In this document: piece by piece, positions 1-41,455 of the stretch
Position numbering within the stretch: the stretch's first letter is position 1
Layout of the letters: every line of letters begins with the position of its first letter
DNA from: Patescibacteria group bacterium
Lineage (GTDB): Bacteria > Patescibacteriota > Patescibacteriia > Patescibacteriales > UBA12465
Reading direction: 5' to 3'
Assembly (NCBI GenBank): GCA_016938835.1
Contig: JAFGTW010000026.1
Coordinates: forward strand, 1-41,455
Length of the DNA stretch: 41,455 nt
Program-made: the position numbers and the translations under genes
The notes under the pieces: generated by a model
What the model saw: only the letters and a program-made list of their open reading frames with translations
What the model was told of the DNA's origin: nothing
The model's database searches: none

Positions 1-17
1 CTTTTTTGCTTACTTAT

Positions 18-1316
18 TTAGTATCTTTTTATAAATAATTTGCCGTTAGAATAGCTTTGAGCGGAATTTTTTATAGTATTTACATTAATATCAGTTGAAA
101 CACAATTACCAGTTTTGCGACCACTAGTACCTCCGTGACAATCGCCAAAGACACCATTACCCATATAGATAAAAACATGACCATTGCCTTGATCTGAATT
201 AGTTGGCGCCCAACCAATTAAATCTCCTACTTGTAGTGAAGCGACATTACCGTCCCAACTAGTTTGTTCTGAGAATATATCTCCAGTATAACTTGCCGCA
301 TCTTTATTTAATCCACATTTTAAAACAAAATTAGCAAATCCAGAGCAATCATTATAAACAGTATCATTTGGACCAGTAGAGCCTCTATTAGGGTTGTTAT
401 AAGTTACTTTACCTTTTGATTTTTTAATAATATCGGCTATGGTATCTGTTCCGCATTTAACTCCTGTAATTTGAGCAATTCCTTCCATATCAAGAGATAT
501 TGGCGTCGCTGCTTCTTTATCAGGAGTTATAAGTTTTTGCTCAATCATTTTTAATGATAAGGGTTTGAGTACAACTAAATTGGGATTAATTTGAGTAAGT
601 AATATATAAGAGCCAAATAATATCATTAAGCCTGTAATGCTTCCCACTATTAAGCTCTTGGCTTGAGTAATCTTAGTGACGTCACCAGCCGAAACGAGCC
701 AGATTAAACCACCAGCCATTAAAACGACCGCTGCTAAAATGCCGCCAATACCGAGCCCAAAAGTATATAAATATTGAATCAGCTGAGCAATCCAAGGAAT
801 GGAACAGGTGCCAGCGTTGTCTGGTTCAGTACAGGTTGCCGTGCTTAACTTTAAGGTATTAATATCTAAAATTTCTGGTTCAGGCATGGTGAATTTAGCC
901 TTTTCTACGGTTGTAGATCCAGGACAACAACAATAAGTGCGTTGTGATGAATAGAGCTGAACTGAGTTTGCAGGTTTAGTATTTGGATCACAGTCTGTAT
1001 ATGTAGAGGTATGTTCTGTAGATAGGCATCCACCCACAGTGACACTACCCTGTGTTAATGTGGAAATTTCTGTTCGCCAAGAGCAATTATAATCTATTTT
1101 TTCTTGACAACAACACACTTCATTTTCACCTAACCAATCTACTCCGCAATTTTGATAATCCGCCTCCACTTTTCCTCCATTAACAAAGCAAGTATCAGAT
1201 GCTTGATTGGTAGTTTTCGTTGCAGTTGAACAGTTTATCAATGTTGTAGTTTTAGCTATAACATGACTAGGTAGGAATAAAGAGAATAAAAATAATATAA
1301 ATATCAGTTTTTTCAT
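18..1316 (-). CDS. Secreted T4SS pilin-domain protein fused to a C-terminal NlpC/P60-type peptidoglycan hydrolase, with Cys-rich N-terminal region
   Basis: Signal peptide MKKLIFILFLFSLFLPSHVIA; Cys-rich segments; two-TM pilin-like block GIGGILAAVVLMAGGLIWLVSAGDVTKITQAKSLIVGSITGLMILFGSYILLTQINPNLV; C-terminal DCSGF...GDLIGW...GHVFIYMG resembling NlpC/P60 catalytic motifs. Start overlaps the porB stop (ATGA). Confidence 0.8.
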   Translation of the reverse strand: MKKLIFILFLFSLFLPSHVIAKTTTLINCSTATKTTNQASDTCFVNGGKVEADYQNCGVDWLGENEVCCCQEKIDYNCSWRTEISTLTQGSVTVGGCLSTEHTSTYTDCDPNTKPANSVQLYSSQRTYCCCPGSTTVEKAKFTMPEPEILDINTLKLSTATCTEPDNAGTCSIPWIAQLIQYLYTFGLGIGGILAAVVLMAGGLIWLVSAGDVTKITQAKSLIVGSITGLMILFGSYILLTQINPNLVVLKPLSLKMIEQKLITPDKEAATPISLDMEGIAQITGVKCGTDTIADIIKKSKGKVTYNNPNRGSTGPNDTVYNDCSGFANFVLKCGLNKDAASYTGDIFSEQTSWDGNVASLQVGDLIGWAPTNSDQGNGHVFIYMGNGVFGDCHGGTSGRKTGNCVSTDINVNTIKNSAQSYSNGKLFIKRY

Positions 1317-2182
1317 AGTTTAAAAAGTTTGATATTTTTATTGGCTAATGCTTGAATATTGCTTATTTCTTTCTGAGATAAATGTTTAAAACGTCCCTGA
1401 AGAGATAAATATGCACTTACAGGAAGGGCTTTGAAATTTTGATTAATGCTTGAAGTACTTAATATGCCGTTAACATATTCTAACAAAGGGTAAAGTCCAG
1501 TTTGCACCGCTAAGCGTCCACCTTGACCAGCTTGATTAGTTTTAATTTTCCAGCCAGGAATACAGGGACTTAATATCTGGATATATGATGGTCCAGGTGT
1601 CGCTAAAGCTTTTTTTACTTTATTGGTAATATCATCTGGAAAAGCGGTGGTGCTTTGGGCTACATAATTTAAACCATGAGCTAAAGCAATTTTTAGCATA
1701 TCTTTCTTTACCTGACTGGAGCCAAAACTTTTTTCACCAGCGGGCGTGGTAACAGTATTTGCGCCCCAAGGGGTTGAGCCTGAAGCTTGTATGCCAGTAT
1801 TGGAATAGGCCTCCGTATCGTAGCAGATATATAGAATATCTTCACCTCTTTCCCACATGCCACTAATTAGACCTAGGCCAATATCATAGGTGGCACCATC
1901 TCCTGCTTGAATTACTACTTTTGTTTTTTTCTTTTTTTTATTTAAAGCCGCTTTAATGCCACTAGCAATTGCTGCCGCATTTTCAAAAAGAGAGTGTATC
2001 CAAGGTAGTTGCCAGGCACTTTGAGGGTGGGCGGTAGTAGTTACCTCTAAACAACCGGTAGCACTAATTAAAATAGTGTCATCATTTAAAGCTCTCATAA
2101 CTGATTGAACAGCACTTAATTGACCGCAACCAGCACAAGCATTGTGTCCGGGGCTAAGTTTTTGTTTTGAATATTTTGACAT
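1313..2182 (-). CDS. porB: 2-oxoacid (pyruvate-type):ferredoxin oxidoreductase, beta subunit (TPP-binding)
   Basis: GHNACAGCGQ, GDGATYDIGLG, YDTEAYSNTGIQASGSTPWGA motifs typical of PorB. ORF is open from 2203; the internal Met (MSKYSKQKLSPGHN) at 2182 is the more likely start. Confidence 0.9.
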   Translation of the reverse strand: MSKYSKQKLSPGHNACAGCGQLSAVQSVMRALNDDTILISATGCLEVTTTAHPQSAWQLPWIHSLFENAAAIASGIKAALNKKKKKTKVVIQAGDGATYDIGLGLISGMWERGEDILYICYDTEAYSNTGIQASGSTPWGANTVTTPAGEKSFGSSQVKKDMLKIALAHGLNYVAQSTTAFPDDITNKVKKALATPGPSYIQILSPCIPGWKIKTNQAGQGGRLAVQTGLYPLLEYVNGILSTSSINQNFKALPVSAYLSLQGRFKHLSQKEISNIQALANKNIKLFKL

Positions 2183-2189
2183 ATAAGTT

Positions 2190-3170
2190 TTACCAAGTTC
2201 CATAGTCTTTACAACAAGTTAATCCTTCGCTACATCGGCGCCAACCCCAATCACTAGTGCAATCACTACTTGTAGAACACGTTGAACCCTCTTCATTACC
2301 GCAAGGTTCTCCTGCACTACCAAGTCCCACATAACAAGTATGACTATAACAATAATCATTAGGCCCGCCACAATTAGTTCCATCTTCTTGTTTAGAGCAA
2401 TCTGATGCTACACAGCTATCACTACCAAAAGTTTTTCTGTTTCCACAATAAAGATTTTCAAGTGTGTATTTTAATTTACCGCCACCAAAATTTTCTGTTG
2501 TGGCTGGACAGGAGCCTTCTTGAATAGATATACATATACTTTGTAATCCAGCAGTTATGCTGTTTGAATTATATACACAACAAGTATACTCTTCATTATT
2601 TGTGCAAGAAAATATATTATTTCCATTGTTTGAGCATGTTTCTCCTGGATCACATAATGAACCTGTAGTGCACTGCCCATTTTCATTTTTATCTACTAAT
2701 CCTTTTTTTGTATCACAACAATAGGTTACCTTTTCTATATATTTAATATCTGCTACTTTTAAATTAATCAAATTAGGATTAATTGTATTTAAAATTATCC
2801 AAGCACCAAATAATAGACTAAGTCCAGTAATACTGCCAATCATCAGGTTTTTAGCTTGACTAATCTTATCACTGCTGCCAGCGGAAGTTAACCAGATTAA
2901 ACCTCCGGACATTAACACCACGGCTGCCAGTATGCCTCCAATAGATAAGCCATAATTATAGAAGGCTTGAATTAATTGCCCAATATAAGTAGTACTTCTT
3001 TCATCCAGAGTGGTAGTGGTATTAAATCCAGGTATTCCGACTTGAGGCTGAAAAACAATAGGGTCTTCAATAGCAGCGTGGGCTATACTTGGCATAAAAC
3101 TAATCAAGCTAAAAAATAGCCAGCTTATCAGATTCAGTTTTATTAAATTTATAGCCTTATTTTTTTTCAT
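2190..3170 (-). CDS. Secreted T4SS pilin-domain protein with long Cys-rich C-terminal extension
   Basis: Internal start MKKNKAINLIKLNLISWLFFSLISFMPSIAHA (signal peptide) 4 nt after the porA stop; pilin block GLSIGGILAAVVLMSGGLIWLTSAGSSDKISQAKNLMIGSITGLSLLFGAWIILNTINPNL paralogous to the 18..1316 product; many Cys downstream. Confidence 0.75.
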   Translation of the reverse strand: MKKNKAINLIKLNLISWLFFSLISFMPSIAHAAIEDPIVFQPQVGIPGFNTTTTLDERSTTYIGQLIQAFYNYGLSIGGILAAVVLMSGGLIWLTSAGSSDKISQAKNLMIGSITGLSLLFGAWIILNTINPNLINLKVADIKYIEKVTYCCDTKKGLVDKNENGQCTTGSLCDPGETCSNNGNNIFSCTNNEEYTCCVYNSNSITAGLQSICISIQEGSCPATTENFGGGKLKYTLENLYCGNRKTFGSDSCVASDCSKQEDGTNCGGPNDYCYSHTCYVGLGSAGEPCGNEEGSTCSTSSDCTSDWGWRRCSEGLTCCKDYGTW

Positions 3171-3174
3171 ATTT

Positions 3175-4329
3175 TTACCAGAATTTAATTTGTGCCCGCT
3201 TGGCAGACTTAATAATATTTTGAATTGTTTTAATATTAATATCACGTCCGCCTAGGCCGACGATATGATTACTAGTGATACCCTTAAAGTGAGGAAGAGA
3301 AGCAGCAACATCACTATATAAAGGACCATAAGCTCCACTAGACATTGCTTTTTCAATAACAGCGATATGCTTACATTGATAAGCAATTTTCTGTAGGCTT
3401 TTTTTAGGAAAAGGGCGATAGCTACGAATTTTTAAAATGCCAACATTTTTATTATGCCTTAAAGTTTCTTTAATCGTTCCTACAACTGAACCCATAGCTA
3501 CTAATAAAGTGCTGGGGTTTTTTGGTCCACAATATTCAGTTAGACCATCATCCAAACAAGCTTTAACCGAAATAGGGCTAGGGAGAATGTTTTTCCAATC
3601 TTTATAATATTTGGGAAAAACTGTAATTATATGCTTTAAATCTTCATCTATTCGCTTTTTTTCTAACCAAAAGTGTTCAGGAGTAAAAAAAGCGCCAAGA
3701 GTTACTGGTTTTTTTGGATTAAGATAAGTCCCTAATGCTGGCTTATAGGAGGGTAAGAATTTTTTAATATCACTTTTGCTAGGGATAATTACATTTTCAA
3801 ATGAGTGCGTTAAAATAAAGCCATCAATATTAACAGTGGCCGGAAGATTAAATTCTTCGGCTAATTTATAAGCAATAATATGCAAGTCAACCGCTTCTTG
3901 GTGATTTTCAGCGAAGAACATCGTCCAACTGGCGTCGCGCATCGCCATCGCATCGCTATGATCATTCCAAATACTTATCGGACCGCCAACGGCGCGATTA
4001 GCCACCGTCATCACGACTGGTAGACGTAAGCCGGAAGCATTATATAAAACCTCCATCATTAAAACTAAACCTTGAGAACTAGTAGCACTATAAACGCGAC
4101 TACCAGTGGCGCTGGCGCCGACGACAATAGAGGCAGCAGCAAATTCGCTTTCTGCTCGCAAATATTCATAGTTTGCTTTGCCTTGCGCTTTAAACTTAGC
4201 TAAGTCTTCTACAATATGTGTTTGTGGGGTAATAGGATAGGCAGAAACTACATCTGGTTGAATATTGGCTATAGTTAGAGATACAGCATTAGATCCTTCT
4301 AAAAATTGAGTTTTTATATTTTTTTTCAT
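3175..4329 (-). CDS. porA: 2-oxoacid (pyruvate-type):ferredoxin oxidoreductase, alpha subunit
   Basis: YPITPQTHIVE, EYLRAESEFAAASIVVGASATGSRVYSATSSQGL, VGLGGRDIN: PorA hallmarks. Confidence 0.9.
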   Translation of the reverse strand: MKKNIKTQFLEGSNAVSLTIANIQPDVVSAYPITPQTHIVEDLAKFKAQGKANYEYLRAESEFAAASIVVGASATGSRVYSATSSQGLVLMMEVLYNASGLRLPVVMTVANRAVGGPISIWNDHSDAMAMRDASWTMFFAENHQEAVDLHIIAYKLAEEFNLPATVNIDGFILTHSFENVIIPSKSDIKKFLPSYKPALGTYLNPKKPVTLGAFFTPEHFWLEKKRIDEDLKHIITVFPKYYKDWKNILPSPISVKACLDDGLTEYCGPKNPSTLLVAMGSVVGTIKETLRHNKNVGILKIRSYRPFPKKSLQKIAYQCKHIAVIEKAMSSGAYGPLYSDVAASLPHFKGITSNHIVGLGGRDINIKTIQNIIKSAKRAQIKFW

Positions 4330-4332
4330 AAG

Positions 4333-4614
4333 TTAAAAATCTTTCTCCATTTTAATGGCTTTGACTGGGCATTCGGCAGCACACAAACCGCAGCCCTTGC
4401 AATAATCATAATCAACTTCAGCTTTTAATTTGCCCTCTTTATCTTTTTTCATCATAATACAATTGTCTGGGCAGAATTTAGCACAACGAGAACAGCCAAT
4501 GCAAATATTTTTATCAATCACTGGTTTTTCAGTGCGCCAGTCTCCTGTTTTATTATTTAAGGCTGAGCCGGGAGTGGTAATTGGTGGTTGAAATCTATTT
4601 TTATTTTCTGACAT
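4333..4614 (-). CDS. porD: 2-oxoacid:ferredoxin oxidoreductase, delta subunit (2x[4Fe-4S] ferredoxin)
   Basis: CIGCSRCAKFCPDNC and CKGCGLCAAECP motifs; position between porA and porG. Confidence 0.88.
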   Translation of the reverse strand: MSENKNRFQPPITTPGSALNNKTGDWRTEKPVIDKNICIGCSRCAKFCPDNCIMMKKDKEGKLKAEVDYDYCKGCGLCAAECPVKAIKMEKDF

Positions 4615-5164
4615 ATGTATAGGCCTCAGTAATAGCGGCTTTATTTTTATTAATTAAAGATTGGTCTTTTTCAGCAAATTTTTCACTGATAGCAGATAAC
4701 AAAGATTTTAATTTAATAATTTTATTTTGCTTGATAAAAGCACCTAAAATTACAGTATTAACAATATTTTTTCCTAATAGACGTAGAGCAATTTCAGTAG
4801 CAGGGCTGCTGGTTATATTTTTAGCTGGTATTTTTTTATTTAATAACTGACTAATTGTTTTTGGATTTTCTGGGCTATTAATAATCAATTTAGTATTTTT
4901 TTTTATGCCAAATAAAACCTCGCTGCTATGAAGAAGGCTGGCGTCTTGTATAATTAAAATATCTGGTTCTTGTATTTGCTCACGGGTAATAATAGCTTGG
5001 TTATCTATGCGTACAAAAGATTGAATTGGTGCTCCACTGCGCTCAACACCAAAAGCAGGGAAGGCCTGAGCAAAATAACCTTCTTTAAAGGCGGCCAAAG
5101 CTAAAAGCTCAGCGGCTGTTACCACTCCTTGCCCACCACGGCCATGAATACGAATTTGAATCAT
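4601..5164 (-). CDS. porG: 2-oxoacid:ferredoxin oxidoreductase, gamma subunit
   Basis: IRIHGRGGQGVVTAAELLALAAFKEGYFAQAFPAFGVERSGAPIQSFVRI, typical PorG N-terminus. Confidence 0.9.
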   Translation of the reverse strand: MIQIRIHGRGGQGVVTAAELLALAAFKEGYFAQAFPAFGVERSGAPIQSFVRIDNQAIITREQIQEPDILIIQDASLLHSSEVLFGIKKNTKLIINSPENPKTISQLLNKKIPAKNITSSPATEIALRLLGKNIVNTVILGAFIKQNKIIKLKSLLSAISEKFAEKDQSLINKNKAAITEAYTYVRK

Positions 5165-5171
5165 AAACTAT

Positions 5172-5924
5172 TTATTGGGCTAAAAGCCCGTCAATAATAC
5201 TAGTAAAATATTCTTCTGGATAGTAGCCAGTAATTTTATAGCGATTAATAAACCAAGTTGGTGTACCCTCTGAGCCTAAAAGTTCAGCATCAGCAAAGTC
5301 ATCATTAAGACGATAAAGATATGTTTTATTATCTAAACAAGTAGCAAAATCAGCACTGTTTAATTTTAATTCCTGTGCCATTGTTTTTAATTTGTCGGAT
5401 AGCTCTACTTCATTCAATTTGCTAATATCGTCTTGTTGATTAAATAATAAATGATTCATTTCCCAAAACTTGTTTTGCACGCCAGCACAATTAGCAGCTA
5501 GAGCTAATTCAATGGAGTTCATATGTAAAGGATAGTCACGAAAAGTGATACGAATTTGATCACCGTATTGATTGGCAAGACTTCTAATTACTGGTTCTGC
5601 TTGCATGCAGTAAGGGCAAGCGTAATCAGAAAAAATGACAATTTTTACTTTAGCATTAATTGGCCCTAGACTATAATTTTCTCCGCGGCCATCAATTGCT
5701 TGAGTGATTTTTTGAATTTCAGCTTCTTGGTTAAGAGATGCCTGATTGCCTTTAATATCTTTTATTTGCACAATAATATAATTAGCAGCTGTTACTATAA
5801 AAATTAATAAGAATAGACCAAAAATTATTATAACAACTCCCCACCACTTTTTATACCAGGGAAGTAGTTTATTTTTATGTCTATTCTTCATTTCTAAATA
5901 TTCTATGCGCTCATTTAAACTCAT
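5172..5924 (-). CDS. Membrane-anchored DsbA-family thiol:disulfide oxidoreductase
   Basis: Single TM (WGVVIIIFGLFLLIFIVTAANYIIV) then thioredoxin fold with DYACPYCMQAEPVIRSL and GTPTWFIN cis-Pro loop. Confidence 0.85.
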   Translation of the reverse strand: MSLNERIEYLEMKNRHKNKLLPWYKKWWGVVIIIFGLFLLIFIVTAANYIIVQIKDIKGNQASLNQEAEIQKITQAIDGRGENYSLGPINAKVKIVIFSDYACPYCMQAEPVIRSLANQYGDQIRITFRDYPLHMNSIELALAANCAGVQNKFWEMNHLLFNQQDDISKLNEVELSDKLKTMAQELKLNSADFATCLDNKTYLYRLNDDFADAELLGSEGTPTWFINRYKITGYYPEEYFTSIIDGLLAQ

Positions 5925-6045
5925 ATATTTGATTGAAAAAAGCTTATTTTTTCTTTATACTAAATAAGTATTTAATTTAACTATATTATATCATAAGCAT
6001 CTCTTTGTGGCTATTTAGTTGGTGTTAATTGATAAAATTTATCTT

Positions 6046-6807
6046 ATGAAAATAATTTCTTGGAATATAAATGGGATAAGAGCTGTTATGAAGAAGGGTT
6101 TTGCTTCTTTTTTAAAGCAAGAAAAGCCGGATATTCTTTGTCTGCAAGAGATAAAAATAGATGAAAAGACTAGAAGCAGTTTAAAATTAGAATTTACTGA
6201 TTATCAAGCTTTTTGGCACGGAGCAGAGCGTCCTGGTTATAGCGGTACGGCAATTTTAGTAAAAAATAACTTAAATTATCGGGTTAAAAATGGTTTTGGT
6301 AATGAAGAGTATGATCAGGAGGGGAGAGTACAAGTGTTGGAATTAGAACAAGCTTATTTACTTAATGTTTATTTTCCTAATGCTAACCAAGAATTAAGTC
6401 GCTTACCATATCGCTTAGCTTTTAATGAGGAGCTATTAAAATTTATCAAAAAATTAGAAAAAAAGAAGGCAGTGATTATCACTGGTGATTTTAATGTAGC
6501 TTATCAGGAAATTGATTTAGCGCGACCGAAGGAAAATGAAGGCAAGGCCGGTTTTACTAAGGAGGAGAGAGGTTGGTTTGGCAAATTGTTAAAGGCTGAT
6601 TATCTTGACTCTTTTCGTCTGCTTCATCCGGAAAAAATTCAGTATTCTTGGTGGAGTTTTCGGGCTGCTGCGCGCGTTCGTAATGTTGGTTGGCGGATTG
6701 ACTATTTTGTAATTTCCGCTAAACTTAGAAAAAAGATAAGTAAAGCTTTTATTCTCGACCAGGTTCAGGGATCGGACCATGCGCCAGTCGGAATTGAGCT
6801 TGAATAG
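6046..6807 (+). CDS. xth: Exodeoxyribonuclease III (AP endonuclease family)
   Basis: MKIISWNINGIRAVMKKG, LCLQEIK, GDFNVA, SDHAPVGIEL motifs. The ORF track start at 6019 is a TTG; ATG 6046 preferred. Confidence 0.9.
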   Translation: MKIISWNINGIRAVMKKGFASFLKQEKPDILCLQEIKIDEKTRSSLKLEFTDYQAFWHGAERPGYSGTAILVKNNLNYRVKNGFGNEEYDQEGRVQVLELEQAYLLNVYFPNANQELSRLPYRLAFNEELLKFIKKLEKKKAVIITGDFNVAYQEIDLARPKENEGKAGFTKEERGWFGKLLKADYLDSFRLLHPEKIQYSWWSFRAAARVRNVGWRIDYFVISAKLRKKISKAFILDQVQGSDHAPVGIELE

Positions 6808-6812
6808 TATAT

Positions 6813-9239
6813 ATGTATGATTATCTCAAAATAGAAAAAAAATGGCAACAGCAATGGGTAGAAAGTAATTTATATCAAGTAAAAGAAGATAAGGCTAAAC
6901 CTAAATATTATGTGCTTGATATGTTTCCTTATCCTTCTGGTGATGGCTTACATGTGGGTCATCCAAAAGGATATATTGCTACTGATATTATTGCACGAAA
7001 ACGAAGCATGGAAGGCTTTCAAGTTCTTCATCCGATGGGTTGGGACGCTTTTGGCTTGCCAGCAGAAAATTATGCCCTTAAGAATAAGGTACATCCACGT
7101 GTCGCTGTAGAAAAAAATATTATTAATTTTAAACGCCAATTAAGCTTGCTTGGCTTTTCTTATGACTGGAGCAGAGAAATAAATACTACTGATCCTGCAT
7201 ATTATCGTTGGACACAATGGGCTTTTTTGCAAATGTGGCACAAAGGTTTAGCTTATGAATCATTTGCTCCTATTAATTGGTGTCCTTCTTGTCAGACCGG
7301 TTTAGCTAATGAAGATTTAGATGATGGTTGTTGTGAGCGTTGCGGGACTCTAGTAGAACAAAAACCAATGCGCCAGTGGGTCTTAAAAATTACTGATTAT
7401 GCCGATCGTTTATTAAATGATTTAGATAAATTACCTGATTGGGAAGAAGCAATTAAGGAAATGCAACGTAATTGGATTGGACGTAGCGAGGGGGCGGAAA
7501 TTAAATTTAAAATTAAGAATACAACAGCTAATATTACTGTTTTTACTACTCGCCTTGATACAATTTTTGGTTGTACCTATGTGGTTTTAGCTCCAGAAAA
7601 TGAATTGTTGCAGAATTTGAAAGATAAGATAAAAAATTGGGCGGAAGTGGAAAAATATATTGAAGAAGTAAAAAATAAAACTGATTTACAGCGTACGGAT
7701 TTAAATAAAGAAAAAACAGGGGTCGTTTTAGAAGGAGTTAAGGCTATTAATCCCTTTAATCAAGAGGAAGTGTTGGTTTATGCGGCAGATTATGTTTTAA
7801 ATTCTTATGGCACTGGCGCAGTAATGGCAGTACCGGCTCATGATGACAGAGATTTTGCTTTTGCGATTAAACATAATTTATTAATTCGTCGCGTAATTAC
7901 TGATGAAACCGAAGACGACTTAGACGAAGCTTTCACTAATGATGGCAAATTAATTAAATCTGGAGAATTTTCTGGGTTAAATTCAGCCGAAGCACGTCAA
8001 AAAATGTCTGATTATTTAGAAAAAAATGATGTCGGACAGAAAAAAATTAATTATAAAATTAAAGATTGGGTATATTCTCGTCAACGGTATTGGGGAGAAC
8101 CAATTCCTCTGATTCATTGTAAAAAGTGCGGAGTAGTGGCAGTCCCAGAGAGTGATTTGCCGGTTGTTTTGCCGGAGGTCAAAAGCTATGAACCAACCGG
8201 AACAGGAGAGTCGCCTTTAGCGGCGATTACTGATTGGGTAAATGTTGACTGTCCTCAATGTGGTGCTAAGGCAAAAAGGGAAACAAACACCATGCCTCAA
8301 TGGGGAGGTTCTTGTTGGTATTATCTACGTTATCTTGATCCCAAAAATGAGCAAGCTTTAGTAGCAAAGGATAAAGATAAATATTGGTCGCCGGTGGATC
8401 TGTATGTAGGTGGAGCCGAACATGCTACTCGTCATCTTATTTATGCTCGTTTTTGGCATAAGTTTTTATTTGATATTGGTGTTGTTAGTCATGAAGAGCC
8501 TTTTACTAGTTTAAAACACGTAGGTTTAATTATGGGGGAGGATGAACGTAAAATGAGTAAGCGCTGGGGCAATGTTATTAATCCTGATGATATGGTTGAA
8601 CGCTTTGGTGCTGATGCTTTGCGCGTTTATGAGATGTTTATGGGTCCTTTTGATCAGGCGGCGGCTTGGAATACTAATGGCTTATCCGGAACAAGAAAGT
8701 TTTTAGAAAAAGTGAATCTTATTTTTGATAGCAGGGAGGACTTACCTTTTAAAGAGGATAAAACTATTGTTGCGCTTTTACATAAAACTATTAAAAAAGT
8801 TTCCGAAGATATTGATGATTTTCATTTCAACACAGCTATTTCCGCCTTAATGATTTTGGTTAATGGTATTAGCGAATACAGGCAAATAAATAAAGCCCTC
8901 CCTTTAAATAAGGAACAGTTGGCTTTGTTTCTAAAACTTTTATCTCCACTAGCTCCACATTTAAGCGAGGAATTATGGGAGAAAATAGGGCAGGCGGAGA
9001 GTATTTTTCTTTCCAGTTGGCCAAAGTATGACGAAAAATTAATTAAAGACGAAATTATAACTTATATTGTTCAAGTTAATGGTAGGCTAAGAGCTCAACT
9101 TGAGATGCCAGCTGATGCTACGGAAAGAGAAGTGATTGATCGTGCTCAAGCAGAAGTTGGAGTTATTAAATGGCTAGAGGGAAAGGAAATTAAAAAAATC
9201 ATTTTTGTGCCCGGTAAATTAGTTAATTTTGTGGTTTAA
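6813..9239 (+). CDS. leuS: Leucine--tRNA ligase
   Basis: MFPYPSGDGLHVGHPKGY (HIGH), EDERKMSKRWGNVINPDD (KMSKR), MRQWVLKITDYA. Confidence 0.95.
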   Translation: MYDYLKIEKKWQQQWVESNLYQVKEDKAKPKYYVLDMFPYPSGDGLHVGHPKGYIATDIIARKRSMEGFQVLHPMGWDAFGLPAENYALKNKVHPRVAVEKNIINFKRQLSLLGFSYDWSREINTTDPAYYRWTQWAFLQMWHKGLAYESFAPINWCPSCQTGLANEDLDDGCCERCGTLVEQKPMRQWVLKITDYADRLLNDLDKLPDWEEAIKEMQRNWIGRSEGAEIKFKIKNTTANITVFTTRLDTIFGCTYVVLAPENELLQNLKDKIKNWAEVEKYIEEVKNKTDLQRTDLNKEKTGVVLEGVKAINPFNQEEVLVYAADYVLNSYGTGAVMAVPAHDDRDFAFAIKHNLLIRRVITDETEDDLDEAFTNDGKLIKSGEFSGLNSAEARQKMSDYLEKNDVGQKKINYKIKDWVYSRQRYWGEPIPLIHCKKCGVVAVPESDLPVVLPEVKSYEPTGTGESPLAAITDWVNVDCPQCGAKAKRETNTMPQWGGSCWYYLRYLDPKNEQALVAKDKDKYWSPVDLYVGGAEHATRHLIYARFWHKFLFDIGVVSHEEPFTSLKHVGLIMGEDERKMSKRWGNVINPDDMVERFGADALRVYEMFMGPFDQAAAWNTNGLSGTRKFLEKVNLIFDSREDLPFKEDKTIVALLHKTIKKVSEDIDDFHFNTAISALMILVNGISEYRQINKALPLNKEQLALFLKLLSPLAPHLSEELWEKIGQAESIFLSSWPKYDEKLIKDEIITYIVQVNGRLRAQLEMPADATEREVIDRAQAEVGVIKWLEGKEIKKIIFVPGKLVNFVV

Positions 9240-9242
9240 TGT

Positions 9243-10097
9243 ATGGAAAATATTGCTGCTAAAACTAAAGAATTATGTCGTATTTATGAAATTAAACCCG
9301 CTCGTAGTAAGGGGCAGAATTTTTTAATTAACGAAGGTATTTATCAAGCAATTATTAATGCCGCTCAAATAAAAAAAGAGGATACAGTTTTAGAGGTTGG
9401 GCCTGGTCTGGGGTTTTTAACAGCAGCATTATCAAAAAAAGCGGCGCGAGTAGTGGCAGTTGAGCTTGATGATAAATTGGCTGGTATTTTAACTATTGCT
9501 ATTGATTCTCAAGACGTAGAAAACGTAGAAATAATTAATCAAGATATTTTAAATTTTAATCCAGCTGAACATTTTGGAGAAGATGAAGAATATAGTGTGG
9601 TTGCAAATTTACCATATAATATTACTTCTATATTTTTGAGAACTTTTTTAACTTCAGCTCGTCCGCCTAAATCTTTAGTGTTAATGTTGCAAAAAGAAGT
9701 AGCGGAAAGGATTATTACTACCGCTCCTGATATGACTATGCTGTCTTTATCAGTACAATATTACGGACAACCTAATATTATTAAAATTGTACCTTCCTCT
9801 GATTTTTGGCCAGCGCCAGAGGTGGATAGTGCTATTTTGCATTTTTCCTATGATCGTCCACGCCCAACACCTGAATCTTTAATGGAAGCTAAACATTTTT
9901 TTCGTATTGCTCGTATTGGTTTTAGTGCTAAGCGCAAAATGTTGAAAAATAATTTGCAAGGTGGGTTAAAAATAGGCGCTGATGAGGTAGAAAAAGCCTT
10001 GCTCAATGCCAATATTAATTTAAAGGCTCGGGCGGAAGATTTAAGCTTAGAACAGTGGCAACTTTTAGTTGCTAGCATCACTCCTTTTATGTTATAA
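9243..10097 (+). CDS. rsmA: 16S rRNA adenine(1518/1519)-N6-dimethyltransferase
   Basis: KGQNFLINEGI, VLEVGPGLGFLT, VANLPYNITSIF, FSAKRKMLKNNL. Confidence 0.93.
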   Translation: MENIAAKTKELCRIYEIKPARSKGQNFLINEGIYQAIINAAQIKKEDTVLEVGPGLGFLTAALSKKAARVVAVELDDKLAGILTIAIDSQDVENVEIINQDILNFNPAEHFGEDEEYSVVANLPYNITSIFLRTFLTSARPPKSLVLMLQKEVAERIITTAPDMTMLSLSVQYYGQPNIIKIVPSSDFWPAPEVDSAILHFSYDRPRPTPESLMEAKHFFRIARIGFSAKRKMLKNNLQGGLKIGADEVEKALLNANINLKARAEDLSLEQWQLLVASITPFML

Positions 10098-10146
10098 TTT
10101 TAGTAATCTGGTTTTTATCGGCTATTTATAAAATGCTAAGATTAAT

Positions 10147-10785
10147 ATGTCTGAGAACTCAAATAATGAAGACCTAAATAATGAGAATCGTGTCTCATTT
10201 TTAAAAAGTTTACCCAAGCCTCAACGGATTGCCTTTTTAAGTCTGTCTGTTATTAGCTTGGGTATTATTATTTTGTGGATTTGGCAATTTAATAATCGTA
10301 TTAATAGCCCATTTTATGTAGCAGATAATACGCAGAATGATAATCAAGTTAATGTTAGTGAATTTGAAACAGCGTTATTAAATTTTGACACTGATAGTGA
10401 TGGTTTAACTGATAATGAGGAACGAAATTTATATGGAACGTCGCCTTATTTAGAGGATACTGATAGTGATGGTATTTTTGATAGAGTAGAAATAGAACAG
10501 GGTACAGATCCTAATTGTGCTACGGGGCAGAATTGTAATGGTGAAATTGAGGTAGTGGCTAACGATGTTGTCGTTAGTGCTCCAGTAGTTTTACCTAATA
10601 ATAATGCTTTAGGGGATAGTGCAAATACTGATAGTTTAGAATTAATGATGTCTGGTCAAGCTGATGTTGCTCAGTTAAGAGCTTTATTATTAGATAGTGG
10701 TGCTGATCCAATAATGTTAGAGCAGTTAAGTGATGAGGAGTTATTAAAAACTTATCAAGAAATGTTGGTTGGGCAAAGCCAATGA
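10147..10785 (+). CDS. Single-TM protein with thrombospondin type-3-like calcium-binding repeats
   Basis: N-terminal TM (IAFLSLSVISLGIIILWIW); DTDSDGLTDNEERNLYGTSPYLEDTDSDGIFDRVEIEQGTDP repeats. Confidence 0.7.
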   Translation: MSENSNNEDLNNENRVSFLKSLPKPQRIAFLSLSVISLGIIILWIWQFNNRINSPFYVADNTQNDNQVNVSEFETALLNFDTDSDGLTDNEERNLYGTSPYLEDTDSDGIFDRVEIEQGTDPNCATGQNCNGEIEVVANDVVVSAPVVLPNNNALGDSANTDSLELMMSGQADVAQLRALLLDSGADPIMLEQLSDEELLKTYQEMLVGQSQ

Positions 10786-10823
10786 TTTAAATAATTTTTA
10801 TTTAGAAGTTTAATTGAAAACTT

Positions 10824-13800
10824 ATGCATAATAGACCAAAAGTTTCCATTAAATGGCATAAATTTGGAACGATTTTTATGTTGCTGATTTTAGTCAGTTC
10901 TTTTTTTATGTTATCGCCTAAACCCGTTCAGGCGCAGATTGACTTTAATCAAGCGGTGAATAATATTTTAACACCTGTTTGGGACTGGCTAAAAAAAGCT
11001 TATGAAAAAGGTGGGGCCGCTGCTTTTCAAAAAACAGTAAGAACAGCTTTAAATAAGGTCGCTTATGATACCGCTACTTGGCTTGGTTCGGGAGGTGAAG
11101 GTCAGAAACCGATGTTTGTTACTCAGGGTTGGGGTGATTATTTAGCTCAAATTGGTGATGAGGCGGCTGGGCAATTTATTGAAGAAGCGGTTAATAATTG
11201 GAATCGTAGTATTCAGAAAGATAAAAGTGTAGACCAGTGTGATGTGAATTTTTCTGATTGCATTTATACTTGTGCGGATGAAGAGGCTGAAAAATTAGAT
11301 GATTGTAATAATAATTGTCTTGCTACTTATAATACTTGTATTAATTCTGCTAATGGTGGCGGAACCGTGTTGACTGGACGTGATGGTGTAACTAGCGTGC
11401 AAGCGGTAAATACTGTGGCGGTTTGTCAGCCATCTTCAATTGATGCTAAGTTAAAAATTTCTCTCGGTTTGGTTGACTACAATCGTCCGCAAGCGCCAAA
11501 TTGTAGTGCTTCAGAATTGGTGGCTAATTGGTCTGATGCGGCTGAACGCATGGTTGCTTTTAAGAGTCCAGATTTTTTAGATAATTTTTCTAATATTTTT
11601 AATCCAGTATCAAATGATTTAGGTATTTTTGCATCTTTACGTACCGACATGACTAAGAAAATGGAGACTTCGACTAAAATTAGTGAAACTAAGTTAATAG
11701 CTGATGGTGGTTTTTTGGATATGCAAGATATAGCTGGTAATTTAGTGGGTATGCCTGGCGACGCTGAAACTAAGAAGGAAATTTCTGATCAGAACTATAT
11801 TAGCAATATGGCTACTTTTTCTGGGGATGCCTTAATTGATGCTGCTAACGTTTTTTTAAATCAGCTCGCTCTTTCCGCTTATAGTAAGTTCATGAGTAAT
11901 TTGGGTAAAAAGGCAACTAGCAATAACAACAACTCTTTTACTAACGCTAGTTATGATCCCAACATTCGTTATGGAGAAACAGCTGTTAAAGAGAGCGCTG
12001 CTAGTATTATTGAGCCAGATTTTGGAGTGCGGGCTGACTATGACATTTTAACTTCTTTAAGTATTTGTCGTGATCACAACAATCCTGGACCAACAGAGTG
12101 TGTTATTGACGATAAATTAATGCAGGCAGTAACAGAAAAAAAGACAGTGGCAGAAGCAATTCAGGATGGATATTTGCATAAAAACTGGTTATTCACTGCT
12201 GATTATCGTGACACTAGTTATAGTTTACGTAATTTGGAAATAATGCGTAAATATCGCTTGATTCCGGTTAGCTGGGAAGTGGCTGCTGCTTCTAACAAAG
12301 ATGCAAGTTTAATTGATCTTGTTTCTTGTTTTAGTGCTAATGATGAATATAATGAATATAGTTCAAATTTTAATGTAAATGATCAAAGTTGGTGTCGTAA
12401 TTTGGTTGATCCTAATTGGGTTTTAAAGGCTCCTCTTAATTATTGTGCCAAACAAGGCTTTAGTGCTCAGATTCTTGATACCTCTTTTATTACTGTTGGT
12501 GTTGAAGGTCAGCCTGATACGATTCAAATTACTCGAGCTGATGATTATTGTGCTGATGAGCAGAGTTGTATTCAAGAAAGAGCGGATGGTAGTTGCGAAG
12601 CTTATGGTTACTGCCAGTCAGAACGCCGTACTTGGAACTTTGATTCTAATTCTTGTGAGCCTATTGATAATACTTGCAGCGCTTTTATTAACGTAAATAG
12701 TAATCAGCGCATAGCTTATTTAGAAAATACTTTAGATTACGCCGATTGTAATGCTGATTCAGTTGGTTGTAAGCGTTATTCTCTTTTTGGTCTGTATGAT
12801 CAAGTAACTTCACAGGTTGATTGGTCTGAAAATACTAGGGATAATACTTATTTTAATGGTAATTTAAGTTCTTGTTCTTCGACTGACGAAGCCTGTACTG
12901 AAATGATAAGAGTAAAACCGGGCTGGGGCTTAAATTTAATTATGGGCGCTGATTTTGTCGATGATAATATTGGTGACAGTTTGGTTGATTCTCAAATTAA
13001 TAACTATTGGAATATTTGGTCAACCGGTAATAAGGAGGCTAGAATTATTGATTCTTTTGAGTTAGACACTAATTCTAATGGTAAAGCTTTATTTATAACT
13101 TCTAGAGATAATGAATCTCCTAATAAAACTATTGGCGTTTTTTCTAATAATGCTATGCCTTTAGTGCCGAAAAACTTTAATGTTTTGCCAGATGAGACCT
13201 ATACTTTAAGCGCTGATGTTTATTTGCAAGAAGGAGCACAAGTATCTCTTGTTTTAGGCAATGATTATGTAGCAACAGTAGACACTAGAGATAAGAATGT
13301 TTGGCGCCATTTATCAGTTACTCGTAATTTAAAAGATAAGCCTTTATCTGAGATGTCATTTTTGGTGATTGGTGCTAGTGGCAGCGCTGAAACTCAAGTA
13401 TCCTTTGCGGTTAGAAATATGAAATTGGAAATAACATCTTGGGATTCTGGTTTTTCCAGTTATGGTAATTTTAAGACCTATGAGCGAGTAATCCCTCCAT
13501 ATTTAGAGGATACTTGTTATATTGATGCTAATTCCAGTAGTCCAGATTATCGTTTGCGGGCTGACGCTCCTGCAGTTTGTGATAATTATGCCCGTCAATG
13601 TAATCAAGATGAGGTTGGTTGTGAAAGTTATCAAGAAGCTAACACTGGTTTTAAAGTGGCCGCGCAGGTAGTTTCATCGGATTATTGTGACGCTACTTGT
13701 AATGGTTATGATCTGTATGTTGCTAAGGAAAGTAATTTTTATTCTCCTTATATAGAAAAATTGATTCCTCAAAATAGTACTAGTTGTAGTGCAGAAGCAG

Positions 13801-16800
13801 TTGGTTGTAGTTCTTTCACTAATCTTGACGAAGTAGCCGCTGGTGGTGAGGGGCAAGAATATTATACTCAACTAAAACAATGTATTAAGCCAGGGATTGA
13901 TTGCGCTGATTTTTATACTTGGGTAGGAACAGAAGAGAGTGGTTATCAGTTGAAATCCTTGTCTCTTAAAAAAGATGTAAATGGCAATCCATCTGTAACT
14001 TCTAATGATTCAGCTTTATGTAATCAGGAAATTTTTAATTTAACTCCAAGCGATCCCAAATTTAATTCAGATTGCCGTCAGTTCTATAATAAGGCTGGTA
14101 ATATTTCTTATCATTTATCTGCCAATACTATTACTTGTTCAGAAAATTGTCATGCTTATCGCTTAACTGAAAATAATATTGATGCGACTATTACTAGTAG
14201 TTTCTATTGTAGAGGTGCTAATTCTTGGATTACTAAAAATAATGAAAGTAGTAATAGTTTCTGGAATACTGAAAATAATACTTGTTATGTTTGTAAAAAT
14301 GGAGGTATATGGAGTAGTCAAGATCAAGCTTGTATTTATCAGGCTATTCCAGACGAAAGCAAGTCTTGTACATTTCAACAGAATGGTTGTCGCGAATATA
14401 ATGGTAGTTTGGGTAATAATATACAGATGCTTGCTGCCTATAGTTTTGAAATGGGTCTCGATGGCTGGGAGGGGCAGTGTGGCGATGCTGCTGTTAGTTC
14501 ACAAGTTGTGAATGTAAATAATGGTCATTCATTATATTATGATCGTCTTGCTACACAGACAACGGAATGTGACAGTAACGCTAGCTTTGCTCATATCCGC
14601 CGTATAATAGGCGCTAGCGTTACATCAGGTGATGCTTATAATGTTAAATTTACTGCTAGTGCCAGTGCTGCTACTAATGTACGCCTGGCATTAATGAATG
14701 GACAGGGCGATATTTCTTACTTTAATGTTACTGAAAGGAATTCTAATGGAAATTTTGTTGTGCCGGGAGACAATGAATGGCGTAGTTATGAATTAAATTT
14801 GGTTTCATTGGATCATGAGATTGATGATAACGAGTCTTTAATTATAATTGCTGATAAAGATTTTTATTTAGATAACATGGTTTTAACAGCCATTAATGAT
14901 CGTTATTATTTAATAAAAGATAGTAGTACCATTCCAGATGTTTGTTTCTATGACTTATTGGATAATTATCAGGGACCTGATTATAATTTAGGTTGTTCAT
15001 TGTATTATAATCGTGCTGGTAATAGTAATTATTTGCGTCAATTTAGTAAACTTTGTCAGGATTCAGCCGTTGGATGTGAATTAATGATTAGCACGGCTAA
15101 TTATAATGATTATAAGTCTGGTATTTGGCAGGACACCAATAATAATGGTTTTTGTGATAGTGATGAAAATGGGTGCGTGGAGGTTGCTGGTGATAGTTTT
15201 TCTTATGTAATTTATGACGAGAATAAGCGTTGCAACAGTGCTGATTTAGGTTGTTCTCGTCTGGGAGAATCTTCAACCGGCGGTAATAGCTTTGATTGGA
15301 GTGATGTCTTTAAGAAAAATAATCCTAATAATTACGACAGAATTTTATGTGCAGCTGATGATGCTGGTTGTGAGGCCTGGCAATATGTTGATGGTTCCGG
15401 TATTTCTTATTTTAAAAATCCTGGCAGTGATGCTTGTGTTTATCGTATTAGTTCAGATCCAACTAAACAAGGGAAATCTTGGTATAAAGTGCCAGTTAAG
15501 CGTTGCGACTTAAATGATAGCGGCTCAATTGATGGCACTGAAAAAAATCAGTCTATTTGTGCAACTGATAATGATTGCGCTAATAATAGTCAGTGTTTAA
15601 TTGATAACAATGACTATGATTGTCCGACATCATACTTTAAGACTTTTGGTTTTGGTGGAGGGGGTAATCAAGTTCCAGTTCCTTCAGAGTCAGCCGCTTT
15701 ATGTAGCGCGGCATCTTCTGGCTGTAGCGAATATATTGATCCGGTTAGCGCCTTTTCTGCTAATTTGATTATTGATCCGACCTTAGAGAGCTTTGGTGGC
15801 GTTTGGAATGGTAGTCCTCTTAAGCAGACAGTCACAATCCAGCCTAATAAACTTTATATACTGTCCATTGATAATCCTTCTGATTTGGCAACAATTAGTT
15901 CCGATGTTGAACTTCAGTTACCGGTGGGAGTTTCTATTTTGCAAGAAGATAATAATTTAAGTGCTTCTACTTATACAAGTTTAATTATTCCTAAGACAGA
16001 ACCACGCAAGAGAATTATTTTTCATTCTCGCACAAACACGTCGGCGGTTATAAGTGGCGCAGCGAAGACCTATGAGGTGCAATTGAAGGAGGTTATTTTA
16101 GATTATCAGTTTCAACAAAATATTGATAAAACTAGTTGTAATGGTTTGGTAAATTTTGATAATGGCTGTATTCTCTTTAATGAGCGTTCAATTAATGGTG
16201 CTCAAGGCTTATTATCTTTAAGCGGCGGCTGGGATGCGGCTGCTAGTACAGACGGAAATCCACCAAGTTTATGTAATGGTGATAATTGTAGTGCGAATCA
16301 ATTAATAAAAGTACGTCCAAATCGCGTTTGCGCTTCTTGGTTGGATTGTTTAACCTATGCAGTTAATCCTGAAACCCAAGAAAAAACTTGTTATGCCTTA
16401 GGTATTTGTAACCAGTTAAATGATAAGAATGAATGTAGTAATTTCTTAGAATCTGATGATGTACAATTAGGCAGCACGAATGCAAATATTGGTAAATTAA
16501 CTGGATATTCTGTTTTGGATCAATATAATTTAGCTGCCATGAAAGAGGTGGGCTTAAATACTAATGCTCATTACAATTTTGAGTCAGCTACTCAAGCATT
16601 GGATTGTAAGAGTGATAATGGCGGATCATGTGTTTTTGAAAATAATTTGTCGTCTGATAGTATTATTAATTCACCAGATAATGCACCAACTGATTATCCG
16701 GCCGAAGGTAAGACCTATTTGCGTGTTATGGCTGGTCAACAAATATCGCCACATTCTATTAATTCTCCTATTATTGTTCAACCGGGGAAAGATTATTATT

Positions 16801-18854
16801 TGAATTATCTACTTAATACCAAGGGTAGTGGTTATGAAGCTAAGATTTCGATTTATAATTCTGTTAATAATAGTCTCATTGCTTCAGCTACGGCTAGCTC
16901 TGTTAATGGTTGGGAGAGAAAAGTTTTCAAATTTACTATTCCGACTGGAGTGCAGTCAATTAGTATTTATTTAGGCGCAAATAATGTTTCTATTAGGGAA
17001 GAGCGTTATGTATATTTTGATGACGTTAATATTGAACCAGTCTTACAAGTTAAAGAGGGTGAATATGTTGCTAAAGAATGTCGTCTTTATCCAAGTCAAG
17101 ATGCAGTTTCTTGTACTAGTAAAAATAGTCAGGTGGTAAGTGATGGTCTTGTCGGTTATTGCTTGCAACATGATCCGGCAAATAAGAATGTTTGCTTAGT
17201 TTGGTATCCAGTTGATGAAATAAGTTCAGCGGCTAAATCTGGCCGTTCTAATCTTGGTTACCAAGGAGTCTTTCCTCTAAATTATTGTACCGAAGCCAAT
17301 GGTAATTTTACTTTAACTAAAAAGGTAGTTGCCAATGTTATACATACTAGCCAGGATCGATCTCATAATGGTGATAATGGTTTTATTGATAGCGACAAGG
17401 ATAGTTGTGCTGTAAAAGTAGATTCATTTAACTGTGGTGATTCAGAAAATTATCAAGCTTTTGCTATAAATGATAAATTAAATTGGAATCATGAAACGGT
17501 TTATTGTGCGCCAAAAATTGGCGATAATGTTTTAATAGCTGGACCTATGATAGAGATAGATAATTGTGGCACAGAGGTTTTATCATGGGCCTGGGTAAAG
17601 TATAATAAGATTAACCAATTGGAGACTCTCAGTTGTAATTATACTGGTTGTAATGATGCTTGTAATGATAAGTGTTTTAGTGATGATGATGGAGAAGTCT
17701 GTTTAGATGCTTGCAGTCCTATAGATGAAATGAAGAATGCCAATCCGCCTATTCGTGTTTATGATTATGATCATCCAACCGTTGATGAAGATCAGTTAAA
17801 ATTAATTTCTTCGTCTGATCCAGAAGATGTTTTCTATCCAACTTGTAGTCAGTTTGTACAAGTGGTTGATTCTGCTGGTAATAATAAAGCTTGGGCTGGA
17901 CGTACTAGTAAGACAAGTATTTATCCTTTTGACACTCCTTTATTCTTCCGTGATCAAACTACTTATTACGGTACAAATTCAGCTTATAATATGACTTCTT
18001 ATGGTCGTAATCGTAGTCTAGTGCCTTTTGGTGCAGCAACTTTCCCGGATGATTTTAATATCTTAGCTAGTAATCCAGTTAAATTTTTAAATCAATACTC
18101 TAGCAATATTGATCAAAATGCTTTTGCTGGTAGACCTTATGATTGTTCTGGTGCAGGTTGTAAAAATATTGGTTACTGTAGTCTAAATCCCAATGTTATT
18201 TGTTTGCTTGATACTACGGTTAGTTCTAGCACTTCTTTAGTTAACCAAAGATCTTGTGGTAGTATTAATGGTACTTGTGTGCCTATGTGGAATGGTGATA
18301 ATATTGTCAATAATAACTTCTTTTCTTCTTTAAATATTTTAAAGAATATTTTTAACACTTCTTACGGACAGTTTGATTATAATAGTCAGATGGCTACTTA
18401 TGATAATTCTGCTAATGATCCGTTATATTCAGGTGATTACACACCACAAACCAAATGTAGTACTTCTAATAACCACCTGTCTAGCAGTGATGATAATTAT
18501 AATACTTATTACTGTTCTATTTGGCCTCGTATTAATAATGTGAAGTTAGATGGCTTTGATATGGATGGCCGTAATATTGCTAATGGTATCCATGTCTTAA
18601 CCTTTAACACTATTGTAGATTTAGAACAGCAACCGCTTAAAGATTTAATTATTGATTGGGGCGATGGTTCTGTACAAAATCTTGTTAATCAAGATCATCA
18701 TCCTGATATTAATTCTCCGCATCGGGTATATCATTATTATGCTAATGACGTAAATAATGCTACTATTAAGATTAAAGCAACGGATAATTGGGGCACTTTC
18801 TGTTGTGTAAAAAATAATACGCCTGATTGTCTTAGTGTGAGTGATTGTATGTAG
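10824..18854 (+). CDS. Giant (2676 aa) secreted Cys-rich modular surface protein
   Basis: Uninterrupted ORF; N-terminal signal/TM (FMLLILVSSFFMLSPKPVQA); about ten C-x5-[GA]-C motifs; several jelly-roll-like modules; C-terminal WGDGS...HxY...KATDNWG resembling a PKD domain. Confidence 0.85.
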   Translation: MHNRPKVSIKWHKFGTIFMLLILVSSFFMLSPKPVQAQIDFNQAVNNILTPVWDWLKKAYEKGGAAAFQKTVRTALNKVAYDTATWLGSGGEGQKPMFVTQGWGDYLAQIGDEAAGQFIEEAVNNWNRSIQKDKSVDQCDVNFSDCIYTCADEEAEKLDDCNNNCLATYNTCINSANGGGTVLTGRDGVTSVQAVNTVAVCQPSSIDAKLKISLGLVDYNRPQAPNCSASELVANWSDAAERMVAFKSPDFLDNFSNIFNPVSNDLGIFASLRTDMTKKMETSTKISETKLIADGGFLDMQDIAGNLVGMPGDAETKKEISDQNYISNMATFSGDALIDAANVFLNQLALSAYSKFMSNLGKKATSNNNNSFTNASYDPNIRYGETAVKESAASIIEPDFGVRADYDILTSLSICRDHNNPGPTECVIDDKLMQAVTEKKTVAEAIQDGYLHKNWLFTADYRDTSYSLRNLEIMRKYRLIPVSWEVAAASNKDASLIDLVSCFSANDEYNEYSSNFNVNDQSWCRNLVDPNWVLKAPLNYCAKQGFSAQILDTSFITVGVEGQPDTIQITRADDYCADEQSCIQERADGSCEAYGYCQSERRTWNFDSNSCEPIDNTCSAFINVNSNQRIAYLENTLDYADCNADSVGCKRYSLFGLYDQVTSQVDWSENTRDNTYFNGNLSSCSSTDEACTEMIRVKPGWGLNLIMGADFVDDNIGDSLVDSQINNYWNIWSTGNKEARIIDSFELDTNSNGKALFITSRDNESPNKTIGVFSNNAMPLVPKNFNVLPDETYTLSADVYLQEGAQVSLVLGNDYVATVDTRDKNVWRHLSVTRNLKDKPLSEMSFLVIGASGSAETQVSFAVRNMKLEITSWDSGFSSYGNFKTYERVIPPYLEDTCYIDANSSSPDYRLRADAPAVCDNYARQCNQDEVGCESYQEANTGFKVAAQVVSSDYCDATCNGYDLYVAKESNFYSPYIEKLIPQNSTSCSAEAVGCSSFTNLDEVAAGGEGQEYYTQLKQCIKPGIDCADFYTWVGTEESGYQLKSLSLKKDVNGNPSVTSNDSALCNQEIFNLTPSDPKFNSDCRQFYNKAGNISYHLSANTITCSENCHAYRLTENNIDATITSSFYCRGANSWITKNNESSNSFWNTENNTCYVCKNGGIWSSQDQACIYQAIPDESKSCTFQQNGCREYNGSLGNNIQMLAAYSFEMGLDGWEGQCGDAAVSSQVVNVNNGHSLYYDRLATQTTECDSNASFAHIRRIIGASVTSGDAYNVKFTASASAATNVRLALMNGQGDISYFNVTERNSNGNFVVPGDNEWRSYELNLVSLDHEIDDNESLIIIADKDFYLDNMVLTAINDRYYLIKDSSTIPDVCFYDLLDNYQGPDYNLGCSLYYNRAGNSNYLRQFSKLCQDSAVGCELMISTANYNDYKSGIWQDTNNNGFCDSDENGCVEVAGDSFSYVIYDENKRCNSADLGCSRLGESSTGGNSFDWSDVFKKNNPNNYDRILCAADDAGCEAWQYVDGSGISYFKNPGSDACVYRISSDPTKQGKSWYKVPVKRCDLNDSGSIDGTEKNQSICATDNDCANNSQCLIDNNDYDCPTSYFKTFGFGGGGNQVPVPSESAALCSAASSGCSEYIDPVSAFSANLIIDPTLESFGGVWNGSPLKQTVTIQPNKLYILSIDNPSDLATISSDVELQLPVGVSILQEDNNLSASTYTSLIIPKTEPRKRIIFHSRTNTSAVISGAAKTYEVQLKEVILDYQFQQNIDKTSCNGLVNFDNGCILFNERSINGAQGLLSLSGGWDAAASTDGNPPSLCNGDNCSANQLIKVRPNRVCASWLDCLTYAVNPETQEKTCYALGICNQLNDKNECSNFLESDDVQLGSTNANIGKLTGYSVLDQYNLAAMKEVGLNTNAHYNFESATQALDCKSDNGGSCVFENNLSSDSIINSPDNAPTDYPAEGKTYLRVMAGQQISPHSINSPIIVQPGKDYYLNYLLNTKGSGYEAKISIYNSVNNSLIASATASSVNGWERKVFKFTIPTGVQSISIYLGANNVSIREERYVYFDDVNIEPVLQVKEGEYVAKECRLYPSQDAVSCTSKNSQVVSDGLVGYCLQHDPANKNVCLVWYPVDEISSAAKSGRSNLGYQGVFPLNYCTEANGNFTLTKKVVANVIHTSQDRSHNGDNGFIDSDKDSCAVKVDSFNCGDSENYQAFAINDKLNWNHETVYCAPKIGDNVLIAGPMIEIDNCGTEVLSWAWVKYNKINQLETLSCNYTGCNDACNDKCFSDDDGEVCLDACSPIDEMKNANPPIRVYDYDHPTVDEDQLKLISSSDPEDVFYPTCSQFVQVVDSAGNNKAWAGRTSKTSIYPFDTPLFFRDQTTYYGTNSAYNMTSYGRNRSLVPFGAATFPDDFNILASNPVKFLNQYSSNIDQNAFAGRPYDCSGAGCKNIGYCSLNPNVICLLDTTVSSSTSLVNQRSCGSINGTCVPMWNGDNIVNNNFFSSLNILKNIFNTSYGQFDYNSQMATYDNSANDPLYSGDYTPQTKCSTSNNHLSSSDDNYNTYYCSIWPRINNVKLDGFDMDGRNIANGIHVLTFNTIVDLEQQPLKDLIIDWGDGSVQNLVNQDHHPDINSPHRVYHYYANDVNNATIKIKATDNWGTFCCVKNNTPDCLSVSDCM

Positions 18855-18930
18855 AAAATCAGGGCAACTCCTTATAGTATTTATAAAAAATATATATAGT
18901 TCATTTAATATTCACCAAAAATTATAAGCA

Positions 18931-19359
18931 ATGAAAAAGTATCTTTTTATTTTCTTTATTTTATTTTTTGTGTCATGCACAAAAGATAATACGACTTCTG
19001 GCACAGAAGAAGAGCCGGATGAGCCTGAGAGTGTAGAATATAAAAGTGTGATAACAATTAATTTTGTCATCCCAGATAATGTTACTCTATTGGGTACAGA
19101 TGATATCTGGATATTAGATTCTAACAATAACTATATTACTAAAAGGTTAGAAACTACTTATCCGGTAACAACCGCAGTTTTGGTTGGTGATACAGTTAAG
19201 AAATACTTACATAAAAAATGTTATGTGAGGTGCGAATTGTCCAAATTAATGTATGGGCATAATTATATCTATATGGATCAAGCACCATTTATCATGAAAG
19301 ATAGCGTATCAGTAACATTTTATCCTTCCAGTGAAACAGTCAACGAATATTATCCGTAA
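18931..19359 (+). CDS. Putative lipoprotein
   Basis: MKKYLFIFFILFFVSC lipobox followed by TKDNTTSGTEEEPDEPE acidic linker. Confidence 0.7.
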   Translation: MKKYLFIFFILFFVSCTKDNTTSGTEEEPDEPESVEYKSVITINFVIPDNVTLLGTDDIWILDSNNNYITKRLETTYPVTTAVLVGDTVKKYLHKKCYVRCELSKLMYGHNYIYMDQAPFIMKDSVSVTFYPSSETVNEYYP

Positions 19360-19376
19360 AAATTGTTTGACAAAAT

Positions 19377-19407
19377 AAGCCCGTTTCTAATTAGAAATGG
19401 GCTTTTT
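19377..19407. terminator. Rho-independent-type hairpin after lipoprotein gene
   Basis: AAGCCCGTTTCTAA/TTAGAAATGGGCTT fold-back followed by TTT. Confidence 0.75.
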
Positions 19408-19413
19408 AATATC

Positions 19414-19447
19414 AAAAAATCGACCAGTGAAGGCCGATTTTTCTTTT
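19414..19447. terminator. Hairpin usable on both strands between convergent genes (lipoprotein and gltX)
   Basis: AAAAATCGaCC...GGcCGATTTTT with T-runs on both strands. Confidence 0.65.
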
Positions 19448-19466
19448 TAACTATTTATATAGAATA

Positions 19467-21128
19467 TTAAATATTATTTAATCTTTTTTTAATTCTTTCT
19501 TGCCTCATAACCTGCATAATGGCACAAAGATTAGGTGTTTGTGTTCGTCCGGTCAATAAGATACGTATTAACTTAGCAACAGCGCCTACTTGCCCTTTAT
19601 ATTTATCAGGAGAAGCTTTATATTCCTTATTATTGCTAGCGTAGCCATGTTTTTCTGCCACTGTCTTTAATTTATTAAACCATTCTTCTTGTTCATCTTT
19701 AATATCGTAAATAGCTAAAAAGTCGGATATAATAAGTTTAACCTCATTATTTCCAATTTCATTTAATATTTCTTTTTTCAAAGCTGAATTAACATTAAGA
19801 CTATCGTCATAGAAATAACTTATTTCATCTTCTATATCTGACCATTTAGCTATATCTTTACGTGGTTTAACGGCGTTTTCACGTTCAATATTTAATATTT
19901 GTTTAGCATAGGTGGTATCCGCTTCCAGGCGCTTGGCTAAATTTTGGTTAAATTCCTTAGCCCAATTTAAAGTATGTGTAAATACCTCTTCAGCACTCAT
20001 TTTGGCAATTACTTCCTTGCTAATATCGGTTAATTTGATTAAATCAAATAAAGGACCATTGGATTTGGCTAGTTTTTTTAAACTAAGCACAAATTCCTCA
20101 TTATTTGCATTGGGATTTTCACGACGCCAATCTTCAAAGTTTGAATTAGCTAAATTTAATAAATATTCAATTACTGCTTCTTCCGGATACCCCGCTTTTT
20201 TATAATATGATAAATCAGCTTCTTGATCTTTGCGCTTACTAAGTTTTCTTTTATTGCCATTATCCATTTTTTGAATAGGGGCAAGATGGGCGTAGGCTGG
20301 AGCTTGCCAACCGAGCACAGAAAATAATTGCAAATGTAATGGCAGGGAAGGAAACCATTCATTACCACGAATAACATGGGTGGTTCGCATTAAATGATCA
20401 TCAACGGCGTGAGCAAAATGATAGGTTGGGAGACCATCAGTTTTCATAATAACAATATCTTGGTCATTTTCTGGCATTTCTCGTCTTCCAATCAGTAAGT
20501 CGTCAACCATAATCTTATTTTGGAAATTCCCTGGTGATTTTAAGCGTATAACTGGTTTTAGACCTTTTTCTAGAGCTTCTAAGGCTTCCTCGACGCTTTT
20601 CTCACGCCAAGTAGCAAAGTGTCCATAATAGCCACTACGCTCGCCCATATTTTCTTGTTGAGCGCGTAAAGCTTCTAATTCTTCAGTGCTGGCAAAACAA
20701 GGATAAGCCTTGCCTTGCTGTAGTAAATATTTAATATAGGCATGGTATATATCTGAGCGTTCACTTTGTTTATATGGACCATAACTACCTTTTTCTTCTG
20801 TTTTTTCGTTTAAACCTTCATCATTGATGATGCTGTATTGTTTTAAGCTATTAGCAAATAATTCAGCAGTACCTTCAACTTCTCTTTTTTTATCAGTATC
20901 TTCAATTCGTAAAATAAAAACACCATTGCTCTGGTGGGCAAGTCTTTTGGAAATTAAAGAAGCATATAAACCACCAAAATGTACAAAACCGGTTGGACTG
21001 GGAGCAACTCTCGTGACCATAGCTGTTTCCGCTAATTGACGTGGTGGATATTTTATTTCCAATTCAGCCGGACTGGGCAGATTTTCCGGAAATAGTTTTT
21101 TTATTAATAAATCAAGGTTATTATCCAT
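19467..21128 (-). CDS. gltX: Glutamate--tRNA ligase
   Basis: VTRVAPSPTGFVHFGGLYASLISKRLAHQ, RIEDTDKKREVEG, KRKLSKRKDQ. Confidence 0.92.
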   Translation of the reverse strand: MDNNLDLLIKKLFPENLPSPAELEIKYPPRQLAETAMVTRVAPSPTGFVHFGGLYASLISKRLAHQSNGVFILRIEDTDKKREVEGTAELFANSLKQYSIINDEGLNEKTEEKGSYGPYKQSERSDIYHAYIKYLLQQGKAYPCFASTEELEALRAQQENMGERSGYYGHFATWREKSVEEALEALEKGLKPVIRLKSPGNFQNKIMVDDLLIGRREMPENDQDIVIMKTDGLPTYHFAHAVDDHLMRTTHVIRGNEWFPSLPLHLQLFSVLGWQAPAYAHLAPIQKMDNGNKRKLSKRKDQEADLSYYKKAGYPEEAVIEYLLNLANSNFEDWRRENPNANNEEFVLSLKKLAKSNGPLFDLIKLTDISKEVIAKMSAEEVFTHTLNWAKEFNQNLAKRLEADTTYAKQILNIERENAVKPRKDIAKWSDIEDEISYFYDDSLNVNSALKKEILNEIGNNEVKLIISDFLAIYDIKDEQEEWFNKLKTVAEKHGYASNNKEYKASPDKYKGQVGAVAKLIRILLTGRTQTPNLCAIMQVMRQERIKKRLNNI

Positions 21129-21328
21129 ATAATCAAGGATTATTTTTCTATTCTTAAATTACCTTATTCGGCTTAAAAAGTAAAGAAAAATTAATAAATT
21201 AAAATAATCTTTTGCCTTTCTTTTTTCTTATTTTTATTGTAAAATAATAGTAAGAATCTGATTTTTAAAAATCGCTTTTTTGCGCTATAATAAATCTGTT
21301 AGAGTCTTGATTAATTAATTGCTTATTT

Positions 21329-21919
21329 ATGCCTCTTGACGATGAGCTGATGCGCAATCAAACAGAAAAAACGGATAATTCTGCCAGTAATAGCGCTGAT
21401 AGGGCTGGTGCTTTGCGTCAAGCTCAGCGTGGCGAAAAAAATACTGACAATCCTGAGAACGCTAATAATGATTTACGTAGCTCCAGAATGACGGCTATGC
21501 GAGCTAGGGCTAGTAAGTTGAAAAATAAATTAGCTGTTGTACAAAAAAGCGTTAGTGTTGATGCTAGTAAATTACTACAAGCTGCTTGGCGCAATATAAT
21601 CATGAGTTTTGGTTTTTCTTTTCTGTATGTTTATGTTCATTTGTTTTTGCAACAGATTTTTGGTAAGAAACTTTTTGCTCCACTGGGATCAGAATGGCGT
21701 GATCGACCAGGCTTAACTATAGAAGAACGAGAAAGAATGGGAGCCCCTTTTAAATTAATGGAATCTTTTGGAGTGGGCTGTTTGACTATTGTGTTATTTA
21801 TTGTGGTTATTTTTTTCTTGTCTGTGTCTGCTTTAATAACTGAGGTGACAACTAATCCTATTCGTAATGCATTAAAATTATTGTTAGAAGGATTCAAGAG
21901 TTTTTTAACGGATAAATAA
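21329..21919 (+). CDS. Hypothetical membrane protein upstream of virB6-like gene
   Basis: Charged N-terminus then two hydrophobic segments (NIIMSFGFSFLYVYVHLFLQQIF; GVGCLTIVLFIVVIFFLSVSALI); same strand, 15 nt upstream of the VirB6-like CDS. Confidence 0.7.
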   Translation: MPLDDELMRNQTEKTDNSASNSADRAGALRQAQRGEKNTDNPENANNDLRSSRMTAMRARASKLKNKLAVVQKSVSVDASKLLQAAWRNIIMSFGFSFLYVYVHLFLQQIFGKKLFAPLGSEWRDRPGLTIEERERMGAPFKLMESFGVGCLTIVLFIVVIFFLSVSALITEVTTNPIRNALKLLLEGFKSFLTDK

Positions 21920-21934
21920 ATATTAGCTTAATTT

Positions 21935-24682
21935 ATGAGCTTGAAAATTATTAATTTTTTAAAAAAGTATAAACCAGTTTTATTGGTTGTTTTGGTGTTT
22001 GCTTTAAGTTTTATAGTTGCACCGCAGGCTTTAGCTGGTGTCAGTGATTGGGCGGGGGAAGTGGTCGGTGGTATTATTTATGTTTTTATCTGGACTTTAG
22101 GATTAGTGCTGATTTTAGTAATAAAAGGCCTTCTGTTGGTAGCCACATATCAAAATTTTATCAGTTCAGGGGCGGTTATTGAAGGTTGGGTGGTAGTGCG
22201 TGATCTAGCTAATATGTTTTTTGTGGTTATTTTGCTGATTATAGCCTTTGCCACCATTTTACATTTAGAGGAATATAATTATAAAAAATGGCTGCCAAAA
22301 TTAATTTTGATGGCTATTTTAATTAATTTTTCTAAAACAATTTGTGGTTTATTGATTGATGTTGCGCAAATTATCATGTTAACTTTTGTGAACGCTTTTA
22401 AGGATGTAGCTGGTGGTAATTTAATTGACATGTTAGGCATTAAATCAATCGTCACACTAGCTAAGGGGAATGATGATGTGGGGTTTTGGGCTATTGTGGG
22501 GGCATATATTTTGGGACTTATTTACATGATTGTGGCTTTGGTGGTTATTACTACTATGATGATGGTATTAGCCATGCGTATAGTAATGATTTGGATTTAT
22601 GTAGTTTTATCACCTTTAGCTTATTTGTTATCTGCTTTTCCAGGGGGAGCAAAATATGCTTCTGAATGGTGGAGCGAATTTATTAAGAATTTAATTGTTG
22701 GTCCAGTTTTAGCCTTTTTCATTTGGTTGTCTTTTGCTGCTTTACAGACTGGAACATATTCTGACACTGCTCAAATAGTTGGCTCTAGTGCTAGTTCTAC
22801 AGCTGAACAAACAGCTTTTGCTAATTCTATTGCAACTACAAATAGAGAAAAAGAAAAGATTACTGAGAAACCACCAATGGTAACAGAAGCATCTACTCCA
22901 GGAGTTTTAATTAAGTTTATTATTGGCATTGGTATGCTCCTTGGTGGTCTGAAAATTTCTCAACAAATTGGTGGCGCCGCTGGTGCAGTAGCCGGAAAGG
23001 GAATGAGCAAGCTTTCAAGTATGGGAGCTACTACAGCTGGATTTGTTGGTGGAGCTGCTATTAGCACTACCCATTGGGCAGGCAGAAAATTAGATCAAGG
23101 ACAAATGGCTTTGCAGAGAAAGGCGGGTATACAAAGAGCGAGATCATTTAATCCTGTGCTAATGAAAAAAGGCTGGCAAGCCTCTAGAGAAGAGGCAAAA
23201 GAAAAATATTATAGCAAAAGTAATGGCGCCAATGCTTGGCATGATACCTTTAATAAGTATTCAGATATAAAACAATATGGCTCTATACGTAAAGGCAAGA
23301 AAAGCATGTCCAAAGATTTGGGCAAGGCAAATAAACTAAGATTAAGTAAAAATCAAGATGAGTCTGATTTAGATATTCTAGAAAGACGCAAAGGTTATCT
23401 TGATTTATCTGAATCACAACGCGTCAGTAAAATAGATGAATTAGCTGATAACAGAGATTCAATTATTGCCGAATATGTTAAGAAAGATAATCGTGATGTA
23501 GATGATGCTGAAAAGTTATCTACTGCTGAAAATAATTTTCGTGAAGATATGAAGGTGTTAACCCCATCTACTGATGATAATGTAAAACGCGCCTCTATTG
23601 TTAGTCAAATTAATGCTAAACAGACTGATGTAGCAAATCAGGAGAAAGAAATCTCTAGTCTTGAGGATGTTCGTAGAAGCCTTGGTGGTATTAAGTTAGG
23701 GTTTAGTTCTTCTCATATGTATGATCCTGTTTATAGTAAGATGGGTAATGATGAGTATCAAGAGAAAAAACAAAAAGAAATGTCAGCTCGTACTAATGAA
23801 GATACTTTTGCTCTAACAACAGAATTAATTAAAGCCTATAAGGAGAAGGATACTGTGGGGGTAGCCTCGGCTTTAAAGCTTTTATCTAAAAATAATGATC
23901 TAAATAGTGCCTTACAGGATGATCGTGTTTCTAGTATTATGACTGCAAAGGGTGGTATTTTAGAAACTTTGGCTGAGAAAGATGTGTTGGGTGAGGATGG
24001 TAAACAAAATATTAACAGCATTAAAAAAGATTATAATTCAAATCGTGTTTCCCCAGCTTATATTCAGGCTTTAGTGCAGGGCTCTTTGTTGAAAACTGGT
24101 GTCAATTCTGATTTAGCTGGACGTTATGCTAATGACGTTGGTCTTATTAATTTTGCATCTGGTAACGGTGGTGCTTATGGCATTGCTAATGGTGATGTAG
24201 CGAGTGGAGAATATAAATTTAGTGACATTCATTTTGATGTGGATACAGGTGGCTTGGAGACATCAACGACACGAATTGATGAAACAGTGGGTAAATTTGC
24301 CACCATGGAGAGTCAATCAAAGATGAGAGCTATTCATCCAGATACTATACTTAAACAGAATAAGTATGGAGAAGCAACTGGCCTTAGCGGATTAGGAGAA
24401 GCAATGCTCAAAAGTCTTAACGGTCATGATTTGGGACAAATCTCTCGTTTACGCACCGACCTGGTTAATAAATTTGGTAAGAGCGATCAGGCCATGAAAG
24501 ATGCTATAGCACTTATTAAAAAATTAGAGGCTAGTGGTAGTGACATCGAAAAAGCTCAAGCCAGTAACATTAAATATTTTGTTGGTTATATTCAAAGTAA
24601 AAAATCTTCTGGAGGAGATAGTAAAGATGCTGCTAAAATAGAGCAAGCTTATAAAGATTTGGAAAAAAAATTTAATGCTTAA
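21935..24682 (+). CDS. VirB6/TrbL-like T4SS polytopic membrane protein with long soluble C-terminal region
   Basis: Signal peptide, about 6-7 TM helices in the first ~350 aa (for example WTLGLVLILVIKGLLLVATY, MFFVVILLIIAFATILHLEEYNYKKWLPKLILMAILINFSKTICGLLIDVAQIIM), then a charged ~550 aa C-terminus. Confidence 0.75.
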   Translation: MSLKIINFLKKYKPVLLVVLVFALSFIVAPQALAGVSDWAGEVVGGIIYVFIWTLGLVLILVIKGLLLVATYQNFISSGAVIEGWVVVRDLANMFFVVILLIIAFATILHLEEYNYKKWLPKLILMAILINFSKTICGLLIDVAQIIMLTFVNAFKDVAGGNLIDMLGIKSIVTLAKGNDDVGFWAIVGAYILGLIYMIVALVVITTMMMVLAMRIVMIWIYVVLSPLAYLLSAFPGGAKYASEWWSEFIKNLIVGPVLAFFIWLSFAALQTGTYSDTAQIVGSSASSTAEQTAFANSIATTNREKEKITEKPPMVTEASTPGVLIKFIIGIGMLLGGLKISQQIGGAAGAVAGKGMSKLSSMGATTAGFVGGAAISTTHWAGRKLDQGQMALQRKAGIQRARSFNPVLMKKGWQASREEAKEKYYSKSNGANAWHDTFNKYSDIKQYGSIRKGKKSMSKDLGKANKLRLSKNQDESDLDILERRKGYLDLSESQRVSKIDELADNRDSIIAEYVKKDNRDVDDAEKLSTAENNFREDMKVLTPSTDDNVKRASIVSQINAKQTDVANQEKEISSLEDVRRSLGGIKLGFSSSHMYDPVYSKMGNDEYQEKKQKEMSARTNEDTFALTTELIKAYKEKDTVGVASALKLLSKNNDLNSALQDDRVSSIMTAKGGILETLAEKDVLGEDGKQNINSIKKDYNSNRVSPAYIQALVQGSLLKTGVNSDLAGRYANDVGLINFASGNGGAYGIANGDVASGEYKFSDIHFDVDTGGLETSTTRIDETVGKFATMESQSKMRAIHPDTILKQNKYGEATGLSGLGEAMLKSLNGHDLGQISRLRTDLVNKFGKSDQAMKDAIALIKKLEASGSDIEKAQASNIKYFVGYIQSKKSSGGDSKDAAKIEQAYKDLEKKFNA

Positions 24683-25604
24683 TATGGATAATATTACTTT
24701 TGCTAATCAGGCTGTGGATTTAATAGATCATCTTAATGGAGCAGATGCTTCTAAGTTTTTTCGTAATTTAGATAAAGAAACAGCTGATTTGTTAAGTAAT
24801 AGTCCTGAGTATAGTAATTATTTTTATTTATTGAAATTTTTAGCTATTCCTTTTTTAGATGATAAAGAGATAGCAAATTTGCTCGCAAAAAGAGTGGCTG
24901 TTATTTTTCGAAACGACGATCTTGATTTAGTTGAGCGTCTAAAGAATTTTTTTATTTCCGTTCGTCTGCCTAATCGTGATGATAAAAAAAGTGAATTTGT
25001 AAAAGCTCTAACTTTAAGCAAGGAGCGTCTTTTTAAAACGGATATTATTATTGATTCTGACCAAAAATTAATTACTACCGGTGATTGTCTTAGTGATTTT
25101 ATTGCTAATGTTGGTATGGATCATAATGTTTTAAAGGAGGCTCAATATTTTAGTAAACGTTTAATGTCAATTCCTGAGGAAAAAAAGAAAATTCTAAAAA
25201 AATTATTTGCAGTTTATAAGTATTTATCTACATCTTCTTCGGACCCTTATGGCTTTGAAGATGATTTATTAATAAGAACGGAAGATGGTCGTTCAATTAC
25301 TACTCATAATGGAGAAGTAATTGTTTTGCATGATCCTAATAAAGATGAAAAGAATAGTCATGAAATCAAAAATTTTGAATCAGGAAGCTTCTTGAAAAAT
25401 AATGATTTATTTATTAATGACAAAGAATCTGAAGTTGTTAATTCTAAAGAAGAAAATTTAGTAGTAGAAAATGTTAAAACCCCTCTCGCAATTCTGTCAT
25501 CGGCTTTAGAAGAATATTCTCCTTCATCTTTAGAATACAAAGCCATAAAACAAGAAATAGAGAGTTTGCGTAATAAAAAAATTAATGAAAAAGCAGAAAA
25601 ATAA
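24675..25604 (+). CDS. Hypothetical soluble protein, coupled to virB6-like gene
   Basis: 8-nt overlap with upstream CDS; no recognised motif. Confidence 0.7.
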   Translation: MLNMDNITFANQAVDLIDHLNGADASKFFRNLDKETADLLSNSPEYSNYFYLLKFLAIPFLDDKEIANLLAKRVAVIFRNDDLDLVERLKNFFISVRLPNRDDKKSEFVKALTLSKERLFKTDIIIDSDQKLITTGDCLSDFIANVGMDHNVLKEAQYFSKRLMSIPEEKKKILKKLFAVYKYLSTSSSDPYGFEDDLLIRTEDGRSITTHNGEVIVLHDPNKDEKNSHEIKNFESGSFLKNNDLFINDKESEVVNSKEENLVVENVKTPLAILSSALEEYSPSSLEYKAIKQEIESLRNKKINEKAEK

Positions 25605-26544
25605 AGCAGTCGTGGCAGTTGCTGGTTCCATTGCCTTTGATGTCGTGATGAATTTTCCTGGTCATTTTTCCGCTCATATCTTACCTGGAAAAATCCATGA
25701 CCTTAATCTCAGTTTTGTCCTCAATCGCTTAAGTCCTGGCTTTGGTGGGACTGCTGGTAATATTGCCTATAATTTAGCGCTCCTACAAGAGCGCTCATCT
25801 GTTTTAACGGCCGTTGGTGCCGATTTTTTAAGTTATAGACAACACCTATTATCTTTTGATATTGATTTAAAGGGAATTACGGTTGATAAAAAGGAAACTT
25901 GTGCCGCCGCCTTTATTATCACTGATGCTTCTGATAATCAAATTGCTGGCTTTTATCCTGGTTCAAGTGCTTTAGCCAAATTAAATAGTTTAGATAAAAA
26001 AGAGATATCATATTTAATTATTTCTCCTGACGCTAAAAACAGAATGTTGGCTGCGCAGAAGTGGGCCAAAAAAAGAAAGATAAAATATATTTTTGATCCT
26101 GGACAGCAAGTAATTAATTTTAGTCAGAAAGAGTTAGCGCTGATGATTAAAGATGCCTATATTGTGATGGGCAATGATTATGAGATTGAAGTTATTAAAA
26201 AGACTTTGAAACTCCAATCTGTTGATTTAATTATTCCTAATAAGAGTTTAATTATTACTAAAGGCTCTCAGGGTTCGGAAATAGTAGAAAATGGAGAGCA
26301 TATTTTAATACCGGCTCTAAATACTGATAAAGCACTTGATCCCACTGGCGCTGGTGATGCTTATCGGGCTGGACTTATCAAAGGCTTAACTCTAGGTTTA
26401 GATTTAAAAGATTCAGCTTATTTAGCTTCCACGGTCGCAGTTTATGCAGTTGAAAAAAAAGGCACACAAAATCATCAATTTACTTTAAATACTTTAAAGA
26501 AACGTCTTAAAAATCACTACGGACTTAGTCTCAGGCTAACTTGA
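25585..26544 (+). CDS. PfkB-family carbohydrate/nucleoside kinase (candidate adenosine kinase)
   Basis: VAGSIAFDVVMNFPG, PGFGGTAGNIAYNLALL, LDPTGAGDAYRAGLIKGL (PfkB signature). Adenosine specificity inferred from adjacency to ahcY. Confidence 0.85.
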   Translation: MKKQKNKAVVAVAGSIAFDVVMNFPGHFSAHILPGKIHDLNLSFVLNRLSPGFGGTAGNIAYNLALLQERSSVLTAVGADFLSYRQHLLSFDIDLKGITVDKKETCAAAFIITDASDNQIAGFYPGSSALAKLNSLDKKEISYLIISPDAKNRMLAAQKWAKKRKIKYIFDPGQQVINFSQKELALMIKDAYIVMGNDYEIEVIKKTLKLQSVDLIIPNKSLIITKGSQGSEIVENGEHILIPALNTDKALDPTGAGDAYRAGLIKGLTLGLDLKDSAYLASTVAVYAVEKKGTQNHQFTLNTLKKRLKNHYGLSLRLT

Positions 26545-26578
26545 CGAGCTCAATAGATAAAGTTAAAATCATAAGAAT

Positions 26579-27838
26579 ATGAAAATAAATTACGACATAA
26601 AAGATATAAAGCTAGCTGAAGTAGGGAGGAAGAAAATTGAATGGGCAGAGCGAGATATGCCTGTTTTGGCCAGTATTAATAAAGAAGTTTTAAAAAATAA
26701 GCCTCTCAAGGGTATTAAAATTGCGGCTTGTTTGCATGTAACGGCAGAGACGGCTAATTTAATGCGCGTTTTTAAATCGGCTGGGGCTGAAGTTATCCTG
26801 GTCGCTTCTAACCCCTTGTCCACCCAAGATGAAGTTGCAGCTGCTTTAGTAAAATATTATCAGGTTTCAGTATTTGCTGTTCATGGAGAGAGTCGATCAG
26901 TCTATTATCGTCATTTAAAAGCTGCCCTTGAGGCTCATCCGCATGTCACCCTCGATGATGGCGCTGATTTAGTGTCTCTATTACATAAAGATTATAAGAA
27001 ACAAGCCGGTGAAATCATTGCTAGCTTGGAAGAAACTACAACTGGAGTTATCCGCTTACGAGCTTTAGAAAAAGCAGGTAAATTATTGTTGCCAGTAGTT
27101 GCGGTTAATGACGCTAAGACTAAGCACATGTTTGATAACCGCTACGGTACTGGCCAGTCCACTCTAGACGGCATTATTAGAGCAACTAATATGCTTATCG
27201 CTGGCAAGACGATTGTAGCGGCTGGCTATGGTTGGTGTGGACGCGGGTTTGCTAACCGCGCTCGTGGTTTAGGGGCTAAGGTAATTATAACTGAGGTTGA
27301 TGAAATTAAGGCTTTAGAGGCAGCTATGGATGGATTTGCGGTGATGCCGATGAAGGACGCAGCAAAAGTGGCTGATTTAATCTGTACCTTAACCGGCGAC
27401 TTGCATGTCATTGACGCTGAACATTTTAAATTAATGAAAGATGGAGTAATGGTTTGTAATTCAGGGCATTTTGATGTGGAAATTAATTTAGAGGCTTTAA
27501 AGAAAATAGCCTCTAAAGTTCGCACTCAAGTTCGTGCTCATGTAGATGAATATACTGTGACTGGCAAGAAGATTTATGTTTTAGCTGAAGGTCGTTTAGT
27601 TAATTTAGCTGCCGCTGAAGGTCATCCAGCTAGTGTGATGGATATGAGTTTTGCCACTCAAGCGCTTAGTGCTTTAGAGATGGTGAAGGGAAAGAAGCTA
27701 GAACCAGCTGTCTATGATGTTTCTGAGGCTATTGAGAATAAGATTGCTCGCCTTAAATTAAAATCGATGGGCTTCAGTATTGACAGTTTAAAACCAAAGC
27801 AAAAGAAATATTTAGAATCTTGGGAGGCAGGTACTTAG
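26579..27838 (+). CDS. ahcY: Adenosylhomocysteinase
   Basis: [83 protein letters not shown]. Confidence 0.95.
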
Positions 27839-27847
27839 ACTGTGGTA

Positions 27848-27891
27848 ATGTTGTAAAATGTTACAACATATATTGTAACAATCTACAACAT
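27848..27891. promoter_or_regulatory. Nested inverted repeats upstream of metK (candidate operator or structured leader)
   Basis: ATGTTGTAAAATGTTACAA / TTGTAACAATCTACAACAT (17 of 19 complementary), containing perfect TGTTGTAA/TTACAACA and TGTTACAA/TTGTAACA pairs. Confidence 0.6.
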
Positions 27892-27904
27892 AATTATAAA
27901 ATCT

Positions 27905-29062
27905 ATGTCTGAAAATAAAATAAAATTAATTACTTCTGAATCAGTTACCGAAGGTCACCCTGATAAGATTTGTGATCAAATCAGTGATGGTATTTTGGAT
28001 GCAATGTTAAGCAGTGATCCAGAAAGCAGGGCAGCTGTAGAATGTTTTTGTACTAATGGCTTGGTTGTAGTTGGCGGTGAAGTAAGTACAAAAAATTATA
28101 TTAATATTGACTCTACTGTAAGACAGATTTTAAAGAATATTGGTTATGATGGCCCTGATTCCGGCTTTGACTGCGATAGTGTTGGCATTATGTCAGCTCT
28201 TCATGAACAGAGTCGAGAAATAGCTCAAGGTGTAGATGAGGGAGAGGGCAAGGAGCAGGGAGCTGGTGACCAAGGTCTAATGTATGGTTATGCTGATAAT
28301 GAAACGGCAGAATTTATGCCTTTACCTATTACTTTAGCCCATAAATTAACTCAGCGTTTATCAGAATTTCGTAAGAATGGAAAATTGTCTTATCTGCGAC
28401 CAGATGGGAAAAGTCAGGTCACAGTTGAATACCATGAGGATAAAGCTAAGAGAGTTGAGACAGTAGTTATTGCCGCTTGTCATCATCCAGAAAAAAGTTT
28501 AGAAACAGTGCGTAAAGATATTTTAGAGCAAGTAATTAAACCAGTTTTAGGTGAATTACTTGATGATAAAACGAAAGTGTATATTAATGCTACCGGAGCT
28601 TTTACCATTGGCGGGCCCACAGCAGACACAGGCTTAACCGGACGCAAAATTATTGTTGATACCTATGGCGGCTTTGCTCGCCATGGCGGCGGATGTTTTT
28701 CGGGTAAAGATGCTTCTAAGGTTGATCGTAGTGGCGCTTATATGGCTCGTTATGTCGCCAAAAATATTGTTGCTGCTGGTTTAGCTGATAGATGCGAATT
28801 ACAAGTTGCCTATGCTATTGGTATATCTGAGCCAGTGGGCATATATGTTGAAACTTTTGGAACTAACAAGATTGCAGAAGATTTAATTCTTAAAGCAATT
28901 AAAGAAAACTTTGACTTTAGACCAAAAGCAATTGTGGAGAAACTTTCTCTTAAGAGAGCAATCTATTTACCGACTGCTGCTTATGGCCATTTTGGCCGAC
29001 CAGAATTTTCTTGGGAAAAAACAGATAAGATTGAAGATTTACAAGCTTATTTAGAAAAATAG
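27905..29062 (+). CDS. metK: S-adenosylmethionine synthetase
   Basis: [60 protein letters not shown]. Confidence 0.95.
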
Positions 29063-29066
29063 AAAT

Positions 29067-29093
29067 AAACGCGGTTTTTTAGCCGCGTTTTTT
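29067..29093 (+). terminator. Rho-independent terminator after metK
   Basis: AAACGCGG ttttttag CCGCGTTT followed by TTT. Confidence 0.8.
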
Positions 29094-29106
29094 ATCACTA
29101 TAGACT

Positions 29107-29517
29107 ATGAACATCGTTTTAGCTTTCGGCACTTTTGATCATTTTCATCCAGGACACGCTGCATATTTAAAGCAGGCATCTTCTTTGGGTGATTATTTGA
29201 TTGTAGTAGTAGCTCGTGATGTTAATGTGCAGAAGATTAAGAATAAGAAAGCTAGGCAAACAGAAGAGCAAAGAAAAGATGAAATAGAGAAGCAAATAAA
29301 GAAGTTTGATATAAAGGGGAAAGCAGTTCTGGGATTTAAGGGTAGGCGCCTGTCCGTTTTAAAGAAATATAAACCTGATATTATTGCTCTTGGCTACGAT
29401 CAGCAGGTTGATGAGCATATTTTATATGAGGAATTAAAGTCTTTAAATTTAAAAACAAAAATAAAACGTTTGAATTCATATTATCCAGAAAAATATAAAT
29501 CTAGTTTAATGAGATGA
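29107..29517 (+). CDS. Cytidylyltransferase-family nucleotidyltransferase (FAD synthetase/RibL-like or glycerol-3-phosphate cytidylyltransferase-like)
   Basis: LAFGTFDHFHPGHAAYLKQASSLGD with HxGH motif; IIALGYDQ. Confidence 0.8.
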   Translation: MNIVLAFGTFDHFHPGHAAYLKQASSLGDYLIVVVARDVNVQKIKNKKARQTEEQRKDEIEKQIKKFDIKGKAVLGFKGRRLSVLKKYKPDIIALGYDQQVDEHILYEELKSLNLKTKIKRLNSYYPEKYKSSLMR

Positions 29518-29529
29518 TTAATTATATTT

Positions 29530-30468
29530 ATGTACATATTACCATTCTCTAAAATTTCTAAAAAAGATGCTGATATTGCTGGCGGCAAAGGAGCCTCTTT
29601 AGGCGAGATGACTCAGACAAAGATTCCAGTGCCACCTGGCTTTGTGATTTTAGCGGATGCCTTCGATCGTTTTTTGGATGAAACTGACTTAAGACAGGAA
29701 TTAGAAGCTTTATTGAAAAAAGTAAATTATAAGGATATTAATTCTGTTGAAGGTTTTTCGGTAAAAATTAGAGCTTTAATTGATAAAGCTCAAGTCCCAG
29801 CTGATTTAAATAAGGAGATTGTGGCTGCCTTCAAAAAATTAAAAACTCCTTTTGTAGCCGTTCGTTCAAGTGCTACGGCTGAAGATTCATCTTCTGCTTC
29901 TTGGGCTGGGGAGTTGGAGACTTATCTAAATACAACTGATAAAACTTTATTAAAAAATGTAAAATTGTGTTGGTCCTCTCTATTTACACCTCGAGCTGTG
30001 TTTTATCGTCATGAAAAAAAGATGTTAAACGCCAAGGTAAGTGTAGCCGTAGTAGTGCAAGAAATGGTGGAATCAGAAATATCTGGAATTGCCTTTACCG
30101 TTCATCCAGTTACTCAGGATAAACGTCAAATGATTATCGAGGCTGGCTATGGTTTAGGCGAGGCCATTGTTTCTGGGTCAATTACTCCCGATGCCTATGC
30201 GGTAGATAAAAAGGATTTTTCTATTATCGATATTAATATTGCTGAACAGGATCGGCAGATTGTTAAATGTTTGCGTCGTGGTGTAAAATGGACGCCAGTC
30301 GCTAAGAAATTACAAGAAAAACAGAAACTGACTGGACAGCAAATAGTGGCATTGGCCAAAATCTGTGCCAATATTGAAAAACACTATAAATTCCCCTGTG
30401 ATATTGAATGGGCTTACAATAAGAAGAAGTTTTATATCACACAAAGCCGTCCGATTACTACTCTCTAA
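29530..30468 (+). CDS. PEP synthase / PPDK N-terminal (ATP-grasp, PPDK_N) domain protein, standalone
   Basis: GGKGASLGEMTQTKIPVPPGFVI, VRSSATAEDSSSASWAGELETYLN, GLGEAIVSGSITPDAY, PCDIEWAYNKKKFYITQSRPITTL; the ORF ends there without the phosphohistidine and PEP-binding domains. Confidence 0.85.
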   Translation: MYILPFSKISKKDADIAGGKGASLGEMTQTKIPVPPGFVILADAFDRFLDETDLRQELEALLKKVNYKDINSVEGFSVKIRALIDKAQVPADLNKEIVAAFKKLKTPFVAVRSSATAEDSSSASWAGELETYLNTTDKTLLKNVKLCWSSLFTPRAVFYRHEKKMLNAKVSVAVVVQEMVESEISGIAFTVHPVTQDKRQMIIEAGYGLGEAIVSGSITPDAYAVDKKDFSIIDINIAEQDRQIVKCLRRGVKWTPVAKKLQEKQKLTGQQIVALAKICANIEKHYKFPCDIEWAYNKKKFYITQSRPITTL

Positions 30469-30499
30469 GTCATTTTTAATTAAATATCAAGCTTATTTT

Positions 30500-30530
30500 A
30501 GCCGCCTTTTTTTAGGGCGGCTTTAGCTTT
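30500..30530 (+). terminator. Rho-independent terminator
   Basis: AGCCGCC tttttttag GGCGGCT followed by a T-rich tract. Confidence 0.75.
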
Positions 30531-30649
30531 TATTTAAGCATTTTTTAGCTTAATGCTGACTTTCACTTTTTAGGGGAAATATGCTAAAATGAAGATAATG
30601 TCCGTAATAGATTTTTGATTTATATTTTTAAGATTTTTTTGCTGCTTTA

Positions 30650-32278
30650 ATGTTTGATTATCTACAACAATTTAATAAGCTCCCCAAAGAACTTAGGGAA
30701 AAAGTATCTTCACCGGCAGCGATGGAAGTTTTGTCGTCTTTGGAGAATAAGTATAAGGTAAACTTGGCTATGCTGGTAATGCAAGTAATGGTTAAGCAGA
30801 TATTAATGAAAGATTTAACTGCTCATTTTATTGCAGAAATGTCTTTAAGCTCAGAACAAGCTCAAGCCTTGAGTCAAGAATTACAAGAAAAATTATTTTT
30901 TTCAGTGGCAACTTATTTGGGCTTAAAAATGGCATCGCCTTTAAGTCCGGAAGATAAAGAATTAGCGCAGTTAATGAAGGATAATGCGATTATTTTGCCT
31001 AGTTCTGATTTAATGAATCGCTGTCGTCAGATTTTATTGACTTATCGCAAAGGAATTAGGACAAAAATTGATACTAGAGCTGCTTTACAGCGTAATGTTA
31101 ATCAAGGTGGTCTTGACCTTGATTCAGCCGCAGCTGATCGTCTACTGCGGGCGCTAGATTTACCCCTTGTTCCTAAACAAGAAGAGATGATTAAGCCAAA
31201 AGCCTCGGCTGAATTAAATAATTTAATTAATCAGCAGGACGGAGCTTCTTATAATTTAAAATCAGCTATTGCTAGTGGGCAGATAAAAACACCAGAATCA
31301 TTAGTGAAAAAATTTAAACAGAATATTTTAGATACGGAACATGAATTAGAAGCTCCAGCAGATGAATTAGAAATAGAGGCTCCAGCAAAAACTTTATATT
31401 TACAAGAAGCATCTAATAATACTCCGGATAAAACAGTTTTTAAACAAGCAGAAGATGTAGCAAAAAAAGAACAAACTAGTGTACAAGTAGCACCAATTAA
31501 CAGCATTATGGCGGTAAAGATGGATAATAAAGCGCTTGTTTCTACAGAGAAGGATAAGCTTGTGAAAAAAAATGTTCAAATTAAAAATAATGATAATGTT
31601 AACACTTCTATTTTAAATAAGCAGGCCGTTTCTGTTGCTACTCAAACACCTAAGACTATTGAAGATAAGTCAAAAATGGCAGAAGTGCAGATGTTAAAAC
31701 CAAAGTCCGCTAAGAGCCTGTCTTTTAAAAAATCTACCTCCGCTCCATCTAATGTCTGGAATAAATTATTTAAAAAGCATATAACAGATCACACAAAGTT
31801 AAATGTTAAAAATAATATTGCCAAGGCACCCGTTTCCAGCCATCATCTAGAAGAGGCAGTGAAGGCAGCAGTTAAAGAAGCATCAATTTCAGCTCGCCCA
31901 TCTGCTGGTAGTGATTTTAAGACAAAAATAGAAGATGTTAAATTAAGACCAAAAGTAATGGGACCTTTGGAGGAGTTGCGTTATTTGGATTTGGTCAATT
32001 TTCGTCGTTTAGGTGCAAATCCTAAAGAAATTACCAATAAAATTACCAATAAAATTCATTTATTAGAAAAAGATGGCTATGATCATATGGTTGAGGGAGT
32101 GAAGGCGTGGCGCCAAAGCCCCGTTAATCGTTTGTATGTGCGTTTAGTCCAAGAAGCGATTATTAGTGATATGACTTTACGTGAGGCTATTGCTGACAAG
32201 CAATCTAAAAGTAAAGATAGTTTAAGCATAGAAGAGATAGAAGCTATTGTTAGTATGAATAATAAATTAATGTTCTAA
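30650..32278 (+). CDS. Hypothetical protein of T4SS-like cluster
   Basis: 542 aa, variable Ala/Lys-rich middle, well-structured C-terminus (GPLEELRYLDLVNFRRLG...), immediately upstream of prgI-like gene. Confidence 0.75.
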   Translation: MFDYLQQFNKLPKELREKVSSPAAMEVLSSLENKYKVNLAMLVMQVMVKQILMKDLTAHFIAEMSLSSEQAQALSQELQEKLFFSVATYLGLKMASPLSPEDKELAQLMKDNAIILPSSDLMNRCRQILLTYRKGIRTKIDTRAALQRNVNQGGLDLDSAAADRLLRALDLPLVPKQEEMIKPKASAELNNLINQQDGASYNLKSAIASGQIKTPESLVKKFKQNILDTEHELEAPADELEIEAPAKTLYLQEASNNTPDKTVFKQAEDVAKKEQTSVQVAPINSIMAVKMDNKALVSTEKDKLVKKNVQIKNNDNVNTSILNKQAVSVATQTPKTIEDKSKMAEVQMLKPKSAKSLSFKKSTSAPSNVWNKLFKKHITDHTKLNVKNNIAKAPVSSHHLEEAVKAAVKEASISARPSAGSDFKTKIEDVKLRPKVMGPLEELRYLDLVNFRRLGANPKEITNKITNKIHLLEKDGYDHMVEGVKAWRQSPVNRLYVRLVQEAIISDMTLREAIADKQSKSKDSLSIEEIEAIVSMNNKLMF

Positions 32279-32279
32279 T

Positions 32280-32714
32280 ATGCAACAATTTACCGTCCCT
32301 CAATTTATTGATGTTGAAAGCAAAATTATTGGTCCAATTACGACCAGACAGTTTTTAATCTTTTTAGGGGCGGCGACTATTATTGGAATTAGTTATAAAA
32401 TTTTTGATTTTGCTCTATTTTTAACTATTGGTATTTTAGTTTTTGTAATCTCTGGCATCTTTGCTTTTTTAAAGATTAATGGACGGCCCTTTCATTTTTT
32501 TGTGTTAAATCTAGTTCAAACTTGGCGTCGCCCTAATTTACGTGTTTGGAATCATTTACTTGGTTATGTTGATCATCTTGACGCTATTAATGTAGTAAAA
32601 GAAGAAAAGCTAAAAGTAGATAAAGAGCCATTTAAATCTTCTCGTCTAGCTGATTTAGCTTTAGTGGTTGATACTAAAGGACGTTATCGGGGAGATAATA
32701 GTACAGAAATTTAA
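32280..32714 (+). CDS. PrgI-family T4SS inner-membrane protein
   Basis: QFTVPQFIDVESKIIGPITTRQFLIFLGAATIIGISY..., two TM, then KINGRPFHFFVLNLVQTWRRPNLRVWNH; located upstream of a VirB4 ATPase. Confidence 0.8.
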   Translation: MQQFTVPQFIDVESKIIGPITTRQFLIFLGAATIIGISYKIFDFALFLTIGILVFVISGIFAFLKINGRPFHFFVLNLVQTWRRPNLRVWNHLLGYVDHLDAINVVKEEKLKVDKEPFKSSRLADLALVVDTKGRYRGDNSTEI

Positions 32715-32718
32715 TCCT

Positions 32719-33408
32719 ATGCCTAAAAAAAATAATTTAGTTAGAAATAAAGTGAACGTATCTACTCAGCAGTATTTAGACATTGCTGAGATTAAGGATG
32801 ATGTGGTTATTATGAAAGATGGTACTTTAAGAGCAGTCCTATTAGCTTCAAGTATTAATTTTGCCCTAAAGAGCGAAGATGAACAAAATGCGGTTATTAA
32901 CTCCTATGTAATGTTTTTAAATAATCTCAGCTTTACGTTGGAGATTGTTATTCAATCACGTGAATTGGATATTGATAGTTATATTACTTATCTGCAAGAG
33001 AAAGAAAAACAGCAAATTAATAAATTGTTAAAAATTCAGACTGCGGAATATATGGAGTATATCAAAGAATTGACTTCTCTTGGCAAGATTATGAATAAAC
33101 GTTTTTTTGTGGTTGTGCCATATGATCCAATGACTGATAAACACAAGGGTTTTTTCTCATTGCTAGGAGAAGCTTTAAAGCCAGCAACTTCAATTAAATT
33201 AAAAGACAAAAGCTTTAAACGTTATAAAGAAATGCTTGATCGACGTTTAGATAGTGTTGTGGGGGGCATGGAGTCAATGGGTGTAAGCGTAGCTCGTCTT
33301 GATACTCAGAGTTTAATTGAACTTTATTATAAAACTTATAATCCAGAAACATCTAAAAATCAAAATTTGGTTGATTTAGAAAAATTAAGAATAGATACTA
33401 CTAACTAA
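32719..33408 (+). CDS. TraC-like / VirB4 N-terminal-like protein
   Basis: Internal ATG at 32719 (MPKKNNLVRNKVNVSTQQYLDIAEIKDDVVIMKDGTLRAVLLASSINFALKSEDEQ) avoids overlap with the PrgI CDS; no Walker A; precedes virB4. Confidence 0.7.
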   Translation: MPKKNNLVRNKVNVSTQQYLDIAEIKDDVVIMKDGTLRAVLLASSINFALKSEDEQNAVINSYVMFLNNLSFTLEIVIQSRELDIDSYITYLQEKEKQQINKLLKIQTAEYMEYIKELTSLGKIMNKRFFVVVPYDPMTDKHKGFFSLLGEALKPATSIKLKDKSFKRYKEMLDRRLDSVVGGMESMGVSVARLDTQSLIELYYKTYNPETSKNQNLVDLEKLRIDTTN

Positions 33409-33416
33409 TCTGAACT

Positions 33417-35318
33417 ATGGTTAATTTTAATAGAGGTGAAGACAAACAAAAAATCACTCTCAATACTCCTATTGGGCTATCTTCTAGTAGTAAGAATCAA
33501 GTTGAGCAGATTGAGGCTGATCCAAAGTTAACTCAGGAGATAATTGAAGAAGAGAAGGCCTTTAGAAGGGGGGTTTTGACGGTGCGCGATATTATTTCGC
33601 CTGCCAGTCTTCAAGTTAATCCAACTCATTTAAGTTTAGGTTCAAAATTTGTTCGGACTTTATTTGTTATTGCTTACCCACGTTATATTAGTGTTGGTTG
33701 GTTTGCGCCAATTATTAATCTTAATCTCACTTTTGACGTATCAATGTTTTTCTATCCAGTTAAAAGCGCTATAATTTTGAAACAATTAAAAAATAAGGTT
33801 GGAACTTTAGAAGCTCAGATTATCTCTGATGCTGAAAAGGGGGCCGCCCGTGACCCTTTACGTGAGACAGCCTTGCGTGATATTGAATATTTACGTGACG
33901 CCCTTACTCAAGGGACAGAAAAATTTTTCCAGTTTTCTTTGTATGTAACTTTATATGCTGATACTTTAGAAGAGCTTGATCGCATGTCTGATCAAGTGGA
34001 AGATATTTTTGGTTCTCGTTTAGTTTATTCGCGCCGTGTTTACTTTCAGGCAGAGCAAGGTTTTAATTCGACATTACCATTAGGAAATGATGAACTTTAC
34101 ATTACTTTTAATATGAATTCATCACCGATTGCCTCTTCATTTCCTTTTATTTCTAGTGAGTTAACCAGTGATAGAGGTATTTTATATGGTATTAATCGTC
34201 ATAATAATAGCTTGATTTTATTTGATCGCTTTTCCTTGCAGAATGCCAACTCAGTTGTTTTTGCTACTTCTGGTGCTGGTAAATCATATGCGATTAAGCT
34301 AGAAATCCTCCGCTCTTTAATGTTAGGAGCTGAAGTTATTGTAATTGACCCTGAATATGAATATAAACATTTAGCAGAGGCGGTTGGTGGCACTTACGTT
34401 AATATTTCTTTGGCTTCGGAAAATAAAATTAATCCTTTTGATTTGCCACGTGCTATTGGTGGTGAAGCTAAAGCTAAAGATATTATTCGTAGCGCTGTTA
34501 TTACTTTAAAGGGTCTGGTGCGCCTAATGTTGGGTAAGTTAAATTATGATGAGGATTCAATTGTTGATCGAGCCTTACTGGAAACATACGCTAAAAAGGA
34601 TATTACCCCAGATTCTGATCTTTCTACTATTGAACCGCCAGTAATGACCGATTTTGAACAAGTATTAGATGGCATGGAGGGTGGCAGTGATTTAGCTTTA
34701 CGTTTGAAAAAATATACCGAGGGTACTTTTGCCGGTTTGCTTAATAGTTCTACTAATGTAGAAATGAACAATCAACTCGTTTGTTTTTCTGTTCGTGATT
34801 TGGAAGATGAATTAAGACCTTTAGCAATTTACACCATTGTTAATTATATTTGGAATACTGTGCGTAGTGAAATGAGGAAACGTATTTTGGTTATTGATGA
34901 AGCCTGGTGGATGATGCAGAATGAAGACAGCGCTAAGTTTATTTTTGCACTGGTTAAGCGTTGCCGTAAATATTATTTGGGCGTAACTACAATTACTCAG
35001 GATGTAAATGATTTTTTAAGCTCTCCTTATGGCAAGGCAATTGTGACTAATTCTTCCTTGCAGATTTTATTAAAACAATCTCCAGCTGCCATTGATTTGG
35101 TTCAAAAAACTTTTCTTTTAACAGAAGGCGAAAAATATCTATTATTAGAATGTGGCGTTGGTGAAGGTATTTTCTTTGCTGGTAATAAACATGTGGCCAT
35201 GAAAGTAGTTGCTTCTTACGCAGAGGATCAATTAATTACTTCTGATCCGCGTCAGTTATTAGAAATTGAAGAGGCTAAAAAAGAATTTGACGAAAGTTTA
35301 GCTCAAGAACAAAATTAG
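33417..35318 (+). CDS. virB4: VirB4-family type IV secretion ATPase
   Basis: FATSGAGKSYAIKLE (Walker A), VIVIDPEYEYKHLAEAVGGTYVN, RILVIDEAWWMMQNEDSAKFIFALVKRCRKYYLGVTTITQDVNDFL (Walker B and Gln motif). Confidence 0.9.
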   Translation: MVNFNRGEDKQKITLNTPIGLSSSSKNQVEQIEADPKLTQEIIEEEKAFRRGVLTVRDIISPASLQVNPTHLSLGSKFVRTLFVIAYPRYISVGWFAPIINLNLTFDVSMFFYPVKSAIILKQLKNKVGTLEAQIISDAEKGAARDPLRETALRDIEYLRDALTQGTEKFFQFSLYVTLYADTLEELDRMSDQVEDIFGSRLVYSRRVYFQAEQGFNSTLPLGNDELYITFNMNSSPIASSFPFISSELTSDRGILYGINRHNNSLILFDRFSLQNANSVVFATSGAGKSYAIKLEILRSLMLGAEVIVIDPEYEYKHLAEAVGGTYVNISLASENKINPFDLPRAIGGEAKAKDIIRSAVITLKGLVRLMLGKLNYDEDSIVDRALLETYAKKDITPDSDLSTIEPPVMTDFEQVLDGMEGGSDLALRLKKYTEGTFAGLLNSSTNVEMNNQLVCFSVRDLEDELRPLAIYTIVNYIWNTVRSEMRKRILVIDEAWWMMQNEDSAKFIFALVKRCRKYYLGVTTITQDVNDFLSSPYGKAIVTNSSLQILLKQSPAAIDLVQKTFLLTEGEKYLLLECGVGEGIFFAGNKHVAMKVVASYAEDQLITSDPRQLLEIEEAKKEFDESLAQEQN

Positions 35319-35329
35319 TATAAAAATAT

Positions 35330-35947
35330 ATGAATCGTAACAAAAAATTAGGGCTTTTTATCATTTTGGTCGGTTTATTAATTATTGCCGCCATTATCTA
35401 TTTTATTTATATTAAACGTAGTTTTGCACCTGAAGCAGTGTTTGTAGAAGAAGCTGAGCCAATCGTGCAACTACCCGCTGTAACGGATACTAGTAGTATC
35501 ACTCCTGGTGATCGTCCTCGTAATTATCAGCAGTATGACATTTCTCAAGAAGAAGCTCATACAACTAATGCTAATGATATTACTAAGCTAGCTTCCGCTT
35601 TTGCTGAACGTTTAGGCTCTTATTCTAATCAGTCAAATTATAGTAATTTTGAAGATCTGAATATTTTTATGACTGATTCAATGCGAGATTGGGCTAAGAC
35701 TTATGTTGAAAAAATGCGTCAGGAAAATCCTTATAGTGGTAGTTATTATGGCGTCACAACTAAAGCAGTTAGCACGGAGGTAAATGAATTTGATGATGAC
35801 TTAGGTAGCGCTGAAGTCATTATCGGTACACAGAGAAAGGAAATTAATTTTAATGGTAGTGAAAATAATTATCAACAAAATTTGCGCCTTACTTTCGTTA
35901 AACAGTCTGATCAATGGTTAGTTGATGGTGCTTATTGGCTTAAATAA
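35330..35947 (+). CDS. Hypothetical single-TM secreted/anchored protein of T4SS-like cluster
   Basis: N-terminal TM LGLFIILVGLLIIAAIIYFIYI; 11 nt downstream of virB4. Confidence 0.7.
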   Translation: MNRNKKLGLFIILVGLLIIAAIIYFIYIKRSFAPEAVFVEEAEPIVQLPAVTDTSSITPGDRPRNYQQYDISQEEAHTTNANDITKLASAFAERLGSYSNQSNYSNFEDLNIFMTDSMRDWAKTYVEKMRQENPYSGSYYGVTTKAVSTEVNEFDDDLGSAEVIIGTQRKEINFNGSENNYQQNLRLTFVKQSDQWLVDGAYWLK

Positions 35948-35948
35948 A

Positions 35949-37295
35949 ATGGCAATTAAGAAAATATACATTTGTTCGCACTGCGACGCCCAATTTCCAA
36001 AATGGAGTGGGCGTTGTTTAGAGTGTGGCTCTTGGGGTACATTATCAGAAAGTATTAGTGATAGCCAAAGTGATAAAAAAACTGAGGCCAAGAAAATAGG
36101 TGATGCTTCTGTGCTTGATTTGCGCAGTTTAAAGAATGATCCAGAAGTAAGGGTAAAAAGTGGCTGGGAAGAAATTGACCGTGTACTTGGTGGCGGCCTT
36201 TTGCCGGGTTCGCTCTTGCTTTTAAGTGGTGAGCCAGGGATTGGTAAGAGTACTTTAGCGGCTCAATTAGCAAATACTCTCGGTGCCAAAGGTGAGGTTT
36301 TATATGTGAGTGGGGAAGAATCAGCCATCCAGGTTAAGAATCGTTTAGAAAGGTTAAAATGCGACTTAAGTCGTCTGCGCTTTATTGGCGAGACCAGTGT
36401 AGAAAAAATAGCTGGCGCTGCCTTGAAGCTGAAACCAACCTTGATTGTAGTTGACTCTATCCAGACAGTTTATTCCTCCTTAATACCTACAGAGGCTGGT
36501 AGTCTTAGTCAGATTAGAGCCGTGGCGGTGAAATTTTTAGAAATTGCTAAAGAATATGGTATTAGCGTTCTTTTAATCGGACATATTACTAAAGATGGTC
36601 AGGTGGCTGGACCAAAATCACTTGAACACATTGTTGATACAGTTTTATCTTTAGAAAATGAACCCGGTAGTAATTATTGCTTATTACGTGCCAGTAAGAA
36701 TCGTTTTGGTTCAGTTCATGAATTAGGAGTATTAGAAATGACAAGTTTAGGTTTTGTAGAAGCGAAGGATCCTAGTTCGGTTTTCTTAGGTTCAGGGGGC
36801 ACAGCTATTCCTGGCTCAGTAATTGGCTGTGTGCTTGAAGGCAGTCGTCCCTTTTTGGTTAACATTCAGGCCTTAGTTACCAAGACAGTTTTTGGCTATC
36901 CTCAACGTAAGTCTAGCGGTCTCGATTTAAATCGTTTACAAGTTCTTAGCGCTGTTATTGCCAAACGTAGTCAAATTAATTTAGTGACTCGTGATATTAT
37001 TTTAAATGTGGTTGGCGGTTTAAAGATAAATGATCCAGCTCTTGATTTAGCGGTTTGTGCAGCGATAATTTCTTCTTATTTAAATAAGTCATTAACTTCT
37101 GGTATAGTAATAATCGGTGAAGTTGGTCTTGGCGCCGAGCTGCGTCCGGTATTTCGCCTTGAACAGCGCCTTAAAGAAGCTGAGAAATTAGGCTTTAAGA
37201 GTGCGATTGTGCCCGAAGGGGCTGACTATAAGTCTGGTAAGCTAAAATTACTGAAAATCAAGAATTTAGGTGAATTGGTGGATTTAATGAAGTAA
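35949..37295 (+). CDS. radA: DNA repair protein RadA
   Basis: CSHCDAQFPKWSGRCLECGSWGTL zinc finger, LLSGEPGIGKSTLAAQLA Walker A, KNRFGSVHELG RadA motif. ATG 35949 is preferred over the ORF track start. Confidence 0.93.
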   Translation: MAIKKIYICSHCDAQFPKWSGRCLECGSWGTLSESISDSQSDKKTEAKKIGDASVLDLRSLKNDPEVRVKSGWEEIDRVLGGGLLPGSLLLLSGEPGIGKSTLAAQLANTLGAKGEVLYVSGEESAIQVKNRLERLKCDLSRLRFIGETSVEKIAGAALKLKPTLIVVDSIQTVYSSLIPTEAGSLSQIRAVAVKFLEIAKEYGISVLLIGHITKDGQVAGPKSLEHIVDTVLSLENEPGSNYCLLRASKNRFGSVHELGVLEMTSLGFVEAKDPSSVFLGSGGTAIPGSVIGCVLEGSRPFLVNIQALVTKTVFGYPQRKSSGLDLNRLQVLSAVIAKRSQINLVTRDIILNVVGGLKINDPALDLAVCAAIISSYLNKSLTSGIVIIGEVGLGAELRPVFRLEQRLKEAEKLGFKSAIVPEGADYKSGKLKLLKIKNLGELVDLMK

Positions 37296-37319
37296 TATTA
37301 GACTTATTTATTATACCTA

Positions 37320-37348
37320 TTGACAAGATATTAAAAAAGTGATATAAT
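37320..37348 (+). promoter_or_regulatory. Near-consensus sigma70-type promoter with extended -10
   Basis: TTGACA - 17 nt - TATAAT, preceded by TGA (TGATATAAT). Confidence 0.75.
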
Positions 37349-37375
37349 GCAGTCATAGTACTTTGAAAAAGAATA

Positions 37376-37431
37376 TTTTAAGGGTTTGTAATAATTGTTC
37401 AATTTTGGTCAATTGTTATAAACCCTTAAAA
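37376..37431 (+). promoter_or_regulatory. Long hairpin in 5' leader
   Basis: TTTTAAGGGTTTGTAATAATTG / CAATTGTTATAAACCCTTAAAA, 22-bp stem with two G.U wobbles, 12-nt loop TTCAATTTTGGT; ends 8 nt before ATG 37440. Confidence 0.75.
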
Positions 37432-37439
37432 AATACATC

Positions 37440-37724
37440 ATGAGAACAACAAAAATAATTATTACTACTATTGGTTTAATTAATGCTTTTATTATGGTAT
37501 TATTAGCTTTCTTCTATATGGCTGATTTTGGAGCAATATTAACGAATAGCACACAAACTGATGGCAGTTTATTAGCAGAGGCATATTTTGCAAATTTATA
37601 TTTATTTATACCGTTGAGTTTTGCCAGTATCATGGCCATTCGATGGAGCAAACTTTCCATGGCTATTATAATATATAGCATTAGATTGCTGGAGCAAGTG
37701 CCATTGCCTAGATTTCTCAAATAA
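37440..37724 (+). CDS. Small hypothetical membrane protein
   Basis: 94 aa, 2-3 hydrophobic segments; upstream promoter and downstream terminator support expression. Confidence 0.65.
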   Translation: MRTTKIIITTIGLINAFIMVLLAFFYMADFGAILTNSTQTDGSLLAEAYFANLYLFIPLSFASIMAIRWSKLSMAIIIYSIRLLEQVPLPRFLK

Positions 37725-37730
37725 AAGATC

Positions 37731-37760
37731 GCCCCCACCTTTTTAATCGGGGGCTTTTTA
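37731..37760 (+). terminator. Rho-independent terminator
   Basis: GCCCCC acctttttaatc GGGGGC TTTTTA. Confidence 0.85.
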
Positions 37761-37780
37761 TTTATAAAAAATAATACAAT

Positions 37781-37813
37781 AAAAAACCTTCGTTGATAAC
37801 GAAGGTTATTTTT
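37781..37813. terminator. Bidirectional hairpin between convergent genes
   Basis: AACCTTCGTT GAT AACGAAGGTT perfect 10-bp stem with A-run before and T-run after. Confidence 0.75.
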
Positions 37814-37822
37814 AGTAATGGA

Positions 37823-38086
37823 TTAAACAATAAAAGCGAAGTTTAGTTTTTTTGCTCTACCAATGATTTTCTCTCTTTTTTGTTTTTTGAATAGGTTCCT
37901 AATTTTTTGTTTATCCTGCTCTGACATGGCCAACCTTTTTAAAGGAATAATTGGCGGGATAGTTTGATCTTCATGATCCTCAATATTTTTTGCATTTTTT
38001 ATCAAGATGGAATTCTTTTCCTTAAAGATATCTTTTGATAAAAAGGTGACACGTTTTTTTCGGTAATTTGCATAATAGATACACAT
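37823..38086 (-). CDS. Small hypothetical basic protein
   Basis: 87 aa ORF ending just before a terminator hairpin on its strand; no motif recognised; start uncertain. Confidence 0.4.
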   Translation of the reverse strand: MCIYYANYRKKRVTFLSKDIFKEKNSILIKNAKNIEDHEDQTIPPIIPLKRLAMSEQDKQKIRNLFKKQKREKIIGRAKKLNFAFIV

Positions 38087-38159
38087 CGGCGGATTTTTTT
38101 AATGAAACAATAGGTGAGCTATAAAATTATATTATCTATTTTTCTAAATTTTGTCAAAG

Positions 38160-40223
38160 TTATTCTAAGTGAGCCTCATTGTCTTTGTTGGTAAGCAGAC
38201 GTTTTTTAATTAAAGGGTACTTGGATAAATCAGGGTCGCGATTTATTATTTCAGCAGCCGCTGTTTGGGCTTTTTTGATAAGCTCATGGTCAAACAGAGA
38301 GGCAATTTTTAATTCCGGAAAGCCGCTCTGCACTAATCCATATAAATCACCAGCTCCTCTCAATTTTAAATCCATCTTGGCCAAGGAAAGGCCATCGTTG
38401 TATTTACTTAAAGCTTGTAATCTTAAAGCGGTTTTAGGATTTTGTTGATCATTGCTAGCTAGCAAAAGACAGTATGATTGCTGGTCGCCGCGACCAACTC
38501 GTCCTCGAAATTGATGTAATTGTGCTAAACCGAAACGTTCTGCTCCTTCGATTAACATAACACTAGCATTAGGCACGTTAACGCCAACCTCAACCACAGC
38601 CGTGGCTACTAAAATATTTATTTTACCTTCAGTAAATTCCTTCATTATTTTTTCCTTTTCTGCGCTTTTAAGGCGACCATGAATAAGACCAATATTTAGC
38701 TGCGGAAAAATTTCATTTTTTAAATGTTTATATTCACTTGTGGCTGACTTTACTCCCAGTTTATCAGACTCATCAACTAAGGGACAAATAATAAAAGCTT
38801 GTTGGCTTAAATTTATTTTTTGTAAAATAAAATCATAGGCTTGCTGGCGATTATCTTCGGAAATTATTTTAGTAATAATTGACTTACGATTTTTTGGTAG
38901 TTCTTTAATTAGAGATAAATTAAGATCGCCGTAAATAGCTAGAGCGAGAGAACGGGGAATAGGAGTGGCAGTCATAGAGAGGAAGTGGGGCCATAGCTCT
39001 CCACTTTGCTGTAATTTATGTCTTTGACGAACGCCAAAGCGATGCTGTTCATCTACAATCACTAGGGCTAGACGGGGGATATTATAATTTTGAATTAAGG
39101 CTTGGGTACCAATAATTATTTCAGCTTCGTTAATAATTTTTTGTCTTCGTTCATCTTTCTTTTTTGGCAACTCAAAATTAGCTTCCGCCTGGCTGCCGGT
39201 GAGTAGGGCGAGTTTAGTATTAAAAGGCACCAGTAATTTACTAATACTACTATAATGCTGGCTGGCCAATATTTCAGTAGGAGCCATTAAGGCTCCTTGG
39301 TATTTATTTATTGCCACATTAAATAAGGCCATGGCGGCTACGACGGTTTTCCCAGAACCAACATCCCCTTCAAGTAATCTAGACATAGGAGAATTACGAT
39401 TAATGTCTTGTAGAATTTCCCAGGCAGCTTGTTTTTGTCCAGCGGTAAGAGTGAAGGGCAATCGATTAACAAATTGTCTGGTTAGTATTTCTTGGAAGGG
39501 AACTTTAGGGGCGGGTTTATTTTGGAGTTGATATTTGAGGGTTTGTGAGCGTAATTGTCTTAAAAATAATTCATCAAAACCTAATCTCTGTCGAGCTTTT
39601 TGAGCCTCTTTTAAATTTTGAGGAAAGTGCGCCTGTTTAATGGCTTCGGCTATAGGTAATAAGTCTAATTTTTTTAAAATATCCGCCGGTAACCACTCTT
39701 CAATTTTAGTGGCGGCTGGTAAAGCTTGTTTGATTAAAAAGCGTAATTGTTTCTCGGTTATACTGCTTGTTAGAGAGTAAACAGGAACTAAGCCTTGGGT
39801 GTGAATTAATTGCTTATCGCTGGTTTTTTCATATTGTGGAGAAACAAGGCTGAGTTGACCATAACTTTCAGCTGTCTTTCCGGCTAAAGAAACGAGGTCG
39901 CCTGGTTTCAGGTTTTGAGCGATAAAGGGCTGATTAAACCAAATAACTTTAATTGTGCCACTTTCATCACTAACAAGAGCTTCTGTTAATTGTCTTTTTT
40001 GTCTGAAGCTACGTTTGTTTTGAATTAACTCAATAGTACCGCTAATACTAACACTCTGTCCGGCTATAACTTTATTGATTGGCGTAGTCTGACTAAAGTC
40101 GTCATAACGAAAAGGGAAATAAAAAAGTAAGTCTTGAACTGTTTCTAGCCCCAGTTTTTTTAGATGTTGAGCAGTACTGTTGCCGACTCGATTAAGAGCC
40201 GATAGAGGAACGCTAAGTAGCAT
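38160..40223 (-). CDS. recG: ATP-dependent DNA helicase RecG
   Basis: SRLLEGDVGSGKTVVAAMAL, VIVDEQHRFGVRQRHKL, LSMTATPIPRSLALAIYGDL, VGRGDQQSYCLLL. ORF opens at 40280 but that overlaps a tRNA; Met at 40223 (MLLSVPLSALNRVGNS) preferred. Confidence 0.95.
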   Translation of the reverse strand: MLLSVPLSALNRVGNSTAQHLKKLGLETVQDLLFYFPFRYDDFSQTTPINKVIAGQSVSISGTIELIQNKRSFRQKRQLTEALVSDESGTIKVIWFNQPFIAQNLKPGDLVSLAGKTAESYGQLSLVSPQYEKTSDKQLIHTQGLVPVYSLTSSITEKQLRFLIKQALPAATKIEEWLPADILKKLDLLPIAEAIKQAHFPQNLKEAQKARQRLGFDELFLRQLRSQTLKYQLQNKPAPKVPFQEILTRQFVNRLPFTLTAGQKQAAWEILQDINRNSPMSRLLEGDVGSGKTVVAAMALFNVAINKYQGALMAPTEILASQHYSSISKLLVPFNTKLALLTGSQAEANFELPKKKDERRQKIINEAEIIIGTQALIQNYNIPRLALVIVDEQHRFGVRQRHKLQQSGELWPHFLSMTATPIPRSLALAIYGDLNLSLIKELPKNRKSIITKIISEDNRQQAYDFILQKINLSQQAFIICPLVDESDKLGVKSATSEYKHLKNEIFPQLNIGLIHGRLKSAEKEKIMKEFTEGKINILVATAVVEVGVNVPNASVMLIEGAERFGLAQLHQFRGRVGRGDQQSYCLLLASNDQQNPKTALRLQALSKYNDGLSLAKMDLKLRGAGDLYGLVQSGFPELKIASLFDHELIKKAQTAAAEIINRDPDLSKYPLIKKRLLTNKDNEAHLE

Positions 40224-40271
40224 TTTACAAAAATAAGCGCCAAACAGGCGCCTATTATTAAGATATTTATG

Positions 40272-40343
40272 TGCCCCCACCAGGAATCGAACCTGGATTA
40301 CAAGATCCGCAATCTTGCGTTCTATCCATTAAACTATAAGGGC
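40272..40343 (-). tRNA. tRNA-Arg (anticodon GCG)
   Basis: Minus strand GCCCTTATAGTTTAATGGATAGAACGCAAGATTGCGGATCTTGTAATCCAGGTTCGATTCCTGGTGGGGGCA; acceptor, D, anticodon (CAAGA/TCTTG) and T (CCAGG/CCTGG) stems pair; loop TTGCGGA; A20 and C35 Arg identity positions; no encoded CCA. Confidence 0.9.
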
Positions 40344-40375
40344 TAAAAAAGATATTTCACGATAGGCGAATTATA

Positions 40376-40912
40376 CTATAGCTTCAGCAATTTCGTCAAC
40401 TGTTCAGATAAAGGTGGCCCAACACGATCTAAATCCTCATCCAAGTAGCTTAATAGATAGTTGCGCACTGTTAAAGCATCTTGTCTGCGTAAAGGAATAG
40501 CTAAGCGTGGCATCATTTTGTTGTTAAATTCAAAATATAAATTTTTGATGCTTTGTTTGGGTTTATACAAAACGCAAAAGTTTTTTATAGTATCATAATC
40601 ATAGAAGCGGCGACCAATATTAACCCCTTCGGGGCCCAGTTTAATAGTTACCATGCGTGCTTCCTGACTATCATGAACAATCATAATAGCGATGGAAATA
40701 ATAATAATAAGAGCAAAAAGAAAGTTGGAATTAGCGCCAAGAAAAATAATGTGCCAACTACTAATAGTGAAAAATGAGAAAAATAAACAAGCGAAAATAA
40801 AAAGTCCAGCTAGTATATACCAATTTTTATTTCTTTTAGGTTTTGAATACTCTGGCACCTGCCATTGAATGATATTTTTTGAGTTATTTTTTTCAGACAT
40901 ATTGTTTGACAA
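40376..40912 (-). CDS. Hypothetical membrane protein
   Basis: 178 aa; two TM (WYILAGLFIFACLFFSFFTI; FLFALIIIISIAIMIV) then a soluble PH-like-sized domain; start may be the second Met (40900). Confidence 0.7.
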   Translation of the reverse strand: MSNNMSEKNNSKNIIQWQVPEYSKPKRNKNWYILAGLFIFACLFFSFFTISSWHIIFLGANSNFLFALIIIISIAIMIVHDSQEARMVTIKLGPEGVNIGRRFYDYDTIKNFCVLYKPKQSIKNLYFEFNNKMMPRLAIPLRRQDALTVRNYLLSYLDEDLDRVGPPLSEQLTKLLKL

Positions 40913-40934
40913 GCAATAATAGATTTTATATAGT
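40906..40934 (+). promoter_or_regulatory. Putative sigma70-type promoter directed toward tRNA-Ser region
   Basis: TTGACA - 17 nt - TATAGT on + strand. Confidence 0.45.
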
Positions 40935-41097
40935 GATTATACCATAAAAATGAAAAGAAAAAAATGGGGTAAGAGCTTTTTTTTATTTGTTAATTATAGA
41001 CATGTAAATATATTATTTATTGGACAATAGATATAAAAAAAGGATAAAATAAGGGAGTGGACAGTAGGCAATAAAAGCGTTAAGCTTTAAGGGTTGA

Positions 41098-41206
41098 AGA
41101 CAATTGAATACACATTGGAGAGGTGGCTGTCCGCCAGCTGGCGGAGGCTGAAAGCGTTAATGTTTTATTTTTTGAGACAATTGAATACACATTGGAGAGG
41201 TGGCTG
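41098..41206. repeat. Tandem duplication (77-bp period) of tRNA-Ser 5' flank and 5' end
   Basis: AGACAATTGAATACACATTGGAGAGGTGGCTG at 41098-41129 and again at 41175-41206; AAAGCGTTAA at 41074 and 41151 has the same 77-bp offset. Confidence 0.9.
41117..41156 (+). pseudogene. Truncated tRNA-Ser 5' fragment containing a 16-bp palindrome
   Basis: GGAGAGGTGGCTG + TCCGCCAGCTGGCGGA + GGCTGAAAGCG versus the intact gene GGAGAGGTGGCTG + AGC + GGCTGAAAGCG; no anticodon arm follows. Confidence 0.8.
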
Positions 41207-41286
41207 AGCGGCTGAAAGCGGCAGGTTGCTAACCTGTTATAGGAGTTTTGCTTCTATCCGGGGTTCGAATCCCCGCCTCTCCGCCA
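41194..41286 (+). tRNA. tRNA-Ser (anticodon GCT), CCA encoded
   Basis: GGAGAGG/CCTCTCC acceptor, loop TTGCTAA, long variable arm TAGGAGTTTTGCTTCTA, T-arm CGGGGTTCGAATCCCCG, GCCA end. Confidence 0.95.
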
Positions 41287-41294
41287 GAATAATA

Positions 41295-41319
41295 AATAGG
41301 CTTAAATTAGCCTATTTTT
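41295..41319 (+). terminator. Terminator after tRNA-Ser
   Basis: AATAGGCT taaatt AGCCTATT followed by TTT. Confidence 0.75.
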
Positions 41320-41329
41320 ATTATTATTA

Positions 41330-41358
41330 TTGACATAAATTAAATAAAGTGATATATT
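41330..41358 (+). promoter_or_regulatory. Near-consensus sigma70-type promoter for gene starting at about 41447
   Basis: TTGACA - 17 nt - TATATT, with TGA before the -10; leader with hairpin TTTCGC/GCGAAA (41392-41411); ATG at 41447 runs off the window. Confidence 0.7.
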
Positions 41359-41455
41359 AATTTAATATTCAAATGTTGAGTATTGCCCTAATTTCGCCGG
41401 GAAGTGCGAAAAAAACAGTATTATTAACAATTCAAAGGTATTTATCATGGAAAAA

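Follow-up and report, generated by a model that had tools for sequence, protein, structure and literature searches.

Mating pairs formed by F-like T4SS are stabilised by TraN, an exported, Cys-rich outer-membrane protein of ∼600 aa that contacts the recipient cell and needs disulfide formation. In the Gram-positive conjugation system of pCF10, the surface adhesin PrgB is described as having a polymer adhesin domain and being anchored to the wall through LPxTG (PMC12857230). According to the available part of a survey of Patescibacteria, no PrgB-like adhesins were detected in this group, and that part describes no giant or Cys-rich T4SS component (PMC12102498). In the saccharibacterium Southlakia epibionticum, the T4SS locus is essential for epibiotic growth, and separate proteins with glycan-related domains are also essential (PMC10633639). 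Very large surface proteins occur in Absconditicoccaceae (PMC13059738), and the accessible portion of a study of Peribacteria reports a 14-gene cluster for large, very Cys-rich extracellular proteins (mean 7.2% Cys; PMC4736985). Large or Cys-rich surface proteins are, in short, an already known kind in Patescibacteria. The open-access literature searched, as far as its texts were accessible, contained neither the family described here nor its linkage to a T4SS or its conserved head, a search that cannot prove novelty; the family is not mentioned in the available parts of the T4SS papers PMC10633639 and PMC12102498.

A giant, predicted secreted protein conserved across a class

The window, that is, the whole stretch of 41,455 nucleotides of patescibacterial DNA analysed, contains an open reading frame at 10824-18854 (+) that runs uninterrupted from its ATG, codes for 2676 aa and occupies 19% of the window. 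An earlier note on this DNA had described it as a single 8-kb ORF, and the frame was recovered exactly. The gene is present as a single copy in its own genome (800,563 bases, 98.9% complete), and a plasmid search gave no match. Since orthologues were found in 55 of 60 relatives, with identities falling to ∼31%, the frame is not a product of chance. The orthologues among the listed matches are free of stop codons, with the exception of one relative (G029, contig C6, 30400-38262; L010/L060) whose copy contains two in-frame TAG codons; a pseudogene, an assembly error and recoding are all possible. An apparent open frame of 26,141 aa (G500, contig C8, 1665-80000) was discarded because 72 kb of masked N had created it artificially.

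The nearest named relatives of this genome are Candidatus Falkowbacteria, followed by Uhr- and Buchananbacteria, which we take to belong to class ABY1. A profile of the protein core (residues 196-1660) found matches, most of them full-length, in 226 of the 239 genomes of the class (E ≤ 1e-10); the 13 genomes lacking a match possibly reflect assembly gaps. The genomes that retain the gene measure about 0.5-1.5 Mb. Matches beyond the class, in a sample of the phylum, covered jelly-roll segments only (E 1e-5 to 1e-9; see below) and were not accepted as orthologues for that reason. Across the phylum, 111 of 118 genomes had VirB4, which indicates that the T4SS is phylum-wide and the giant protein class-specific.

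Hydropathy analysis revealed a single hydrophobic stretch at the N-terminus (∼residues 12-32), followed by an AxA-type cleavage site (after ...PVQA, before Q). A signal peptide was accordingly assigned to residues 1-38 (10824-10937, +), in agreement with the secretion signal proposed earlier. The AxA motif was present in most rows of the orthologue alignment, and a simple signal pattern was matched by 40 of 72 orthologues. No other segment of the protein approached membrane-spanning values. Neither an LPXTG motif nor a membrane segment was found at the C-terminus of the window protein, which ends in ...NTPDCLSVSDCM.

Cys blocks alternate with jelly rolls

The protein contains 102 Cys (3.8%), clustered in blocks and absent from residues 228-414, 692-897, 1250-1373, 1635-1771 and 1937-2085. 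The pattern C-x(4-7)-G-C occurs nine times, versus about one occurrence expected from shuffled sequences. The signal peptide is followed by an N-terminal helical domain (residues 39-330; 10938-11813), supported by hmmsearch and hhalign and modelled by AlphaFold2 with low to moderate confidence, and by a further helical, Cys-free region (residues 331-413; 11814-12062) whose pLDDT is partly low. Long helices were predicted at residues 41-177 and further helices up to residue 413, beyond which the models consist of beta domains. Next comes a conserved domain with the first Cys block (15 Cys; residues 414-700; 12063-12923; mean identity 0.55 among 14 orthologues), and residues 411-530 reached a pLDDT of ∼80-92. 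Jelly roll 1 is CBM4-like (residues 701-885; 12924-13478): it matched a laminarinase CBM in a PDB profile search (E 4.9e-4), CBM4 in Foldseek, and jelly roll 2 in hhalign (E 4.4e-8). The second Cys block (residues 886-1199; 13479-14420) is built of C-x(4-7)-GC modules and was modelled as beta-rich, with pLDDT mostly >70. Jelly roll 2 (residues 1200-1362; 14421-14909) corresponds to Pfam CBM_4_9 (PF02018), which scored 39.7 bits in the whole protein (E 7.8e-10; curated cut-off 25.9) and 25.0 bits, slightly under the cut-off, on the segment alone; its PDB profile match to a xylanase CBM had an E-value of 1.1e-8.

The third Cys block (residues 1363-1640; 14910-15743; 18 Cys in 1358-1645) leads to a beta domain (residues 1641-1770; 15744-16133), also beta-rich in the AlphaFold2 model, for which there was neither an hhalign match to jelly rolls 1, 2 and 4 nor a Pfam match. 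A fourth Cys block (residues 1771-1889; 16134-16490; nine Cys in 1766-1895) precedes jelly roll 4 (residues 1890-2085; 16491-17078), considered CBM_4_9-like from a PF02018 match below the cut-off (E 0.0044) and from hhalign matches to jelly rolls 1 and 2; the three jelly rolls are thus mutually related. The conserved core ends with residues 2086-2165 (17079-17318; five Cys; mean identity 0.56). It is followed by a variable C-terminal region rich in indels (residues 2166-2564; 17319-18515; mean identity 0.25-0.39, gaps 17-23%), least conserved (0.25) and with numerous indels at residues 2166-2340, and finally by a predicted PKD-like beta sandwich (residues 2565-2660; 18516-18803) with a WGDG motif conserved among orthologues. 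All these features lie on the + strand.

The AlphaFold2 models of residues 1-1200 (mean pLDDT 71, pTM 0.40) and 1480-2676 (mean pLDDT 77, pTM 0.66) were packed too loosely overall for the shape of the whole protein to be read. Matches in the PDB profile searches included CBMs of xylanases, a laminarinase and others, Foldseek matched CBM4-type modules, and CBM_4_9 was carried by 11 of the 14 family members scanned. A profile of the C-terminal domain matched nothing in the PDB. Resemblances to phage tail and receptor-binding proteins, from a fold search against viral proteins, were read as generic jelly-roll similarity and not as kinship.

The modular architecture announced in the earlier note is supported. 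Its description as Cys-rich throughout holds for the richness only, as the blocks alternate with nearly Cys-free jelly rolls. Likewise, the PKD-like C-terminus is upheld in part, by a predicted, conserved WGDG beta sandwich; in Pfam, the window protein gave no PKD match and one of 23 orthologues gave a weak one (PKD_4, E 0.0052). The CBM4/9 jelly rolls and the conserved N-terminal domain did not figure in that note.

The Cys framework of the protein is almost invariant. Among 14 orthologues, 60 of the 73 core Cys (residues 196-2165) were invariant, and mean identity was 0.94 for core Cys versus 0.46 for other residues. By segment, it was 0.50-0.56 in the Cys blocks versus 0.31-0.42 in the jelly rolls and the beta domain. 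These properties bear on whether the protein might be a T4SS substrate, an effector or toxin delivered or shed toward a partner cell. The position of the gene inside a T4SS locus (see below) and the variable C-terminus would be in line with this, but a Sec-type N-terminal signal, dozens of conserved Cys able to form disulfides, orthologues in ∼95% of the class and the lack of any catalytic or toxin domain in Pfam and NCBIfam scans of the family make it very improbable.

The gene belongs to a conserved T4SS locus

Directly upstream of the giant gene, at a distance of 38 bp, lies a gene for a membrane-anchored TSP3-repeat protein (10147-10785, +; PF18884, E 3.1e-7). Downstream and on the same strand are p196, a small membrane protein of the locus (21329-21919); a VirB6-like polytopic membrane protein (21935-24682), so called for where it lies and for its pattern of membrane segments, and without a Pfam match; p542 (30650-32278), conserved between the VirB6-like gene and PrgI; PrgI itself, of VirB3 type (32280-32714; PF12666, E 2.3e-6); a conserved 246-aa protein without significant Pfam match (32668-33408); a VirB4/TraG-type ATPase (33417-35318; PF19044, E 3.2e-29); and an NTF2-like, possibly VirB8-like protein (35330-35947), for which PF25155 scored below its cut-off (E 2.1e-4) and VirB8 gave an E-value of 0.66. 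p196 and p542 recur in the conserved gene order (see below). The 246-aa gene adjoins VirB4 in nearly all loci compared, from several classes, and may represent the N-terminal part of VirB4 as a separate gene. Immediately after the giant gene, at 18931-19359, a lipoprotein-like ORF of 142 aa was seen that recurs in one close relative only; its style resembles that of Bacteroidota lipoproteins, an impression that might suggest acquisition of the gene from a partner.

A divergent arm of the locus, on the − strand, contains a DsbA-like gene, POR subunits and two genes with pilin domains. The DsbA-like thioredoxin-fold protein (5172-5924; PF13462, E 2.1e-23), conserved in this arm, may be what oxidises the Cys blocks. 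A VKOR candidate in the same genome was discarded as spurious, since it scored below the cut-off and overlapped a T4SS pilin gene, and no VKOR partner was identified for DsbA. One pilin-domain protein has a Cys-rich tail (2190-3245; T4SS_pilin PF18895, E 3.8e-8); the other (18-1316) combines T4SS_pilin and NlpC/P60-like domains (PF18895 and PF00877, both slightly under cut-off) and is possibly a wall-cutting pilin, judging from its domains. At 18-5164, porB, pilin and porA follow one another, and this interleaving of pilin-domain genes with pyruvate:ferredoxin oxidoreductase-type genes is kept in many relatives. Elsewhere in the genome, contig C39 (L241) encodes two adjacent large proteins, at 3651-6332 (893 aa, 26 Cys) and 6578-12250 (at least 1890 aa, 124 Cys), both of which have an N-terminal T4SS_pilin domain joined to Ig-like/TIG domains; a third Cys-rich protein after them is cut by the end of the stretch. 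On contig C33 (L242:4804-7400), six small T4SS_pilin genes stand in tandem, with another pilin gene ∼2 kb upstream.

Of 80 loci from named records, 67 had sufficient sequence for the upstream neighbour to be judged, and in 64 of these the TSP3 gene directly precedes the giant gene. A VirB6-like gene on the same strand lies downstream of the giant in 41 of 44 loci; in three loci it was undetectable within the 8-10 kb available beyond the giant. The gene order ExoIII, LeuRS, KsgA, TSP3, giant, p196, VirB6-like, p542, PrgI, VirB4N, VirB4, NTF2-like was found in ten genomes of the taxonomic order, each traced as far as its contig was read. GluRS, PfkB, SahH and MetK are inserted in some of these ten loci only, and in several relatives no housekeeping gene was found to separate the giant from the T4SS genes. 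The T4SS-like genes reported in the earlier note are real, namely PrgI, the TraG/VirB4 P-loop ATPase, two T4SS_pilin proteins and, by pattern and position, a VirB6-like protein. The note had also held that homologues lacking co-occurrence with the T4SS-like set would count against its reading; instead, synteny with TSP3, VirB6-like, PrgI and VirB4 genes proved class-wide.

The link between the giant gene and the patescibacterial, MPF-FATA-like T4SS is strongly supported, and the gene very probably belongs with this system functionally. The opposite possibility, that the protein serves the cell surface in general, as a scaffold perhaps similar to an S-layer, and that its adjacency to the T4SS is incidental, draws on its huge size, Cys bracing and class-wide occurrence, and on the large Cys-rich extracellular proteins of Peribacteria described in the accessible part of PMC4736985. 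It would, however, leave unexplained both the tight class-wide synteny and the N-terminal domain common to proteins of the same slot in other classes (see below), and we regard it as improbable.

An N-terminal domain in common with slot proteins of other classes

Most of 20 loci from other classes repeat the order KsgA, TSP3, X, VirB6-like, PrgI, VirB4, X being a small slot protein of about 290-800 aa encoded before the VirB6-like gene. When profiles built from the giants only were run against the 1073 ORFs of these loci, slot proteins alone scored E<0.01. Those matched came from five of the 20 loci: L192, L198, L191 and L207 with either profile, and L193 with one. The N-terminal domains of giants and slot proteins aligned in hhalign with a probability of 97.6 (E 3.1e-12) over ∼130 columns. 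A profile of this domain built with the slot proteins among its sequences will necessarily recover them; the independent tests are the giants-only profiles and hhalign. In the remaining loci, the X proteins had no detectable relation to the giant. Against the PDB, the N-terminal domain profile gave only matches with E>1, none of them convincing structurally.

Because this domain is common to slot proteins of other classes, the giant looks like an enlarged form of an accessory protein, and most simply it would be a class-specific enlargement of a T4SS accessory protein. The direction, enlargement rather than shrinkage, is suggested by the long form being confined to one class. A more far-reaching version is possible but doubtful: that an accessory slot domain present in several classes was enlarged in one of them into a giant disulfide-braced, glycan-binding arm, with which the T4SS itself would dock to and contact a partner, and which would replace the adhesins and outer-membrane core used elsewhere.

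The same slot and common domain could also point to a structural T4SS part, an extracellular conduit or needle that would reach from the S-layer or wall to the envelope of the partner and take the place of the outer-membrane core missing from these systems. The strict Cys framework suggests a rigid assembly, and homologues of the outer core are nearly absent near virB4 according to the available part of PMC12102498. Carbohydrate-binding-type domains and a variable C-terminus would nevertheless be unusual in a conduit, and the slot proteins of other classes are far smaller; we consider such a conduit unlikely.

Proposed role

Nearly all relatives in the class keep the giant gene in the T4SS cluster, and it is for this reason probably the means by which these cells grip or contact their hosts. 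Stated in full, the protein would be the extracellular contact protein of the T4SS locus, braced by disulfides, of glycan-binding type and docked to the T4SS, a proposal whose chances we judge to be about even. Sec would export it, and its Cys would be oxidised on the outer side of the membrane, possibly through the DsbA-like protein encoded nearby. The N-terminal helical domain would dock to the membrane part of the T4SS, through the VirB6-like protein, the TSP3 protein or both, while the remainder would project as a stiff, disulfide-braced arm. The jelly rolls might then bind glycans of a partner cell and so hold the T4SS against it, the variable C-terminus tuning the choice of partner. In this way, the protein could fill the place that PrgB-type adhesins have in Gram-positive conjugation, though built from parts unrelated to theirs.

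An adhesin or host-attachment role, put forward in the earlier note, would fit the link to the T4SS, the presence of CBM-type jelly rolls and the variability of the C-terminus. Counted in favour of the proposed contact role were also the class-wide retention of the gene, the conserved Cys, the N-terminal domain found again in slot proteins, the signal without further membrane segments, and the greater variation of the jelly rolls and C-terminus relative to the Cys blocks; we infer from the sequence that the protein may mediate host adhesion. The secreted fibre also suggested in that note received no direct support. Several points weigh against a contact role: jelly rolls are a common fold and in many cases bind no sugar, so that glycan binding here is putative; genomic linkage would not by itself prove physical association; the window protein showed no anchor; the N-terminal domain had no convincing structural match and was modelled with low to moderate confidence; and three loci had no detectable VirB6-like gene.

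Across a whole class of uncultured bacteria, the giant protein is thus a tangible candidate for the part of the T4SS, so far missing, that makes contact. It provides a marker for the T4SS and domains that can be tested, the jelly rolls for glycans and the N-terminal domain for docking. Its small counterparts in other classes may allow genetic tests of the N-terminal domain where culture exists.

Comparison with known systems

With TraN, the giant has in common the description of a Cys-rich, exported contact protein; this likeness, drawn from description alone, is a lead only, and no Pfam or NCBIfam match to TraN was found in the window protein. The Peribacteria proteins are likewise similar by description, being patescibacterial, very large, exported, rich in Cys and proposed to act in attachment, but unlike the giant they are not linked to a T4SS in the accessible part of PMC4736985.

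PrgB and the giant are alike in being large surface proteins of the exported type, in having genes that accompany a Gram-positive-type T4SS (PrgI, VirB4, VirB6-like), and in being proposed to hold partner cells together. The giant differs in lacking a polymer adhesin domain (Pfam, NCBIfam) and an LPXTG motif, and in having Cys blocks, CBM4/9-type jelly rolls and an N-terminal domain of its own. As to the CBM4/9 family (PF02018), no catalytic glycosidase domain was detected with the giant's modules, whereas jelly roll 2 exceeds the Pfam cut-off, jelly rolls 1 and 4 are related to it by profile, and CBMs in the PDB are among the best fold matches. Finally, the small slot proteins of other classes (about 260-670 aa; e.g. 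L193:9687-10775 and L198:10217-11272) have no Pfam or NCBIfam name and no detected jelly-roll/Cys-block extension, but they resemble the giant in their position before the VirB6-like gene, in a hydrophobic, signal-like N-terminus and in a related N-terminal domain.
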